NCBI RefSeq assembly: GCF_016918035.1
Contig: NZ_JAERWK010000021.1
Coordinates: forward strand, 62,001-126,000
Direction of reading: 5' to 3'
DNA length: 64,000 nt
Source of the DNA: Nakamurella leprariae
GTDB taxonomy: Bacteria; Actinomycetota; Actinomycetes; Mycobacteriales; Nakamurellaceae
In this document: positions 1 to 64,000 of the stretch, in pieces
Layout of the letters: every line of letters starts with the position of its first letter
Position numbering within the stretch: the stretch's first letter is position 1
Notes under the pieces: generated by a model
The model's input: the letters and a program-made list of their open reading frames with translations, nothing else
Told to the model about the DNA's origin: nothing
The model's database searches: none
Program-made: the position numbers and the translations under genes

Positions 1-251
1 GGCGGGAGCGGCGGTCACCCCTCGATCTTGTCACCGCGAACGGGTTGCTCCGCTCGGAGGTCCCGCTGGTCGACGCCGTCGAGCTGGGGGGCTGCGAGGC
101 CGAGCCGGCGTTGTCGGCCCCGGACTGCTGGTCGCCGCAGCCGGCCAGCAGCAGACCGGCGACCGCGGTGGCGGCCACCGTGCCCACCAGCCGGGAGCGC
201 AGGATCCGGCGGCCGCCGGGACGGACGTCGGTCGACAGCTGGGGGAACATC
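1..251 (-). CDS. Partial lipoprotein N-terminus, probably an ABC solute-binding protein
   Basis: Only the first ~83 codons are present; the gene runs off the left edge. The start is the ATG at 251, preceded by an AGGAG-like site. An arginine-rich n-region and hydrophobic stretch lead to a lipobox (LLLAGC, Cys near residue 35), then a Ser/Gly/Ala/Gln-rich linker. This is the layout of actinobacterial solute-binding lipoproteins. The gene diverges from a DeoR regulator, so a sugar-binding role is inferred. The last ~15 residues before the edge (many Arg) do not look like a typical mature binding domain, so a nearby frameshift is possible. Confidence 0.5.
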
Positions 252-528
252 GGTGCTCCTTGGTCCGGCACCCGGGAGAGGGCGCCCGTCGGGTCGGGTC
301 GGCGGGCCAGCTGTCCGAGGGCACCGCCGGGGTCGAAGCTGATCTGCGCACCCCAGGGACCCAGGGGGGACGGGTCCGTACCGCGCGTGCGGCGTCCATC
401 ACCGGCACAGGCGACTAGGCTCGCGCGGTCGACACCGCGAAGCCCTGGTGTCCCCCGCCCGGCCGAACGCCGTCGACCGGGCATGTCCACTCCGTTCACC
501 GATGCCGTCGAGTCGAGGAGGCCCTGTC

Positions 529-1371
529 GTGTTGGCTGCCATGCGCCGGGCGAAGATCCTCGAGGAGGTCCGCCGGACCGGCGGGGCCAAGGTCGCCGAC
601 CTGACCGCCATGCTCGGGGTGTCGGACATGACCGTCCGCCGGGACCTGGAGCTGCTGGACCGCAAGGGACTGCTGGCCAAGGTGCACGGTGGCGCGACTG
701 CGGTGGAGACGGCCGGGGCGATCGAACTCAGCTTCGAGATCACCAGCCAGCGCGAGGTGCCGGAGAAGGAGGCCATCGCCGCCCGGGCGGCCACCCTCAT
801 CCGGCCCGGCATGGCCATCGCCATCACCGCGGGCAGCACCACCTGGACGCTGGCCCGGCACCTGGCCGACATCCCCGACCTGACCGTCGTGACGAACTCG
901 CTCAAGGTCGCCGAGGTGCTGCACGCGCAGCAACGGCCCGACCTGACCGTGGTGCTCACCGGTGGGCTGCGCACCCCGTCGGACGGCCTGGTCGGCCCGA
1001 TCGCAGTGCAGGCCATCCGGTCGCTGCACGTCGACATGGTGTTCATGGGCGTGCACGGGCTGGACGAGCGGGCCGGGCTCACCACGCCCAACCTGATGGA
1101 GGCGGAGACCAACCGCGCCCTGGTCGACTCGGCGCGTCAGCTCGTCGTGGTGGCCGACCACACCAAGTGGGGCGTCGTCGCGCTGGCCCACATCGCGCCG
1201 TTGAGCGCGATCGACACCCTGCTGACCGACGACCGGCTCAGCGAGGAGGCTGCCGAGGTGCTCACCGAACAGGTGGCCGAGATGATCCTGATCCCCGCCA
1301 TCGGCGAGTTCACCCCGGCGCTGGACGGTGGACCGACGGCGCTGCCCCGGGCCGACGCCCCCGCGTACTGA
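529..1371 (+). CDS. DeoR/GlpR-family transcriptional regulator
   Basis: This is a 280-residue DeoR-type repressor. The N-terminal helix-turn-helix spans about residues 8-55, with the recognition segment VSDMTVRRDL and the following VHGGA that typify the family. The C-terminal sugar-phosphate sensing domain includes an ITAGSTTW loop (family motif DSGTTT-like) and a GLTTPN...EAETNRA segment. I chose GTG at 529 because GAGGAG lies 8-10 bases upstream; ATG at 541 is an alternative and the frame is open to 448. It probably senses a phosphorylated sugar and may control the divergent lipoprotein gene; that pairing is inferred from position only. Confidence 0.85.
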   Translation: MLAAMRRAKILEEVRRTGGAKVADLTAMLGVSDMTVRRDLELLDRKGLLAKVHGGATAVETAGAIELSFEITSQREVPEKEAIAARAATLIRPGMAIAITAGSTTWTLARHLADIPDLTVVTNSLKVAEVLHAQQRPDLTVVLTGGLRTPSDGLVGPIAVQAIRSLHVDMVFMGVHGLDERAGLTTPNLMEAETNRALVDSARQLVVVADHTKWGVVALAHIAPLSAIDTLLTDDRLSEEAAEVLTEQVAEMILIPAIGEFTPALDGGPTALPRADAPAY

Positions 1372-1411
1372 CGTCGGCCGGATCCTGACGGTGCGCCCGC
1401 GGCCTTGCCCG

Positions 1412-2158
1412 TCAGTAGGAGTACAGCGATCCGCTGGAGCGGGTCCCGTTCACGATCGACAGCCCGAACGACGTGCCGATCAGGTCGGCCCCGGCGACCA
1501 GCAGCGAGCGCACCTGCTCGATGGTCTGCACCCCGCCCGAGGCCTTGACGCCCACCGACGCGGGCGCCTCGTGCCGCAGGAAGGCGATGGTCGCCGGATC
1601 GGCGATCCCCACGCGGCCGCTCGAGGCCGGGGTCAGGAACGCGGCGCCGGCCTCCACCGCCGCGTGCACCGCGTGCACCCGCAGCCGATCCGACAGCAGG
1701 GGCAGTTCGAGCATGAACTTGACCCCGACCGGACTGGCTGCGGCCACCACGGCGGCCAGGTCGGCGGTGAACTCACGGTGGCGACCGGACAGCAACAGTC
1801 CGATCGGCACGGTGCAGTCGAGCTCGTCGACGCCCTCGTCGACCAGGGAGCGGACCTGCCCGACCCGCCCGGCGGTGGTGCCGGTGCCGTCCGGGAAGTC
1901 GACGATGGATCCCAGCCGGATGTCGCTGCCGCGCAGCTCCTCCCGCGCCACCGCCACCCAGAGCGGCGGGACCATCACCGCGTCGAACCCGAAGTGCTCG
2001 GCCTCGCGCACGTGGTCCCGCACGTCGCGGTCGACGATCCCGTGACCGATCAGCGTGTGCTGCAACCGGCCGGCCAGCTGTGCCGCCGGCAGGGTCAGCG
2101 CCGGGTGGCGGTCGGCCGGCCCGGGGACCGGGGGCGCGGCGACGGACGGCTCGGCCAT
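1412..2158 (-). CDS. DeoC-like aldolase family protein, Schiff-base lysine apparently missing
   Basis: The 248-residue protein follows the deoxyribose-phosphate aldolase (DeoC) fold sequence. It has VDELDCTVPIG (the EIDMVIN-type strand with the relay Asp), VKFMLELPLLSD, and VGVKASGGVQT carrying the second conserved Lys. At the position of the usual KTSTG motif with the Schiff-base Lys (E. coli Lys167) it reads FLTPASSGR, with no lysine. It may therefore not be a standard deoxyribose-phosphate aldolase. The start is ATG 2158, with GAGGAGGGAAG just upstream. It is convergent with the DeoR gene. The DeoC-family relationship is clear, the substrate is not. Confidence 0.75.
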   Translation of the reverse strand: MAEPSVAAPPVPGPADRHPALTLPAAQLAGRLQHTLIGHGIVDRDVRDHVREAEHFGFDAVMVPPLWVAVAREELRGSDIRLGSIVDFPDGTGTTAGRVGQVRSLVDEGVDELDCTVPIGLLLSGRHREFTADLAAVVAAASPVGVKFMLELPLLSDRLRVHAVHAAVEAGAAFLTPASSGRVGIADPATIAFLRHEAPASVGVKASGGVQTIEQVRSLLVAGADLIGTSFGLSIVNGTRSSGSLYSY

Positions 2159-2331
2159 GACCACTTCCCTCCTCGGCGCGGGCGGCCGTGCGGACGGGTC
2201 TGCGCGGCCAGTCTGGCACGGCGCCGATCGGCGCTCCCGGGCCACCGCGCTCCCGGGTGACCGCGCTCCCCGGAGGACGACCGTGCCCGCCGCCCGGCCG
2301 CCTCGCCCGGCGCTGGCTAGGGTGGCTCTCC

Positions 2332-3225
2332 ATGCGCATCCTGTCCATCCAGTCGTCGGTGGCGTACGGGTACGTCGGCAACAGTGCCGCGACCTTCCCG
2401 TTGCAGCGGCTGGGGAACGAGGTCTGGCCGGTGCTCACGGTCCACTTCTCCAACCACACCGGGTACGGGCAGTGGCGCGGGCAGGTGTTCGATCCCGCGG
2501 TGGTGGCCGAGGTCATCGAGGGCATCGCCGACCGCGGCGTGCTGGGGACCGCGGACGCCGTCCTCACCGGCTACCAGGGTTCCCCCGGCGTGGCCCAGGT
2601 GGTGCTGGACACCGTGGCGCGGGTGCGGTCGCTGAACCCGTCGGCGGTGTACTGCTGCGACCCGGTGATGGGCGACGTCGGGCGGGGCATGTTCGTGCTG
2701 CCGGGTCTGCCCGAGCTCATCCGTGAGCGGGTGGTGCCGGTGGCGGACGTGCTGACGCCCAACGCGTTCGAGCTCGCCTACCTGTCCGCCCCGGAGCCCG
2801 ACCCGGCGGCGGTGGACCTGTCGCGGCTGGCGTCGGTGGACGGCCTGCTCACCGCGGTGGAGACGGTCCGGGGGATGGGCCCGTCGACCGTGCTGGTCAC
2901 CTCGGTGGAGCACGCGGGTGGGGTCGGCCGGATCGAGACCGACCAGCCGGAGATCGCCATGGTGGCGGTGGACGAGACCGGTGCGTACGAGGTCCGCACG
3001 CCGCGGCTGCCGATCTCGGTGAACGGTGCGGGCGACGTGACCGCTGCGCTGTTCCTGGCCCATCTGGCCGAGGGGGTGGAGGTGGCGCTGGCCCGGACGG
3101 CGTCCTCGGTCTACGCCGTCCTGGAACGCACCGCGGCCTCGGCCAGCCGGGAGATCCAACTGGTCGACGCCCAGCAGAGCATCGCGGATCCACTCTGCGA
3201 GTTCCCGGTGCGGCGCCTGGCCTGA
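2332..3225 (+). CDS. pdxY: Pyridoxal kinase, PdxY type
   Basis: This 297-residue ribokinase-superfamily kinase matches PdxY/PdxK in length and order. The N-terminus [16 protein letters not shown] is the pyridoxal-kinase signature. YCCDPVMGD follows in the middle, then a TPNAFE segment, and the C-terminal [13 protein letters not shown] holds the GxGD anion hole and catalytic Asp. It phosphorylates pyridoxal in the vitamin B6 salvage pathway in the cytosol. ATG 2332 was chosen because the conserved N-terminus starts there; the frame is open further upstream. It stands alone between two opposite-strand genes. Confidence 0.85.
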
Positions 3226-3256
3226 GCCGGATGCGCCACGGGACAGCGGTTCCGAG

Positions 3257-4066
3257 TCAGACGACGATCCGCCGGATGGTCAGGTACGTCCCGGTCAGCG
3301 CGCCCAGCGCCAGCAGCGCGAAGACGCCGATCACGCCGATCATGTCGGCCTCGGCCAGGAACCGCCAGATGTCGCCCCACCAGCCGCGCCAGGTGATGAC
3401 CAGGATGGCGGCGGCGGCCAGGACGGCCCAGCCGGCCAGGAACACCACGTTGCCCGGGACGCCCCAGCGCTGGTGGATCAGGCCGGACCACATGCCTGCG
3501 GCCATGAACAGCATGAGCAGGATGAAGCTGGTGGCCAGGTTCTGGTACCAGGGTCCGTCCAGCAGCCACGGGATCGCGAAGAATCGCAGGTTGACACCCC
3601 AACCCCGGGTGGTCATCTCGATCTCGGCGAGCACGGCCACGAGCACGGCGAACACCGCCGACAGCACGACGCCGAGCAACCAGGTGCCCAGGAAGTACGA
3701 CCGCCGGCTGATGCCGAGCGACATCGCGAACGGCAGGGTCCGGGTGGCGGTCTGGATGCCGATCACGGTGAGGAAGATGAACATGGTCGACAGCCCGCCG
3801 GTCGCGGAGTCCTCGTAGGACGGCGGGTGCACCACCGCGAAGATCGCGTAGGTCAGCCCGAAGACGAGGGCCAGGATCCCCCACGGGAGGAACGTGTAGC
3901 CGTACCGGTCGACCAGGTGCATGCGGACGACGTTGAACACGTTGGCGCGCATCGCGGATCGCGGTCGCGCCGGGCGCGAGGTCAGGGACGTGCCGGGCAC
4001 GGTGCTCTCCTGCCTGAGGATCGGTCGGTCGACGGTCGGGATCCGGGTGGCTCCGGTGGCGTTCAT
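3257..4066 (-). CDS. ABC transporter permease subunit of a YtrA-type operon
   Basis: The 269-residue protein has about six hydrophobic segments (for example near LPWGILALVFGLTYAIF and LGTWLLGVVLSAVFAVLVAV) and no recognised soluble domain. Its start overlaps the ABC ATPase stop by 4 bp (ATGA), so the two are translationally coupled. It is the third gene of a GntR-ATPase-permease operon of the kind that exports or senses envelope-active compounds. No substrate can be named. The family has low sequence conservation and the assignment rests mainly on context and topology. Confidence 0.7.
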   Translation of the reverse strand: MNATGATRIPTVDRPILRQESTVPGTSLTSRPARPRSAMRANVFNVVRMHLVDRYGYTFLPWGILALVFGLTYAIFAVVHPPSYEDSATGGLSTMFIFLTVIGIQTATRTLPFAMSLGISRRSYFLGTWLLGVVLSAVFAVLVAVLAEIEMTTRGWGVNLRFFAIPWLLDGPWYQNLATSFILLMLFMAAGMWSGLIHQRWGVPGNVVFLAGWAVLAAAAILVITWRGWWGDIWRFLAEADMIGVIGVFALLALGALTGTYLTIRRIVV

Positions 4067-5010
4067 GCGCTCAGTTCTGCTGCGGCGTCCCGTCGGCGCC
4101 CGGTGGCGGCGACGACCAGCTCCTGCAGCGACACCGGCGCCAGCCGGAGTCCGGCGGCGGCGGCACGGGCTTCGTCGAGATCGGTGAACGGACCGGCCAC
4201 GGTCGAGACCGTCTGCCCGGCCAGCGATCCGGTGCGCCAGACGGTGCGGCCGGTGGTGAACTCGGTGACCGCCCGGCTCGACCCGGCGACCGAGACCGCG
4301 TGCTCGCGCAGCTCGTCGGCGGCGCCGCTCAGCACGATGCGACCACGGTCGATGACCACCACCTGCTCGAGCAGGTTGGCCACCTCGTCGATCAGGTGGG
4401 TGGACAGCACGACGGTGCGCGGGTGTTCGGCGTAGTCGGCCAGCAGCCGGTCGTAGAAGACGTGCCGGGCGACCGCGTCGAGCCCGAGGTACGGCTCGTC
4501 GAAGAAGGTCAGCTCGGCCCGCGCGGCCAGGCCGATGATGATGCCGACGGCCGAGTGCATGCCGCGGGACAGCTTCTTGATCGGCCGGCGCAGCGGCAGG
4601 TCGAAGTCGGCCACCAGTTCACGGGCCAGGTCGTGGTCCCAGCCGGGACAGCACCAGGAGGCAGCCTCCAGGGCGCGGCGCACCGAGATGTCCGGGTAGA
4701 CCTGACCCTCCTTGATGAACACCACCCGGCGCAGCACGCTGTCGTGTTCCAGCGGCGACTGGCCGAACACCCGGACGGAGCCGGCGCTGGCCAGCTCCTG
4801 CCCGGTCAGCACCTTCATCAGGGTCGACTTGCCGGCCCCGTTGCGGCCGAGCAGACCGGTGATGGTGTCGGGCTGCACGGTGAGGCTGACGTCGTCGAGC
4901 GCGGTGGTGTCCCGGTACCGGCGGGACAGGTGCTCGACCTCGATGACGGGCCGGTCGTCGGTCAGGTGGGCGGTACGGGTGGGGTCGGCGGGAGTGGCCA
5001 TGGGTGTCAC
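4063..5010 (-). CDS. ABC transporter ATP-binding protein, YtrB/CcmA-like
   Basis: This 315-residue ATPase has Walker A GRNGAGKST, a degenerate signature LSRGM, Walker B LTFFDEPYLGLDA and an H-loop STHLIDE. The C-terminal third is a variable accessory domain typical of exporter ATPases that pair with a separate permease. It overlaps the GntR gene upstream and the permease gene downstream by 4 bp each, so all three are probably made from one mRNA. It likely drives export of an unknown, possibly envelope-targeting compound. Confidence 0.85.
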   Translation of the reverse strand: MTPMATPADPTRTAHLTDDRPVIEVEHLSRRYRDTTALDDVSLTVQPDTITGLLGRNGAGKSTLMKVLTGQELASAGSVRVFGQSPLEHDSVLRRVVFIKEGQVYPDISVRRALEAASWCCPGWDHDLARELVADFDLPLRRPIKKLSRGMHSAVGIIIGLAARAELTFFDEPYLGLDAVARHVFYDRLLADYAEHPRTVVLSTHLIDEVANLLEQVVVIDRGRIVLSGAADELREHAVSVAGSSRAVTEFTTGRTVWRTGSLAGQTVSTVAGPFTDLDEARAAAAGLRLAPVSLQELVVAATGRRRDAAAELSA

Positions 5011-5462
5011 GACGCCTCCTTCGGGGTCCGGGGGACCACGGCTGGGGTCTGGGTGAGCACGGACCCGGAGTCGGGCCCGCTTCGATCGGGGTCGTGGTCC
5101 GGCAGGGCCCGGTCGGTCTGCTCGACGCTGGCGAGCACGGCGGCCAGGTCCAGACCCAGCCGGCGGGCCTCGGCCAGCATCGGCACCACGAACTGGTCGG
5201 CGAACCGGTCCCGCCGGGCCGCGAGCAACTGCTCGCGAGCGCCGGGGACGACGAACATGCCCACCCCGCGGCGCTTCTCGAGCACGCCCTGGTCGACCAG
5301 CAAGTTGATGCCCTTCGCCGCCGTCGCCGGGTTGATCCGGTAGAACGCGGCGAACTCGTTGCTCGACGGCACCCTGGCGCCTTCCGGCAGGGTGCCATCC
5401 ACGACGTCACCGGCCAGGCGCTCGGCGATCTGGACGAACAGGGGCGTCCCCTCGTCGAACAT
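5007..5462 (-). CDS. GntR-family regulator, YtrA subfamily
   Basis: The 151-residue protein has an N-terminal winged helix (residues ~8-72) with FVQIAERLAGDV, RVPSSNEFA and INLLVDQGVLEKRRG, typical of GntR. A short helical C-terminal part of ~70 residues follows, as in the YtrA subfamily, which lacks a large effector domain. It is the first gene of the operon and ends in a 4-bp overlap with the ATPase. Members of this subfamily usually repress their own operon. A strong promoter-like pair lies upstream at 5548-5575. Confidence 0.85.
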   Translation of the reverse strand: MFDEGTPLFVQIAERLAGDVVDGTLPEGARVPSSNEFAAFYRINPATAAKGINLLVDQGVLEKRRGVGMFVVPGAREQLLAARRDRFADQFVVPMLAEARRLGLDLAAVLASVEQTDRALPDHDPDRSGPDSGSVLTQTPAVVPRTPKEAS

Positions 5463-5547
5463 CGCCTCACCTCCGACCGTGACCTCACGTCAGGTGGTCC
5501 GTTCCCCGCGAGGCTGCGCCCTGGGTTCCGGGGTTCGTTACTTGACT

Positions 5548-5575
5548 AATGTACCCACGAGCCCGACAGTGTCAA
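5548..5575 (-). promoter_or_regulatory. Sigma-70-type promoter of the GntR/ABC operon
   Basis: On the minus strand a perfect -35 TTGACA (5575-5570) is followed after 16 bases by TACATT (5553-5548). Transcription would start near 5541, giving a leader of about 80 bases before the GntR start at 5462. Around the -10, a TTGAC...GTCAA inverted pair (5542-5546 and 5571-5575) could be part of a YtrA-type operator. This is a strong consensus for such GC-rich DNA. Confidence 0.6.
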
Positions 5576-5610
5576 GGATGGGTCCGGGCGTCATCGGTGC
5601 GGCGGTCCGG

Positions 5611-6579
5611 TCAGCGCAGACCGGCGCCCGGTCGGATCCGCCCGACGGCTCGGCCGGCCCCGGTCACCGGCGGGATGACCGCGTCGACGACCCGCCGGGC
5701 GGCCGCCGGGTCGACCAGCCCGGTGGTGGCCAGCAGCTCGAGCGCGGCGAGCGTGGCCGCGCGGAGGTTGCCGTCCAGCACCTTCAGCGCGAGGCCGGCC
5801 CGGCCGGGGACGCCCATCAGCATGACGCCCTCGGCGCCGAGCTTGGCCACGATGCCGAGCCGTTCGATGGTCACGGCGTTCGGCCGGCCGGGTCCGTCGA
5901 CCGCCCAGGGATGGGCCAGGACGGCGTCCACCAGGTCCCGCGCGTCGGGATCGTCGGTGCTCACCAGACCGGCCGCCGCGCGGGCCAGCCCGTGCAGGGT
6001 GACCGGCACGACGGGCGTGCCGCAGCCGTCCACGCCGATGTGGTCGACGATCTCGGCCGTGGCCGCCTCGACGGTGGCGACGACCGCTCGCTGCAGCGGA
6101 TGAGCCGGATCCAGGTACGCACCGGGGTCCCAGCCGTTCACCCGGCAGGCGCCCAGCATGCCGGCGTGCTTGCCCGAGCACTCCATGGCCACCCGGGTCG
6201 GGGCCGTCGCGGCGTGCGCGGCGGTCGGGTCGAGCGGCAGCGCCGGCGGGCATCCCAGGTCGTCCGGGGTGTTGCCGTGCGCGGCCAGCATCGCGCGCAC
6301 CGCGTCCTGGTGCCGCGGCGTGCCGGCGTGGCTGGCCAGCGTGAGCACGAGCTGCTCGCCCTCGAACCGGGCACCGGCCCGCCGGACGGCCAAGGCCTGG
6401 AACGGCTTGAGCGACGACCGCGGGTAGATGCTGGCCCCGACGTCGCCGACGCCGCGCACCACGGCACCGGTCGCGTCCACGACCAGACCGGCACCCAGGT
6501 GCCGGGACTCGTCGAACCCGGACCGCTCGACCACCGCCAGCTCGACCGCGCCGTCGGCGGTGAGCGGACGGCGGCTCAT
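5611..6579 (-). CDS. L-asparaginase, thermolabile/Rhizobium type (asparaginase II family)
   Basis: The 322-residue protein belongs to the asparaginase II family found in Rhizobium etli and many actinobacteria, which is unrelated to E. coli AnsA/AnsB. Conserved stretches are RSSLKPFQAL near residue 53, LASHAGTPRHQ, VAMECSGKHAGML and DGCGTPV. It would hydrolyse asparagine to aspartate and ammonia in the cytosol. It lies 91 bases downstream of the polyol dehydrogenase on the same strand, so co-transcription is possible but not shown. ATG 6579 gives the full conserved N-terminus. Confidence 0.85.
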   Translation of the reverse strand: MSRRPLTADGAVELAVVERSGFDESRHLGAGLVVDATGAVVRGVGDVGASIYPRSSLKPFQALAVRRAGARFEGEQLVLTLASHAGTPRHQDAVRAMLAAHGNTPDDLGCPPALPLDPTAAHAATAPTRVAMECSGKHAGMLGACRVNGWDPGAYLDPAHPLQRAVVATVEAATAEIVDHIGVDGCGTPVVPVTLHGLARAAAGLVSTDDPDARDLVDAVLAHPWAVDGPGRPNAVTIERLGIVAKLGAEGVMLMGVPGRAGLALKVLDGNLRAATLAALELLATTGLVDPAAARRVVDAVIPPVTGAGRAVGRIRPGAGLR

Positions 6580-6670
6580 ACCCGCCCGTCCATGCGCCGC
6601 CGCGCCGGCCCCGGTCCTCCCGCTGCGCCCGTCATGGGTCAGGCCTACCAGCTGACGGGTCCCGGGGCGG

Positions 6671-8206
6671 TCAGCTGCCGGCGAGGTCGCGGACCGTGGC
6701 GAGCGCCCCGCGGGTGCGCAGCGAGTGCAGCGTGTCGAGATACGCGGCCAGGAAGCGTTCGTCGTCGATCAGGTCGCCGAAGAGCTGCCGGTTCCGCAGG
6801 AACGCCGGCGGGTCGTCACGCTGCCCCCGTGCGGCCGGTACCAGCACGTCGGCCAACTGGTCGACGATCTCGTGGCCGGCGCCGTGCTCATCGACGCCCT
6901 CGGCGTACCGGGCCCAGCTCGCCACCACCGCGGCCGACCGCCGGATCTCGCCGCCGGAGGCCAGGTTCGCGCGGACCACGGGCAGCAGGAACTTGGGGAT
7001 GCGGTCCGAGGATCCCACGCACAGCCGGGCCACCGTGTCCTGCACCTCAGGGTTGGAGAACCGCGCGATGAGCGTCCGGCGGTAGTCGGCCAGATCGATG
7101 CCGGGCACCGGCTCGAGCGTCGGGGTGGCCTCGCGTTCCATGTAGCCGAGCAGGAACGTCGCGAACGCCGGGTCCTGGCAGGCCTCGTGGACCACCCGGT
7201 ACCCGGCCAGCCAGGCGAAGTAGCAGAGCGCCTGGTGGCCGGCGTTCAGCAGCCGGAGCTTCATCAGTTCGTAGGGCCGGACGTCCGGCACGATCTGGAC
7301 GCCGACCCGGTCCACCGCCGGTCGGCCGAGCGGGAAGCGGTCCTCCAGCACCCACTGGGCGAACGGTTCGCAGACCACCGGCCAGCCGTCGCGGGTCCCG
7401 AACCGGAGGGCGATCTCTTCCCGGTCGCGGTCGGTGGTGGCCGGGGTGATCCGGTCGACCATGGAGTTCGGGAAGGCGACGTGCTCGCGCACCCACTCCC
7501 CCAGCGACGCCTCGCGCAGGCCGGCGAACGCGGCGAACACCCGGCGGGCCACATCGCCGTTGCCCTCGATGTTGTCGCAGGACATGACCGTGAACGCCGG
7601 GACGCCGCGGGTCCGGCGCCGGGCGAGCGCCTCCACGACCAGGCCGAACGAGGTCGCCGGGACCGCACCCGGTTCCAGATCGCCTCGGACCTGGGGGTTG
7701 TCGGCGTCGAACTCGCCGGTGACGGCGTGCAGGTTGTACCCGCCCTCGGTGACGGTGAGCGACACGATCCGGACGGCCGGGTCGGCCATCCGCTCGATGA
7801 CCACCTCCGGATCGTCCGGGGCGAGCAGGTACTCCACCATGGAGCCGACCACCCGCGGGGTCCAGGTGCCGTCGGGCGCCTTGAGCACCACGGTGAACAG
7901 GCAGTCCTGCTCCTGCATGACTCGCTGCATCCGCCGGTCCGACGGCAGTACGCCGACCCCGCAGATGCCCCAGCCGAGGGCGTCGCCGGAGTCGTCCGCG
8001 GCCATCAGGTCGTCCAGGTACACGGCCTGGTGGGCGCGGTGGAAGCCGCCGACGCCCAGGTGCACGATCCCCACCGTGACCCGGGACCGGTCGTAGCCGG
8101 GCACCGGGACGCGACGGGCGACCTCGGCCAGGGTCGCCGAGCTGAGCGGCACCAGGTCGCCGGCCGGTGCGTCCCGGGCGGCGCCACGCACCGGGGCGTC
8201 CGTCAT
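6671..8206 (-). CDS. Mannitol dehydrogenase family polyol oxidoreductase
   Basis: This 511-residue long-chain dehydrogenase has the N-terminal nucleotide-binding signature LGVGGFHRAHQAVY. The catalytic motif KLRLLNAGHQ (Lys, Asn and His of the K-x5-N-x2-H pattern) is near residue 310. The family interconverts mannitol, arabinitol, sorbitol or uronates with their keto forms using NAD(P). It sits directly downstream of an RbsABC-type importer, so a sugar alcohol is the likely imported substrate. The start ATG 8206 has no clear ribosome site of its own but overlaps the stop of a 19-codon ORF (8203-8262), suggesting coupled translation. Confidence 0.88.
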   Translation of the reverse strand: MTDAPVRGAARDAPAGDLVPLSSATLAEVARRVPVPGYDRSRVTVGIVHLGVGGFHRAHQAVYLDDLMAADDSGDALGWGICGVGVLPSDRRMQRVMQEQDCLFTVVLKAPDGTWTPRVVGSMVEYLLAPDDPEVVIERMADPAVRIVSLTVTEGGYNLHAVTGEFDADNPQVRGDLEPGAVPATSFGLVVEALARRRTRGVPAFTVMSCDNIEGNGDVARRVFAAFAGLREASLGEWVREHVAFPNSMVDRITPATTDRDREEIALRFGTRDGWPVVCEPFAQWVLEDRFPLGRPAVDRVGVQIVPDVRPYELMKLRLLNAGHQALCYFAWLAGYRVVHEACQDPAFATFLLGYMEREATPTLEPVPGIDLADYRRTLIARFSNPEVQDTVARLCVGSSDRIPKFLLPVVRANLASGGEIRRSAAVVASWARYAEGVDEHGAGHEIVDQLADVLVPAARGQRDDPPAFLRNRQLFGDLIDDERFLAAYLDTLHSLRTRGALATVRDLAGS

Positions 8207-8262
8207 GGCCGACGCCCCGGGGTGACGGAACCCACGCCGATCGGCAGTCCACGGACGTGCAT
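8203..8262 (-). CDS. Possible 19-residue upstream ORF coupled to the polyol dehydrogenase
   Basis: An ATG at 8262 follows GGAGGAT with 6-7 bases spacing and opens a 19-codon frame ending in TGA at 8203-8205. That stop overlaps the dehydrogenase start as ATGA. The peptide (MHVRGLPIGVGSVTPGRRP) matches nothing I know. Since the dehydrogenase lacks its own ribosome site, this mini-ORF may load ribosomes for it. It could also be chance in GC-rich DNA. Confidence 0.35.
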   Translation of the reverse strand: MHVRGLPIGVGSVTPGRRP

Positions 8263-8278
8263 CACGGGATCCTCCGCT

Positions 8279-9316
8279 TCAGAAGACGCTGTTCGGGTCG
8301 TAGTACTCGTCGATGTTCTCGCACCCGATGCCGACCGCCTTGGTGAACGACTCCGCCGGGAAGTCGGCCGGCACCCGCTGCCCGGTCGCGACCTCGATCG
8401 AGATCCTGAGGGCCTCGTCCGCGGCCAGCGACGGCGAGTTCAGCCCGGTGGAGATGTACTTGCCGTCACAGCCGCCGGACTTGATGAGCGCGAGGGCCTC
8501 CTTCTGGCCGTCGGCGGACGCAGCGACGTAGACGCTGTCGTACTGCGGCTTGCCGTTGACGACGTTGTAGCCGCCCAGGGCCATGGAGTCGTTGAGACCG
8601 AGGATGAGGTCGACGTCGGGGTTGCCGGCCAGCATGTTCTCCGCCGCGACCTGGCCCTTGTCCTGGGCGTACTCACCGGACTGCTCGGCCCGGATCTCGT
8701 ACTCCACGCCGCCTTCGGTGAGCCCGTCGAGAAATCCCTGCCGGCGGTTGGGACCGACGAACTCGTCAGTGGCCGGGCCGGTCAGGATGACCATCGAGAT
8801 GCTGTCCTTGCCCATGTCCCGGAACCGCTGGGCGGTGATCTTCCCGGACTCGCGGCCGATGGTGAGGTTGTCGGACTGGACGCTGGTCATCCCGGTGCCC
8901 GGCACGCTGGTGTCGATGTAGGTGACCGGGATCTTCGACGCGACCTGGGTCATCATCTCGAACTGACCCTTGACGCTGGTGGCGTTGACGACCAGCACGT
9001 CGGCGCCCTGGGACATCATCGCCTGCATCTGGTTCATCTGGACGACGGGATCCTTGTTGGCCGCCTGGAACAGCAGCGTGAAGCCCTGCTCCTGCGCGAT
9101 CTGCTCCGCCCGGACCTGCATCGCGGCGAAGTACGGCGCCTGCAGCTGCTGTTGCGCGAACCCGACCACCACGTCCTGCACGTCGGCCTTGACCCCGTTG
9201 GCCGGGCCGCTGGCGGGCTCGTCCGTCGGATAGATCTTCCCGCAGCCGCCGAGCGCCGCGGCCGCCACCAGCAGCGCGGCCAGCACCGCAGCCGTGCGCC
9301 CCCGCCCGGTCGTCAT
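8279..9316 (-). CDS. Sugar ABC transporter substrate-binding lipoprotein, RbsB-like
   Basis: The 345-residue protein begins with a lipoprotein signal (hydrophobic AAVLAALLVAAAALGGC, lipidated Cys near 25). Two periplasmic-binding-protein type 1 lobes follow, with VVVGFAQQQLQAPYFAAMQ, MSQGADVLVVNATSV and DLILGLNDSMALGG. This is the ribose/galactose/polyol-binding cluster. It would be anchored outside the membrane and deliver sugar to the permease at 9313-10383. The start overlaps the permease stop by 4 bp. The gene order ATPase-permease-binding protein-dehydrogenase points to a polyol or pentose substrate. Confidence 0.88.
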   Translation of the reverse strand: MTTGRGRTAAVLAALLVAAAALGGCGKIYPTDEPASGPANGVKADVQDVVVGFAQQQLQAPYFAAMQVRAEQIAQEQGFTLLFQAANKDPVVQMNQMQAMMSQGADVLVVNATSVKGQFEMMTQVASKIPVTYIDTSVPGTGMTSVQSDNLTIGRESGKITAQRFRDMGKDSISMVILTGPATDEFVGPNRRQGFLDGLTEGGVEYEIRAEQSGEYAQDKGQVAAENMLAGNPDVDLILGLNDSMALGGYNVVNGKPQYDSVYVAASADGQKEALALIKSGGCDGKYISTGLNSPSLAADEALRISIEVATGQRVPADFPAESFTKAVGIGCENIDEYYDPNSVF

Positions 9317-10383
9317 GACTGCCCGGCCGGCGTCGAGGAGGAAGCTGGGGAGTCGGTGGCGGTCTCAGTGGCGGCCTTGGTCCGGCGGCGGGAGTTGGCG
9401 AAGGAGACCGTGGCCAGGGTGACGGCGACCAGGATCAGCGCGCCACGGAAGGCGTCCTGCAGGAAGGTCGAGACGTTGAGCAGGGACAGCAGGTTCGCGA
9501 TGACGGTGAAGATGATGGTGCCGACGACGGCGCCGAAGACGCGCCCGTAGCCGCCGGACAAACGGGCGCCGCCGATGACCACCGCGGCGATGGCCTCGAG
9601 CTCGAGCAGGTTGCCGGCGGTCGAGGTGCCGGCCGCGAACCGGCCCAGGAACATCCAGCCGCCCAGGCCGACGAGCAGCCCGGCGAGGATGTACACCGAC
9701 CACAGGGTGCGCTTGACCGGGATGCCGGAGGCGCGGGCGGCCTCCTTGTTCGAGCCGATGGCGTAGACCCGCCGGCCCCACACGGTGCGGTACAGCAGGA
9801 ACGCGATGAGCGCGATGGCAGCGATCCAGATGATGGCCAGCACCGGGATGCCGATGATGGTGGTCTGCCCGAACGAGGCGAACGTGGCGGCCGCTTCGGG
9901 GATGATCGGGATGCCGTTGCCGTACGCGTAGACCAGGCCGCGGGCGAGCGCGAGCATGCCCAGGGTCACGATGAACGGCTCCAGGCCGCGGTACGCCACC
10001 AACCAGCCGTTCACGGCGCCGACGATGCCGCCGATGACGATGGCCACCAGCAGGGCCAGCCAGATGGACGGTCCGCCGAACAGCCCGGCGGCGATGACCG
10101 CGGCCAGCCCGAGAGCGGATCCGACGCTGATGTCGATCCCGCCGGTGAGCACGACGATGAGCTCGGCGAGCACCACCACGCCGATGATCGACATCTGCAG
10201 CAGCAGGTTGGTCAGGTTGGTGCCGCTCCAGAACACCGAGCCACGGGTGATCGTGGCGATGATGAGCAACGCCAGCAGGATGTACAACGCGTACTGGCCC
10301 TTGAGCCAGGCGCCGATCGCACTGCCCCGGGAGGTGTTCTCCTCGTACTGGTGGACCGGGGGCAGCGTGCTTGCCGTCGACAT
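9313..10383 (-). CDS. Sugar ABC transporter permease, RbsC-like
   Basis: The 356-residue membrane protein has ~9-10 hydrophobic helices and belongs to the BPD_transp_2 (RbsC) family. Marker segments are VVLTGGIDISVGSALGLAA, LGMLALARGLVYAYG and AIAAVVIGGARLSGGYG. It forms the channel of the importer with the tandem ATPase upstream. I chose ATG 10383, preceded by AAGGAG; the open frame continues far upstream but overlaps the ATPase. It overlaps the binding-protein start by 4 bp. Confidence 0.88.
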   Translation of the reverse strand: MSTASTLPPVHQYEENTSRGSAIGAWLKGQYALYILLALLIIATITRGSVFWSGTNLTNLLLQMSIIGVVVLAELIVVLTGGIDISVGSALGLAAVIAAGLFGGPSIWLALLVAIVIGGIVGAVNGWLVAYRGLEPFIVTLGMLALARGLVYAYGNGIPIIPEAAATFASFGQTTIIGIPVLAIIWIAAIALIAFLLYRTVWGRRVYAIGSNKEAARASGIPVKRTLWSVYILAGLLVGLGGWMFLGRFAAGTSTAGNLLELEAIAAVVIGGARLSGGYGRVFGAVVGTIIFTVIANLLSLLNVSTFLQDAFRGALILVAVTLATVSFANSRRRTKAATETATDSPASSSTPAGQS

Positions 10384-10448
10384 GTGAACTCCTTCGTTCC
10401 GATGGCGTCCGGATGGCGGCGCTCGCCGCCGAGGCGGGACGGGCGGGA

Positions 10449-11996
10449 TCAGTCCTGGTGGGTGAGGGCGGTACGGATGAGGTCGTCGGTGTCGGCGTGT
10501 TCGGGATCGAACTCGGCGACGACCTTGCCGTTGCGCATCACCAGGATCCGGTGGCAGAGGGAGAGCAGTTCCTCGGCTTCGCTGGAGACGACCAGCACCG
10601 CTTTGCCGCGGGCGGCCACCGACTGGATGATCTCGTAGATGTTGGCCCGGGCGCCGACATCGATGCCCTTGGTGGGCTCGTCGAGCACCACGAAGTCGGG
10701 GTCGGCCTCGAGCCACTTGGCCACCACGACCTTCTGCTGGTTGCCGCCGGACAGGGACTTCGTCATCGTCTTGACGCCGCCCTTGACCTGGAAGTCCCGG
10801 ATCAGCTCCTTGACCCGGGCCTTCTCCTGACCGGCGTTGACGACGCCGGCCCGGGCCATCCGGGGCAGCACCACCAGGCTCATGTTCTGGCCGTTGTCGA
10901 AGTCGTTCACGAAGCCCTCGAGCCGGCGGTCCTCGGTCAGGTAGGCGATGCGACGGCGCAGCGCATCGCCGGGCGTGCTCAGCTTGATGCGCTCGCCGCG
11001 CATCGTGACGACGCCGCCGACGGCCTGCCGCTGGCCGGTCACGGTGCGGGCGACCGAGGATCGACCGCTGCCGACGAGGCCGTACAGCCCGACGATCTCG
11101 CCGGACCGGACGTCGAAGGAGACACCGCGGGCGGATCCCCCGTACAGGTCCTGGACCGAGATGACCGGCGGGGCACCGTGGTGCTCGACCGGTGCGGGGC
11201 GGGCCAGCGCCTTGAGCGCCTGCCCGATCATCAGGGCCGTCACGTCGTCCGGGCTGGAGTCGGCGGCCCGGACGACGTCGACCAGCCGGCCGTTGCGCAG
11301 CACCGCGATGCGATCCGCCATGGCGAACACCTCGTTGAGGCGGTGCGAGACGAAGATGATGCAGGTTCCGGCCGCCTTCTCGCGGCGGACGAGGTCGAGG
11401 ATGTCGTTGAAGTGCTCCTCGCTGGTCGACGCCGTGGTCTCGTCCAGGATCATGATCCTGTGCTTGGTCACCGCGGCCCGGCTCAACGAGAGCATCTGCC
11501 GCTGACCGGGTCCCAGTCCGCGGGCGAGCTCGGTGGTCCGCAGGTGCCCGAGGCCGACCCCGCGCAGCACCTCGCGGGTCCGCTGGCTGTTGGTGTTCGT
11601 CTTCTGCGCCCACGGGCGGATGTCCCGCCCGGCGCGCAGCTTGTAGAGCCAGACGTTCTCCCCCACTGTGAAGTCGTCGATGATGAGCGGCTCCTGGTGC
11701 ATCATCAGCACCCCGGCCTGCTCGGCCTCGGCGGCGTTGCGGACCGGGTGCGGGTAGCCCGCCACCATGATATCGCCGTCGGTGGGGGTCTCGACGCCGG
11801 CCAGCAGCTTGGCGAACGTCGACTTACCGGCGCCGTTGGCGCCGCAGACGGCCAGCACCTCGCCGGCGTACCCGGTGAGGTCGACGCCGTCGAGGGCCTT
11901 GACGCCGGGGTAGTGCTTCTTCACACCCGTCGCCCGGAAGGCGACGGTCTGCTGCGGGTCGGTGGTCGGGTCGTGACCGTGCTGGTCCGAAGTCAT
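10449..11996 (-). CDS. Sugar ABC transporter ATP-binding protein, RbsA-like tandem ATPase
   Basis: This 515-residue protein carries two ABC cassettes in tandem, as in RbsA/AraG/MglA. The first has Walker A GANGAGKST and signature LGPGQRQMLSLSRA; the second has a degenerate P-loop LVGSGRSS and an intact LSGGNQQKVVVAKWL and VLDEPTKGIDVGA. ATG 11996 follows GGAGG at about 7 bases. It is the first gene of the importer operon, 65 bases ahead of the permease. It energises uptake of a monosaccharide or polyol. Confidence 0.9.
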   Translation of the reverse strand: MTSDQHGHDPTTDPQQTVAFRATGVKKHYPGVKALDGVDLTGYAGEVLAVCGANGAGKSTFAKLLAGVETPTDGDIMVAGYPHPVRNAAEAEQAGVLMMHQEPLIIDDFTVGENVWLYKLRAGRDIRPWAQKTNTNSQRTREVLRGVGLGHLRTTELARGLGPGQRQMLSLSRAAVTKHRIMILDETTASTSEEHFNDILDLVRREKAAGTCIIFVSHRLNEVFAMADRIAVLRNGRLVDVVRAADSSPDDVTALMIGQALKALARPAPVEHHGAPPVISVQDLYGGSARGVSFDVRSGEIVGLYGLVGSGRSSVARTVTGQRQAVGGVVTMRGERIKLSTPGDALRRRIAYLTEDRRLEGFVNDFDNGQNMSLVVLPRMARAGVVNAGQEKARVKELIRDFQVKGGVKTMTKSLSGGNQQKVVVAKWLEADPDFVVLDEPTKGIDVGARANIYEIIQSVAARGKAVLVVSSEAEELLSLCHRILVMRNGKVVAEFDPEHADTDDLIRTALTHQD

Positions 11997-12401
11997 CGGG
12001 GGCCTCCATGCGCAGAGCGGAACAGCGGGAACGGGTTGCGCGGCACTGGGAACTGCGCGCGGCGGCGCCCGGGTCAGGAACGAGCCCTGGGTGGATCCGG
12101 GTCCTCGGCGGGGGTCCCGGACGGGCGGTCCGGTCGTGGTCGCGCCGGTTCGCTCGAGGCTCAGGGTCCGTGACGGACGACGGCGCGCAGCAGCGCGGAT
12201 GTCCCTCGCCGCGAGCACATCAGACTTCCAGGCATCGCGGATCCTCCGTTGGATCGATGCGGGACGAGCTGCCTGTGACGCCGGGTGGTGACCAGATGCG
12301 ACAACGTAACCTCTGCCCGCCGATCCGGCTCGGGGACGGCGTGCGCCGTTCGGGTGGCGCGGCCCACGCCGTGGCCCGGGCCGGGTTCGTCGACGAGATG
12401 G
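11997..12401. other. Intergenic region upstream of the RbsABC-type operon
   Basis: This ~400-base stretch separates the importer operon from the EamA exporter stop. It probably holds the operon promoter, but no convincing -35/-10 pair stands out. It contains a 24-codon ORF with a strong ribosome site at 12161-12235 and a GTCCGT-g-ACGGAC inverted repeat near 12166-12178. Other open frames through here have no protein-like composition. Confidence 0.4.
12161..12235 (-). CDS. Possible 24-residue leader ORF upstream of the sugar importer
   Basis: ATG 12235 is preceded by GGAGGATCC at 7 bases and opens 24 codons ending at 12161-12163, 165 bases before the importer ATPase start. The peptide contains one Cys and five Arg residues and matches nothing I recognise. 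The same CGGAGGATCC string precedes the other mini-ORF in this operon (8262). It could be a leader peptide or coincidence. Confidence 0.3.
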   Translation of the reverse strand: MPGSLMCSRRGTSALLRAVVRHGP

Positions 12402-13370
12402 TCACCGACCGCGCGCTGGCCGAAGCGTTGTCGGGCTGACCGACTCCGGACCGGGGTTCTCCGGAGCCGGCCGGTTCCGCACGCGTCGCCGCATCGAGCT
12501 GAGCAGCACGCCACCGATGATCGCCGCTCCGGCGATGAGCTCGACGGGGTCCACCCCCTCGTCGAAGATCAGCCAGGACGAGAGCACGCCGACCACCGGG
12601 ACCAGCATGGAGAACGGCGCCACGGTGCTGGACGGGTAGCGGCTCAGCAGGGTGTTCCAGATGCCGTAGCCGATCAGGGTCGCCACCAGGACCACGTACA
12701 GCAGGCCGAGCACGGCCGGCAGTGCGGCGGCGGTCGCGGCCGTCGACAACGATGCCCAGATCCGTTGCGGACCCTCGACGATGAACGACAGTGCCAGCAT
12801 CGGCAGCACCGGGATCGTGGACATCCACAGGGTGAGGTGGAAGGCGTTCGGCGCCTTGGCCTGCCGGCTGCACACATTGCCGACGGCCCAGCCCAGCGCG
12901 CCGCACAGGGTGAGCACGACCGGCAGCAGCGCGGCCACCTGGGCGCGGTGGGCGGCGATGACGGCGAGACCCACGACCGCGGTCAGGATGCCGACCACCT
13001 GGCGGCCGGAGAGCCGCTCGCGCAGGAAGATCCCGGCCAGCACCACCGTGAACGGTGCGGACGCCTGCAGCACCAGGGACGCCAGGCCGCTGGGCATCCC
13101 GGCGGCCATGCCCAGGTAGAGGAACGCGAACTGCAGGGTGCCGATGCCCATCCCGACCCCGACCAGCCAGCGCACCGGGATGGCCGGGCGCCGTACCAGG
13201 AACAGCGTCGGCACGGCGATGATCGCGAACCGAACGGCCACCATGAGCAGCGGCGGGAAGTGTTCCAACGCCAGCGCGGTCGCGGGGAAGTTCAGTCCCC
13301 AGCAGACGGCGACGAGCACGGCGAGCAGGCGGTCGCGGGTGGTCACCCGACGAGGCTGACAGCCGGGCAT
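12402..13370 (-). CDS. EamA/DMT-family transporter
   Basis: The 322-residue protein has ten hydrophobic segments in two EamA repeats; the first repeat begins LLAVLVAVCWGLNFPATALA and the second ends near VELIAGAAIIGGVLLSS. The family exports metabolites such as amino acids or purines. ATG 13370 was chosen; GTG 13346 is an alternative and neither has a strong ribosome site. It is divergent from a LysR gene whose start is 50 bases away. A perfect 10-bp-arm palindrome lies in the gap, so the LysR protein likely regulates it. Confidence 0.85.
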   Translation of the reverse strand: MPGCQPRRVTTRDRLLAVLVAVCWGLNFPATALALEHFPPLLMVAVRFAIIAVPTLFLVRRPAIPVRWLVGVGMGIGTLQFAFLYLGMAAGMPSGLASLVLQASAPFTVVLAGIFLRERLSGRQVVGILTAVVGLAVIAAHRAQVAALLPVVLTLCGALGWAVGNVCSRQAKAPNAFHLTLWMSTIPVLPMLALSFIVEGPQRIWASLSTAATAAALPAVLGLLYVVLVATLIGYGIWNTLLSRYPSSTVAPFSMLVPVVGVLSSWLIFDEGVDPVELIAGAAIIGGVLLSSMRRRVRNRPAPENPGPESVSPTTLRPARGR

Positions 13371-13395
13371 CGTGAAGCACAAGCACCGTTCCGCA

Positions 13396-13417
13396 CAGTG
13401 ACGCTGTAGCGTCACTG
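13396..13417. promoter_or_regulatory. Perfect palindrome between EamA and LysR genes, probable LysR operator
   Basis: Arms CAGTGACGCT (13396-13405) and AGCGTCACTG (13408-13417) are exact reverse complements around a 2-base GT spacer. The palindrome ends 2 bases before the LysR start codon and 25 bases before the EamA start. A perfect 22-bp site in a 49-base divergent gap is best read as an operator shared by both promoters. If transcribed, it would also form a hairpin covering the LysR ribosome site. Confidence 0.7.
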
Positions 13418-13419
13418 CA

Positions 13420-14340
13420 ATGAGGACCGACCGGCTGGATCTCGACCAGCTGGCGTTGCTGCGCGAGCTGGCCGACCGGGGCTCGGTGACCGCGGTCGCA
13501 GCGGCGGTCGGGCGGACGCCGTCGGCGGTGTCGCAACAACTCAAGGCACTGCAGCGGCAGGTCGGGGTGCCGTTGGTGGAGCGGGTGGGGCGCGGCGTCC
13601 AGCTCACCGACGCGGGTCGGGCCCTGGTCGTCGGCGCCGTCACGGTGGCGACCGCGCTCGAGGAGGCGCAGGCCGGCTGGCACTCGTTCCGCGGCGAGGT
13701 GGGTGGGACGGTGCGGCTCGCGTCGTTCCACTCCGCCGCGGAACTGTTGATTCCCGGCCTGTTGCACCGGCTGTCCCGCTACCCCGGACTCCAGCTGGAC
13801 ACCTTCGACCAGGACGTGGCCGAGCAGGCGTTCGCCGGGCTGACCGCCGACTACGACATCGTGGTCGCGCACCGGTCGAACGACGTGGTGGTACCGGACC
13901 GGCCGCAGCTGCGGACGACGCTGCTGCTCCGCGAGCCGATGGACGTCGGCCTACCGCTGGATCACCCGTTGGCCCAGCGGGCGTCCGTCACCCCGCAGGA
14001 CCTGGATGGGGAGGCGTGGATCGTGCCGCCGCCGGACTACCCGATCGACCGGGTGCTGACCGCCATCGCCGCCCGGTCCGGGGTGCCGGTGCGGGTGGTC
14101 CGGCGCACCACCCACCTGCCGCTCATCGAGAAGCTGATCACCGCCGGTCACGGCATCGGCCTGCTGCCCCGGCACACCAGCGCGGAGCGGGCGGCGGGCC
14201 GATTCGCCCTGGTGCCGCTCAAGGAGATCCGCGCCGGCCGGGTGATCGAGGCGCTGTCGCGACCCGACCGGGCGGCCCGGCTTGCGGTGCGCACGGTGCT
14301 GGACGACCTGGTCGCCGAGGCGGCTACGGTCTGCGGCTGA
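13420..14340 (+). CDS. LysR-family transcriptional regulator
   Basis: The 306-residue LysR protein has an N-terminal winged helix (residues ~5-62) with LALLRELADRGSVTAVAAAV and PSAVSQQLKALQRQVGVPL. The effector-binding domain with two PBP2-like lobes follows. It starts at ATG 13420, directly after a perfect palindrome and without a visible Shine-Dalgarno, which suggests a leaderless mRNA. It probably controls itself and the divergent EamA exporter in response to the exported metabolite. Confidence 0.87.
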   Translation: MRTDRLDLDQLALLRELADRGSVTAVAAAVGRTPSAVSQQLKALQRQVGVPLVERVGRGVQLTDAGRALVVGAVTVATALEEAQAGWHSFRGEVGGTVRLASFHSAAELLIPGLLHRLSRYPGLQLDTFDQDVAEQAFAGLTADYDIVVAHRSNDVVVPDRPQLRTTLLLREPMDVGLPLDHPLAQRASVTPQDLDGEAWIVPPPDYPIDRVLTAIAARSGVPVRVVRRTTHLPLIEKLITAGHGIGLLPRHTSAERAAGRFALVPLKEIRAGRVIEALSRPDRAARLAVRTVLDDLVAEAATVCG

Positions 14341-14349
14341 CCACGCGGC

Positions 14350-15216
14350 CTACAGCGTCCAGCTCGACCGTTCGTCCCGCGGGGACTCCGCCGCGATGCC
14401 CTTGAGCACGCCCAGCACCTTGCCCTGGGCCACGCTGGTCGCGGCCGGGTCGGTGCCGGCCACGCTGACCTGCAGCGCGTGCAGCAGCAGCAGGTGGGAG
14501 ATCCGGCCGGTGACCACGTCGACGCCGTCGGACCCGGTGACCAGACCGGCGATGAGCGGGATGTCGACCAGCCGGGCCAGCGCGGAGTCGGGGTAGCTGG
14601 AGATGCCGATGGTGGTCGCACCGGCCTCCCGGGCCGCGGCGACGGTGTCCAGGGTGGGTTGGTTGGCCCCACTGTGACTGACGGCCAGGCACACGTCGTC
14701 CGCTGAGAGCAGGCGCGCGGTCAGCGACTGGGTGACCCCGTCGGCGGGCGCCTCCGTCGGCCACCCACTGCAGATGAACCGCAGAGCGGCGTCCTGGACG
14801 GGCGCGGCCGACGCCCCGGTGCCCACGAACAGCCGGCGGCGGGCCGACGCCAGCGCCATCACCGCGCGGTCGACCTGCCGCTGGTCGACCATGTCGGCGG
14901 ACAGCCGCAGGCTCTCGATGGCCGTGGCGAAGATGCCGGCCACCGTGGTGCGGTCGGGCGCAGCCGCGATCCCGGGCAACTCGCGGGCCAGCACCATCCG
15001 CAGTTGCGGGAACCCGGTGAAGCCGAAGCGCTGACAGGCCCGCACCACAGTCGCGGTCGACGTGCTGGCCGCTTCGGCCACGTCGGCCACCGACCAGCCC
15101 AGCACCCGCTCGGGATCAGCCAGGACCACCTCGGCGACGCGGCGCTCGCTGGCCACCAGCCGACCGACCATGGCCCGGATCCGGGCCAGCGCCTCCGACG
15201 GCGCGGGTGGGGTCAT
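14350..15216 (-). CDS. MurR/RpiR-family regulator with SIS domain
   Basis: The 288-residue protein has an N-terminal HTH_6 domain (residues ~1-78; SVADVAEAASTSTATVVRAC) and a C-terminal sugar isomerase (SIS) domain beginning VGTGASAAPVQDAA and including AVSHSGANQPTLDTV. RpiR regulators sense phosphosugars. It is the last gene of the UgpABCE-like operon, 38 bases after the second permease, so it probably regulates that system. The start ATG 15216 gives a family-typical length. Confidence 0.85.
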   Translation of the reverse strand: MTPPAPSEALARIRAMVGRLVASERRVAEVVLADPERVLGWSVADVAEAASTSTATVVRACQRFGFTGFPQLRMVLARELPGIAAAPDRTTVAGIFATAIESLRLSADMVDQRQVDRAVMALASARRRLFVGTGASAAPVQDAALRFICSGWPTEAPADGVTQSLTARLLSADDVCLAVSHSGANQPTLDTVAAAREAGATTIGISSYPDSALARLVDIPLIAGLVTGSDGVDVVTGRISHLLLLHALQVSVAGTDPAATSVAQGKVLGVLKGIAAESPRDERSSWTL

Positions 15217-15254
15217 CCGCGCAGGGTATGACGCGCCTGGACCGGACTCCCGGC

Positions 15255-16235
15255 TCACCGCAGTCCTGACCGCACGAAGGCGTCCACGACCTGCCGCTGC
15301 AGGGCCAGGTACAGCGCGAACACCGGCAGGCAGGCCAGCCCGGCGGCGGCCATCAGCGCCCCCCAGTCGTTGCCCTCGGACGTCAGGAAGGACCGGATGC
15401 CCACCTGGATGAGCTGGTCGGTCTGCCGCATCACCATGGTCGGCCAGAAGTACTCGTTCCAGGCCGAGATGAAGGCCAGGATGGCCACCGCTGCGATCGA
15501 CGGCCGCAGATTCGGCAGCAGCACCGTCCACAGCTGGTTGAACGCCGACCGGCCGTCCATGGTGGCCGCGTCGAACAGCTCTTTGGGGAACGCACTGATG
15601 TGCTGGAACAACATCAGCACCGACACGGCCGAGACCACCTGTGGCACCACCACGGCCGAGATGGTCTCCAGCAGGCCCAGCTGGGAGATGAGCACGTAGT
15701 TGGGCAGCATGGTGGCCTGGGCCGGGACCAGCCAGGTGCAGACGATCAGCAGCATGATGATCCGCTTGCTGGGGAACTCCCAGCGGGCCAACGCGAACGA
15801 GGCCAGCACCGCGGTCACCACGGTGCCGATCGCCACCGCCGCGGCCATCACGAAGGTGCCGAGCATCATGCCGCCGAACGGCAGGGTGGCCAGGACGTGC
15901 GAGTAGTTGTCGAAGGTGAACGACGTCGGGACCAGGGACTGGTCGAGCACGTCCTGGGCCGGTTTCACCGAGGTGGCGTACATCCAGTAGACCGGGAACG
16001 CGCTCAGCACCCCGACCACCGCCAGCACCACGTGCCCACCGATGCCGCGCCACCAGGACGGGCGCAGGAGTCGCGCGAGCGAGGAACGAGGGAGCGCGGG
16101 CTCCGACCATGCAGCGTCGCGGCCGTGCTCGGCGGAACGGTCGGCCGGACGCGGACCCGTTGCAATGGAACGCGTCTCGGCGGCTCCGGCGCCAGTGGGC
16201 GGAGTGGACAGCGGCAGGTCTTCCAGGATCAGCAC
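15255..16235 (-). CDS. Carbohydrate ABC permease, UgpE/MalG-like
   Basis: This is a membrane permease with six predicted helices and the MalG-type EAA loop (FDAATMDGRSAFNQLWTVLLP). GTG 16235 (326 residues) follows GGAG at ~5 bases; the frame remains open to 16292, which would give 345 residues. The N-terminal ~60 residues are a low-complexity, probably cytosolic extension rich in Ala/Pro/Ser. It pairs with the UgpA-like permease encoded just upstream. Confidence 0.85.
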   Translation of the reverse strand: MLILEDLPLSTPPTGAGAAETRSIATGPRPADRSAEHGRDAAWSEPALPRSSLARLLRPSWWRGIGGHVVLAVVGVLSAFPVYWMYATSVKPAQDVLDQSLVPTSFTFDNYSHVLATLPFGGMMLGTFVMAAAVAIGTVVTAVLASFALARWEFPSKRIIMLLIVCTWLVPAQATMLPNYVLISQLGLLETISAVVVPQVVSAVSVLMLFQHISAFPKELFDAATMDGRSAFNQLWTVLLPNLRPSIAAVAILAFISAWNEYFWPTMVMRQTDQLIQVGIRSFLTSEGNDWGALMAAAGLACLPVFALYLALQRQVVDAFVRSGLR

Positions 16236-16314
16236 AACAGCTCCGGGGGCAGGAGGTGGGTGGACCGGTCCAGCCGGCGCGGGCATTCGCACCGCACCGG
16301 CCGGGCGTCCGGGG

Positions 16315-17301
16315 TCAGTTGTCGTAGAAACTGAACCGGCGCATCAGCGTGAGCATCCCGGCGGCCAGGACACCGAAGGCGGCGAAGAACGCCACCGAGG
16401 CGGCCGAGGCGTACCCGACGTCGAAACTGGAGAAGCCGAACCGGTACAGCAGGTAGTAGATGTTCATGGTGGTGCCGGACGGCCCGCCCTGGGTGAGCAG
16501 GTCGAGCAGCGCGAAGGTCCACTGAGCCGAGAGCAGCACCGTCATCAAGGTCATGAACAGCACCGTGGGTGAGAGCAGCGGCAACGTGATGGTCCGCAGG
16601 ATGCGCCAGCGCGAGGCGCCGTCCAGGGCCGCGGCCTGGTCGTACTCGCCGTCGATGCCGGCCAGTCCGGCCGCGAAGATGAGCACGGCGAACCCGGTGA
16701 TCTGCCAGCCGGTGATGAGGATGATCGCGATGATCGCGGTCGGCGAGTTGCGGAACCAGTTGCCCGGGTCGACGCCGATGGTGCCGAGCGCCTGGTTGAT
16801 GATGCCGTCGGGCTGCATCATCCACCGCCAGATTGCAGCGGTGGCAACCGGTGTCACCAGCATCGGCACGAAGACCAGGGCCTGGTAGAAGCCGCGGGCC
16901 CGGCCGCCGACCTTGCGGCTGAGCAGCGCGATGACCATCGGGATGGCGACGGCGAACGGCAGCAGACCCAGCACGTACCACCCGGTGTTGACCACGGCCT
17001 GGCGCATCTCGGGCAGCGCCGCGATGTCCGAGTAGTTGTCCAGGCCCACCCAGCGTTTCGGCGTGGTGGGCAGCAGGTTCCAGTCGTAGAAGGACCACTC
17101 GACGGTCTGCACCAGCGGGCGGTACACCCAGAGCACCAGTCCGGCCACGGCCGGCAGCAGGTACAGGTACGGGCGCACTCGCACCCACCACCGCGACCCC
17201 GCCGGGGCCTTGGCCGCGACCGGCGGTCCGGACGGCGGCTTCGTCAGCAGGGGGCCCGGGCCGGCGGCGGTCGCCGGCCCGGGCGCGGTCTCGACCAGCA
17301 T
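16315..17301 (-). CDS. Carbohydrate ABC permease, UgpA/MalF-like
   Basis: The 328-residue permease has six main helices and an EAA loop (YDQAAALDGASRWRILRTIT). The N-terminus starts with a ~40-residue Ala/Pro/Gly-rich segment before YLYLLPAVAGLVLWVYRPL. It shares one base with the stop of the metallophosphoesterase gene, so the phosphoesterase is translated within the transporter operon. The family imports sugars, glycerol-3-phosphate or glycerophosphodiesters. Confidence 0.87.
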   Translation of the reverse strand: MLVETAPGPATAAGPGPLLTKPPSGPPVAAKAPAGSRWWVRVRPYLYLLPAVAGLVLWVYRPLVQTVEWSFYDWNLLPTTPKRWVGLDNYSDIAALPEMRQAVVNTGWYVLGLLPFAVAIPMVIALLSRKVGGRARGFYQALVFVPMLVTPVATAAIWRWMMQPDGIINQALGTIGVDPGNWFRNSPTAIIAIILITGWQITGFAVLIFAAGLAGIDGEYDQAAALDGASRWRILRTITLPLLSPTVLFMTLMTVLLSAQWTFALLDLLTQGGPSGTTMNIYYLLYRFGFSSFDVGYASAASVAFFAAFGVLAAGMLTLMRRFSFYDN

Positions 17302-18194
17302 CAGGACGCGGTCGCCGGGGCGGCCGAGTGGGCCAGGATCGCAGCGGCCATCTGCTCGGCGGTGACCTCGTAGACCGGCGGCTCACCGACCGGCGGCAGC
17401 GGGACGCTGCTGGCGGTGACGATGCTGCCGGCGCCGGTCCGGGGTCCACGCAGGTCGATCCGGCTGAACGACGGCGCGGGACGGCCGCGCAGCGTGCCGG
17501 CGGGCGCGGTGCCGTCGAACGCGTAGGCCACCGCTCCCCCGACCCACAGGAAGGCCGAGCCGAGCACGCTGGCGGCCGGGGCGTGGGTGTGGCCGGCCAG
17601 CACGACCCGCACGTCGGTCCCGGCGATGGCGTCGGTGAAGCGCTGTGCGTCGTGGAAGCCGACGGCCAGGGCCATCTCGCCCTCGGCCGGCACCGGCGGG
17701 TGGTGCACGACCACCACGGTGCCCTCGGGAGCGGGCTCGGCGAGCTGGTCGGCCAGCCAGGTGTACTGCTCCTCGTCGATCCGACCGTGGTGGTGACCCG
17801 GGACGGTGCTGTCCAGGACCAGGATCCGCAGACCGCCGACCATGGTGACGCTGTCCACGCTGCGCTGGCCGGCGTCCGGGTCGTCGAGCAGCTCGGACGA
17901 GAACGCCGACCGCTCATCGTGGTTTCCCATCGCCCAGACCACCTGGGCGCCCATCCGGGCGGCCACCGGCTCGACCACGGCGCGCAGCCGCCGGTAGGCC
18001 TCCGGGACACCGGTGTCGGTGAGGTCGCCGGTCAGCAGGATGGCGTCGGTGGCGGTGCCGCTCGCCTCGGCTGCGTCCAGGATGCGGCGCAGGTTGTCCA
18101 GGCTGTCGACGCTGCCGTGCAGCAGCTCGCCCTCGGCGACGACGTGGGAGTCGGTCAGGTGCAGCAGGTTCCGACTGGGGTTCGCGCTGGTCAT
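17301..18194 (-). CDS. Metallophosphoesterase, CpdA/GpdQ-like
   Basis: The 297-residue calcineurin-like hydrolase has all five metal-binding blocks: LTDSHV near residue 13, LTGDLTDTG, MGNHDE, VVHHPP and LAGHTHAP. The family includes cAMP phosphodiesterase CpdA and glycerophosphodiesterase GpdQ; no signal peptide is seen, so it acts in the cytosol. Its location between a phosphatase and permeases of a UgpABCE-like importer suggests it hydrolyses the imported phosphodiester. Only 2 bases separate it from the phosphatase stop. Confidence 0.87.
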   Translation of the reverse strand: MTSANPSRNLLHLTDSHVVAEGELLHGSVDSLDNLRRILDAAEASGTATDAILLTGDLTDTGVPEAYRRLRAVVEPVAARMGAQVVWAMGNHDERSAFSSELLDDPDAGQRSVDSVTMVGGLRILVLDSTVPGHHHGRIDEEQYTWLADQLAEPAPEGTVVVVHHPPVPAEGEMALAVGFHDAQRFTDAIAGTDVRVVLAGHTHAPAASVLGSAFLWVGGAVAYAFDGTAPAGTLRGRPAPSFSRIDLRGPRTGAGSIVTASSVPLPPVGEPPVYEVTAEQMAAAILAHSAAPATAS

Positions 18195-18196
18195 GG

Positions 18197-18982
18197 TCAG
18201 GCTCCGTTCTCGGCGGGGACGGTCGGGACGGTCGGGTCGGCCACGACCAGGGCAGTGCGCAGGGTGTCGAGTTCCTCGGTGGTCATCCCGTGGTGCCGCA
18301 GGAACGCCTCGGCGGAGCCGTGGTCGTCCCGCAGGGTCTGCAGCACCGTGGTCATCACGTCCGCCGGGCTCTCCCGGTAGATGGCGTGCAGCAGGGTGCG
18401 CCCGTGGGCGTCCAGCTCCTCCGGGACGGGCAGTGCGGCGAAGAGCGCGGCCGGCAGCCGGTCGGCGGTGAGCGCGTAGTCCTGCGCGATCACCCCGTCC
18501 GGTACCCCGACCGCGGCCAGGGTGAGCGCGACGACCACGCCGGTGCGGTCCTTGCCGGCCGCACAGTGCACCAGCGCCGGCAGCGCGCCGGGCCGGGCCA
18601 GCTCGCGGACCGCGGCGGTGAGCGCGGCCCCGCGGTCGGCGAGCATCTCGTGGTACAGCTCGGACAGGGTGGGCAGCGTACGGCCCGCGGCGAAGGCGGA
18701 CACCGCGCCGCCGTAGATGGGCCGGGCCAGCGGGGTCAGGCCGGTGCCGGTCAGCGCGCTGGGCGAGTGGTCCCGCTCGGCGTCCTCCCGCAGGTCGACC
18801 ACCGTGTGCAGGCCGAGATCAGCCAGCACACAGCGCCCCTCGTCGTCCACGGAGTGCAGCCCGCCGGAGCGCAGCAGCACACCCCAGGCGGTGCGGCCCC
18901 CGGCCGCGGGGTAGCCGCCCACGTCCCGGACGTTGAACGCCCCGGGGACGGGCACATCTCGTCGGTCGGCGACGGCGGTCAC
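18197..18982 (-). CDS. Tyrosine-type phosphatase (Y_phosphatase3 family)
   Basis: The 261-residue protein has the signature loop HCAAGKDRTGVV (Cys-x5-Arg) near residue 120. The N-terminal FNVRDVGGYPA is characteristic of the PF13350 family that includes MptpB. These enzymes act on phosphotyrosine, phosphoserine or phosphoinositides. It starts with GTG 18982 overlapping the binding-protein stop by 4 bp, so it is co-translated with an importer. In this setting it may dephosphorylate an imported phosphate ester rather than a protein. Confidence 0.87.
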   Translation of the reverse strand: MTAVADRRDVPVPGAFNVRDVGGYPAAGGRTAWGVLLRSGGLHSVDDEGRCVLADLGLHTVVDLREDAERDHSPSALTGTGLTPLARPIYGGAVSAFAAGRTLPTLSELYHEMLADRGAALTAAVRELARPGALPALVHCAAGKDRTGVVVALTLAAVGVPDGVIAQDYALTADRLPAALFAALPVPEELDAHGRTLLHAIYRESPADVMTTVLQTLRDDHGSAEAFLRHHGMTTEELDTLRTALVVADPTVPTVPAENGA

Positions 18983-20424
18983 GACACCAGCCCCTGGGCG
19001 CGCTCCTGCGACGCCTGCATGGTGGCGGCCGGATCGGCGCCGCGGTAGACGACCTCGGTGGCCGAATCGGTGAGCAGGGTCAGGATCTGGCCGTACTGGT
19101 CACCCGGGTAGGCGACCGTCGGCTCCAGCCGATCCAGCTGCTCGAGGTTCGGCTCGATGAGCGGGTGGGCGGCCGCCCAGGTCTGCAGTCCGTCCGGGTC
19201 GTCGACCAGGCCGACGCGCAGCGGCAGATAGCCGATGCCGCTGGTGATCTCGGTGTAGGCGTGGTCACTGGTCATGTACTTGATGAACTCCCACGCCGCG
19301 GCCTGCTTGGCCGGGTCCTGGGAGAACGAGTACAGCGCCGACCCGGAGTTGGTGGGAACGGCCTCGTGGCCCTCGAAGGCCGGCATCTGCGCGGCGCGCA
19401 GCTCGAAGTGGCCCTCGGCGGCGGCGCTCAGCGCCGACTGCACCGCGCTGGTCTGCAGGAACATGCCGAGCTTGCCGGTCTGGAACGCCTCCTGGGCGTC
19501 GGTGGTGTCCATGTCCGGTGAGGCACCGCTGGTCACCAGGTCCTGCCACATGCCCAGCGCACCGACGGAACCGTCCTCGCCCCAGGCGATGGTGCTGCCG
19601 TCCTCGGCCAGCACCCGGCCGTCGTTGGAGCGGATGACGCCCTGCAGGCACCAATCACCGGCGCCAGAGCCCAGGCACGCGAGGTACCCGCCGTCGGCCT
19701 CAGAGGCCGCGGTGACGGCCAGCGCGTCCTCCTTGAACGCCGCCCAGGTGGTCGGCGGCTGCTCCGGGTCGAGACCGGCCGCCCGGAACAGGTCGGCGTT
19801 GTACCAGAGCACCGGGGTGGAGAACACGTAGGGCATCCCGTAGGTGTCACCGTCGATGTCGCCCATGGCACGGGTCTTCTCGTGGAACGGGTGCTGTCCG
19901 TCGGAGCCGTCGAACTGGGTGGTGACCGCCTCGTCCCCGAAGACCTGGTTGAAGTTCACCGCGCCGAGCGACTCGGCTGCGAACCGACGATCGCCGAACC
20001 CGAGCTGGGCGACGTCCGGCGGGTTCCCAGCCACCAGCTGCTGCTGGACACTGCCGGTCAGGTTGGCCAGGCCGCCCTGCGGGGCCTGGGCGGTCACGTC
20101 GATGTCGGGGTGCTCGGCCTCGAAGTCGGCGACCAGGCCGTTGATGGTGTCCGTCCACGGCCCGGCGTTGAGCAGGTTGTAGGTCTCGAAGGTGATGGTG
20201 ACCGGCTCGCCGGGCGTCAGCGTGGGCGCGGCACCGGCGGTACCACTGCCGCTTCCGCCGCCGGCCGCCGCGTCGGTGGTGGCGTCGCTGGTGGCGCCGC
20301 CGCAGGCGGTGAGGGTCAGGCCGACGGCGAGAGCCAGCGCGACCAGCGCGGTCCGCGTGGACCTGGTGCCGAGGCGAGGGCCGGTCACCGCCCGGCGGGG
20401 CCGGAGGGAGGAGGGGATCGACAT
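18979..20424 (-). CDS. Extracellular solute-binding lipoprotein, UgpB/MalE-like
   Basis: The 481-residue family 1 binding protein has a twin-Arg-free lipoprotein signal (ALALAVGLTLTACGG, Cys near 41). Cluster D/B features follow: LVADFEAEHPDIDV, VAGNPPDVAQLGFGDRR, YGMPYVFSTPVLWYNADLF and TWAAFKEDALAV. It captures an unknown solute outside the cell for the permeases at 15255-17301. It lies 28 bases downstream of the ATPase gene. UgpB-like similarity plus the two phosphoesterases nearby suggests a phosphorylated ligand. Confidence 0.87.
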   Translation of the reverse strand: MSIPSSLRPRRAVTGPRLGTRSTRTALVALALAVGLTLTACGGATSDATTDAAAGGGSGSGTAGAAPTLTPGEPVTITFETYNLLNAGPWTDTINGLVADFEAEHPDIDVTAQAPQGGLANLTGSVQQQLVAGNPPDVAQLGFGDRRFAAESLGAVNFNQVFGDEAVTTQFDGSDGQHPFHEKTRAMGDIDGDTYGMPYVFSTPVLWYNADLFRAAGLDPEQPPTTWAAFKEDALAVTAASEADGGYLACLGSGAGDWCLQGVIRSNDGRVLAEDGSTIAWGEDGSVGALGMWQDLVTSGASPDMDTTDAQEAFQTGKLGMFLQTSAVQSALSAAAEGHFELRAAQMPAFEGHEAVPTNSGSALYSFSQDPAKQAAAWEFIKYMTSDHAYTEITSGIGYLPLRVGLVDDPDGLQTWAAAHPLIEPNLEQLDRLEPTVAYPGDQYGQILTLLTDSATEVVYRGADPAATMQASQERAQGLVS

Positions 20425-20452
20425 GCTGGGGGGTCCCTTCAGGTTTCGGGGG

Positions 20453-21622
<1,170 letters not shown>

Positions 21623-21864
21623 GGACGTCTCTCCGTTACTTCAGCGCGCTGTCTCCGCGTCACGTCGTTACGTCGACGACTGTGTCGGCCGCAGGGAACC
21701 GATCGACCCCGCCGAGATGGACGACAGATGACGAGGTGTCGACGGGTCGGCTCGAAGTGATGAGGCGTCGTCACGCACGGTCACCACCACCGCGGCCGGG
21801 TCGCGGGGCGTGAGTTCGACGGGTGGGGTCAGCGTGGTCGGTACCGGCGGCCAGACTGACGGGC

Positions 21865-22299
21865 GTGCGCCTGCATCCCCCCGACTGCCGACACCGGTTC
21901 GCCGACGCCCGCGTGGCCCGGCTGGCTACCGTCACCCCGGACGGCGCGCCGTTCCTCGTGCCGGTGACCGTCGCGGTGCTGGCGGACGACGCCGCCCCGG
22001 CGGGCGCGGCGGTGGTGTTCGCCGTGGACGACAAGCCCAAGCGGACCCGGGAGTTGCGCCGGCTCGAACACCTGGCCGCCGAGCCGCGGGCCGCGTTCCT
22101 GGTCGACAGCTACGACGAGGACTGGTCCCGGTTGTGGTGGGTGCGGGCCGACACGGTGACCACGGTGCTCACCGCTGGACCGCGCCGCGAAGCGGCTCTG
22201 GCCGCGCTGGTCGGGCGGTACCCACAACTGGCCGGCAGCGGCTTCGGCGCCGTGGTGTGGGCGGTCGTGCAGCGCTGGAGCGGCTGGGCCGCGGCATGA
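21865..22299 (+). CDS. PPOX-class F420-dependent oxidoreductase-like protein (TIGR03668 type)
   Basis: The 144-residue split-barrel protein matches the pyridoxamine-phosphate-oxidase-like actinobacterial family: RFADARVARLATVTPDGAPFLVPVT at the start, then VVFAVDDKPKRTRELRRL. These proteins usually bind F420 or FMN. GTG 21865 matches the family length; the frame is open to 21823. The stop overlaps the start of the DMT transporter as ATGA, so the two are coupled. Catalytic substrate is unknown. Confidence 0.8.
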   Translation: MRLHPPDCRHRFADARVARLATVTPDGAPFLVPVTVAVLADDAAPAGAAVVFAVDDKPKRTRELRRLEHLAAEPRAAFLVDSYDEDWSRLWWVRADTVTTVLTAGPRREAALAALVGRYPQLAGSGFGAVVWAVVQRWSGWAAA

Positions 22300-23267
22300 G
22301 TTCCCGCACGGTCGGCCTGCTGGCCATGACGACCGCCCTGGTGTGCTGGACCGGATTCGCGCTGAGCATCCGTGGCATCGGCACCTCGTCGCTGACCCCC
22401 GCGGACGTCGCCGTGCTGCGGTTCGCCGTCCCGCTGCTGGTGCTCTCGCCGTGGATCCCGCGGACCTGGCGCCGGCTGCGCACCGAGCGCCCGCTCGTGG
22501 TGCTGGCGCTGTGCGCGGGCGCCGCCCCGCACTTCGTGGCGTCCGCGATCGGCGGGCACCTGACCAGCGCCGCGCTGGTCGGCAGCGTCATCCCCGGAGT
22601 GGTGCCGCTGTTCGTGGCCGGGCTGGCCTCCCTGATCTGGCGGGTCCGGACCAGCCCGGTGCAGCTGCTCGGGCTGCTGGTGATCGTGGCCGGCGTGGTC
22701 GTCAGTGTGCTGACCGTCGGCAGCGGCGCGCAGGCCGCCGGAGTGGCGGCGCTCGCGGTGGCCGGACTGGCCTGGAGCGTCTACACCCTCGCGCTGCGCG
22801 CCACCGGACTCGACCCGGTCGGCGCCGCCCTCACCGTCTGCACGGCCTGCCTGATCGGCGCGCTGCTGGCCATCGGCATCGGCATCACCCCGTCGCACCT
22901 GTTCCCCGCGACCGCGACGGTCTCCGACGTGGTGCTCTACGGCCTGGTGCAGGGGGTCGGCGTCGGGGTGCTGGCGTCCCTCGGCTACACGATCGCGGTC
23001 CGGCGGCTCGGTGCCGAACCGGCCGCGACGCTGAGTGCCATCAGCCCGGTGCTGGTCACCCTGGCGGCGATCCCGATGTTCGGCGAACGGCCGACCGCGG
23101 CGACGCTGGCCAGCGTGGGCCTGTTCATCGCGGGGGTGCTGGTGTTCAACCTGGCCGGACTCCGGGCCGCCCGCCGCGCCGCCCGGTTCAGGCCGCGCGC
23201 TCCGTTGCCGGAGATGCCCGGCGCCACCGACACAGCAGCAGCGCCGCGCCGGCCGCCGTCGCCGTAG
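22296..23267 (+). CDS. EamA/DMT-family transporter
   Basis: The 323-residue protein has ten hydrophobic helices in two EamA repeats (start MTTALVCWTGFALSIRGIG; second repeat VAALAVAGLAWSVYTLALRA). The C-terminal ~30 residues are Pro/Ala/Arg-rich and cytosolic. It overlaps the PPOX-type gene by 4 bp. It likely exports a small metabolite, but the substrate cannot be predicted. Confidence 0.83.
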   Translation: MSSRTVGLLAMTTALVCWTGFALSIRGIGTSSLTPADVAVLRFAVPLLVLSPWIPRTWRRLRTERPLVVLALCAGAAPHFVASAIGGHLTSAALVGSVIPGVVPLFVAGLASLIWRVRTSPVQLLGLLVIVAGVVVSVLTVGSGAQAAGVAALAVAGLAWSVYTLALRATGLDPVGAALTVCTACLIGALLAIGIGITPSHLFPATATVSDVVLYGLVQGVGVGVLASLGYTIAVRRLGAEPAATLSAISPVLVTLAAIPMFGERPTAATLASVGLFIAGVLVFNLAGLRAARRAARFRPRAPLPEMPGATDTAAAPRRPPSP

Positions 23268-23290
23268 CACTTGATCGCCACGCTCGACTG

Positions 23291-23599
23291 GTGCGGAGGA
23301 TCAGCCAGCGCGAAGTGCGCAACGAGAGCGGGCGGGCCCTGCGCGAACTGCGTGACGGCGAGGAGTTCGAGGTCACCGTCAACGGCGAGAGTTTCGGGAT
23401 CCTCCGCATGAGCCCGCCACCGACCCGACCCCGACGATCCGTGAGCGCCCAGACCTTCCGGGCCTGGTACGACGACGCGCCACTGAGCCGCGAGCACGCT
23501 GAGGACTGGGTCCGGGACATCCGCGAGTCCTTCGACGACGATCCGAACGATCCGTACCAGCGGACGTCTGGGATCGAGGAGCGTTTGACCCGACCGTGA
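23291..23599 (+). CDS. Phd/YefM-family antitoxin
   Basis: The 102-residue protein opens with the prevent-host-death pattern RRISQREVRNESGRALRELR followed by EEFEVTVNGE, a DNA-binding/dimerisation fold, and then an acidic C-terminal tail (DWVRDIRESFDDDPND) that would wrap the toxin. GTG 23291 fits the family start. The stop overlaps the VapC-like gene as GTGA, the usual arrangement. The antitoxin looks intact while its toxin does not. Confidence 0.8.
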   Translation: MRRISQREVRNESGRALRELRDGEEFEVTVNGESFGILRMSPPPTRPRRSVSAQTFRAWYDDAPLSREHAEDWVRDIRESFDDDPNDPYQRTSGIEERLTRP

Positions 23600-23811
23600 G
23601 CGTCCTGATCGACAGCAACGTGCTGGTCAACGGTCTGGTCGTCGAGGGTGCGTCCATCTCGATCCTGACCCTGTTCGAGTTGGCGAGTGGGATCAACGGT
23701 GCCGTCGACCCGGTGGAGCGAGCCGCCAGGCAACGTCGGTTCGACGCTTCCGTCGCGGTCTTCGACCCGTTCCCGGTCTCCCGACGCGTGCTCGAGGTCC
23801 GTGCGCCCTGA
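23596..23811 (+). pseudogene. Degenerate VapC-type PIN-domain toxin
   Basis: The frame encodes only 71 residues against ~130 for VapC. It starts correctly with VLIDSNVLV, which holds the first catalytic Asp, then jumps within ~14 residues to ISILTLFELASGI with the conserved Glu; about 15 residues normally found between are missing. It stops after DPFPVSRRVLEV, before the DALIAA-type acidic residues required for RNase activity. I infer an internal deletion plus C-terminal truncation, leaving a dead toxin beside an intact antitoxin. Confidence 0.7.
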
Positions 23812-23894
23812 CGGTCGAGTGACCAAGCCGGTGATCGCCGACCGGACCGGTTCCCGCCGGGACAGCTGATCACGGCTCGGGGGATGCTGGACCG

Positions 23895-24827
23895 ATGCTC
23901 GCCGAATCGCGCATGGGGCCGGAGACGGCGCCGAAGCCCCCGGGGCCCGCTGACGACGCCGACATCCCCCGGTGGACGGCGGCGCTGGGCCTGCCCGGCC
24001 TGGCCGACGTGCACGTGCACTTCCTGCCCGAGCGGATGCTGCAGAAGGTGTGGGCGGTGTTCGACCACGCGGATGAGCACTACGGCTACCCGTGGCCGAT
24101 CACCTACCGGCTGCCCGAGGACCGCCGGCTGGAGCTGCTGCGGGAGTTCGGCCTGCCGGTGATCCCGGCGCTGACCTATGCGCACAAGCCGGGCATGGCC
24201 CGGTGGCTGAACGAGTGGGGCGCCGAGTTCGCCGCCCGCGTCCCGGACGGGCTGCACTGCGCCACCCTGTATCCGGAACCGGACGTGGCCGAGTACGTCA
24301 CCGAGGCGCTGGACGCCGGCGCCCGGCTGCTCAAGGTGCACATCCAGGTGGGCGGCTTCGCCCCGGACGACCCGCTGCTGGACGAGGCCTGGGCCGAGCT
24401 GGCCCGCCGCCGGGTCCCGGTGGTGCTGCACGCCGGGTCCGGGCCACGGCCCGGTGAGCACACCGGCGCCGACCCGGTGCGCCGGTTGCTGCAGACCCAT
24501 CCGGAGCTGACCCTGGTCATCGCCCACCTGGGGATGCCCGAGTACCACGCCTTCGCCGATCTGGCCGAGGAGTACCCGGGCGTCCACCTGGACACCACCA
24601 TGGCCGCCACCGACTTCACCGAACGCTTCGCGCCACTGCCGCCCGGCTACGTCCAGCGGCTCGGCGTCCTGCGGTCCAAGGTGGTGCTGGGCACCGACTT
24701 CCCGAACATCCCCTACCCGTACGCGCACCAGCTGCAGGCGCTCGCCCGGCTCGGGCTGGGCCGCGACTGGCTGCGCGCCGTGCTGTGGGACAACGGCGCG
24801 CGGCTGCTAGGGCTGCCGCCGAGCTGA
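23895..24827 (+). CDS. Amidohydrolase family protein (TIM-barrel metal-dependent hydrolase)
   Basis: The 310-residue protein has the amidohydrolase_2 landmarks: DVHVHFLP (HxH) near residue 37, LKVHIQVGGF, VVLHAGSGPRPGEHTG, VIAHLGMPEY and VVLGTDFPNI with the metal-binding Asp. Close relatives hydrolyse or decarboxylate aromatic or cyclic compounds. ATG 23895 is the only good start. It stands alone upstream of the fumarase promoter region, so no pathway is indicated. Confidence 0.82.
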   Translation: MLAESRMGPETAPKPPGPADDADIPRWTAALGLPGLADVHVHFLPERMLQKVWAVFDHADEHYGYPWPITYRLPEDRRLELLREFGLPVIPALTYAHKPGMARWLNEWGAEFAARVPDGLHCATLYPEPDVAEYVTEALDAGARLLKVHIQVGGFAPDDPLLDEAWAELARRRVPVVLHAGSGPRPGEHTGADPVRRLLQTHPELTLVIAHLGMPEYHAFADLAEEYPGVHLDTTMAATDFTERFAPLPPGYVQRLGVLRSKVVLGTDFPNIPYPYAHQLQALARLGLGRDWLRAVLWDNGARLLGLPPS

Positions 24828-25106
24828 GCGAGCCGGCCAGGCTGCTGTCCGACCGATCGGTGCCGACCGCGATCGTGGCGGGGGCTGCACGCTGCGCACC
24901 GGCCGTCGGCATCCAGTCCGCCGTCCGGGACCGGCCGTCACCCGAAGGCGTGGCAGTCGCTCAACGCATTGACTTCGCCACTCTCTGTTATCAAACTCTG
25001 CGCGACGAGGTCGCGTCGGACAGGCTCCCGGTGGGCCCGGCCGGGGACGCGCCCCCGCCCAGTCCGCACCGGTCCTCGGTGCCCCCACCCATGGAAGGTC
25101 ACCACC

Positions 25107-26606
25107 ATGACCGTGCAGGACCACGCGCCCGCGCCCAGTTCGGCGACCCAGGCGCCTGCCGACACCGTTCCGGCGATGCGGGACGTGCCCATCGGCCTCG
25201 AGGCCACCGGGACCCGCACCGAGTTCGACAGCATGGGGAAGGTGGAGGTGCCGGCCGATCATTACTGGGGTGCGCAGACGCAGCGGTCGTTGCAGCACTT
25301 CGACATCGGTGGGGACCACATGCCCAAGGAGGTCTACCGGGCGTACGGGTACGTCAAGAAGGCCGCCGCGATCGTGAACAGCCGGGCCGGACGGCTGCCG
25401 CAGTGGAAGGCCGACGCGATCGTCAAGGCGGCCGAGGAGACCATCGCGGGTGACCTGGACGAGCAGTACCCGCTGTTCGTGTGGCAGACCGGGTCCGGCA
25501 CGCAGAGCAACATGAACGTCAACGAGGTGCTCTCGAACCGGGCCATCCAGCTGCTGGGTGGGACCCTGGGCAGCCAGCAGCCGGTCGGCCCGAACGACGA
25601 CGTGAACATGGGCCAGTCCAGCAACGACACGTTCCCGACGGCCATGCACATCGCGGCCATCACCGAGATCGACAGCAAGTTGCTGCCGCGGGTGACCACG
25701 CTGGCCGACGAGCTGGAGCGCAAGGCGATCGAGTGGATGGATGTGGTCAAGATCGGCCGCACCCACCTCGAGGACGCGGTGCCGTTGACCGTCGGCCAGG
25801 AGTGGTCCGGCTACGCCGCCCAGATCCGCTCCTGCATCCAGGAGATCGAGCACAGTCGCGGCGGGCTGCTCGAGCTGGCCGCCGGTGGCACCGCCGTCGG
25901 CACCGGTCTGAACGCCCCCGAGGGGTTCAGTCAGGACATCGCTCTGACCATCGCCGAGTTGACCGGCAAGCAGTTCGTGACCGCTCCGAACAAGTTCGCC
26001 GCGCAGGGGTCGCTGGATGCGATGGTGCGGGCGAGTGCGGCGCTGCGTGGGTTGGCGGTGGCGTTGATGAAGATCGCCAACGACATGCGGTGGTTGGCGT
26101 CGGGTCCGCGCACCGGCTTCGCGGAACTGCTGCTGCCGCAGAACGAGCCGGGCAGCTCGATCATGCCGGGCAAGGTGAACCCGACCCAGTGCGAGGCCAT
26201 GGTCATGATCAGCATCCAGGTGCTGGGTGACGACGCCGCCATCGCGTTCTCCGGCTCCCAGGGCAACTTCGAGCTCAACGCCATGCGCCCGGTGATCATC
26301 AACAACTTCCTGCACTCGGCGCGGATCCTGGGCGACGGTATCGAGAAGTTCGTGAAGTACTCCGTCTCCGGGACCGAGCTGAACCGACCCAAGATCGAGA
26401 GCTACGTGGGCGAGAGCCTGATGCTGGTCACCGCGCTCAGCCCGGTCATCGGTTACCAGAACGCCGCCCACATCGCCGAGAACGCCCTGGCCAACGACCA
26501 GACGCTCAAGCAGGCAGCACTGGCCTCCGGCCACGTCACCGAGCAACAGTTCGACTCCATCGTGGTCCCGGCCGCCCTCGTCGGGCACGGCGTGCAGGGC
26601 GCGTGA
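25107..26606 (+). CDS. fumC: Class II fumarate hydratase
   Basis: The 499-residue protein is a class II fumarase: TGSGTQSNMNVNEV, VNMGQSSNDTFPTAMH, KIGRTHLEDAVPLT and the superfamily signature GSSIMPGKVNPTQCEA. It hydrates fumarate to malate in the TCA cycle. It has a ~30-residue N-terminal extension before the conserved RTEFDSMGKVEVPADHYWG. ATG 25107 follows GGAAGG. It is followed by a ThrE exporter with a 4-bp GTGA overlap, an unusual partner. Confidence 0.93.
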   Translation: MTVQDHAPAPSSATQAPADTVPAMRDVPIGLEATGTRTEFDSMGKVEVPADHYWGAQTQRSLQHFDIGGDHMPKEVYRAYGYVKKAAAIVNSRAGRLPQWKADAIVKAAEETIAGDLDEQYPLFVWQTGSGTQSNMNVNEVLSNRAIQLLGGTLGSQQPVGPNDDVNMGQSSNDTFPTAMHIAAITEIDSKLLPRVTTLADELERKAIEWMDVVKIGRTHLEDAVPLTVGQEWSGYAAQIRSCIQEIEHSRGGLLELAAGGTAVGTGLNAPEGFSQDIALTIAELTGKQFVTAPNKFAAQGSLDAMVRASAALRGLAVALMKIANDMRWLASGPRTGFAELLLPQNEPGSSIMPGKVNPTQCEAMVMISIQVLGDDAAIAFSGSQGNFELNAMRPVIINNFLHSARILGDGIEKFVKYSVSGTELNRPKIESYVGESLMLVTALSPVIGYQNAAHIAENALANDQTLKQAALASGHVTEQQFDSIVVPAALVGHGVQGA

Positions 26607-27943
26607 CCGACGTCGAGCGCCGGGCTCCGGCCGCCTCCGGACCAGGGAATGCAGCGGGGGCGGCACCGCGCCCGGTGCGGACCGATCCGGAGGCGGCCGC
26701 CGACCTGACCGCCGCGGCCGTGGCCGGACTGCTGGCCAACGGCGCCGAGTCCGAGCGGATCGCCGAGCGGGCCGCCCAGGTCGCGGGCGGTGCCGGCGGC
26801 ACGGCCACGGTCACACTCGGCTGGAGCGAGTCGTCGGTGACCACCACGGTGCCCGGTCATCCGCCGGTGGAACGCCGGTTCTCGGCCGCCCCGTCGGTGG
26901 TCGGGATGAACCGCGTGGTGGGCATCGACCATGCGGTGAACGACTTCTCGGGCGGCCGGAAGACCGTCCGGGAGTCGCTGGCGGCGATCGACACCGCCCG
27001 TCGGCAGCCGCTGGCCAACGTCTGGTTGTTCGCCGCGGCCTGCGCGGTCGGCGCGTGCGCCCTGGCGGTGATCTTCGGCATCGACCACTGGCAGGGGCTG
27101 CTGGCCATCGCGGTGTCGGCCGGCCTCGGTGCGTTCGTGCGCCGCGGCATCGGCCGGCTGGGCGGGTCGAACTTCTGGCAGGCCGGGGTGGCGGCGTTCC
27201 TGGCCGGGCTGATCGGTGCTCTGGCCGTCGATCTCGACGTCAGCTCACCCCTGCGGCTCATCGCCGTGTGCCCGTGCATGGTGCTGGTGCCGGGACCGCA
27301 CCTGCTGAACGGCGCGTTCGACCTGGCCGCGGGGCGGATCCCGTTGGGTCTGGCCCGGCTCACCTTCGCCACCGTCACCCTGGTCGCGATCGCGGCCGGC
27401 CTGCTGCTCGGCCTGGCCGCCGGCGGCGCGACGCTGGTCCTCGACCCGGCCGGGCGCGAGATCCCCATCGCTCTGGATGCTCTCGCCGGCGGCGTGGTCG
27501 CCGTCTGCTACGGCGTCTTCTACTCCGCGCCGCTGCGCATCCTGATCTGGCCGTTCCTGGTCGGCGCCGGGGTGCATGCGCTGCGGTGGGTGGCCATCTA
27601 CCACTGGCACGTCGAATCCTGGGTCGGGGCCGGTCTGGCCTGCCTGGTCGCCGGGTTCGTCCTCGTCCCGGTGTCCCGCCGGCTGCAGCTGCCCTTCTCG
27701 GCCATCGGGTTCGCGTCGGTGGTGTCGTTGATGCCCGGGTTGTTGGTGTTCCGCACTCTGGCCGCGTTGTCGATGCTGCAGGACGCGACGGGGGCCCAAG
27801 CCACCGAACTCGTGCAGTCGGCGGTCGACAACGCCAACGTCGCCGCGCTCACCGTGATGGCGATGGCCATCGGGTTCATCGTGCCGACCGCCTGCTACGG
27901 GCTGGTGCAGCGGCTGCGGACCGGCACCCCGGTCTCCTGGTGA
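26603..27943 (+). CDS. ThrE-family threonine/serine exporter
   Basis: The 446-residue protein fuses the two ThrE halves. The N-terminal ThrE domain holds a soluble part with GGTATVTLGWSESSVT and RVVGIDHAVNDFSGG, then five helices; the second domain (ThrE_2) begins near AGGVVAVCYGVFYSAPLRI and ends with SVVSLMPGLLVFRTLAAL. Corynebacterial ThrE exports threonine and serine. GTG 26603 overlaps the fumC stop. Coupling of an amino-acid exporter to fumarase is unexplained. Confidence 0.87.
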   Translation: MTDVERRAPAASGPGNAAGAAPRPVRTDPEAAADLTAAAVAGLLANGAESERIAERAAQVAGGAGGTATVTLGWSESSVTTTVPGHPPVERRFSAAPSVVGMNRVVGIDHAVNDFSGGRKTVRESLAAIDTARRQPLANVWLFAAACAVGACALAVIFGIDHWQGLLAIAVSAGLGAFVRRGIGRLGGSNFWQAGVAAFLAGLIGALAVDLDVSSPLRLIAVCPCMVLVPGPHLLNGAFDLAAGRIPLGLARLTFATVTLVAIAAGLLLGLAAGGATLVLDPAGREIPIALDALAGGVVAVCYGVFYSAPLRILIWPFLVGAGVHALRWVAIYHWHVESWVGAGLACLVAGFVLVPVSRRLQLPFSAIGFASVVSLMPGLLVFRTLAALSMLQDATGAQATELVQSAVDNANVAALTVMAMAIGFIVPTACYGLVQRLRTGTPVSW

Positions 27944-27963
27944 GGCGAGATGGTGAGGCGAGC

Positions 27964-28716
27964 GTGACCACCACGCACGACCGCGCGACGACGGGCCCCG
28001 GCCGGCTGCCGTTGGCGCTGAGCGTGGTGGCCGGCCTCACCGACGTCACCACCTTCGTGCTGCTGCACGGGGTGTTCAGCGCCCACATCACCGGCAACCT
28101 GGTGGTGCTGGCCGCCGATGTCGGCACCGGCCGGTCGGTGAACCTGGCGTCCGTACTGGCCATCCCGTGCTTCGTCGCGGTCGCCGCGCTGGTGACCGCG
28201 GTGATCACCCGGTCGGCGCGGCCGGCTGCGTCCTGGACCGTCCCGCTGCTGACCGCGCAGGCGGTGCTGCTGGCCGGCGCTGCCGCCGTCGGCATCGGCT
28301 TCCGGGTCTCCACCCACCCCGGCACCGCTCTGGCCGCGATCACCGGCCTGCTGGCCGTGGCGGCCATGGCCGTGCAGAACGCCCTGCTGCACGTGGCCGT
28401 GCCCGGCTCACCGACCACCGCAGTGATGACCGGCAACGTCGTGGAGGCCACCGTCGCCGGCGTGCGGGTGCTGCTGGGGAGGGCCGGCAGCCGGTCGAGC
28501 GGACGTGGCCCGGATCCGGCCGACCGGGCCGCCTGGCGGCGGACCTGGCCGCTGCTGACCGGGTTCCTGGCCGGCTGTCTGGTCGGGGCCGCGGTGTGTG
28601 GGGCGGTCGACGATCTCGGCTCGCTGGCGCCCTTCGCTGCCGCGCTGGTGGTGGTGCTGGTGCCCGCGCTGCGCAACCGGACCGCCGTTCGGGCTCCCGC
28701 GGACCGGACCAGCTGA
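27964..28716 (+). CDS. DUF1275 (YoaK-like) membrane protein
   Basis: The 250-residue protein has six hydrophobic helices. It contains the DUF1275 signatures VVAGLTDVTTFV, AHITGNLVVLA and MAVQNALLHVAVPG...TAVMTGNVVE. The function of this family is unknown. GTG 27964 lies 20 bases after the ThrE stop with GAGG upstream, so it is probably co-transcribed with fumC and thrE. Confidence 0.82.
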   Translation: MTTTHDRATTGPGRLPLALSVVAGLTDVTTFVLLHGVFSAHITGNLVVLAADVGTGRSVNLASVLAIPCFVAVAALVTAVITRSARPAASWTVPLLTAQAVLLAGAAAVGIGFRVSTHPGTALAAITGLLAVAAMAVQNALLHVAVPGSPTTAVMTGNVVEATVAGVRVLLGRAGSRSSGRGPDPADRAAWRRTWPLLTGFLAGCLVGAAVCGAVDDLGSLAPFAAALVVVLVPALRNRTAVRAPADRTS

Positions 28717-28720
28717 CGGC

Positions 28721-29554
28721 TCAGCTGCCGGTGGCCATGCCCGGCTCCGGCCACACCCCGTGCTCCTCGACCCACGCGCGGCGCTGGTCGTACGGGGTGT
28801 TGACGTAGCTCTGCATGAGCTCGATGGCCTGCGGCTGCAAGCCGGCCTTGAGCCATTCCTCGGCCTCGATGCGCAGGCCCTCGGCGATCGGCAGGTTGCC
28901 GCCGCGGACCACCGACCGCTTGGCCGCGGCGAGCGCCGCCGGTGACTGCCGGGCCAGGCCGGAGGCGACCTCGATGCCGCGGGCCTTGGCGTCGTCGGCC
29001 AGTTCGTTCACGATGCCGAGTTCCAGCGCTCCCTCGGGTGAGACGTACCGGCTGCGCAGCAGGAAATCGAGGGCCCGCCCGTGGCCGATGATCTTGGTGA
29101 GCAGCTGCGACCCGGTGCCGGTCAGGATGCCCAGCGCGGCCTCCGGGAAGCCGACCCGGAAGTCGCCGCGCTGCATGATGCGGATGTCGCAGTTCAGCGA
29201 CAGTTCCAGCCCGGCCCCGCCGGCGTCTCCGGTGATGGCCGCGACCACCGGTTTGTCCAGGTAGGTGATGGCCTGCAGCAGCGCGTTGCGGTTCGCGAAG
29301 CGCTCCGGGTGATGGGCGCGCAGGTGGTCGAGATCAGCGGCGCGCTCGAGGACCTCCTCCACGCTGAAGTGGGTGATGTACTGCCCTTCTGGCGCGCCGG
29401 TGATCACCACCGCCCGCACGTCCGGGTACCGCCAGCGGGCGACGAGCTCGCCGAGCTCCGCGGTGGCCTGGCCGGTGAAGTAGTTCATCGGGGGGTTCTC
29501 GTAGGCCGCCACGAAGACGCCGTCGTCGCGCAGCTCGGTCCGGAAGAGATCCAT
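28721..29554 (-). CDS. Enoyl-CoA hydratase/isomerase family protein
   Basis: The 277-residue crotonase-fold protein has the oxyanion-hole segments around YITHFSVEEVL and AITGDAGGAGLELSLNCDIRI, and a helix GRALDFLLRSRYVSPEGALELGIVNEL. The His in ITHFS differs from the usual AGAD loop, so substrate and chemistry are uncertain. ATG 29554 gives the family-typical length; the frame stays open to 29641. It is convergent with the DUF1275 gene, with 4 bases between the two stop codons. It could belong to the downstream catabolic region but faces the same way with a 326-base gap. Confidence 0.82.
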   Translation of the reverse strand: MDLFRTELRDDGVFVAAYENPPMNYFTGQATAELGELVARWRYPDVRAVVITGAPEGQYITHFSVEEVLERAADLDHLRAHHPERFANRNALLQAITYLDKPVVAAITGDAGGAGLELSLNCDIRIMQRGDFRVGFPEAALGILTGTGSQLLTKIIGHGRALDFLLRSRYVSPEGALELGIVNELADDAKARGIEVASGLARQSPAALAAAKRSVVRGGNLPIAEGLRIEAEEWLKAGLQPQAIELMQSYVNTPYDQRRAWVEEHGVWPEPGMATGS

Positions 29555-29880
29555 CGCGGCACGGTAGCGGGCGGTGGTCGGGTGAGGTCCGCGGCCCGAC
29601 GGATCGCAGCCATCGTCGACGCGCCGCCCATCACCACCCACGGCCGATCATCGCCAGCAGGGCGCCATGTCCTCGTACTGGACCACCGCCAGCCAATCGT
29701 CCGAGGTCGGGGCATCGGGTGTCCCGGACGGTCAACCGCGTGTGCCGGCTTGCCCCCGTGCTCCCGGCTCCACTCCGACTCGGGTCGAACGGCAGGCTGA
29801 TCCGATGCCATGCCGCTCGAAGAGCCCATCCAGGCCTGACCTGAGTCCACACCGGGCGACGGTGACCGGGCGGCTCTGGG
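29555..29880. other. Non-coding gap between enoyl-CoA hydratase and the C-N hydrolase
   Basis: About 326 bases without a supportable gene. It marks the downstream end of the RutA-like catabolic operon and should carry its terminator and the promoter of the enoyl-CoA hydratase. I see short GC-rich repeats but no clear terminator hairpin with a T tract and no tRNA. Confidence 0.4.
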
Positions 29881-30732
29881 TCACAGTCGCCGATCCGCCA
29901 GGACGGGGAACGCCTGTCGATAATCCTCGAGCTCGTCCAGATCGATGTCGACCGTCAGCACCTCCTCGCCGGCACCGGCTCGGGCGAGCACCTCACCGCG
30001 AGGTGAGATGACTTGGCTGTGGCCGCCCAGCTCGACTCCGCCGTGGGTGCCACCGGTGTTGCACTGGATGACGAACGCCTGGTTCTCGATCGCCCGGGCC
30101 CGCCCAAGGACCTCCCAGTGTTCGCGCCGTGCAGCCGGCCAGGCAGCGGGGATCGCGAAGATCGTCGAACCGACCGCAGCGAGCTGACGGAACAGTTCGG
30201 GGAATCGCAGGTCGTAACAGGTCGCCAGCCCCAGGGTGATCCCACCGGGATCGTGTTCGTGGCCGAGCAGGGCGGTGCTGATGCTCGTTCCCGGGTCGAT
30301 CAAGGTGGGCTCGCCCTCCCCGAACCCGAACGGATGGATCTTCCGGTACTGGGCGATGCATGACCCATCTCGGCCGAGCACGATCGAGGTGTTCCACAAC
30401 CGCCGGCTGCCCGGCTCTCCGCTGCGCGGTCGGCCCTCGGCCGCCCGCTCGAGGATCGACCCGGCGTGCACGAAGGCACCCACTTGGGCTGCCGCCTCGG
30501 CGAGCAGTGAGACGGTGGGGCCGTCCAGCAGTTCAGCACGCTCAGACCACTCCGCGAACGTGAAGTAGCCGGGCGCCCAGAGCTCGGGCAGCACGATCAG
30601 GTCCGCGTCGCGTTGCCCCCGGACGAGGTCGGCGACTCGATGGACACGGTCGGTGACCGACTCGCGATCGTCGTAGGCGACCTGCACCACCCGGACCCGG
30701 AGCACCCGCCCCGCTGCCCCAGCCCGACTCAT
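29881..30732 (-). CDS. Carbon-nitrogen hydrolase (nitrilase superfamily)
   Basis: The 283-residue enzyme has the full catalytic triad: Glu in IVLPELWAPGYF, Lys in YRKIHPFGFGEGE, and Cys in LATCYDLRFPELF. It resembles omega-amidase and ureidopropionase-type amidases more than true nitrilases. It would cleave an amide or carbamoyl bond in the cytosol. The start ATG 30732 overlaps the flavin reductase stop (ATGA). It is the last gene of the six-gene catabolic operon and may replace the isochorismatase-like RutB of the Rut pathway. Confidence 0.85.
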   Translation of the reverse strand: MSRAGAAGRVLRVRVVQVAYDDRESVTDRVHRVADLVRGQRDADLIVLPELWAPGYFTFAEWSERAELLDGPTVSLLAEAAAQVGAFVHAGSILERAAEGRPRSGEPGSRRLWNTSIVLGRDGSCIAQYRKIHPFGFGEGEPTLIDPGTSISTALLGHEHDPGGITLGLATCYDLRFPELFRQLAAVGSTIFAIPAAWPAARREHWEVLGRARAIENQAFVIQCNTGGTHGGVELGGHSQVISPRGEVLARAGAGEEVLTVDIDLDELEDYRQAFPVLADRRL

Positions 30733-31373
30733 GACTCGCCTCCACTGGCCGCTTCCGTGCCGGCGGACTCGATCCATCGCGCGCCCCCGATGGTTGTTGC
30801 CGCGCCGTGGTCATTGCGCTCGACCAGGGAACGGTCGCTGATCGCGTGCCAGGTGCGGTTGTGGTGGACCAGTGGCCGCCCGTCCCGGCCCGGCTCGTGC
30901 TCGCCCTGTGTGCCCGATTCCAGCGCGTGCACGACGACGATCGTCGCGGTCCCGACCTCGAACCGATGGACCGTCCGTCCCCGGATCCAGGACCGGGCTG
31001 CGTGGAACAACGGCTCCCCTGTTGGCAGCCGGGTCCACTGTTGAGCATCGGGGAACCGGTCGACGCCGCTGGTGGCGCCCAACTCGGCCAGGTGGAGCTG
31101 GTCGGCGCCCAGGAGGTGGACGACGAGCGTCTCCGCTCGGTGGATGACCGGCGACACCGATGACCGCCCGGGCAGCGAGAACATCAGCAGGGGCGGATCG
31201 GCGCTGACCGAGCCGACGGAGGTGACCGTCAACGCCACCGGAGCCGTCCCGTCATCGGCCGTGATGAGCGCGACGCCGGCCGCGTGGTTCCGGAAGATGT
31301 CCCGGAAGACGTCCGGGCTGAGACCGTGTTCCTCGTGGAGGATCTCCACTGTGCTCGTCCCTGTCTCGTTCAT
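30729..31373 (-). CDS. Flavin reductase, RutF-like
   Basis: The 214-residue flavin-reductase-domain protein has FRNHAAGVALITA at the start of the split barrel, SVSADPPLLMFSL and VVHLLGADQLHLAELGA. It would supply reduced FMN to the RutA-like monooxygenase encoded 61 bases upstream. ATG 31373 follows a GGTGGCGGA stretch; GTG 31382 is an alternative. The C-terminal ~40 residues extend past the usual domain. Co-occurrence with a RutA-type enzyme makes the two-component system assignment solid. Confidence 0.85.
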   Translation of the reverse strand: MNETGTSTVEILHEEHGLSPDVFRDIFRNHAAGVALITADDGTAPVALTVTSVGSVSADPPLLMFSLPGRSSVSPVIHRAETLVVHLLGADQLHLAELGATSGVDRFPDAQQWTRLPTGEPLFHAARSWIRGRTVHRFEVGTATIVVVHALESGTQGEHEPGRDGRPLVHHNRTWHAISDRSLVERNDHGAATTIGGARWIESAGTEAASGGES

Positions 31374-31434
31374 TTCCGCCACCAGATCACCCGTCTCGCC
31401 GTCCGTCCCGACGACGGCGCTTCGCGAGAGACAC

Positions 31435-32526
31435 TCACACCGACTGGAGGGCGGCGAGCTTCTCGCGGACCAGCGGCAGCACCTTCTCGCCGAAGACCCT
31501 GATGTCCGGCACGTAGTCGACGAAGGTCATCAGCACACCGGCGACCCCCGTGTCGCGCTGCATGGTGGCGATCTGCTCGGCGACGCTCTCGTAGGAGCCG
31601 TGGAGGACGGGGAAGCTCATGAAGGTGAGGTTGCCCTCCTCCGGAGGAGCGGTGAGTCCCGCGATGAAGTGCGCACTCGTGCCACCGGACTCCGGGTCGA
31701 GCGCGGCGCTGCCGGCGACGTTCTTGAGCGCCTCGGTGTCCTGACCGTCGACGATCCGCTGGGTCTTGGCGCGGGCCTCCTCGTCGGTCTCCGCGGCGAT
31801 CACCGTGAACAACGCGTAGGTGCCGACGGTGCGGCCCACCCGTTCGGCCTCCTGCACCATCGGCCTGGTGATCTGCGGCAGCAGCTCCCGGTCGCCGAAG
31901 ACGAAGTTGTAGTCGCCGTAGTGGGCGGTGTACCGCTGGCCGGCCGTCGACTGGCCGGCCGTGACGATCGGGAGCTCGCGACCTGAGCTCGGCAGGCAGG
32001 TGGCGTCGTTGATGGTGAAGAACTCGCCGTTGAAAGTGGTGCGGCCGTCCCGCCACAGGCCGCGGAGGATCTGCACGTACTCGGCGGCGTAGTCGTAGCG
32101 GCGCTCGTAGTACTCGTCGCCGGGCCACAGGCCCATCGGGTCGTACTCCGGACGGTTCCAGCCGGTCACCAGGTTGACCCCGCCGCGGCCCTTGGCGATC
32201 TCGTCGAACGTCGCCAACTGGCGGGCTGCGATCACGGGAGGGATGCCCAGGATCGGCACGGTGGCGAAGACGTCGATCCTGCTGGTGTTGGCGGCGATGC
32301 CCGTGGCCAGGACCACCGAGTCCAGGCACCCGTCCCAGTAGCCGGTCTTCCCACCGAAGCCGTGGTACTTGATCATCGACAGCACGAAGTCGAGACCGAC
32401 GCGCTCGACCTCCTGGGAGATCTCCAGGCAGTGCTCGAACGTCGGCTCGTACTGCGGCGCGTTCTCCGAGATGATGTACCCGTTCTGCCCGTTCGGGAGG
32501 AACACTCCGAGCTTCATTGCACTCAT
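31435..32526 (-). CDS. RutA-like two-component flavin monooxygenase (LLM family)
   Basis: The 363-residue protein aligns from memory along nearly all of E. coli RutA (pyrimidine oxygenase): SMIKYHGFGGKTGYWD, GGVNLVTGWNRPEYDPMGLWPGD, RRYDYAAEYVQILRGLW, FTINDATC, ITAGQS-like TAGQSTAGQ and GVLMTFVDYV. RutA uses FMNH2 and O2 to open the uracil ring between N3 and C4. The substrate here is unknown; the neighbours (NCS1 permease, cyclase, amidase) point to another N-heterocycle or cyclic amide. ATG 32526 has AGGAG at 7 bases. Confidence 0.85.
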   Translation of the reverse strand: MSAMKLGVFLPNGQNGYIISENAPQYEPTFEHCLEISQEVERVGLDFVLSMIKYHGFGGKTGYWDGCLDSVVLATGIAANTSRIDVFATVPILGIPPVIAARQLATFDEIAKGRGGVNLVTGWNRPEYDPMGLWPGDEYYERRYDYAAEYVQILRGLWRDGRTTFNGEFFTINDATCLPSSGRELPIVTAGQSTAGQRYTAHYGDYNFVFGDRELLPQITRPMVQEAERVGRTVGTYALFTVIAAETDEEARAKTQRIVDGQDTEALKNVAGSAALDPESGGTSAHFIAGLTAPPEEGNLTFMSFPVLHGSYESVAEQIATMQRDTGVAGVLMTFVDYVPDIRVFGEKVLPLVREKLAALQSV

Positions 32527-32610
32527 TGCTGCACTCCTGTTCTTCGTGAGGTGGCGCGTGCTCGACTCGGCGGTGCCGAGGACCCGAACGCGCAGGGTAG
32601 GGCGGCTCGT

Positions 32611-34008
32611 TCAGTTCGCGGGTTCGGTCGCAACCCGGCGGTACGGAGCCGCTGCCGGCACGTGCATCGCCGAGTGCTGTCGCAGGACCGGCCGGAGCCC
32701 GGCGTACAGGCCGCTGGCGACCACCACGGTGGCGATCGGACCCCAGGTCGCGCCCCACTCGAAGGCGCTGGTGAGCACGATGCCGACGACCGTCGCCACC
32801 ACCCACGCGATCAGGCCGGGAACGTTGGCACGGCGGTAGTGCTCGTCCCCGAGCGAGCCGTGCTCCTCGGTGCGCGACCGGTTGAGCAGGATGTGGGTCA
32901 CGGCGATCGCGACCCAGCCGCTGACCAGGACGCCCTGCCAGGCGAGCGCCTGCAGCAGGTACTGCGTGATGGGCAGCAGCATCAACGCGTAGATGATCAC
33001 CGAGGAGACCACCACCCAGAATGCCGAGGGCAGCCTGGCCCCGAAGAGCCGCTCACCGAACTCCCTGAGGTTCGCTGCCCCGATGTAGTAGTTGGCGGTG
33101 TTGATCCGGGTCTGGAACACCAGGATCAAGATCAGTCCGACCGGTCCCATCAGGGTGACCAGTCCGCCGGACAGGCCGGCCTCGGAGACCTCCAGGCCGG
33201 GGATGGTGAACGTCAGGAAGATGCCGACCAGGGCGTTGATGCCGTAGGTCACCACCCAGAACAGCCAGGTGAAGGTGTACCGGGTGTGGAAGCGGACGTC
33301 CTTGCGCTTGCCCAGCGCGGCGTAGTCCATGACGTACATCATCAGGACCCAGACGCCCAGGTAAGCGGAGAAGGTCGCGAGCCAACCGGGGCCGCCGTTG
33401 GCCAGCGGGAGCTCGGGACCGGGGGTGTGGGTCAGCCAGGCGTCCGAGAAGCCGTGGCGGACGCCCGCCCACACCACCATCACGACCAGACCGATGATGT
33501 ACAGCGGGAGCAGCCAGCCATTGAGCTTGTCCAGGAACCGGCGGACCCCGCCGAGGATCAACGGCGTCGAGTAGGCGACGACGATGAGGCTCCACAGCCA
33601 CTTCTCGCCGCCGAACGCGGCCTGGAAGGCGTAAACCACGATGGCACCCTCGAACACCGCGTAGTAGATCGCGGTGAGCGCCAGGATGACCGCCGCGATG
33701 ACGGTTCCGATTCGTCCCAGGATGGTGCGGGAGAAGCGTGCGACGGTGGTGCGGTTCCTGATCGAGTGCTTGGCCAGGACGTGGTTGATCAGGCTGTAGA
33801 CGATGATGGTCAGGGCCAGCCCGATGATCGCGTTGGCCGTCCCGAACGCCACAGCCATCGCTGCACCGATGTAGAGCATGAACATGGCACTGGCGATGCC
33901 GTAGAACGCCATGAACAACGACCATCGACCCATCTGGTCCTCGTCCTTGGCGGACAGACCCATGGCGTCGGTGACTTCGACGGTGTCGTGGGGACCTGTG
34001 AGATCCAT
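32611..34008 (-). CDS. NCS1-family nucleobase/hydantoin-type permease
   Basis: The 465-residue membrane protein has about 12 helices and the NCS1 layout: a soluble N-terminus ending SAKDEDQMGRWSLF, then FMAFYGIASAMFMLYIGAA and TRINTANYYIGAANLREFG. NCS1 carriers import cytosine, uracil, allantoin, hydantoins or pyridoxine-like compounds. ATG 34008 has a very good AGGAAGGAAA site. It sits between the cyclase and the RutA-like monooxygenase, so it most likely imports their substrate. Confidence 0.85.
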   Translation of the reverse strand: MDLTGPHDTVEVTDAMGLSAKDEDQMGRWSLFMAFYGIASAMFMLYIGAAMAVAFGTANAIIGLALTIIVYSLINHVLAKHSIRNRTTVARFSRTILGRIGTVIAAVILALTAIYYAVFEGAIVVYAFQAAFGGEKWLWSLIVVAYSTPLILGGVRRFLDKLNGWLLPLYIIGLVVMVVWAGVRHGFSDAWLTHTPGPELPLANGGPGWLATFSAYLGVWVLMMYVMDYAALGKRKDVRFHTRYTFTWLFWVVTYGINALVGIFLTFTIPGLEVSEAGLSGGLVTLMGPVGLILILVFQTRINTANYYIGAANLREFGERLFGARLPSAFWVVVSSVIIYALMLLPITQYLLQALAWQGVLVSGWVAIAVTHILLNRSRTEEHGSLGDEHYRRANVPGLIAWVVATVVGIVLTSAFEWGATWGPIATVVVASGLYAGLRPVLRQHSAMHVPAAAPYRRVATEPAN

Positions 34009-34065
34009 CGGATTTCCTTCCTGGGGGCTGGAACGAGCTGGCCGCGGCGCCGTGATCGGGATCGT

Positions 34066-34105
34066 GCCGACCGGCGTGGGGTTCCCCGTGCCCCCGTCGG
34101 TCGGC
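34066..34105 (-). terminator. Hairpin between cyclase and NCS1 permease genes
   Basis: Arms GCCGACCG (34066-34073) and CGGTCGGC (34098-34105) pair, with an inner GGGG-tt-CCCC helix in the loop. In the 202-base gap within an otherwise compact operon, it could be a partial terminator or an mRNA processing/stability element that sets separate levels for permease and hydrolase. No T tract is visible. Confidence 0.35.
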
Positions 34106-34210
34106 AACTCATCCGTCGATGCGCTCGCGGGATGTGCGACGTGTCCGGGGAGAGTGGTAGCCGTCCAGAGTGGAAGCCGTTCCTCGCGAGAATGTCTCCC
34201 CGGGGGTGGA

Positions 34211-35128
34211 TCAGGTCAGGCGCAGGGCGACCGGTCGGATCGGGGCCCCGGTCGCGCCTTTCAGTCGGACGGGCGCCGCGATGACGCAGAACTCATTGAC
34301 GTCGTCGGCCGAGAGTTCCTCGAGGTTGAGCAGTTCGATCATCGGCACACCGGCCTCGGCCAGGAAGTGGCAGTGGACCGGCAGCCAGTTGTCCTCGTGC
34401 TGGCTCGGTCCCACCTCGACGCACTCCTGGTCCGCGCCGACGACGCTGATGTGCTGCGCGGTGAGCCACCGCGCGGCCTCCAGGCTCAGTCCCGGAGGGT
34501 TGCCCAGGGTCTTCGATCCGTCGGGCCAGTATGACATCCGTCCGGTGCGCACGAAGACGACGTCGCCCTCGTTGATTGACAGACCGGTCCTGGACAGTTC
34601 GTCCTCGATGTCGGCCACGGTGATCGCATACGAGTCCTCTAGACAGACAACGCCTTTGAGTTTGGCGATGTCCAGCAGGACCGTGCGGGCGATGATCGGG
34701 GGGATGACGTCGACGCCGCCCTTGGTCCAGTTCCGACTGCCCAGATGCTCCCGATCCGAGAACCCGTTGTAGATGTGACCGTCGATGCCGAAGTGATTCA
34801 GCGCGTCGATGTGGGTGCCGGTGTGGGTGTAGAGGAACACGACATCGCCCGAGTAGCAGACATTGCGGTTGACCTGCTCACCGACACCGTTCAGGTTGTC
34901 GACGACCGTGCCATCGGGGGTGTGGCTCATGAAGATCTGGTACGACGGGTCGCCGGCGGCCTGGAAGCTCGGCATGCCGACGAAGTAGTCGACGCTCAGG
35001 TCGTACACCTTGGCGGGATCGACGCGGGTGAGGGTGTTCGTCTGATGGGCGGCTGCCAGGAAGTTGACCGCGCCGAGCTCGTCGTCAGGTCCGAACGGAC
35101 TGGCTGCGACCTTGATGCCCGCCTTCAC
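34211..35128 (-). CDS. Cyclase/kynurenine-formamidase-type metal hydrolase
   Basis: The 305-residue protein belongs to the cyclase family (PF04199). The metal motif HTGTHIDALNHFG (HxGTHxDxxxH) is near residue 100, with further conserved DVVFVRTGR and VGADQECVEVGP segments. Relatives are KynB N-formylkynurenine formamidase and isatin hydrolase, which cleave amide bonds, including cyclic ones. In this operon it could hydrolyse a ring-opened or lactam intermediate. Its start overlaps the Dabb gene stop by 4 bp. Confidence 0.85.
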   Translation of the reverse strand: MKAGIKVAASPFGPDDELGAVNFLAAAHQTNTLTRVDPAKVYDLSVDYFVGMPSFQAAGDPSYQIFMSHTPDGTVVDNLNGVGEQVNRNVCYSGDVVFLYTHTGTHIDALNHFGIDGHIYNGFSDREHLGSRNWTKGGVDVIPPIIARTVLLDIAKLKGVVCLEDSYAITVADIEDELSRTGLSINEGDVVFVRTGRMSYWPDGSKTLGNPPGLSLEAARWLTAQHISVVGADQECVEVGPSQHEDNWLPVHCHFLAEAGVPMIELLNLEELSADDVNEFCVIAAPVRLKGATGAPIRPVALRLT

Positions 35129-35430
35129 TGCGCGGCGCCGTCGCGAACGAAGTCGACCACAGCGCGGCTGCGGACCCTGGGGAGCAGCTGCGCCACGATC
35201 TCGTTGTGGAACGGATCGATCGAGTAGGCCTCCAGGTCCTCCCAGGAGGCGAAGTCGGTGATCAGTGCGCCGTCCCAGGGATCACCGTTGTCGTTCGGCT
35301 CGCCCTGATGACCGCCGAGCTCCCAGCTCTTGATCATCGGCAGGCGATCCGACAACTGGACCAGCAGGTCGAGCACGGGCTGTCGCTCCTCGGGTGCTGC
35401 TGCCTGCCACATGAAGATGTGCCTGATCAT
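35125..35430 (-). CDS. Small Dabb/EthD-like ferredoxin-fold protein
   Basis: The 101-residue protein matches the stress-responsive A/B barrel (Dabb) family: MIRHIFMWQAA at the start, DRLPMIKSWELGGHQGE in the middle and SWEDLEAYSIDPFHNEI near the end. Such dimeric barrels bind or isomerise small catabolic intermediates. It is the first gene of the operon and diverges from LysR. A catalytic role in the pathway is plausible but unproven. Confidence 0.75.
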   Translation of the reverse strand: MIRHIFMWQAAAPEERQPVLDLLVQLSDRLPMIKSWELGGHQGEPNDNGDPWDGALITDFASWEDLEAYSIDPFHNEIVAQLLPRVRSRAVVDFVRDGAAQ

Positions 35431-35569
35431 CGGTGACCGTCAATCCTTCCGGCGCACGGAACCGTGCGGCTCGATGGTGCTGTGTGGTGTGCGACAGAGT
35501 GTGTGAGGCGTCGCCGTATCAGTCCAATGCATGGTTTTCATCTCACCGATCGACGAGGATGATGCATCT

Positions 35570-36448
35570 ATGGACCTGCAACAGCTTCGCTACGTCATCG
35601 CCGTCGCCGAGGAGGCCAGCTTCACCCGTGCGGCAGCGAGGTGCTTCGTGGCCCAGTCCGGCCTGAGCCACCGGGTCAAGAGCCTGGAGGACGAGTTGGG
35701 GGTCGCGCTGTTCAGCCGTACGAGCCGACGCGTCGAGCTCACCGCCTCGGGAGAGGCTTTTCTGATCTCCGCACGGGCCAGCCTCAACGCCGCTGACCGG
35801 GCCGCTGCAGACGCAGTGGCAGCGGCCGGGCAGATCCGCGGACGTCTCCGGGTCGGCGTCATCCCCACCGTGACCGCCGTCGATGTCTCGACGGCGTTGA
35901 AGGCCTTCCGACAGGAACATCAGCACGTGCAGATCGCTCTGCAGGTCGCCGGAAGCGACGAACTGGAGACAGCCATCGAGCGCGGCGACATGGACGTCGG
36001 GATGCTCGGGCTGCCCGAGGGTCGGGAACCGCGGGGCGTTGCCTGGCGCGACCTCGGCTCCGATCGTCTGGTGGCCGTCGTCAACTGCGATCACCGACTC
36101 GCACAAGTACGTGAGACGACGCTCAGCGAGATCGCTCGAGAGACGTTCGCCGATTTCCCGGCCGGCACACCGGCACGTGCCGAGAGCGACCTCGCCTTCG
36201 CCGCAGCCGGTGTGCACCGGGAAGTGGCGTTCGAATCGATGGCGATCGGTCTGACCATCGATCTCATCCGTCAGAACCTGGCCATCGCCTTGTTACCGTC
36301 CCGGTACGCGCCTCACAATCCCTCGCTCGCGCGCTTGTCGATCGCCGACGGACCCTCCCGGGTGGAATATCTCGCGTGGAGCAACTTCAATCCCAGTCCT
36401 GCCGCCCAGGCGTTCCTGTCGATCATCAACGACGGCGATTCCCTGTGA
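35570..36448 (+). CDS. LysR-family regulator of the RutA-like cluster
   Basis: The 292-residue LysR protein has its winged helix at residues 1-60 (DLQQLRYVIAVAEEASFTRAA, QSGLSHRVKSLEDELGVALF). The effector domain begins near GRLRVGVIPTV. ATG 35570 is the family-typical start; the frame is open to 35531. It diverges from the Dabb gene with a 139-base gap that should hold both promoters. It is the probable activator, induced by the pathway substrate or intermediate. Confidence 0.87.
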   Translation: MDLQQLRYVIAVAEEASFTRAAARCFVAQSGLSHRVKSLEDELGVALFSRTSRRVELTASGEAFLISARASLNAADRAAADAVAAAGQIRGRLRVGVIPTVTAVDVSTALKAFRQEHQHVQIALQVAGSDELETAIERGDMDVGMLGLPEGREPRGVAWRDLGSDRLVAVVNCDHRLAQVRETTLSEIARETFADFPAGTPARAESDLAFAAAGVHREVAFESMAIGLTIDLIRQNLAIALLPSRYAPHNPSLARLSIADGPSRVEYLAWSNFNPSPAAQAFLSIINDGDSL

Positions 36449-36732
36449 GGTGAGGCCTGTCCGGCTGACGATCCATGGCCCCCGACATCCTCCGGTGGCG
36501 TTCTGGGACGCGGTCACCAGGAGGACGAATCGGTACTGGGAAATGGCGGACCACTCAGGCCGCACCGGTGCGAGCGATCCGAGACCCGCTGTCGCCACCG
36601 GCATCCGCCGCGGTCACGGGGCACGACGACCTCCCGGGTGGAACTCACCAGCCTCGCCGGTCACGATGGCACCACCGTGTGCGCCGGCCAGCCACTGGGC
36701 GTGGTCGCCGGTCCGAGGGCGGTCACGGCGGG

Positions 36733-37608
36733 TCAGCCGTGCACGGCCAGCACGAAGTCGAGCGCACCCGTCGGCATCCCGCGCCCGTCCCGCCGTGGCC
36801 AGTGCACGCTGATCTCGTCGAACCCGAGATCATCCAACTGCGCGACGGTCCCGGCGTACCGAGCCCGACTCTCGAACGGCCAGTGGGCGTCCAGATCCAG
36901 CAACGCGATGCGGTGCACGTCGTCCGCGGGGCGACCGGCGGCGGCCAGCGCCGCGGTCAGCCGCTCCGACTGCTCCCCCAGCGCGGCGAACCACCCGTCT
37001 GCGTCCACCTCGACGCCGTACGGCCCGAAGGTGACCCAGGCCTGCCCGTACGCGGCGACCGCGCCGAGCGCCTTCGGTCCCGCGCCGGCCACCGTGAACG
37101 GGACCCGCGGCTGCTGCACGCAGCCGGGCAGCTGCCGGGCGTCCACCGCGCGGTACCGCGGCCCGCGCACCGTGGTCTCGGCCTCGCGCAGCAGCTGATC
37201 GAGCAGACCCAGCCACTCGGCGAACCGCTCGAACCGCTCCCGCCGGCTGATCGGTTCGTCGCCCAGCACGGTCGCGTCCGGGCCCTCGGTGCCGGCACCG
37301 ACGCCGACCTCGAGCCGGCCGCCGCACAGCTGGTCCAGTGTCATCAGTTCCTTGGCGAACGGCACCGGGTGCCGGAAGTTCGGGGACGCCACCTGCAGGC
37401 CGAGCCGCACCGTCGTCGTCACCGCCGCCGCCGCGGCCAGCAGCGGCACGCTGCCGTACCAGGGCCCGTCCCGCAGCGTCGGCCAGCTCAGGTGGTCGTA
37501 CGTCCACACCGTGCCCACCCCGGCCGCCTCGACCGCGCGGACGTCGTCCAGGAATGCCGACACCGGATGCCGATCCGGCAGCACGACGGCCGAGAGCGCA
37601 AGCGTCAT
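36733..37608 (-). CDS. LLM-class F420-dependent oxidoreductase-like protein
   Basis: The 291-residue luciferase-like protein has GVGTVWTYDHLSWP, RLGLQVASPNFRHPVPFAKELMTLDQLCGGR and VGAGTEG, as in actinobacterial F420-dependent enzymes. FMN use cannot be excluded. It is transcribed alone. Despite the shared fold with the RutA-like enzyme at 31435, it is a distant member and separated by a LysR gene on the other strand, so a shared pathway is not implied. Confidence 0.8.
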   Translation of the reverse strand: MTLALSAVVLPDRHPVSAFLDDVRAVEAAGVGTVWTYDHLSWPTLRDGPWYGSVPLLAAAAAVTTTVRLGLQVASPNFRHPVPFAKELMTLDQLCGGRLEVGVGAGTEGPDATVLGDEPISRRERFERFAEWLGLLDQLLREAETTVRGPRYRAVDARQLPGCVQQPRVPFTVAGAGPKALGAVAAYGQAWVTFGPYGVEVDADGWFAALGEQSERLTAALAAAGRPADDVHRIALLDLDAHWPFESRARYAGTVAQLDDLGFDEISVHWPRRDGRGMPTGALDFVLAVHG

Positions 37609-37626
37609 GCGGCCGAGCCTGCCAGC

Positions 37627-38058
37627 TCAGCCCGGTCCGGCGCCTTCGGGGCTGCGCCGTGTGGCGAACGCCTTCCGCTGCACGGCGAAGGCGTCGGCCA
37701 GCGGCCCGATGTGCTCGAGCTCGTCGGGATCGGTGACCCCGCGGATGGTGGTGATCCGTCCGTCGAGGATCTCGAAGGCGACCGTGCTGAGCACACGGCC
37801 GTCCCGGTCCCGCACGATCGCGCCGGCTGACCGTTCACCAGGTGGAGGTCGAGCGTCGCGCCGACCCGCACGAACGGCAGCGCGACCGAGCCGAGCAGCC
37901 GCGCCACCGTGCCCGCCCCGACGAAGCGCCCCGACCCCCACAGCGGCCCCTTGCCCCCGCCGTCGGCCACCATGATCACGTCGGCGGCGAGGAGCTCGCG
38001 CAGTGGGTCGACGTCCGCGGTCCGCATGGCGTCCAGGAACCGGTCGGCCAGGCGCCAT
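37627..38058 (-). pseudogene. NTF2/SigJ-C-terminal-like gene with two compensating frameshifts
   Basis: From ATG 38058 (AAGGAG 6 bases upstream) a frame runs to TGA 37627, exactly 144 codons. The protein-like sequence switches frame twice: after the start an extra base near 38050-38055 moves it to the frame reading LADRFLDAMRTADVDPLREL...GGGKGPLWGSGRF, and near 37822-37828 a missing base returns it to AIVRDRDGRVLSTVAFEILD to the end. The reconstructed ~143-residue protein is the SnoaL/NTF2-like domain found at the C-terminus of SigJ. It is either a recent pseudogene or two sequencing errors. Confidence 0.7.
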
Positions 38059-38208
38059 CGCAGGCTCCTTGTCGTCCGGTCGCTCGATCGGCGCCACCGG
38101 ACACGGGACGAGACAGCCGCCGCGGATGTGACGCGCGGGGGGCGGGTCGGGACCGGCAGTCATCCGGTCGACCGGCGGATGGGATCCTGAGGTTGACGAT
38201 CGGAGGGG

Positions 38209-39360
38209 ATGGCGCGGGTGCAGGGTCAGGGGACGATCGCTGCCCACGTCGCGGTGCTGGGCCTCGGCCCGGCCGGGCGAGCCGCGCTGCACCGGCTGAC
38301 CGCGCGCGGCGTCGACGCGATCGGCATCGACCAGGACCCCACCCGGCCGTGGCGCCCGACCTACGCGGCCTGGGCCGACGAGATCCCCGGCTGGGTGCCG
38401 CCCGCCGCGATCAGCACCACGAGCCCGGCCAGCGCCTGGGCCCTGTCCGAGCACCGCGCGGCGCGCGACTACTCGGTCTTCGACACCCGCGGTCTGCAAC
38501 GGGCGCTGTCCTGCCCCGACGACCGGGTGCTCACCGGCCGGGTGGTCGGTGCCGACGGACACGACGTGTCGTTGGCCGACGGCCGCACGGTGCGCGCCGG
38601 GATCGTGCTGGACGCCCGCGGCAACCGGCCGGACGTGCACCGGGCCCAGCAGACCGCCGTCGGGGTGGTGCTGCGGCGGACGGACGTGCCCGTGCTGGAC
38701 CGGACCTGGTTCATGGACTGGCGGCGGGACAACGGCACCGGCCCGGGGGATCCGCCGTCGTTCCTCTACGTGGTGCCGCTGGACGACGAGCGACTGCTGG
38801 CCGAGGAGACCTGCCTGGTCGGACGGCCGGCGCTCAGCGAGCGGGAACTGCGCCACCGGCTGCACGTGCGACTGGCCGCCCGCGGCGTGCGACTGACCGG
38901 CGACGAGACCACCGAGACGGTGCGCTTCTCGGTCGAGCCGGAACCTGCGGATCCCGCCGGGTCCGGCCCGCTGCGGATCGGGGCGCGCGGCGGGCTGATG
39001 CACCCGGCCACCGGCTACAGCGTCGCCGTCTCCCTGGACATCGCCGAGCGGCTCAGCGTGGCGGTGGCCGACGGCGCCGCGGACCTGGACGCCGTGATCT
39101 GGACCCCGGCGGAGCGACGGGTGCACCGGCTCCGCACCACCGGGCTGACCACCCTGCTGCGGCTGCGTTCCGACCAGGTCCCCGCGTTCTTCGAGGCGTT
39201 CTTCCGCCTGCCCCGCGGCCTGCAGCGGGCCTACCTGTCCCGCCGCGACCGCCCCACCGCGACCATGGCCGCGATGATGACCATGGCCGCGACCATGCGG
39301 CCGTCGCTGACCCGGATCGCCGTGTCGTCGGCGATGGGTGGACCGGCGAAGGACCGTTGA
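38209..39360 (+). CDS. Lycopene cyclase (CrtY/CrtL type)
   Basis: The 383-residue FAD-linked protein begins VAVLGLGPAGRAALHRL (dinucleotide-binding GxGPAG). It has the cyclase markers PTYAAWADEIPGW, a VLDARG strand, WFMDWRRDN, FLYVVPLDDERLLAEET and GGLMHPATGYSVA. These enzymes make beta-ionone rings on lycopene. With the CrtU-like, CruF-like and glycosyltransferase genes nearby it would make gamma- or beta-carotene. crtE, crtB and crtI are not in the window. Confidence 0.85.
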   Translation: MARVQGQGTIAAHVAVLGLGPAGRAALHRLTARGVDAIGIDQDPTRPWRPTYAAWADEIPGWVPPAAISTTSPASAWALSEHRAARDYSVFDTRGLQRALSCPDDRVLTGRVVGADGHDVSLADGRTVRAGIVLDARGNRPDVHRAQQTAVGVVLRRTDVPVLDRTWFMDWRRDNGTGPGDPPSFLYVVPLDDERLLAEETCLVGRPALSERELRHRLHVRLAARGVRLTGDETTETVRFSVEPEPADPAGSGPLRIGARGGLMHPATGYSVAVSLDIAERLSVAVADGAADLDAVIWTPAERRVHRLRTTGLTTLLRLRSDQVPAFFEAFFRLPRGLQRAYLSRRDRPTATMAAMMTMAATMRPSLTRIAVSSAMGGPAKDR

Positions 39361-39490
39361 CCCAGGGCATCGCGGGTGCCCGGCGGGATCAGCTGGGCCA
39401 CCGGCAGTCCGCTGCACACACCGGGTCGACGCGTTACCCAGGTTGCAGCGTGTGTGACGCGTCGAGTCGGTGTGTGCCGTGATCTCGTGG

Positions 39491-40126
39491 TCACCGCCGT
39501 GCCCGTAGCACCTGCCCGATCCCCACGATCCCGGCGGCGATCCACACGCCTGCGCTCAGCCCGGCCGGCCACCGCGCCCGGGTGGTCGCCGCGGCGGCAC
39601 AGGTCGCCGCCGCGCAGATGGCGAACGTCGGCCGTTCGGCCACGGTGATCCGGTCCGGGACGTGTCGGACCCGGCGCAGCGTGTCCACCCCCCAGGCCAG
39701 CCCCGCCGCGGTGGCCGCAGCCCGGCTCGGCGCGCCCCGGCGCCACAGCACCGCGGCGAACGCACCGTCGCAGAGCCGGTCGGCCACCGCGTCGGCCAGG
39801 GCGCCCGAGCGGGTGGCCCGGTCCCCGACCACGGCCGTGGCCCCGTCCAGCCCGTCGCACAGTGCCGCGCCGATCACCGCGACGGCGGCCGGTCCGGGCC
39901 GGTCGCGGGCCAGCGCCACGGCCCCGCCGGCCAGCGCCACCCCCGCGGCGGTGACCGCGGTGGGCGGGATCCCGGCCCGGGACAGCACCCGGCCGCCGGC
40001 CCACATCAGGCCCAGCCAGCGGCGCACCAGCGGGACGGCGGTCGGGTCGATGCCGTGGTGCAGTGACGACCAGCGCTGGCCGAGGTCACCCGCGGGGTCG
40101 TGCGGTCCGGCTCCGGCTGCGGTCAC
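39491..40126 (-). CDS. CDP-alcohol phosphatidyltransferase family protein
   Basis: The 211-residue membrane protein has the catalytic pattern DGLDGATAV-x8-GALADAVAD, matching DxxDGxxAR-x8-GxxxDxxxD with all four Asp present but Val in place of the usual Arg. Several hydrophobic helices follow. GTG 40126 was chosen; GTG 40162 is possible. Such enzymes join a CDP-activated lipid to an alcohol head group. It sits between the lycopene cyclase and an EEP-family hydrolase within the carotenoid locus. Confidence 0.75.
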   Translation of the reverse strand: MTAAGAGPHDPAGDLGQRWSSLHHGIDPTAVPLVRRWLGLMWAGGRVLSRAGIPPTAVTAAGVALAGGAVALARDRPGPAAVAVIGAALCDGLDGATAVVGDRATRSGALADAVADRLCDGAFAAVLWRRGAPSRAAATAAGLAWGVDTLRRVRHVPDRITVAERPTFAICAAATCAAAATTRARWPAGLSAGVWIAAGIVGIGQVLRARR

Positions 40127-40202
40127 GGCGACAGTGTTCCCGCACACCGGGTTCCCGCACACCGGCCGGCGTCACCGCCGTCGCACTGGGTACCCGATCA
40201 CC

Positions 40203-40991
40203 GTGCGCGTCGCGACGTTCAACATCGCCTCGGGCCGCGGCGCCGACGGGGTCTTCGATCTGGACCGGTTCGCCGCGGTCATCGCCGGGCTGGACGCCGA
40301 CGTCCTGGCCCTGCAGGAGGTGGACCGGGACCAGCCGCGATCCGGCGGCGCGGACCTCACCGCGTGGGCGGCCTCGGCCATGGGCGCGGTCGCGCAGGTC
40401 TTCGCGCCCACGCTGTTCGGCACCCCCGGCGACCGGTGGACGGCAGCCGGCGGGACGAACCGGGCCGGGCCCGCCTACGGCTGCGCGCTGCTGAGCCGCG
40501 TCCCGCTCCGCGACCTCGAGATCCTGCGCATCCCGGCCGCCCCGGTGGCCGTGCCGCTCTGGGCGCCGGGCGTGGGCCGAGTGGTGCTGCGCGAGGAACC
40601 ACGGGTGGCCATCGTGGCCCGGGCCGAGCTCCGCGCCGGCGCTCCGGTCACCGTGGCCGCCACCCACCTGCCGTTCGTCCCCGGGTGGAAGCACTGGCAG
40701 CTGGCCCGGCTGGCCCGGGAACTGCAGTCCCGTCCCGATCCGCTGCTGTTGCTCGGCGATCTCAACGTGCAGGCGGCCGCCACCCGGCTGACCGGCTACC
40801 GGGCGCTGGCCCGGGCGCCGACCTTCCCGGCCGCCCGGCCGCGGCTGCAGCTCGACCACGTGCTGCTGCGGGGGCCGCTGGACGCCCTGGGCCGGGTGAC
40901 GGCCACCGCGGCGCCCGCGGTCACCGTCTCGGATCACCGGCCACTGCTGGTGGACGTCGACGTGGGCGGAGCGGGCGGAGCGGCGGGCTGA
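40203..40991 (+). CDS. Endonuclease/exonuclease/phosphatase family protein
   Basis: The 262-residue protein carries the EEP metal-dependent hydrolase blocks: TFNIASGRG at the start, LALQEVDRDQ with catalytic Glu, VAATHLPF, LLLGDLNVQ and VSDHRPLLV at the end. It may be a lipid or sugar phosphodiesterase rather than a nuclease. GTG 40203 is the family start. Its 3' end overlaps that of the convergent BrkB gene by 58 bp. Confidence 0.8.
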   Translation: MRVATFNIASGRGADGVFDLDRFAAVIAGLDADVLALQEVDRDQPRSGGADLTAWAASAMGAVAQVFAPTLFGTPGDRWTAAGGTNRAGPAYGCALLSRVPLRDLEILRIPAAPVAVPLWAPGVGRVVLREEPRVAIVARAELRAGAPVTVAATHLPFVPGWKHWQLARLARELQSRPDPLLLLGDLNVQAAATRLTGYRALARAPTFPAARPRLQLDHVLLRGPLDALGRVTATAAPAVTVSDHRPLLVDVDVGGAGGAAG

Positions 40992-41860
40992 ACAGCCGGC
41001 TGCTCCTCGGTTGTGGTCACCGGGGCGCCGGTCCGTCGCTCGTGCAGGACCAGGGCCAGCAGGTAGCCGCCGACGAAGACCAGGTTCTCCAGGTAGATGA
41101 AGAAGCTGAACGCGGCGACCACGGCCGCCGGGGCGTAGCCGCCGAAGGCGTGGTCGAAGCCGCCGATGAACCGGATGGCCAGCGTGTAGCCGATCAGCTG
41201 GCCGGCCAGCCACGACGCTGCCCAGAACGCCGACCACAGCAGCGCAGCCGGGCGCAGCCGCGTGCTGGCGAACAGCCGGTACACCACCAGCAGCGCCCCG
41301 AACAGCGGGAAGAACATCAGGTTGAAGGCCACGAACACGCCGAGCAGCCGGGCGCCCGTCCCGGTGCCGAACCCGTCGAACAGCGGCAGCACCGGCCCCG
41401 CGACCAGCAGCATGATGAGCACGGCGATGAGGGTGAGCAGCGGCGTCAGCGCGCGGCCGCGCAGCGCCCGCGGGTACCGCTCGCGGGCCCGGGAGAACCG
41501 TTCCAGGCCGCGCACGAAGCCCTCGGCGTACAGCGACACCGGCAGCAGCGCGAGCAGCACCGTCCACCACGGCGCGGCCACCGCCTCCCGGGTGAACTCG
41601 ACGACGCTGGCGTCCAGGCCGAGCGGTCCGGGCACGAACTGGGCGATACCGGCCGCCGCCCGTTGCACCCGCTCCGGTCCGAGCAGCCACGCCGCGACCC
41701 GCGCCCCGATGGCCAGCAGCGGCACCAGTCCGAACGCCGCGGAGCAGGTCAGCGCCGCGGCGACGACCATCATGTCGGACCGCCGGGCGAGCCGACGGAC
41801 GTCGCGGACGGTCTCCCGCACCGACGCCAGGAGCCGCCGGGGACCGCTGACGGAGGTCAC
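40934..41860 (-). CDS. YihY/BrkB-family membrane protein
   Basis: The 308-residue protein has six hydrophobic helices and the BrkB layout, with ALTCSAAFGLVPLLA, PWWTVLLALLPVSLYAEGFVRGLERFSR and FSFFIYLENLVFVGGYLLAL. The family is of uncertain function (once called RNase BN). A ~35-residue Pro/Thr/Ser tail follows. It starts at GTG 41860 and runs towards the EEP gene, overlapping its end. Confidence 0.8.
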   Translation of the reverse strand: MTSVSGPRRLLASVRETVRDVRRLARRSDMMVVAAALTCSAAFGLVPLLAIGARVAAWLLGPERVQRAAAGIAQFVPGPLGLDASVVEFTREAVAAPWWTVLLALLPVSLYAEGFVRGLERFSRARERYPRALRGRALTPLLTLIAVLIMLLVAGPVLPLFDGFGTGTGARLLGVFVAFNLMFFPLFGALLVVYRLFASTRLRPAALLWSAFWAASWLAGQLIGYTLAIRFIGGFDHAFGGYAPAAVVAAFSFFIYLENLVFVGGYLLALVLHERRTGAPVTTTEEQPAVQPAAPPAPPTSTSTSSGR

Positions 41861-42074
41861 GATCGTCGCGTCGTGGCGTCAGCGAGCCGGTCTGCGGGTA
41901 CAGCCGTCGACGTACCGTCGCGGTGGGCAGGGATCACGCTGACTCCTCGCGGGGACGACCGATCGGACGGACGCAGGATCGACGCCCACCCGTCCGGTGG
42001 GCGCCCGGCCGGCGCCCGGGACGAGTACATCCGCACCGATACCCCGTTGGTACCGGTCCCAACGACGAGGAGCA

Positions 42075-42977
42075 GTGATCACCTCCGGCACCCGGTCGCG
42101 CACGAGCGTCACCCGCCTGGTCCCCCTGCTCCGTCCCGCCGTGTCCCACCGTCCTCGGCCGGCGGGGCTGGCGCTGGCCGTGCTGACCGTCGTCGTCGTG
42201 GGCCTGCAGATTGCCTGGCCGTTGGCCGAGGGCACGTCGAACCAGCGGCTGACCGTCCTCATCGTGGTCGGGTTCGCGGCACTCACGGTGCTGCACGTGG
42301 CCATCAGCCGCGGGCCGGCCCGGGCCGTGCTGTACCTGCTCGTCACCGCGGTGCCGGGGTTCCTGGTCGAGGTGCTCGGGACGCACACCGGCATCCCGTT
42401 CGGCGACTACACCTACTCTGACGTCATCGGGCCGCGGCTGCTCTCCGTCCCGATCGTGGTCGCGCTGGCCTGGACGATGCTCTGCTGGCCGGCCGCCTGC
42501 GCCGCCCGCGCGCTGGTCCGGTCGCCGCTCGGACGGGTGCTGCTGGGCGCCTGGGCCACGACCGCCGGCGACCTGTTCCTCGACCCGCAACTCGTCTCGC
42601 TCGGCGCCTGGACCTGGCACGACCCGTCTCCGCATCTGCCAGGCGTGCCGACCGTGCCGCTGTCCAACTACGCCGGCTGGCTGCTGGTCACCCTGGTGCT
42701 GTCGGCCCTGGTCCAGCTGGTCACCGGGCCGGCCCGGGCCGGCCGCCCGGGTCGTCTCGGGGACGGGTACGGCGTCGGGCTCTACCTGTGGTCGTGGGTG
42801 GCCTGGGCGACCGCACTGTTCGTCTTCCTCGACCAGCCGGCCGCGGCCGGCTGGGGGTTCCTGGGCATGGGCACCGTCGCCGTCCCGTTGGTCGTGGTGC
42901 TGGTGCGGCGGGCGTGCGCCGCCCCGACCGGGCTGCTGGCCGTCGCGCCCGGACGATCTGAGCGGCGGCCCCGGTGA
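42075..42977 (+). CDS. Carotenoid biosynthesis protein, CruF-like C-1',2' hydratase
   Basis: The ~300-residue membrane protein has 7-8 helices and the DUF422/CruF pattern: FLVEVLGTHTGIPFGDYTYSD, TTAGDLFLDPQLVSLGAWTW and PLSNYAGWLL. CruF hydrates the psi end of gamma-carotene or chlorobactene to give a 1'-hydroxy group. GTG 42075 has GAGGAG very close (2-3 bases); a later start near 42135 is possible. It overlaps the CrtU-like gene by 4 bp and is the first gene of a three-gene carotenoid operon. Confidence 0.8.
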   Translation: MITSGTRSRTSVTRLVPLLRPAVSHRPRPAGLALAVLTVVVVGLQIAWPLAEGTSNQRLTVLIVVGFAALTVLHVAISRGPARAVLYLLVTAVPGFLVEVLGTHTGIPFGDYTYSDVIGPRLLSVPIVVALAWTMLCWPAACAARALVRSPLGRVLLGAWATTAGDLFLDPQLVSLGAWTWHDPSPHLPGVPTVPLSNYAGWLLVTLVLSALVQLVTGPARAGRPGRLGDGYGVGLYLWSWVAWATALFVFLDQPAAAGWGFLGMGTVAVPLVVVLVRRACAAPTGLLAVAPGRSERRPR

Positions 42978-44566
42978 GCCGCGGGCAGTGGCTGCCGGGG
43001 CGGGACGCGGCGGCCGTCCGGCATCCCGGGACACCGGGTCGGTTGCGGGACGACCGCGAGCACTCCGTGGTGGTGGTCGGCGGCGGTGTCGCCGGACTGG
43101 CCGCGGCGACCGCGCTGGCCGAACGGGACGTGGCCGTCACCGTGGTCGAAGCCCAGGACCGGCTCGGCGGCCGGGTGCGGGCCTGGCCGGCTTCGCAACG
43201 TCCGGACGGCGCCACCGGGACACCGACGAGCATGAGTCGTGGCTTCCACGCCTTCTTCCGGCAGTACTACAACCTGCGCGGCCTGCTGCGCCGCACCGAT
43301 CCGGCCCTGGAACGGCTGCGTCCGCTGGCCGATTACCCGTTGGTGTCCCGGGCCGGGTACCAGGACTCGTTCGCCCGCATCCCCCGCACACCGCCGCTCA
43401 ACCTCATGGCGTTCGTGCTGGCCAGCCGCACGTTCACGCTGCGCGACCTGCGTCGCATCGACACCGATGCGGCGGGTGAGCTGCTGGACGTCGAGTTCCC
43501 GCGCACCTTCACCGACCACGACGGCGAGAGCGCGGCGGCGTTCCTGGACCGGATGCGGTTCCCGCCGGCCGCGCGGCATCTGGCCCTCGAGGTGTTCGCC
43601 CGCAGCTTCTTCGCCGACCCGGCCGAGTTCTCGGCCGGCGAGCTGATCGGCATGTTCCACACCTACTTCCTCGGCTCGGCCGAGGGGTTGCTGTTCGACG
43701 TGCCCGACGACGACTACGACACCACCCTGTGGGCGCCGCTGGGCGCGTACCTGACCGATCGCGGCGCCGGGATCCGCACCGGAACGGCGGTCACCGCGGT
43801 GCGGTCCGGGGCCGACGGGGTCGTCGTCGACACCGCGGCCGGACCGCTGCACGCCGACGCCGTGGTGGTGGCCACCGATCGCGCCGCCACCCAGCGGCTG
43901 CTCGGCGCCCCGGACGCGCTGCGCGCCGATCAGGAGTGGCGTCGGCACCTGCTGTCCGGCCGCTCGGCGCCGCCGTTCGCGGTGTGGCGGCTCTGGCTGG
44001 ACCGCCCCGCCCACGCCGACCGGCCGCCGTTCCTGGGCACCGCCGAGTACGGCTGCGTGGACAACATCAGCCTGGTCGACCGGTTCGAGGACGGCGCCGC
44101 GAGCTGGGCACAGCGCACCGGCGGGTCTGTGGTCGAACTGCACGCCTATGCGCTCCCGGCCCAGGCCGACCACGACGCGGTGCGCGCCGAGATGCTCGCG
44201 GTCCTGGCCGAGCTGTACCCGGAGCTGGCCGGCGCCCACGCCGTCGCCGACTCCTACCTGGTCGAGGACGACTGCCCGCTGGTGGGGACGGAACCGTGGG
44301 CGTCCCGGCCCGGGGTGGTCACGCCCGATCCGCGGGTGGTGCTGGCCGGCGACGGGATCCGCTGCGAGTTCCCGGTCGCGCTCATGGAGCGGGCCGCCAC
44401 CACCGGCTTCCAGGCCGCCAACCGGTTGCTGGCGGGCTGGCAGCTGGCCGGGCACGACCTGTGGACCGTGCCGCTGGGCGCCCGGACCTGGCTGGCCCGG
44501 CACGCCGGACGGGCCGCCGCCCGTCGCACCGGCTCCCCGGCGGCGGCCGCCCCGGTCCGGGGCTGA
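42974..44566 (+). CDS. CrtU-like carotene desaturase/methylase
   Basis: The 530-residue FAD protein has a dinucleotide fold VVVVGGGVAGLAAATALAE and the CrtU hallmark SRGFHAFFRQYYNLR near residue 88. The C-terminal FAD segment VVLAGDGIRCEFPVALMERA follows. CrtU converts a beta-ionone ring into an aromatic phi ring with methyl migration, making chlorobactene or isorenieratene. It starts inside the CruF-like gene end and ends 4 bases before the glycosyltransferase. Confidence 0.83.
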   Translation: MSRGQWLPGRDAAAVRHPGTPGRLRDDREHSVVVVGGGVAGLAAATALAERDVAVTVVEAQDRLGGRVRAWPASQRPDGATGTPTSMSRGFHAFFRQYYNLRGLLRRTDPALERLRPLADYPLVSRAGYQDSFARIPRTPPLNLMAFVLASRTFTLRDLRRIDTDAAGELLDVEFPRTFTDHDGESAAAFLDRMRFPPAARHLALEVFARSFFADPAEFSAGELIGMFHTYFLGSAEGLLFDVPDDDYDTTLWAPLGAYLTDRGAGIRTGTAVTAVRSGADGVVVDTAAGPLHADAVVVATDRAATQRLLGAPDALRADQEWRRHLLSGRSAPPFAVWRLWLDRPAHADRPPFLGTAEYGCVDNISLVDRFEDGAASWAQRTGGSVVELHAYALPAQADHDAVRAEMLAVLAELYPELAGAHAVADSYLVEDDCPLVGTEPWASRPGVVTPDPRVVLAGDGIRCEFPVALMERAATTGFQAANRLLAGWQLAGHDLWTVPLGARTWLARHAGRAAARRTGSPAAAAPVRG

Positions 44567-44570
44567 ACCC

Positions 44571-45725
44571 GTGACCTCCGGGCGGCCGGTCCGTCGGGTG
44601 CTGCGTCGTCTGGTCAGCCATCAGGTCAGCCGGCTGGTCCACCGCCTGGTCACCGTGGGCGCCACGCTGTCCGCGCTCGGCGCCGTGCACGCGGCGGTCA
44701 ACGCGCGATTGCTGCGCCGGCCGGGCGGCAGCGGCACCGTGCTGCCCGCCGTGTCCGTGCTGGTCCCGGCCCGGGACGAGGCCGAGCGGATCGAGGATTG
44801 CCTGGCCGGGCTGCGCGGGCCGCACCAGCTGCTGGTGCTGGACGACGAGTCGACCGACGGCACCGGCGAGCGGGCCGCCCGCGGCGGCGCCACGGTGCTC
44901 CCCGGCCGGCCGCCGCCGGCCGGCTGGCTGGGCAAGCCGTGGGCCTGCGAGCAACTGGTGGCCGCGGCCGACCCGGCCAGTGGGGTCCTCGTCTTCGTCG
45001 ACGCCGACGTCCGGCTCGTCCCGGGCGCGGTGGACGACGCGGTGCGGCTCCTGCTGGACGCGGACCTGGACATCGTCTGCCCGTTCCCGCGGCAGCTGGC
45101 CGTGACCGTCGGCGAGCGGCTGGTGCAGCCGCTGCTGCAGTGGTCCTGGCTGACCACGCTGCCGCTGCGCGCCGCCGAGCGCTCGCCGCGGCGGTCGCTC
45201 AGCGCGGGCTGTGGCCAGTTCATCGTGGTGCGACGGTCGGCGCTGGTCCGGGCCGGTGGGTTCGCCGCGGTCCGCGACTCGGTGCTGGAGGACGTCGCCC
45301 TGGTCCGGGCGGTCAAGGCGGCCGGCGGCCGCGGCGGCGTGGTGGACGGCACCGACCTGGCCTGCTGCCGGATGTACGACGACTGGCCGGCGCTGCGGGA
45401 CGGCTACGGCAAGTCGCTGTGGTCGGCGTTCGGTTCCCCGGCGGGGGCGGTCGGGGTGCTGCTCGGGCTCGGGCTCGTCTGGGTGCTGCCGGCGGCGGCC
45501 GCGCTCACCGGATCCCGCGTCGGGCTGGCCGGCTACCTGGCCGGGGTCGCCGGCCGGATCGTCGCCGCTCGCCGCACCGGTGGCCGGATGCTGCCCGACG
45601 CGGCGGCCCACCCGGTCTCGGTGGTCGCGTTCGGCGCTCTGCTGGTCCGATCCGTCGTGCTGCGACGGCGGGGGGCGTTGTCCTGGAAGGGCCGGACCGT
45701 CGCCCCGGCCGGCCACGTCCCGTGA
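44571..45725 (+). CDS. Family 2 glycosyltransferase, CruC-like
   Basis: The 384-residue GT2 enzyme has SVLVPARDEAERIEDCL, LLVLDDESTDGT, FVDADVRLVPGAV (DxD-like) and LEDVALVRAVK, then C-terminal membrane helices. In carotenoid clusters such enzymes (CruC/CrtQ type) glycosylate hydroxylated carotenoids. It starts 4 bases after the CrtU-like gene with GTG 44571, so the three genes form one operon. An acyltransferase to finish an acyl-glucoside is not in the window. Confidence 0.8.
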   Translation: MTSGRPVRRVLRRLVSHQVSRLVHRLVTVGATLSALGAVHAAVNARLLRRPGGSGTVLPAVSVLVPARDEAERIEDCLAGLRGPHQLLVLDDESTDGTGERAARGGATVLPGRPPPAGWLGKPWACEQLVAAADPASGVLVFVDADVRLVPGAVDDAVRLLLDADLDIVCPFPRQLAVTVGERLVQPLLQWSWLTTLPLRAAERSPRRSLSAGCGQFIVVRRSALVRAGGFAAVRDSVLEDVALVRAVKAAGGRGGVVDGTDLACCRMYDDWPALRDGYGKSLWSAFGSPAGAVGVLLGLGLVWVLPAAAALTGSRVGLAGYLAGVAGRIVAARRTGGRMLPDAAAHPVSVVAFGALLVRSVVLRRRGALSWKGRTVAPAGHVP

Positions 45726-45763
45726 GCGGTCCGTTCGGTCCGATGGTCGGAGCCCACGCTCCC

Positions 45764-46306
45764 TCATCCCAGTCCACGCCGAGTGACGCTGCGCCGCGGT
45801 GCGCGGCGACCTGGAGCCCGAGCGGCGAGACCACCCAGCGCCATGGGGATCCAGTGCGAGGCGACCCGGTAGAGCAGCACGGCGGCGGTCGCCGCCGCGG
45901 CCGGGGCGCCCAGGCTGACCAGCCCGCCGATCAGCACGACCTCGACGATGCCGACGGCACCCGGGGTGACGGTGAACTGCCGGGCGGCCTGACTGCCCAG
46001 GTGCAGGGTCGCAGCCTGGACCAGGGTGACGTCGATCCCGAAGGCTGTGCACACCACCAGCAGGGCGGCCAGATCGGCGACCCACGTGAGCGCCCCGAGC
46101 ACGATCGACCGCGCGACCACCGAGCCCGGCAGCGCCCGCAGGTCGCGCCCCGTGGTGCGCAGCGCTTCCACGGTCCGCTGCCACCCCGGCGGCCGGTGAC
46201 GGTCCGGGGCATGGCCGGGATGCCGGCGCCGGACCAACCGGGCCGATCCGACGAGCAGCGGCCCGACGGACCGGCAGGCGGACCCCCTGCCCGTCGGACC
46301 GAGTGG
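45764..46306 (-). pseudogene. 5'-truncated flippase-like (LPG-synthase TM, UPF0104/YbhN) gene
   Basis: Only the C-terminal half of a UPF0104-type membrane protein remains: GALTWVADLAALLVVCTAFGID, the diagnostic TPGAVGIVEVVLIGGLVSLGAP and LLYRVASHWIPMALG. A whole protein has ~300 residues; here at most ~180 codons are open. The frame runs directly from the MFS stop codon (46307) in the same phase with no ATG or GTG; TTG 46237 is the first start-like codon. A deletion that fused its 5' end to the MFS gene region is the simplest reading. Confidence 0.65.
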
Positions 46307-47788
46307 TCAGCGACCGGCGTGCCCGACCTCGTCGAAGTCGTCGACGTGGGTCTCCGCGGCGTGCTGCCGGCGCTTGCGCGCCGACGGCGCGGCCAGCGCG
46401 GCGAGCAGGGCCAGCGCACCGACGACGGCGCAGGCCCAGAAACCGAGGCTGAACGAGGCGTCCGACGGCGCGCCCTGCGGAGTGATGTCGGACGAGATCA
46501 GTGCGGCGATGACGGCGGTGCCGATGCTGCTGCCCACGGTCCGCACCACGGTGTTCGCGCTGATCGCCTCGCCGGTCTGGGCCGCGGGCACGCTCTCCAC
46601 GATGGCGTTGGACGTGGCCGCCAGGGCCATGCCGATGGCGATGCCGGTGAGGATGCCGGAGACCACGATCTGCCAGATCTGCCCGTGACCGATGGCCGGG
46701 ACGGCGAAGGCGACGGTGACCGCGACCGCCCCGACGATCATCGGGATCTTCGGGCCGACCTTGCGGATCAGCGCGCCGGCGATGACGCCGGCGATGACCA
46801 TGGCGACGACCGTGGGCAGCAGGAACAGTCCGGACTGGCTGACCGACTTGCCGAACCCGTAGCCGAGCACCGAGGGCAGCTGCAGCAGGGTCGGGATGAG
46901 GATGAACGTCCCGAACATGGCGAAGCCGAAGGTGAGCGCGACCAGGTGCGCGGTCCACACGCCGGAGTTGCGGAACAGCCGGATGTCGATGAGCGGTTCG
47001 GCGACCCGCAGCTCCACGAATACGAAGGCGACGAGCAGCACGACGCCGGCGACGAGCAGGCCGATCGTCCTCCCGCTGCCCCAACCCCAGTTCGCGCCCT
47101 CGCTCACCGCGAGCAGCAGCGCCACCAGGCCGACGGACAGCACGGCCGTGCCGAGCAGGTCGAGCCGGCCGGGGGTGCGGACCGGCGACTCCGGCATGCC
47201 GAAGATGGTGCCGAGCAGGGCGATCAGCACCAGGACGGCCGGCAGCCAGAACAGCCAGTGCCAGGACAGGCCCTCCACGATCGGGCCGGCGGCCACGATG
47301 CCGACACCCGCGCCGATCCCGAAGATGGCGGACAGCAGGCCGATGGTGACGCTGACCCGCTCGCGCGGCAGCTCGTCCCGGACGATGCCGATGGACAGCG
47401 GCAGCACCGCACCGGCGGCGCCCTGCAGGACCCGGCCGATGATCAGCACCCCGAGGTTCGGGGCCAGTGCGGCCAGGATCGCCCCGGCCAGCAGCAGGGA
47501 CAGCACCACGATCATGATCTTGCGTTTGCCGACCATGTCGCCGAGCCGGCCCAGGATCGGGGTGAGCACCGAGGCGGACAGCAGGTAGGCGGTGAGCACC
47601 CAGCTGGCGCTGCCGGCCGAGACGCCGAGGTCGGCGCCGATGGTGCCGAGCGCCGGCGCGACCAGGGACTGCAGCACCGCGAAGGACAGCCCGCCGAGCG
47701 AGAGGTACAGGATGATCGCCGTGCTGCGGGAGCGCGGTCCGGAGGTCGTCGGGACGGCCGCCGACGCCGGGGTCGAGATGGTGGACAC
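46307..47788 (-). CDS. MFS drug exporter, DHA2 (EmrB/QacA) family
   Basis: The 493-residue transporter has 14 hydrophobic helices. Motif A-like GRLGDMVGKRKIMI follows helix 2, and ASWVLTAYLLSASVLTPI is typical of DHA2 members. It uses proton motive force to export drugs or toxic metabolites. GTG 47788 follows GAGGAG at 5 bases. It is divergent from a TetR gene whose likely operator lies between them, so TetR repression is probable. Confidence 0.87.
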   Translation of the reverse strand: MSTISTPASAAVPTTSGPRSRSTAIILYLSLGGLSFAVLQSLVAPALGTIGADLGVSAGSASWVLTAYLLSASVLTPILGRLGDMVGKRKIMIVVLSLLLAGAILAALAPNLGVLIIGRVLQGAAGAVLPLSIGIVRDELPRERVSVTIGLLSAIFGIGAGVGIVAAGPIVEGLSWHWLFWLPAVLVLIALLGTIFGMPESPVRTPGRLDLLGTAVLSVGLVALLLAVSEGANWGWGSGRTIGLLVAGVVLLVAFVFVELRVAEPLIDIRLFRNSGVWTAHLVALTFGFAMFGTFILIPTLLQLPSVLGYGFGKSVSQSGLFLLPTVVAMVIAGVIAGALIRKVGPKIPMIVGAVAVTVAFAVPAIGHGQIWQIVVSGILTGIAIGMALAATSNAIVESVPAAQTGEAISANTVVRTVGSSIGTAVIAALISSDITPQGAPSDASFSLGFWACAVVGALALLAALAAPSARKRRQHAAETHVDDFDEVGHAGR

Positions 47789-47838
47789 GGGACTCCTCGT
47801 CCAAGTAAACAACTGCTGACTTGAGTCACGATCCGATA

Positions 47839-47857
47839 GTTGGTTGCAGAAATCAAC
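47839..47857. promoter_or_regulatory. Imperfect palindrome, probable TetR operator
   Basis: GTTGGTTGC-A-GAAATCAAC is a 19-bp inverted repeat with 7 of 9 matching positions per arm. It lies in the gap between the TetR and MFS genes. An outer CAAGT (47802-47806) / ACTTG (47819-47823) pair is also present. The position fits repression of both genes by the TetR protein. Confidence 0.5.
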
Positions 47858-47904
47858 GAAATCGGCCGAGGCGTGGCCGAGATCGCACCGACGAGGAGGC
47901 ACGC

Positions 47905-48507
47905 GTGGGTGACCCGGAGCCGCCGCGCGCGGCCGGCCGTGACGCGGCCGGGACCCGGTCCGCGTTGGTGCGGGCCGCCCGTCGGCGGTTCGCGACCGAG
48001 GGATACCGGGGCGCGACCGTCCGCACCATCGCCGCCGACGCGGGCGTGAACGTGGCGCTGATCAACCGCTACTTCGGGTCCAAGGAGGGCCTGTTCGAGG
48101 CCTGCCTGCGCCGATCGGTCGACCAGCTCGACCCGCAGGGCCGCACCGCCCCGGGCGACCTCGACCGCGTCGTCACCCGGGTGGTCGGTCACCTGGCCGA
48201 CCTGCCGAACGCCGACGATCCGCTGCAACTGCTGTTGCTGCTGCGCTCGTCCGGCGACGAACGCGCCGACGCCATCCGCCGCCGCATGCTCGAGCACCAC
48301 ACCGAGCAGTTCGCCCGCGTGGCCGGCTGGCAGCCAGACGATCCCGCCACGGCGCCGCTGCTGCTGCGCGCCCAGGTGGCGCTCGGCTCCGTGCTGGGCC
48401 TGGTCATGCTGCGGACCGCGATCGGCGTGCAGCCGATCAGCTCGGCCTCGGCCGACGAGCTGGTCGCCACCCTCGGTCCGCTGTTGCGGACCCTGCTCGC
48501 GCCCTGA
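47905..48507 (+). CDS. TetR-family transcriptional regulator
   Basis: The 200-residue regulator has an N-terminal helix-turn-helix (residues ~15-62) with VRTIAADAGVNVALINRYFGSKEGLF. A helical ligand domain follows with RRRMLEHHTEQFARVAGW. GTG 47905 has GAGGAGG at 5 bases. It is divergent from the DHA2 exporter at 46307-47788 and very likely represses it until a ligand binds. Confidence 0.87.
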   Translation: MGDPEPPRAAGRDAAGTRSALVRAARRRFATEGYRGATVRTIAADAGVNVALINRYFGSKEGLFEACLRRSVDQLDPQGRTAPGDLDRVVTRVVGHLADLPNADDPLQLLLLLRSSGDERADAIRRRMLEHHTEQFARVAGWQPDDPATAPLLLRAQVALGSVLGLVMLRTAIGVQPISSASADELVATLGPLLRTLLAP

Positions 48508-48630
48508 CGCCGTCGCCACCAGCCCACGGACCGCCGCATCTCACCCCGCGGTGGCGAGGCGGAACCCGCCACGCGCGACCACCATCCGCTGATCCCGGCG
48601 GCGACGCCGCGGGGATCGGAGGGGAGATCG

Positions 48631-49146
48631 ATGACTCAGCAGCGGACGCCGGTCATGCCGGTCGAGCACCTGACCGTCCCCTGGGGGCCTCGGCGGCGTG
48701 GGAGGCGCAGTTCGTCCGGATGGCGGAGGACTTCGACGACCCGCACCAGGGGTGGCGACGGTTGTTCTCGGAGGTGTCCGGCGCCCACCTGAATCCGGCG
48801 GTCAGCGTGGCCTTCGCGCTGCGCCGTGACTTCCCGTGGCGGGTGCCCGGGGTACGTGGTGGCCCAGCTGGCCGGAGCCACACTGACGGCGCTGTTCCTG
48901 CAGGCGGTGATCGACGTGTCGGCGTCGAACGGCGCCAACCACCCGGCCGCGGACGTCTCCGACTGGACCGCGTTCCTGATGGAGGCGGTGCTGACCTTCG
49001 GGTTGGTCAGCGTCATCCTGGGGACCGCGGCCGGGGCCCAGAACGTCGGCGTGGCCGGCGCGCTCGGCGTCGGGTCGTCCATCGCGGCGGCCGGTCGGGA
49101 CGGATCGGACGGCGCGGCCCGGCCGGCCGGGCCCGGATCGAACTGA
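48631..49146 (+). pseudogene. Broken MIP-family aquaporin/glycerol facilitator
   Basis: Pieces of an aquaporin occur in order but not in one frame. A soluble N-terminus (AWEAQFVRMAEDFDDPHQGW) runs in-frame into RRLFSEV and then directly to SGAHLNPAVSVAFALRRDF, skipping the first helices (~60 residues lost). An extra base near 48847 shifts frame, after which PGYVVAQLAGATLTALFLQ and VLTFGLVSVILGTAAG continue to 49146. The second NPA half is missing. An additional frame change near the start ATG 48631 is likely. The gene is dead. Confidence 0.7.
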
Positions 49147-49166
49147 GCCCGGCGGCCGGACCCGGT

Positions 49167-50534
49167 TCAGTCCCGTTTCCGCGGGGCCATGTCCCGGTCG
49201 AGCACCAGCCCGTCCCGCATCTCCCGGGGCGCCAGCACCCGGGCCAGGTGCCAGCCGACGATGGCCACGATCGAGCCGAGGGCGATGCCGCCCAGCACGA
49301 AGTCGTCGCCGATCCGCCACTGCACGTCGCCGATGCCGATGATCACCCCGGCCGCGATCGGCACCAGGTTGACCGGGTTGCCGAAGTCGACGCGGTTCTC
49401 GATCCAGATCTTGGCGCCGAGCAGACCGATCATCCCGTAGAGCACCACGGTGATCCCGCCGAGCACCCCGCCCGGCGTCGCGTTCACCACCGCGCCGAAC
49501 TTGGGAACCAGGCCGAGCAGGATGGCCACCACCGCGGCCACCCAGTAGGCCGCCGTCGAGTACACCCGGGTGGCGGCCATGACGCCGATGTTCTCCGCGT
49601 ACGTGGTGGTCGGGGCGCCGCCGACGGCCGAGGCCAGCGTGGTGCCCAGGCCGTCACCGAGCAACGCGCGGCCCATGTACGGATCGAGGTCGTCGCCGGT
49701 CATCTCGGCCACCGCGCGGACGTGCCCGGTGTTCTCGGCGATGAGGGCGATGACGCCCGGCAGGGCCAGCAGGATGAACGACAGGTGGAACTCCGGCGCA
49801 TGGAAGTCCGGCAGACCGAACCAGGCGGCGTCGCCGACCGCGTCCAGGTTGACCCGGAAGTGCGGCTCGGTGTTGCCGGCGCCGTCCGGGAAGACGATCT
49901 GGCCGGAGATCCGGTCCAGCACCCAGGACAGCACGTACCCGAAGACCAGGGCCAGGAACACGGCGATGCGGGAGAAGAACCCGCGGAACGCCACCGTGGC
50001 GATGAGGGTGAACAGCATGGTCACGATGGCGACGCCGGGGTCCTGCGGCCAGTACGTGCCGCCGACCACCGGGGCCAGGTTGAAGCCGATGAGCATGACG
50101 ACCGCGCCGGAGACGACCGGCGGCAGCACCCGCCGGATGACCGCGCCGCCCGCGAAGTGCACCAGCACGCCGACCAGGGCCAGCACCACGCCGGCGACCA
50201 GGATGGCGCCGGTGATGCTCGCGGTGGTGCCCCCGCCCGCGGTGATCGCCGCGGCCACGCCCACGAACGACGCCGAGCTGCCCAGGTAGGACGGGATCTT
50301 CCCGTTCACCACCAGCAGGAACAGGATGGTGCAGACGCCGGACAGCATGATGGCCAGGTTCGCGTCCAGCCCCATCAGCAGCGGGAAGACGAACGTCGCA
50401 CCGAACATGGCCACCACGTGCTGGGCGCCGATGCCGATGGTCTTCGGCCAGGGCAGCCGTTCCTCCGGCCGCACCACCGCGCCCGGCGGCAGGGACCCTC
50501 CGGACCCGACGACCTTCCATCCCCAGATGGCCAT
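49167..50534 (-). CDS. NCS2-family uracil/xanthine permease, UraA-like
   Basis: The 455-residue carrier has ~14 helices and NCS2 motifs: ALPGVIALIAENTGHV (Glu of TM8) and APTTTYAENIGVMAATR (TM10), which match UraA uracil transporters rather than UapA xanthine types. It imports uracil with protons. The C-terminus is a charged tail (DRDMAPRKRD). It stands alone, next to a broken aquaporin, and is far from the RutA-like cluster, which has its own NCS1 carrier. Confidence 0.87.
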   Translation of the reverse strand: MAIWGWKVVGSGGSLPPGAVVRPEERLPWPKTIGIGAQHVVAMFGATFVFPLLMGLDANLAIMLSGVCTILFLLVVNGKIPSYLGSSASFVGVAAAITAGGGTTASITGAILVAGVVLALVGVLVHFAGGAVIRRVLPPVVSGAVVMLIGFNLAPVVGGTYWPQDPGVAIVTMLFTLIATVAFRGFFSRIAVFLALVFGYVLSWVLDRISGQIVFPDGAGNTEPHFRVNLDAVGDAAWFGLPDFHAPEFHLSFILLALPGVIALIAENTGHVRAVAEMTGDDLDPYMGRALLGDGLGTTLASAVGGAPTTTYAENIGVMAATRVYSTAAYWVAAVVAILLGLVPKFGAVVNATPGGVLGGITVVLYGMIGLLGAKIWIENRVDFGNPVNLVPIAAGVIIGIGDVQWRIGDDFVLGGIALGSIVAIVGWHLARVLAPREMRDGLVLDRDMAPRKRD

Positions 50535-50801
50535 GGCTCAGCTCACTTCCTCGTCGCCGGACCCCGGTGGTTCCGGGCCTGCCTGCGCCTGCAGCAACCT
50601 AGGCGGTGCGTGCGTCGGTCGTGTTGCGACGCGGGGCGTCATGCCGCGCCGGCCTTGGGGGCGGGTGGGGCGTGAGTGGTGGAGACCGCCCCACGGTCCG
50701 GCGCGGAGCCGTCCGGTCACCGTGGATTCCGACCGCCACCACCGAACCTGCAGGTCACGGACCCGGAAATCGACTGGGCCCCGATCCGACGCACCAACTG
50801 G

Positions 50802-50844
50802 TTGCGTGCTGCAAGCAAGCGGGTCTATAGTTGCGCGAAGCAAC
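50802..50844 (+). promoter_or_regulatory. Promoter with two MarR-like operators upstream of an MFS exporter
   Basis: A -35 TTGCGT (50802-50807) and -10 TATAGT (50826-50831) are separated by 18 bases. Two inverted repeats of the same type overlap it: TTGC-N5-GCAA (50802-50814) covers the -35 and GTTGC-N5-GCAAC (50830-50844) covers the -10/start site. The TTGC/GCAA half-sites resemble MarR-type boxes, and a MarR gene lies at the operon end. Autorepression is the obvious model. Confidence 0.65.
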
Positions 50845-50953
50845 CACTTGAGCTCGTCAACCGCCGTTCGAGCTCGCTCGCGCCCGCCTCGCCCCGACCG
50901 ATCGTCGCCGCGGACGGACGCCGCTCCCCTTCTCGTTCCCCTGGAGTGCGTTC

Positions 50954-52738
50954 GTGACCACCTCCCTGCCCCGGCACTCGCGGCCTGACGACGCCCATGC
51001 CTCCCGGACATCAGCACCGTCCGACCGGCAGCTGTCCGACACCGCCGCGGCACCCATGTCGCGCCGGCAGACCCTCGAGGCGCTGTCCGGCCTGCTGATG
51101 GGCATGTTCGTCGCGCTGTTGTCCAGCACGGTCGTGTCCTCGTCGTTGCCGCGGATCATCGGCGACCTCGGTGGCACGCAGGCCGCGTACACCTGGGTCG
51201 TCACCTCGACGATGCTGGCGATGGCCGTGTCCACCCCGATCTGGGGCAAGCTCGCGGACCTGTTCAACCGCAAGTTGCTCGTCCAGTTGTCCCTGGTGCT
51301 GTTCGTGATCGGTTCGGCGCTGGCCGGTCTGTCCCAGGACTCCGGGATGCTCATCGTGTTCCGCGTCGTCCAGGGCCTGGGCGCCGGCGGTCTCACCGCT
51401 CTCGTACAGGTCGTGATGGCCGACATCATCAGCCCACGTGAGCGCGGCAAGTACATGGGCTTCATGGGCGCCGTCATGGCCGTGGCCACCGTCGGCGGCC
51501 CGCTGCTCGGTGGGGTCATCACCGACGGCATCGGCTGGCGCTGGAACTTCTACGTCGCCGTGCCGTTCGCCGTCATCGCGCTGGTGCTGCTGCAGAAGAC
51601 GCTGCACCTGCCGACCAAGCGCCGCAAGGTCACCATCGACTACCTCGGCGCCGCCCTCATCGCGGTCGGCGTCTCCTCGATCCTGATCTGGGTCACCCTG
51701 GCCGGCAACAACTTCGACTGGTGGTCGTGGGAGACCGTGGCCATGGTCGGTGGCGGCATCGTGGTGCTGGTGCTGGCCGTGGTCGTCGAGCTGCGGGCCG
51801 AGGAGCCGGTGCTCCCGCTCACCCTGTTCAAGGACCGCACGTTCACGCTGGCCGTCGTGGCCAGCCTGGCCGTCGGTGTCGCGATGTTCGGCACCTCGGT
51901 CTTCCTGAGCCAGTACATGCAGCTGGCCAGGGGCAAGACCCCGACCGAGTCCGGCCTGCTGACCATCCCGATGATCGGTGGCGTCCTCATCGCGTCCACC
52001 ATCGCCGGGCAGTTCATCAGCCGCACCGGCAAGTGGAAGAGCTGGCTGGTGACCGGGTCGTTCATGGTCGCGGTCGGCCTGACGCTGATGGGCACCATCC
52101 GGTACGACACCAGCTTCGTGCTCGTCTCGATCTACATGCTGGTGCTGGGCGCCGGCGTCGGCATGGTCATGCAGAACCTGGTGCTCATCGTGCAGAACTC
52201 GGTGGACGTGCGGCAGCTCGGCGCGGCCAGCGCCGGGGTCGCGTTCTTCCGGACCCTCGGCGGCACCATCGGTGTGTCGGCACTGGGCGCGGTGCTCGGC
52301 ACCGCCGTGGCCAACTACACCAAGGAGGGCATCCCGGCCCTCGACCCGGCCTCGCAGCAGGCGGCCGGAGCGCTGGCCGGCGGCAGCATCCCGCACCTGA
52401 GCACGTTGCCGGAGCCGCTGCGGCTGCTGGTCGAGTCCGCCTACGGGCACGGCACCGGCGACATCTTCCTGTACGCCGTGCCACTGGCGATCATCACGAT
52501 CCTGTGCGTGGTCTTCCTGCCGAACCGGCCGCTGGGCACCAAGACCGCCGTCGAGCAGATGCAGGAGAAGGGCCAGCCCGAAGGGGCCGGTGAGCGGTTC
52601 GCCGAGCGCCTGGTCGAGACCGCGGCGGACGAAGGTGCGGCCGTACCGACCGTGCACGACGGGGAGGCCGCCGGCCGGCACGGCGAGCAGGCCGAGACCG
52701 TCGGCGCGACCGATGGTGGGCGGCACCGCCGGTCATGA
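50954..52738 (+). CDS. MFS drug exporter, DHA2 (EmrB/QacA) family
   Basis: The 594-residue transporter has 14 helices, with LLMGMFVALLSSTVVSSSLPRI at the first helix, motif A GKLADLFNRKL and motif C-like GAVMAVATVGGPLLGGVI. A hydrophilic ~60-residue C-terminal tail rich in Glu/Gly follows. GTG 50954 has TGGAG at 7 bases. It overlaps the MarR gene by 4 bp, so both are made from the promoter at 50802. Confidence 0.87.
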   Translation: MTTSLPRHSRPDDAHASRTSAPSDRQLSDTAAAPMSRRQTLEALSGLLMGMFVALLSSTVVSSSLPRIIGDLGGTQAAYTWVVTSTMLAMAVSTPIWGKLADLFNRKLLVQLSLVLFVIGSALAGLSQDSGMLIVFRVVQGLGAGGLTALVQVVMADIISPRERGKYMGFMGAVMAVATVGGPLLGGVITDGIGWRWNFYVAVPFAVIALVLLQKTLHLPTKRRKVTIDYLGAALIAVGVSSILIWVTLAGNNFDWWSWETVAMVGGGIVVLVLAVVVELRAEEPVLPLTLFKDRTFTLAVVASLAVGVAMFGTSVFLSQYMQLARGKTPTESGLLTIPMIGGVLIASTIAGQFISRTGKWKSWLVTGSFMVAVGLTLMGTIRYDTSFVLVSIYMLVLGAGVGMVMQNLVLIVQNSVDVRQLGAASAGVAFFRTLGGTIGVSALGAVLGTAVANYTKEGIPALDPASQQAAGALAGGSIPHLSTLPEPLRLLVESAYGHGTGDIFLYAVPLAIITILCVVFLPNRPLGTKTAVEQMQEKGQPEGAGERFAERLVETAADEGAAVPTVHDGEAAGRHGEQAETVGATDGGRHRRS

Positions 52739-53271
52739 CCAGCACCACGGTGGGCGGCCCGGCCCCGGCAGCGGATCGCACCGATCCCGCCGGGCCGGGC
52801 GCCGGCGACCGGCACCTGGTGCCCGACCCGGACGACGCCATCGGGCGGGTGGCCGCCGAGCTGTCCGAGCTGTACGTCGCCACCAAGCACCGCTCCGCGC
52901 AGGACGCCCACTTCGTCCACCCGGAGCTGAACGCGACCGGCTGGATCCTGCTCCGCACGATCCTGCAGCACGCCCCGGTGCAGGCCTCGACGCTCGCCCA
53001 CCTCACCGACCTGGACAAGAGCGTGGTCAGCCGTCAGGTCGCGGTGCTCAAGCGGCTGGGGTTCGTGCAGGCCCGCACCGACCCGGACGACGCGCGGGCC
53101 ACCGATCTGTCCCCCACCGAGGCGGCCTGCCACCGCCTGGAGCTGCTCGGCCAGCGGGTCCGCGACGACTACCGCGAGCGGCTCGCCGACTGGTCCGACA
53201 CGGACCTCGATGCCCTGGCCACGTTGCTCGGCCGGTTCAACCGGTGCCGGTCCGGCCACCAGAGCGCCTGA
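52735..53271 (+). CDS. MarR-family transcriptional regulator
   Basis: The 178-residue protein has a disordered, acidic/Pro-rich N-terminal ~38 residues, then the MarR winged helix with GWILLRTILQHAPVQASTLAHLTDLDKSVVSRQVAVLKRLGF and ARTDPDDARAT in the wing. It starts inside the last codons of the MFS gene (ATGA). It most likely represses the exporter operon through the two inverted repeats at 50802-50844. Confidence 0.85.
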   Translation: MTSTTVGGPAPAADRTDPAGPGAGDRHLVPDPDDAIGRVAAELSELYVATKHRSAQDAHFVHPELNATGWILLRTILQHAPVQASTLAHLTDLDKSVVSRQVAVLKRLGFVQARTDPDDARATDLSPTEAACHRLELLGQRVRDDYRERLADWSDTDLDALATLLGRFNRCRSGHQSA

Positions 53272-53280
53272 CGTCCGACC

Positions 53281-53313
53281 CTGACCGCCGGCGCGACCAG
53301 CGCCGACGGTCAG
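53281..53313. terminator. Bidirectional terminator between MarR and Nudix genes
   Basis: CTGACCGCCGGCGC (53281-53294) pairs with GCGCCGACGGTCAG (53300-53313), one mismatch in 14, around a GACCA loop. It sits between two convergent genes and overlaps the Nudix stop codon. Lack of T tracts is usual in such GC-rich genomes. Confidence 0.65.
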
Positions 53314-53984
53314 TCGTACTCGGTCGGCAGCTGCGGGTCCCGGGCGTGCGCGACCATCCGCTCCAGCTCCCAGCGGTTGATCCGACCCGGTGACAGTTCG
53401 GGCAACTCGTCGAGGCTGAACCAGCCGATGTCCAGGGTCTCCAGCACGTCCGGCGCGGTCGCCGATCCGGTCGGCCGGCACAGGAAGAACAGCTTGTAGA
53501 TGCTGGTCGGCAGCCGCGGGCGGTGACCGCGGGTGTCGCGGTCCCAGACGCCGACCAGCTTGACCACCTCGGCCGGGTACCCGGTCTCCTCGCGGATCTC
53601 GCGGATCACCGCGTCGGTCGGGGTGTCCCCCGGGTCGGCCCAGCCGCCGGGCAGCGACCACCGGCCGTCGGAGCGTTCCCGCATGAGCAGGACGCGGTCA
53701 CGGTCGTCGACCAGCGCGCCGCGCACGTCGACCTTGGGGGTGGCGTGGCCCTGGTCCCGCCCGAGATCGGCCAGCCAGTCGGCGGCCGGGACGTCCACGC
53801 TGGTCGCCGCGAGCAGGTCGGCGGCGATCGCCGCGACCTTGCGGTAGCGGTCGGCGTCGAACTCGCCGGGACCGTAGGACAGCCCGCTCTGCGCCAGCGC
53901 GGCGAGCGTCACCGCGGCGCGGTGGATCTGGGCGGCGGGATCGATCGGCTCGTGCTCGGAGGTGACGGTCACCGCAGTTCCCAC
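53310..53984 (-). CDS. Nudix hydrolase with N-terminal Nudix_N domain
   Basis: The 224-residue protein has a helical N-terminal ~70 residues (PAAQIHRAAVTLAALAQSGL, YRKVAAIAADLLAA). The Nudix domain follows, with the box GGWADPGDTPTDAVIREIREETG, where Asp replaces the first Glu but the REIREE core is intact. It hydrolyses a nucleoside-diphosphate-linked substrate, probably an ADP-sugar or NADH-like compound. GTG 53984 starts 16 bases inside the SIMPL gene. Confidence 0.83.
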   Translation of the reverse strand: MGTAVTVTSEHEPIDPAAQIHRAAVTLAALAQSGLSYGPGEFDADRYRKVAAIAADLLAATSVDVPAADWLADLGRDQGHATPKVDVRGALVDDRDRVLLMRERSDGRWSLPGGWADPGDTPTDAVIREIREETGYPAEVVKLVGVWDRDTRGHRPRLPTSIYKLFFLCRPTGSATAPDVLETLDIGWFSLDELPELSPGRINRWELERMVAHARDPQLPTEYD

Positions 53985-54619
53985 ACGACGATGATGCCGA
54001 CCGTGACGTCGGCGTCGCCGGCGGCCACGGGCATCGGTGGTCCAGCCGACGCGGCGAGCGCGACGGACTCCCGCAGCATGGGGACGACCGGCGCGGCGCC
54101 CTCCTCGAGCCGGAGCACCCGGCCGAGCTGGCGGCCACTGAGCGCCGCGTAGTGCTCCGCCTTGGTGCGGGCATCGTCGAACGCCCGCTCGCGGGCCACG
54201 ACCGACGCGTCCACCAGGTCCGTGGCCGAGAACGTCACCCCGTCGATCCGCAGTCCGCCGTCGCTGTCCGCGGCCAGGTCCGACAGCAGCTGCTCGATGC
54301 CGTCAAGACGGGGCAGCTCCACCGACAGCCGTTGCGTCGCGGCGTATCCGAGCAGCCGCTCCTGACCCGCGTGGTAGTCCGACCTGGGTCCGAGCGAGAT
54401 GTCCTGGGTCCGGACGTGCCGCGCCTCCACCCCCTGCCCGGCCACCAACGCCAGCACCCTGGCGCTGGTGGTCGCCGCGTCCCGGAAGGCCTCGCCGGGA
54501 TCCGGCCGCAGGACGTCGACGTTCAACCTGACGGTCGCCCGGTCCACCGGGGTGGCCGCACTGCCCGTGCCGCTCACGGTCACCGACGACCCTGCGTCGA
54601 CATCACTCGGTTCGATCAC
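53969..54619 (-). CDS. SIMPL (DUF541) domain protein
   Basis: The 216-residue protein shows the SIMPL pattern: SSVTVSGTGSAATPVDRATVRLNV at the start, GVEARHVRTQDISLGPRSDY in the middle and RERAFDDARTKAEHYAAL. No signal peptide is seen, unlike many E. coli-type members (YggE), so it may be cytosolic. It starts with GTG 54619 and overlaps the Nudix gene by 16 bases. Function is poorly known; some members protect against oxidative stress. Confidence 0.8.
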   Translation of the reverse strand: MIEPSDVDAGSSVTVSGTGSAATPVDRATVRLNVDVLRPDPGEAFRDAATTSARVLALVAGQGVEARHVRTQDISLGPRSDYHAGQERLLGYAATQRLSVELPRLDGIEQLLSDLAADSDGGLRIDGVTFSATDLVDASVVARERAFDDARTKAEHYAALSGRQLGRVLRLEEGAAPVVPMLRESVALAASAGPPMPVAAGDADVTVGIIVVWELR

Positions 54620-54702
54620 CCGGACAGTGTGCCCGCGACGGCACCGCTTCGGGCGCCCTCGCCCTCGTCGGTCGAGGTCTTCGCGCCCGACGGTCGGCGC
54701 TC

Positions 54703-54894
54703 ATGGACCGCCCCGGCGTCATGATCGCGCTCATCGTCGTCGCTGCGGTGATCCTCGTGGGCTCGGTGCTGACCGGTCTGCTGACCGACGCCGGTATCGG
54801 CGTGTGGTTCACGGCGGCCGCCATGCTCATCGCGGGGACCAACACGGCCTGGCTGCTGCGCCAGCAGCGTCGTCCTCGGCGCGACGAGATCTGA
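54703..54894 (+). CDS. Small two-helix membrane protein
   Basis: The 63-residue protein has two hydrophobic helices (MIALIVVAAVILVGSVLTGLL and VWFTAAAMLIAGTNTAWLL) and a basic C-terminus (RQQRRPRRDEI). The positive-inside rule places the tail in the cytosol. I do not recognise a named family; similar unnamed membrane proteins are common in actinobacteria. Codon use fits the surrounding genes. Confidence 0.6.
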   Translation: MDRPGVMIALIVVAAVILVGSVLTGLLTDAGIGVWFTAAAMLIAGTNTAWLLRQQRRPRRDEI

Positions 54895-55009
54895 CCCCCG
54901 GCGCTCGGTGTGGGCCGGCCGTGGCACCGTCAGGACGGCACGGCGGACCGGCTCGGGCGACCCCCGGTGCGCCGCCGCGGACCCCCGACCGGTCCCGCGG
55001 CGGTGTGGG

Positions 55010-55348
55010 TCAGCCCTGGCTGCGCAGGGCCGAGTTGATCGTCCCGGTGGACAGCACCGGCCCGGGTCCCATGGGCAGCTGCGGCATGAAGTACTGGGTC
55101 AGCACACCGACGAACCCGGTCCCGGCCGCGGCGCCGGCCAGGGCGTCCTCGCTCAGCTCCTCGTCGTCGGACACGGCCGGCGGCAGGGCGAGCACCATCT
55201 CGCCCGGCACGGACTCGACCACGGTGATGCCGACCTCGGCCGGCACCACGACGCCCTCGGCGCTCAGCGCGGCCCGCGGGTCGGCGATCAACGCCGCCCG
55301 GAACTCCGGGTCGGTGGCCGAACGGGTCAGCAGCTCGTTCATGTCCAT
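55010..55348 (-). CDS. Orphan NHLP-type RiPP precursor peptide
   Basis: The 112-residue protein matches the nitrile-hydratase-like leader peptide family. Residues 1-76 form the leader: LLTRSATDPEFRAALIADPR, an amphipathic middle ending VLALPP, an acidic SDDEELSEDALAG and a small-residue AGAAAG cleavage-type motif. Residues 77-112 are a core without Cys (TGFVGVLTQYFMPQLPMGPG and on). No radical-SAM, YcaO, lanthionine or peptidase-ABC gene is within 10 kb. ATG 55348 has GGAG upstream and a promoter at 55412-55440. Confidence 0.7.
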   Translation of the reverse strand: MDMNELLTRSATDPEFRAALIADPRAALSAEGVVVPAEVGITVVESVPGEMVLALPPAVSDDEELSEDALAGAAAGTGFVGVLTQYFMPQLPMGPGPVLSTGTINSALRSQG

Positions 55349-55411
55349 GGCACGACTCCGATCCTCGGGTGGGTCTGGGGCGGGCGTGCCGTGGTCACGC
55401 GAGCCGCTCGG

Positions 55412-55440
55412 ACTGTAACCGAGAGTTGATCACGAGTCAC
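55412..55440 (-). promoter_or_regulatory. Promoter of the NHLP precursor with overlapping inverted repeat
   Basis: On the minus strand GTGACT (55440-55435) and TACAGT (55417-55412) are 17 bases apart. An inverted repeat ATCACG (55429-55434) / CGTGAT (55445-55450) straddles the -35, as a repressor or activator site would. Transcription would start ~57 bases before the start codon at 55348. Confidence 0.45.
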
Positions 55441-55525
55441 TGCCCGTGATGGATCTGGCCGGTTGGCCCCTCAGTCCGGCCGGACGACGACGATCCGGTC
55501 GGCCATCGTGTCCCGGGAACGGTGG

Positions 55526-56485
55526 TCAGTGATCCGGGCGGCTCTGGTGGAACTCCCACGCGTCGCTGACCATGCGGTGCAGGTCGTACTGCGGTTGCCA
55601 GCCCAGGCGCTGCCGGGCGCGGTCGGCCGAGGCCACCAACTGGGTCGGGTCGCCGAGCCGGCGCGGCCCGATCGCGTGCGGCAGGGTCAGACCGGTCACC
55701 TCCTCGATGGTGGCGATGACCTCCTTGACGCTGAACCCGTTGCCGTTGCCCAGGTTGCAGATCAGGTGCTCGCCCGGGTGCGCGGCGTCCAGCGCGAGCA
55801 CGTGCGCCTTGGCCAGATCAGCCACGTGCACGTAGTCGCGGATCGGCGTGCCGTCCGGGGTCGGCCAGTCGTCGCCGTACACGGTGAGCTTGTCCCGCTT
55901 GCCCAGCACTGCGTCGAGGGCGATCGGGATGAGGTGGGTCTCGGTGGTGTGCCGCTCGCCCACCCCGTAGGCCGCGCCGGCCACGTTGAAGTACCGCAAC
56001 GACACCGCGGCCAGGTCGGTCGCCGTGCACTCGTTGGTGATCATCATGTCGACGGCCAGCTTGGTGGCGCCGTAGGTGTTCGTCGGCCGCGGCGCGACGT
56101 CCTCGGTGATCGGCACGGTGTCCGGCTCGCCGTAGGTGGCGGCCGTGGACGAGAAGACCAGCCGCGGGACCCCGTGCTCGGTGATCGCATCCAGCAGCGC
56201 CCGGCTGCCGACCACGTTGGTCCGCCAGTACATCGACGGGTGCGCCACCGACTCGCCGACCAGCGACTTCGCCGCGAAGTGCAGCACCGCGTCGAACCCG
56301 GCCCCGGCCAGCACCCGGCCGGCCGCGCTGATGTCGTCGACGACCAGCTCGACCCCGTCGGGCACCGAGTCGGCGTGACCGGTCGAGCAGTCGTCCAGCA
56401 CGACGACCTCGTGCCCCTCCTCGAGCAACACCCGCACCACGACGGAGCCGATGTACCCGGCCCCACCCACCACCAACGTCTTCAC
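55526..56485 (-). CDS. galE: UDP-glucose 4-epimerase
   Basis: The 319-residue short-chain dehydrogenase has GGAGYIGS at the NAD site, HFAAKSLVGESVAHP, FSSTAATYGEP and the catalytic YGATK pair, all GalE markers. C-terminal GRLGDPTQLVASADRA-like (RRLGDPTQ) completes the fold. It interconverts UDP-glucose and UDP-galactose for cell-wall or exopolysaccharide synthesis. GTG 56485 has GAGGAG at 8 bases. It lies 128 bases downstream of dnaB. Confidence 0.9.
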   Translation of the reverse strand: MKTLVVGGAGYIGSVVVRVLLEEGHEVVVLDDCSTGHADSVPDGVELVVDDISAAGRVLAGAGFDAVLHFAAKSLVGESVAHPSMYWRTNVVGSRALLDAITEHGVPRLVFSSTAATYGEPDTVPITEDVAPRPTNTYGATKLAVDMMITNECTATDLAAVSLRYFNVAGAAYGVGERHTTETHLIPIALDAVLGKRDKLTVYGDDWPTPDGTPIRDYVHVADLAKAHVLALDAAHPGEHLICNLGNGNGFSVKEVIATIEEVTGLTLPHAIGPRRLGDPTQLVASADRARQRLGWQPQYDLHRMVSDAWEFHQSRPDH

Positions 56486-56612
56486 GAGCGCGTCTCCTCT
56501 CACCGGCCCCGGAACCCGCGTCGACGGTAGTGGACGCAGCCTGCGGCGCCCGTCCCGTCGACGGTGAGGAAGACCGCAGCAACCCCGAGCCTGCCGGGGT
56601 GGGCGGGCCGGG

Positions 56613-58004
56613 TCAGCTGGCCAGGTCGGCGAACCGCGAGTAGTGCAACTGGTGGGCCACGGCCACCGTGGCGGTCGGGCCGTTGCGGTGCTTGGCCAGG
56701 ATGAGGTCCGCCTCGCCGGCCCGCGGATCGTCCGCCTCCCAGGCGTCCGGACGGTGCACCAGGATGACCATGTCGGCGTCCTGCTCGAGCGAGCCTGACT
56801 CACGCAGGTCGGACAGCATCGGGCGCTTGTCGGTGCGCTGCTCCGGACCACGGTTCAGCTGCGAGATCGCGATGACCGGCACCTCGAGCTCCTTGGCCAG
56901 CAGCTTCATCTGACGCGAGAACTCGGAGACCTCCTGCTGCCGGGACTCGACCTTCTTGCCCGAGGTCATCAGCTGCAGGTAGTCGAGCACGATCAGCTTG
57001 AGGTCGTGCCGCTGCTTCAGGCGCCGCGCCTTGGCCCGGATCTCCATCATCGTCATGTTCGGGCTGTCGTCGATGAACAGTGGCGCGTCGGAGATCTCGC
57101 TCATCCGGCGGACGATCTTCTGCCAGTCCTGCTCGCCCATGGTGCCGGCGCGCATGTGCCCCAGCTTGATCCCGGCCTCGGCCGAGAGCAGTCGCATGGT
57201 GATCTCGGTCTTGCTCATCTCCAGCGAGAAGATCACGGTGGCCATCCGGTGCTTCACCGCGGCGCTGCGCGCCCAGTCCAGGGCCAGGGTCGACTTCCCG
57301 ACACCCGGCCGCGCAGCCACGATGATCATCTGGCCCGGGTGCAGGCCGTTGGTCAGCCGGTCGAAGTCGGCGAAGCCCGTCGGCACACCGGCCGCCTGAC
57401 CACCGGCCGCGGCGATGGCGTCGATCTCGTCCATCGTCGGCTGCAGCAGCTCCTCGAGGACGACGTAGTCCTCGCTGGTGCGCCGCTCGGTGACCTCGTA
57501 CAGCTCAGCCTGGGCCCGGTCGACGATCTCGTCGACCTCACCGCCGCCGACCTCGCCCTCGTTGCCGCCGTAGCCCATCTGCACGATCCGGGTGCCGGCC
57601 TCGACCAGCCGCCGCAGGATGGCCTTCTCGGCGACGATCTGCGCGTAGTAGCCGGCGTTGGCGGCGGTCGGCACCGAGGCCATCAGCGTGTGCAGGTAGA
57701 CGGCGCCGCCGATCCGGGTCAGCGTGCCGCGGCGGTCCAGCTCGGCGGCCACCGTCACGGTGTCGGCCGGCTCGCCCCGCGAGTACAGGTCCATGATCGC
57801 GTCGAAGACGAGCGAGTGGGCCGGCTTGTAGAAGTCCGGTGACCGCAGCACCTCGACGACGTCGGCGATGGCGTCCTTGGACAGCAGCATGCCGCCGAGC
57901 ACCGACTGCTCGGCCGGCAGATCCTGCGGCGGCTGCCGATCCAGAGGGACCGGTGCGTCCGTCCGTGCCGGTCGCCCCTGCCAGCGGTCATCGACCACCG
58001 CCAT
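56613..58004 (-). CDS. dnaB: Replicative DNA helicase DnaB
   Basis: The 463-residue hexameric helicase has the N-terminal primase-interaction domain (DLPAEQSVLGGMLLSKDAI), Walker A ARPGVGKST, LIVLDYLQLM and ISQLNRGPEQRTDKRP. Unlike several actinobacterial homologues it has no intein. It unwinds DNA at replication forks. ATG 58004 was chosen; GTG 58016 is a close alternative. It usually follows rplI; here a xylulokinase gene on the other strand separates the two. Confidence 0.93.
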   Translation of the reverse strand: MAVVDDRWQGRPARTDAPVPLDRQPPQDLPAEQSVLGGMLLSKDAIADVVEVLRSPDFYKPAHSLVFDAIMDLYSRGEPADTVTVAAELDRRGTLTRIGGAVYLHTLMASVPTAANAGYYAQIVAEKAILRRLVEAGTRIVQMGYGGNEGEVGGGEVDEIVDRAQAELYEVTERRTSEDYVVLEELLQPTMDEIDAIAAAGGQAAGVPTGFADFDRLTNGLHPGQMIIVAARPGVGKSTLALDWARSAAVKHRMATVIFSLEMSKTEITMRLLSAEAGIKLGHMRAGTMGEQDWQKIVRRMSEISDAPLFIDDSPNMTMMEIRAKARRLKQRHDLKLIVLDYLQLMTSGKKVESRQQEVSEFSRQMKLLAKELEVPVIAISQLNRGPEQRTDKRPMLSDLRESGSLEQDADMVILVHRPDAWEADDPRAGEADLILAKHRNGPTATVAVAHQLHYSRFADLAS

Positions 58005-59034
58005 CTCGTGTCCCACCCTCTCCTGCCCGCGCCGCGGACGTCCCCGACGGGCGTCCGGTCGGCACCGCCCCGACCACTCACGAACCACCAACGTCGCACA
58101 TCGCGGATCCCGCGTCGTGCCCCGGCACCGCTGTGCCGGCGAGCGCCGGACCCGTCCCGATCCGGCGCGGACGACGATCGACCGCTGTCCGGATCTGTCT
58201 ACCGCGCACCCCCGACAGACCGGCATTCGGACCGCTGGGGCAGGTGACGGACCGTCTGCTGGACCGTCACCGGGCACCCGCCGGACCGACCGCCACCGCG
58301 GCGACGAGCACCCCGACCGGATGACCCCCGTGGCAGCGTCGGAACGGTAGAGCCACGACGGGTCGAGGGACAATCGGGACTGTGCACACCAGGAGGACCG
58401 GATGTGCACAAGCTCCGCATCACCGCAGGTCCACCACCCACACCGTGTGGACAGCTTTGGGGAAATGTCCGAGCCCTCGTCCCATCACCGCAGGTCAACG
58501 GCTCGCAGGCGTCACAGCCTCTGTGGACAACGGATCAATGGCCACCACTCGGCGCGCCGCGACCGGCGTGTCGGAACCGTGATCAACCGCTCGGCCTGTG
58601 ATCGGGCCGAGATCCGGGCGTGATCGCGGCCACGATCGGCTGGTCCGCAGCGCGGAGCGAGCGCGGTCACCCCTCGGGCGGTGTGCCACTCGATCGAGGG
58701 ACAGTGGTCGTCGCGGTGTGTCGTTCACTCAGCGTGACGATCGATCCGCGATCCGACGAGCCGCCTCGTGTCCGGCCACGTGCGTCCGCATCGCGACGGC
58801 GGTGGACGTCCCGGAGCACACGTCGACGAACACCCGAGCCGCAGCACGCCCGACCGCCCGACCGGGCCCACGTCGCCTTCGGTGCGTCTTCGTTGATTCC
58901 CGTTCGACGTCGTGCGGACCACCGACCCGCCAGGAGCTCGGATCACCGGCGCGGCGCCGGTTGCCGCGGTCGGTGGACCCCGGGTAGGAACCTGTCATGA
59001 CCATCTGCTGCCGCAGCCTCCGTCCGGACCGCCG
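58005..59034. other. 1-kb intergenic region with DnaA-box-like sites upstream of dnaB
   Basis: No gene is supportable here. It contains one perfect actinobacterial DnaA box (TGTGGACAA, 58522-58530, reverse of TTGTCCACA) and two one-mismatch boxes at 58403-58411 and 58446-58454. A TGTGCACA palindrome at 58381-58388 and a 14-bp direct repeat CATCACCGCAGGTC at 58418-58431 and 58483-58496 also occur. The far part (58540-59030) is rich in GTGATC/CGATC words. It should hold the promoters of dnaB and xylB. Confidence 0.6.
58418..58496 (+). repeat. Direct repeat pair CATCACCGCAGGTC
   Basis: Two exact 14-bp copies lie at 58418-58431 and 58483-58496, 65 bases apart start to start, flanked by DnaA-box-like sequences. 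The spacing is about six helical turns, which would place bound proteins on one face. Confidence 0.7.
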
Positions 59035-60429
59035 ATGAGCGGCCGTCTGGTCGCGGGGATCGATTCGTCGACCCAGTCGTGCAAGGTGGTGGTGCGGGAC
59101 GCGGAGTCCGGGGTGCTGGTGCGGGACGGCCGGGCCGGGCATCCGGAGGGCACCGAGGTCGATCCGCGGGCCTGGGAGGACGCGCTGGGGCAGGCGGTGG
59201 CCGCAGCCGGTGGGCTGGCCGACGTCGCGGCGGTGTCGGTGGGCGGGCAGCAGCACGGCCTGGTCTGCCTGGACGCCGACGGGGCCGTGGTCCGGCCCGC
59301 GCTGCTGTGGAACGACACCCGCTCGGCGGACGCGGCCGCGGCCCTGGTGGACGAACTGGGCGCCGCCGCGTGGGCAGACGGCACCGGCACGGTCCCGGTC
59401 GCCTCGATCACGGTGAGCAAGCTGCGCTGGCTGGCCGAGCACGAACCCGAGTCGGCGCGGCGGACGGCCGCAGTGTGCCTGCCGCACGACTGGTTGACCT
59501 GGCGGCTGACCGGGTCGACCGACCTGGCCGACCTGGTCACCGACCGATCCGATGCCTCCGGCACCGGGTACTTCGACGCTCGCACCGGGCAGTACCGCCG
59601 GGACCTGCTGGCCCACGCGTTCGGCCGGGACGACGTGGTGCTGCCCCGGGTGCTGGACCCGGCCGGCGCGATCCAGGGCCCCGGGTTCCTGCTGGCCGCC
59701 GGGGCCGGCGACAACGCCGCCGCGGCGCTGGGTCTGGACGCCGGGGACGACGTGGTCGTCTCGCTCGGCACCTCCGGGGTGGTCTCGGCGCGCACCAGGG
59801 TGCAGCCGGCCGACCCGTCCGGCACCATCGCCGGGTTCGCCGACGCCACCGGCGCGTTCCTGCCGCTGGTGGTCACCCTGAACGCGGCCCGGGTGCTGGA
59901 CGCGGCCGCCCGGCTGCTGCGGGTCGACCACAGCGAACTGAGCCGGCTGGCGCTGGCCGCCCCACCCGGCGCCGACGGCCTGGTGCTGGTGCCCTACCTG
60001 GAAGGGGAACGGACCCCGAACCTGCCCGAGGCGACCGGCGCCGTGCACGGCCTCACCCTGGCCACCGCCCGACCCGAGCACCTGGCCCGCGCCGCCGTGG
60101 AAGGCATGCTCAGCGGCCAACGGGTCGGCATCGACGCGCTGCGCACCGCCGGCGCCACCGTCGACGCCGTCCGCCTCATCGGCGGCGCCGCCCGCTCCCA
60201 GGCCGTCCGCCGGATCGCACCCACCGTCTTCGGCGTGCCCGTCCTGGTTCCCGCCCCCGGCGAGTACGTCGCCGACGGCGCCGCCCGCCAAGCCGCCTGG
60301 GCCCTGCACGGGGGGACCGAACCGCCGGCCTGGCCCGCGGCCGCCGCCCCCCAACGCCACGAGGGCGACGAGACACCAGGGCTGGCCGACCGGTTCCGGG
60401 ACGCGGCCGGTCGCTGGCTGCCGCGCTGA
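59035..60429 (+). CDS. xylB: Xylulokinase, FGGY family
   Basis: The 464-residue sugar kinase has the FGGY N-terminal ATP site [39 protein letters not shown] and C-terminal [18 protein letters not shown]. The sequence is closest to xylulokinases. It phosphorylates xylulose for the pentose phosphate pathway. ATG 59035 begins the conserved domain. It lies opposite and between rplI and dnaB, an insertion into a normally compact order. No xylose isomerase is nearby. Confidence 0.85.
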
Positions 60430-60470
60430 CACCCTCCGAGTCACCACCGGTTCCGGCCCGGAAGCGCAGC

Positions 60471-60503
60471 AGGCCCCGTCGATCGCAGGGATCGACGGGG
60501 CCT
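60471..60503. terminator. Bidirectional terminator between xylB and rplI
   Basis: A perfect 14-bp stem AGGCCCCGTCGATC (60471-60484) / GATCGACGGGGCCT (60490-60503) with a 5-base loop lies between the convergent ends of xylB and rplI. It would stop transcription from both sides. Confidence 0.8.
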
Positions 60504-60543
60504 GGTGCGCGCGGTGTCGGGTCACACCCGGATCACACTCAGA

Positions 60544-60996
60544 TCATTCGGCGGCGACCCGCAGGGTGACGGTGGCCGAGACACCCGGGTGCAGCTTGAC
60601 GGTCACCGGGTGCTTGCCCACAGTCTTGATGTGGCCGTCGGTCTCGATGATCCGCTTGTCCAGGACGGGACCGCCCGCGGCCTTGATGGCGGCAGCCACG
60701 TCGGCGGTGGTGATGGACCCGAACAGCTTGCTGCCGTCGCCGGTGGTGCGGGCGGTGATGACGACCTCGCCGGTCTTCTCCAGCGCCTGCTTCACCTCGT
60801 TGGCGTGCTCGACGCCGCGGATCTCCCGAGCCAGCTGGGCCCGCTTGATCGTGGCGATCTGCTTCTCGGCGCCCTTGGTGGCCGGGATGGCCAGGCCGCG
60901 CGGCAGCAGGAAGTTCCGGCCGTAGCCGTCCTTGACCTCGACGACCTCGCCGGGGGCACCCAGGCCGGGCACGTCGGTGGTGAGGATGAGCTTCAT
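60544..60996 (-). CDS. rplI: 50S ribosomal protein L9
   Basis: The 150-residue protein is a typical L9: [37 protein letters not shown]-terminal domain in order, a long central helix ([16 protein letters not shown]) and the C-terminal domain with [14 protein letters not shown]. It binds 23S rRNA near the L1 stalk base. It is the last gene of the rpsF-ssb-rpsR-rplI group, 31 bases after rpsR. Confidence 0.96.
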
Positions 60997-61027
60997 GGTG
61001 CGATCTCCTTCGGTTCCCTGAGCGCGC

Positions 61028-61264
61028 TCAGCGAGCGGTGGAGGTGTAGGGCAGCAGAGCCACCTCGCGGGCGTTCTTGACGGCCGTGGCGATGTCGCGC
61101 TGGTGCTGGGTGCAGTTGCCGGTGACCCGGCGGGCACGGATCTTGCCGCGGTCGGAGATGAACCGACGCAGCAGGGTGGTGTCCTTGTAGTCGATCGGCT
61201 GGGCGTTCTCCTTGCAGAACGCGCAGACCTTCTTCTTCGGCTTGCGGACCGGAGGCTTGGGCAT
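61028..61264 (-). CDS. rpsR: 30S ribosomal protein S18
   Basis: The 78-residue protein has the S18 features [11 protein letters not shown] (Cys pair of the zinc-type form), [19 protein letters not shown] and [22 protein letters not shown]. It binds beside S6 in the small-subunit platform. The two CxxC-side cysteines indicate the zinc-binding paralogue type. It is co-directional with ssb (194-base gap) and rplI. Confidence 0.95.
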
Positions 61265-61458
61265 GGATGGCTTCCTTCGATGAGTCTGGTGTCCCGGCGG
61301 CGCACGAGCGTGGCGCCGGCACGGAGGTGGTCGGCTCGGCCCGGGACCGGTGACGCGCGGCCCGCTCGGAGGCGGGACCGGCGGTGACCGACCCGACGAG
61401 GGTCAGAACCGGGGAAACGACGGCAGACGGCTGGACCGCTGCGCTCAGCACGCTGCGA

Positions 61459-61977
61459 TCAGAACGGCGGTTCGTCGGAGTACCCGCCGCCGGCCGGCGG
61501 CGCCGATCCCCACGGGTCGTCCGACGGCGGCGCGGAACGACCGCCGCCACCACCGCCGTAGCCGCCACCACCGCCACCACCGAAGCCGCCACCACCACTG
61601 CCGCCGTCAGCCCGGGCGACCCGGTTGACCTTGGCCGTGGCGTACCGCAGCGACGGGCCGATCTCGTCGACCTCCAACTCGATGACGGTGCGCTTCTCGC
61701 CTTCCTTCGTCTCGAAGGAACGCTGCTTGAGTCGCCCGCTGACGATCACCCGGGAGCCCCGGGTGAGCGACTCGGCCACGTTCTCGGCGGCCTGGCGCCA
61801 GATGTTGCAGCGCAGGAACAGCGCCTCGCCGTCCTTCCACTCACCGGAGGCGCGGTCGAAGGTGCGAGGGGTCGACGCGACGGTGAAGTTGGCCACCGCA
61901 GCGCCGGACGCCGTGAAACGCAGCTCGGGGTCGGCGGTCAGGTTGCCGACCACCGTGATGACGGTGTCGCCTGCCAT
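61459..61977 (-). CDS. ssb: Single-stranded DNA-binding protein
   Basis: The 172-residue SSB has the OB fold (residues ~1-112; [39 protein letters not shown]), a Gly-rich linker and the acidic tip DEPPF that recruits partners. It coats single-stranded DNA in replication and repair. It lies 13 bases after rpsF, so S6, SSB, S18 and L9 are probably co-transcribed. The linker ([15 protein letters not shown]) is short and glycine-dominated. Confidence 0.95.
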
Positions 61978-61990
61978 GTCGTCCGGGTCC

Positions 61991-62299
61991 TTACTTGGCG
62001 TCCGGGCGGATGATCTTCGTCCGCAGCACGTTCTCGTTGAGGTTGAGCTGACGGTCCAGCTCGGCGACGACCGCCGACTGACACTTGACGGTGATCACCG
62101 CGTAGATGCCCTCGGCGTTCTTCTTGATCTCGAACGCCAGCCGGCGACGACCCCAGACGTCGACGGTGTCGACGGTGCCGCCACCCTGCCGGATGACGTT
62201 GAGGAAGGTGTCGATGGACGGAGCGACCGTGCGCTCGTCCAGACTCGGGTCGAGGATGAGCAGCAGCTCATAGGAACGCGGAGCGGTGGAAACGCTCAC
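61991..62299 (-). CDS. rpsF: 30S ribosomal protein S6
   Basis: The 102-residue protein is S6: [38 protein letters not shown] and [19 protein letters not shown] 62299 follows AGGAGG at 6 bases. It is the first gene of the ribosomal/SSB operon. The frame is open upstream to 62455, but that sequence is not S6-like. Confidence 0.95.
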
Positions 62300-62565
62300 A
62301 TCGGCCTCCTGTGGTCTCATCGGCCGTGGTCGATCCACGGCAGGAGGATGTCGCCCGCCCACACCCGCGGGAGCGCGTCCGGGAGCGCCTCGGTGGCGCC
62401 GGTCCGGACACGATCCACCCGGCCACGACGGCTCGGGGACGACGCGCACGCGCACGACGGATCCCGGGCACGCTGGAGCCGGGCGGATGGCAACCTGACC
62501 ATGCTACCAGCGGCGCAGCCGCCGACTCGGACCCCGGTCGGTCCGCACCCGGCGGCCGGCGGCGC

Positions 62566-63012
62566 TCAGGACCAGTCGGCCCCGCGGTAGGTGCCGAAGC
62601 TCCACAGGTTGCCCTCCGGGTCCCGGGCGGTGAACTCGGTGGACCCGTAGTCCCGCTCGACCGGTGCTTCCAGGATCTCCGCCCCGGCCACCGCCGCCCG
62701 CCGGTGCAACGCCGGCACGTCGTCGACCACGACGTAGACGGAGCCTGAGCCCGGCGGCACCGGCCAGCGGTCCTCCGGGTCGTCCCGGACGGAGCCGAGC
62801 ATGACGCCGCCGCCGGCCGGCCCGGCGAGTTCGGCGTGCTCGACCCGGTCGCCGTCACCGTGCACGGTGACCACGCGGAAGTCGAAGGCCGTGGTCAGGA
62901 AGTCGATGAGCCCGCGGGCGTTCCGCGCGCGCAGCGCGGGCCACACCTGTGGGGCGGGCGTGCTGGTCGCCGTCCGCCGGTCGGTCTGGAGGTCGGTCCG
63001 GTTCTCGGTCAT
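62566..63012 (-). CDS. VOC-family (glyoxalase-like) protein
   Basis: The 148-residue protein has the VOC fold of the PhnB/bleomycin-resistance type: VWPALRARNARGLIDFLTTAFDF, GGVMLGSVRDD and RDPEGNLWSFGTY at the C-terminus. Its start overlaps the AraC regulator stop by 4 bp, so the two are co-expressed. AraC-VOC pairs are common in actinobacteria. The ligand is unknown. Confidence 0.82.
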   Translation of the reverse strand: MTENRTDLQTDRRTATSTPAPQVWPALRARNARGLIDFLTTAFDFRVVTVHGDGDRVEHAELAGPAGGGVMLGSVRDDPEDRWPVPPGSGSVYVVVDDVPALHRRAAVAGAEILEAPVERDYGSTEFTARDPEGNLWSFGTYRGADWS

Positions 63013-63950
63013 GACACCGACCGTGCCACCTGCGGACGGGCCCGGTCTTGAACGAATCGGTGATCGGCGCGGTGACCGTCGGCGTCCGCCTCGGCCGCGG
63101 CTCCGGTCTCCACGAGCATGCCCGACTCCGCGGCCACCCAGCCCGTCGGCGGCAGCCCGGAGAGCGACCGCCACTCCCGGGTCAGGTGCGCCTGGTCGGC
63201 GTAGCCGCACTCGGCCGCGAGCGTGGCCAGGTCCCAGTCACGACCGGCCGCGACCCGGCCGCCGAGCCGGCGGCGGGCCCGGTCGAACCGGGCCACCCGG
63301 GCGACCGTCTTGGGCGGCAATCCGGTCTCGGCCCGCATCCGTGCGGTCAGTCGCCGCGGCGACCATCCCACCGCCCGGGCGACCGCGTCGATCCGCACCC
63401 GGCCGGCGTCCGCGTGGATCAACCGCCACGCCTCCCGCAGCTCGGCCGGGACCGTCCAGCGGTGGTCACCAGCGGCCAGCCGGGCCAGCAGCGCCGTCTG
63501 CACCACGGCCAACCGGCTCGCCCATCCGGACGCCGCGCGGAAGTCCTCCACCAGTGCGGCCGCTCCGCCACCGAACAGGTCGGCCAGGTCGGCGTCCCAG
63601 CACACGAGCGCGCCGGCCGGACACCCGAGCAGCGCCCGAGACCCCCACGGCGTGAGCGCGACCTGCGCGCCCCACTGCCGCCCCTCGTGCCGGATGAGGG
63701 CCGGGCGGGCGTGCAGGCCGCCGACCATGGCGTCCCACCGGGCGGGCGGCTGCCCGGGATCGGCGTGCGCGGCCAGGTGCAGCGGCTCGTCCACGGTGAG
63801 GATCAGCGTGAGGTACGGCGACGGCAGACCGCGGTGCTGCCCGGGCGGCAGGCCCTCCTGCCGGTACCCGGTGATGGCGGCGACGAACGGCCGCAGCGCC
63901 GGATGGACGGGCCACGGCACCGACTCGGACAGCACAGACGCCGGGTGCAC
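63009..63950 (-). CDS. AraC-family transcriptional regulator
   Basis: The 313-residue protein has an N-terminal ligand part (residues ~1-165) and a C-terminal double helix-turn-helix (IDAVARAVGWSPRRLTARM and LATLAAECGYADQAHLTREW). It overlaps the VOC gene downstream (4 bp) and probably regulates it. The last ~35 residues form a variable tail. ATG 63950 is the only good start before the window end. Confidence 0.85.
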   Translation of the reverse strand: MHPASVLSESVPWPVHPALRPFVAAITGYRQEGLPPGQHRGLPSPYLTLILTVDEPLHLAAHADPGQPPARWDAMVGGLHARPALIRHEGRQWGAQVALTPWGSRALLGCPAGALVCWDADLADLFGGGAAALVEDFRAASGWASRLAVVQTALLARLAAGDHRWTVPAELREAWRLIHADAGRVRIDAVARAVGWSPRRLTARMRAETGLPPKTVARVARFDRARRRLGGRVAAGRDWDLATLAAECGYADQAHLTREWRSLSGLPPTGWVAAESGMLVETGAAAEADADGHRADHRFVQDRARPQVARSVS

Positions 63951-64000
63951 CCGACCATGGTGCCGTGCGCGGCCGGGCCCGGCCCGGCCGCGGTCCAGGG

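What the first reader, a model, noticed from the sequence alone, without database searches (positions are those of the whole stretch)
29881..36448. Uncharacterised RutA-like ring-opening pathway with NCS1 uptake, cyclase hydrolase and amidase
The sequence shows a compact set: Dabb-type protein, cyclase/kynurenine-formamidase-type hydrolase, NCS1 permease, RutA-like FMNH2 monooxygenase, RutF-like reductase and C-N hydrolase, divergent from LysR. RutA/RutF open the uracil ring in the Rut pathway, but RutB, RutC, RutD, RutE and an NCS2 carrier, all part of Rut, are absent here. I infer a different N-heterocycle or cyclic amide: uptake, oxidative N-C cleavage, cyclase hydrolysis, then amidase release of ammonia. 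By eye the region is less GC-extreme than its flanks (more TTA, ATT, TTT codons), which suggests acquisition.
Basis: partly seen in the sequence, partly recalled or inferred. Interest (0 to 1): 0.72.

Follow-up and report, generated by a model that had tools for sequence, protein, structure and literature searches.

The report
Hydroxypyridine-type operon using a RutA-like oxygenase
A soil-bacterium gene set pairs the ring-opening and ammonia-releasing enzymes known from nicotine and hydroxypyridine breakdown with an oxygenase related to the one that opens uracil, which suggests a so far undescribed way into that pathway.

Summary
The gene set is real and at the stated place: LysR, divergent from Dabb, cyclase, NCS1 permease, RutA-like monooxygenase, flavin reductase and C-N hydrolase. 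It is not a Rut pathway: the RutA-like protein scores below the curated RutA cut-off, falls outside the branch of rut-operon RutAs, and the genome has no RutB homolog at E<=1e-10. The cyclase is 74.5% identical to the cyclase (PKC) of nicotine plasmid pAO1, which sits in a Dabb-cyclase-oxygenase-amidase run; PKC is the counterpart of HpoH of the 2,3,6-trihydroxypyridine (THP) pathway of Rhodococcus rhodochrous PY11. The C-N hydrolase is 46.7% identical to pAO1 Nit, a 2-oxoglutaramate amidase. I conclude that the lower half is the THP -> 2-oxoglutaramate -> 2-oxoglutarate + ammonia module, with RutA-like plus flavin reductase in the place of DHPH. Best guess for the imported substrate: a dihydroxypyridine, for example 2,6-dihydroxypyridine (1-deazauracil). 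Related operons occur in Herbiconiux, two Arthrobacter records (one plasmid pSI-1) and, rearranged, Nocardioides. The substrate and the RutA-like reaction are inferred, not shown. New variant of a known kind.

The parts
29881..30732 (-). C-N hydrolase, predicted omega-amidase (2-oxoglutaramate -> 2-oxoglutarate + NH3). The listed ORF starts at 30777; the ATG at 30732 overlaps the reductase stop.
   Evidence: PF00795; 46.7% to pAO1 Nit; Glu, Lys and Cys of the nitrilase triad invariant in the 6 aligned rows; second-best solved relative is Nitrilase homolog 2
30729..31382 (-). flavin reductase (predicted FMNH2 supply)
   Evidence: PF01613; best NCBIfam match RutF, 59.8 bits, far below cut-off 254.75
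31435..32526 (-). RutA-like FMNH2-dependent monooxygenase
   Evidence: TIGR03612 377.9 bits against cut-off 498.3; aligns to solved RutA, E 1.4e-99; outside the rut-operon branch; flavin-N5 oxygen-site residues kept
32611..34008 (-). NCS1-type permease, 465 aa (listed ORF starts at 34107)
   Evidence: 465-aa form P0241; modelled fold matches CodB and Mhp1
34211..35128 (-). cyclase-family metal hydrolase, predicted THP (or like cyclic imide) ring-opening enzyme of the PKC/HpoH type
   Evidence: PF04199; 74.5% to pAO1 PKC; HTGTHID motif invariant and mean column identity 82% in 10 chosen orthologs
35125..35430 (-). Dabb protein, overlaps the cyclase start; role unknown; next to the cyclase in the window, L001-L003, L092, pAO1 and G280
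   Evidence: PF07876; 51.6% to the pAO1 Dabb that precedes PKC
35570..36448 (+). LysR-type regulator (listed ORF starts at 35531)
   Evidence: PF00126/PF03466; 79% in L001, 68% in L002, 72% in L092
35517..35533 (-). conserved T-N11-A block between LysR and Dabb, candidate LysR site
   Evidence: present in 4 of 4 LysR-divergent copies (window, L001, L002, L092); the 5 hits in the fetched loci are these, the window place counting twice

Best explanation
A LysR-controlled catabolic operon for a pyridine-ring compound, most likely a dihydroxypyridine such as 2,6-dihydroxypyridine. The NCS1 permease imports it. The flavin reductase makes FMNH2. The RutA-like enzyme inserts oxygen to give 2,3,6-trihydroxypyridine or a like cyclic imide. 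The cyclase-family hydrolase opens the ring at the N-C bond to 2-oxoglutaramate. The C-N hydrolase releases ammonia to give 2-oxoglutarate. Shown by sequence: gene families, close kinship of cyclase and Dabb to pAO1, conservation of the gene set, conserved RutA oxygen site. In print for homologs: amidase activity of Nit (shown); ring opening by PKC (hypothesised there) and by HpoH (cited and recalled). Inferred: the substrate, the RutA-like reaction, the transport step, co-transcription and the Dabb role.
For: pAO1 has Dabb-cyclase-DHPH-SRPBCC-C-N hydrolase in one run; window identities are 51.6% (Dabb), 74.5% (PKC), 46.7% (Nit). PMC6214936 (passages) says PKC is 77% similar to HpoH of the PY11 THP pathway and that Nit activity was shown. 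Dabb + cyclase + a C-N hydrolase + RutA-like recur in Herbiconiux L001, Arthrobacter L002, Nocardioides L003 and plasmid pSI-1 L092, while 0 of the other 77 RutA-like loci (up to 8 kb each side, some cut short by contig ends) carry cyclase or Dabb. The cyclase is single-copy at E<=1e-60 in G000, Herbiconiux G410 and Arthrobacter G411, and none of the three has a full-length DHPH (best E 3.5e-11, 2e-10, 1e-11, partial). G000 has no RutB at E<=1e-10. In the RutA tree the 5 cluster-borne rows and the 67 loci with RutB, RutC or RutD near each form one side of a branch (100*). L65, T105, N134, V136, W139, F224 (RutA numbering) are kept in 20 of 20 clade members.
Against: RutA cleaves an amide C-N bond of uracil (PMC7662398 passages); I know of no RutA-group enzyme that hydroxylates a pyridine. 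The C-N hydrolase of pSI-1 is only 34% identical to the window's and that of L002 is 80% like pSI-1's, so the Nit-type step is not uniform. The 17-kb Nocardioides stretch L003 has no NCS1 gene but ABC transporter genes upstream, and its genome has a 37% DHPH-like protein on another contig (E 3.8e-68). Weak RutB-family matches below cut-off exist in the Herbiconiux and Nocardioides genomes. HpoBCDF-type dioxygenases and the nicotine dehydrogenases were not searched for. No upstream gene names the substrate.
Confidence: 0.6

Rival explanations
1. Same parts, other ring: the cyclase has drifted to another cyclic imide or lactam (glutarimide, hydantoin, maleimide type) and the pathway does not pass through THP.
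For: Weak solved relatives include isatin hydrolases and kynurenine formamidases; NCS1 carriers take hydantoins and allantoin (recalled; CodB and Mhp1 are the fold matches); cyclases at 51-55% identity sit near amidases in Aminobacter, Variovorax and Rhizobium, the last with a dihydropyrimidinase about 10 kb on.
Against: 74.5% identity to PKC over 302 residues, and the shared Dabb partner and Nit-like amidase point to the same substrate; no Dabb gene is annotated beside the 51-55% cyclases.
Confidence: 0.2
2. One reading: the RutA-like enzyme itself cuts the N-C bond as RutA does, and the cyclase-like hydrolase acts on an open-chain amide.
For: Oxygen-site residues are those of RutA; RutA breaks N3-C4 of uracil; 2,6-dihydroxypyridine carries the same imide as uracil (chemical reasoning). 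In Hansschlegelia L004 a 59% relative sits by a biuret-amidohydrolase/RutB-like protein and an Amdase-family protein, which would suit a ring-opened amide.
Against: An open ring leaves the PKC/HpoH-type enzyme without a ring to open; that enzyme is the best conserved part shared with pAO1.
Confidence: 0.13
3. A diverged uracil/thymine Rut pathway with replaced downstream enzymes.
For: 46.6% identity to Pantoea RutA; a flavin reductase next door; an NCS2 carrier about 13 kb away.
Against: Below the RutA cut-off, outside the rut-operon branch, 47 alignment columns fixed differently, 7 of them gap columns, no RutB, RutC or RutD in the window, no RutB in the genome at E<=1e-10.
Confidence: 0.05

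Closest known systems
pAO1 nicotine pathway, lower pyridine branch (DHPH, PKC, Nit) of Paenarthrobacter nicotinovorans
   Same: Dabb-cyclase pair and omega-amidase-type C-N hydrolase in one run; 74.5% cyclase identity
   Different: THP is made by DHPH there; here a RutA-like/flavin reductase pair and an NCS1 permease; no DHPH in the window and no DHPONH found in G000 (no control in that call); nicotine dehydrogenases not searched
hpo cluster for 2-hydroxypyridine, Rhodococcus rhodochrous PY11 (HpoH, HpoI)
   Same: THP joined to 2-oxoglutarate by a PKC-like protein (HpoH) and a 2-ketoglutaramate amidase (HpoI), as cited in PMC6214936
   Different: THP made by the dioxygenase HpoBCDF and HpoE (recalled; the original paper is not held); sequences not compared here
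Rut pathway (RutA-RutG)
   Same: RutA-family FMNH2 monooxygenase with separate flavin reductase; same oxygen-site residues
   Different: RutB, RutC, RutD absent from the window, other permease family in the operon, other branch
Arthrobacter sp. AK-1 plasmid pSI-1, unnamed operon
   Same: LysR, Dabb, cyclase, permease and RutA-like in the same order; RutA-like 87%, cyclase 86%, permease 81.5%
   Different: other C-N hydrolase (34%), extra NAD(P)H-dependent oxidoreductase, other flavin reductases and an FAH-family protein

Membership tests
THP / 2-oxoglutaramate lower pathway (pAO1, hpo) | PKC/HpoH-type cyclase | tested here: met
   74.5% to PKC, motif conserved; HpoH itself not compared
THP / 2-oxoglutaramate lower pathway (pAO1, hpo) | Nit-type omega-amidase | tested here: met
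   46.7% identity, catalytic residues kept; in pSI-1 and L002 a more distant C-N hydrolase
THP / 2-oxoglutaramate lower pathway (pAO1, hpo) | known THP-forming enzyme (DHPH) | tested here: not met
   no full-length DHPH in G000; best partial hit E 3.5e-11
THP / 2-oxoglutaramate lower pathway (pAO1, hpo) | known THP-forming enzyme (HpoBCDF/HpoE) | not tested
   sequences not at hand
THP / 2-oxoglutaramate lower pathway (pAO1, hpo) | THP as intermediate | not testable with these tools
   needs enzyme assays
Rut pathway (uracil) | RutA above curated cut-off | tested here: not met
   377.9 < 498.3 bits
Rut pathway (uracil) | RutB, RutC, RutD present | tested here: not met
   none in the window at E<=1e-3; RutB none in G000 at E<=1e-10; RutC and RutD not searched genome-wide
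Rut pathway (uracil) | NCS2 carrier RutG in the operon | tested here: not met
   operon carrier has the NCS1 fold; a 42.6% RutG-like NCS2 lies about 13 kb away
RutA-group flavin-N5-peroxide monooxygenases | oxygen-site residues L65, T105, N134, V136, F224 (and W139) | tested here: met
   all six kept in 20 of 20 clade members; numbering offset recalled; position 292 (Glu in the paper) fell on Thr in Pantoea, so the offset fails there
NCS1 transporters | NCS1 fold | tested here: met
   CodB TM 0.67, Mhp1 TM 0.65 on a model of mean pLDDT 77; no Pfam match

The most novel reading that the evidence does not exclude
A RutA-family flavin-N5-peroxide enzyme that left uracil for its pyridine isostere 2,6-dihydroxypyridine (1-deazauracil) or another dihydroxypyridine, and there hydroxylates the ring rather than cutting it. 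It would be a second, unrelated solution to the DHPH step, plugged into the THP module and carried between actinobacteria, in one known case on a plasmid.
Probability: 0.38. Interest if true: 0.75.

Novelty: new variant of a known kind. Interest (0 to 1): 0.57.

Why it matters
If true, it shows a pyrimidine-cleaving enzyme family reused for pyridine catabolism, gives a compact seven-gene cassette that can be tested directly, and extends flavin-N5 chemistry to a new ring. It also gives a marker (RutA-like clade plus PKC-type cyclase) for finding uncharacterised hydroxypyridine degraders. In my searches of the held library (judged from the listings and the passages read) no paper pairs a RutA-like enzyme with this pathway; most subscription papers are not held, so prior description cannot be excluded.

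Tried and rejected
Uracil Rut variant: rejected on score, branch and missing RutB/C/D. Pyridine cleavage of the PyrA type (recalled from Arthrobacter sp. 68b): the paper is not held and no PyrA sequence was at hand, so its kinship to this RutA-like protein is untested. Nicotine upper pathway in this genome: DHPONH search empty, without a control in that call; other nicotine genes not searched. Empty-site test for insertion: the ECH flank has no match at E<=1e-60 in the 16 other genus genomes, so not possible with it; the LLM2 flank matches in two relatives were not followed. Promoter and terminator scan: no promoter-like site (shuffles 0.6), one terminator-like site inside LysR (shuffles 1.7). 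A first LysR palindrome filter found nothing; the conserved T-N11-A block was seen by eye in that alignment and then counted, so its pattern was built from the same sequences. The permease context in Paenarthrobacter YJN-5 and the 48% cyclase of Rhodococcus BG43 gave no further link. The second structure job was not used. The codon claim (TTA/ATT/TTT) is not borne out. Paper searches gave mostly irrelevant lists.
Full report
What is there. The minus strand of 29881-35430 carries, in transcription order, Dabb (35430-35125), cyclase (35128-34211), permease (34008-32611), RutA-like monooxygenase (32526-31435), flavin reductase (31382-30729) and C-N hydrolase (30732-29881). A LysR gene diverges from it (35570-36448, +). 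Two junctions overlap (Dabb/cyclase, reductase/hydrolase) and the largest gap is about 200 bases, so one transcript is likely but not shown. GC is 0.669 against 0.727 in the rest of the window, lower than any of 89 overlapping same-size windows outside it (minimum 0.703). This fits acquisition; the TTA/ATT/TTT codon detail does not (1, 0 and 1 among 2033 codons).

Permease. Pfam, NCBIfam and PDB sequence searches found nothing. Several plasmid homologs near 40% identity are annotated as allantoin or cytosine permeases and several close homologs as purine-cytosine permease family. An AlphaFold2 model (36-row alignment, mean pLDDT 77) matches CodB and Mhp1 first, query TM-scores 0.65-0.69. NCS1 is therefore the best assignment.

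RutA-like protein. It scores 377.9 bits against TIGR03612, cut-off 498.3, and is 46.6% identical to RutA from a Pantoea rut operon. A quick tree of 143 rows put the 67 loci that have RutB, RutC or RutD near (L004 left out, see below) on one side of a branch (100*) and the five cluster-borne RutA-likes on one side of another (100*); 71 rows were unlabelled, and one long outgroup row could disturb the root. Of the 80 loci kept from the genome scan, 64 have RutB, RutC and RutD near; L001, L002 and L003 have none. Residues reported around the oxygen at flavin N5 (L65, V136, F224 in PMC7662398; T105, N134 in PMC10005588; passages), and W139, are kept in 20 of 20 members of the window's clade; 47 columns, 7 of them gap columns, are fixed (at least 90%) differently from rut-operon RutAs. 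So the oxygen chemistry is probably kept and the substrate changed; which of the 47 line the pocket was not established.

The key link. A plasmid search with the cyclase hit the nicotine plasmid pAO1 and its kin at 74.2-74.5% identity. In pAO1 the order is Dabb, cyclase (PKC), dhpH, SRPBCC, C-N hydrolase. Window identities are Dabb 51.6%, cyclase 74.5%, C-N hydrolase 46.7%. PMC6214936 (passages only) reports nicotine-dependent expression of PKC, hypothesises that it opens 2,3,6-trihydroxypyridine (THP) at N1-C6 to 2-oxoglutaramate, says that Nit activity on 2-oxoglutaramate was shown experimentally, and that PKC is 77% similar to HpoH of the PY11 2-hydroxypyridine pathway (that paper's wording for HpoH is 'THP hydroxylase'). 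PMC9304392 (passages) says that in Rhodococcus and Arthrobacter THP is opened between C and N by polyketide cyclase. The original HpoH paper is not held; I recall that it assigns THP ring opening to HpoH. Genome G280 shows the nicotine-type form again: DHPONH, Dabb, cyclase, DHPH, and a C-N hydrolase further on; one search counts one TAA inside its DHPH match.

The gene set elsewhere. Herbiconiux L001 has all seven genes. Arthrobacter Bi83 L002 and plasmid pSI-1 L092 have LysR, Dabb, cyclase, permease and RutA-like (89% and 87%), then a different C-N hydrolase (34% to the window's), an NADPH:FMN reductase and an FAH-family gene. Nocardioides PD653-B2 L003 has Dabb, cyclase, a 60% C-N hydrolase, RutA-like (69%) and an MsuE-type FMN reductase, with ABC transporter genes upstream and no NCS1 in the 17 kb read. 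Thus 5 of 5 loci of the clade that I could read, the window included, hold Dabb, cyclase and a C-N hydrolase, and 0 of the other 77 RutA-like loci hold cyclase or Dabb within what was fetched. Among the top 20 RutA-like proteins, 7 share the exact longest-contig length with one of the first 30 listed cyclases, an indirect sign of the same contig; the window's own pair is one of the 7. The element is rare: at E<=1e-125 only this genome among 17 of its family and among 394 sampled of its class.

Complementarity. In G000, Herbiconiux G410 and Arthrobacter G411 the cyclase is single-copy (E<=1e-60), and in all three it is the one in this cluster; none of the three has a full-length DHPH, while pAO1 and G280 match DHPH over nearly its whole length. 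Nocardioides has a 37% DHPH-like protein on another contig, which weakens the pattern. This is why I read the RutA-like/reductase pair as the stand-in for DHPH.

Mechanism. Import by NCS1; FMNH2 from the reductase; oxygen insertion by the RutA-like enzyme into a dihydroxypyridine to give THP, the enol form of 2-oxoglutarimide; hydrolytic opening by the cyclase; deamidation by the C-N hydrolase. 2,6-Dihydroxypyridine is uracil with N1 replaced by carbon, so a RutA descendant could recognise it; this is chemical reasoning, not a result. RutA cuts the C-N bond of uracil, so if the new enzyme did the same the cyclase would have no ring to open; hence I favour hydroxylation, but the data do not exclude cutting. 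A 59% relative in Hansschlegelia (L004) sits by a RutB-like (36%) protein closer to biuret amidohydrolase and by an Amdase-family protein, so the wider group may hold other chemistries. The Dabb role is unknown.

Regulation. A T-N11-A block at 35517-35533 is conserved in 4 of 4 LysR-divergent copies. A search of the loci fetched by then gave 5 hits, all at these places (two of them are fetched copies of the window's own place); the pattern was built from these copies, so this is no independent test.

Verdict. Observation confirmed apart from the codon detail; interpretation half right. The lower pathway is of a known kind; the oxygenase entry is new as far as the held literature shows.

Noticed in passing
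G000:C14:217267-218298 (locus L100): A second, higher-scoring RutA homolog (431.8 bits, still under the cut-off) with no RutB, RutC or RutD match in the 13 kb read; the genome gives 75 matches to the RutA profile at E<=0.001, some of them pieces of one protein, i.e. very many luciferase-like proteins.
   Followed up: partly
window 28721-29641: Crotonase-family gene next to the operon has a 92% identical copy with one internal TAG at G000:C27:290302-291177.
   Followed up: no
L004 (Hansschlegelia quercus) 1067-13176: A 59% RutA-like gene clusters with a biuret-amidohydrolase-like isochorismatase (300.8 bits, cut-off 370), an Amdase-family protein, ABC transporter genes, dodecin, FMN reductase, a RibB-type and a GTP-cyclohydrolase-II-type gene: flavin supply packed with a RutA-like enzyme.
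   Followed up: partly
window 49167-50534: NCS2-type carrier, 42.6% to Pantoea RutG, about 13 kb from the operon.
   Followed up: no
window 36733-37608: A further luciferase-like gene (best NCBIfam match an F420-dependent subfamily, below cut-off) just beyond LysR; no match in L001-L003 or L092, so taken as a neighbour only.
   Followed up: partly
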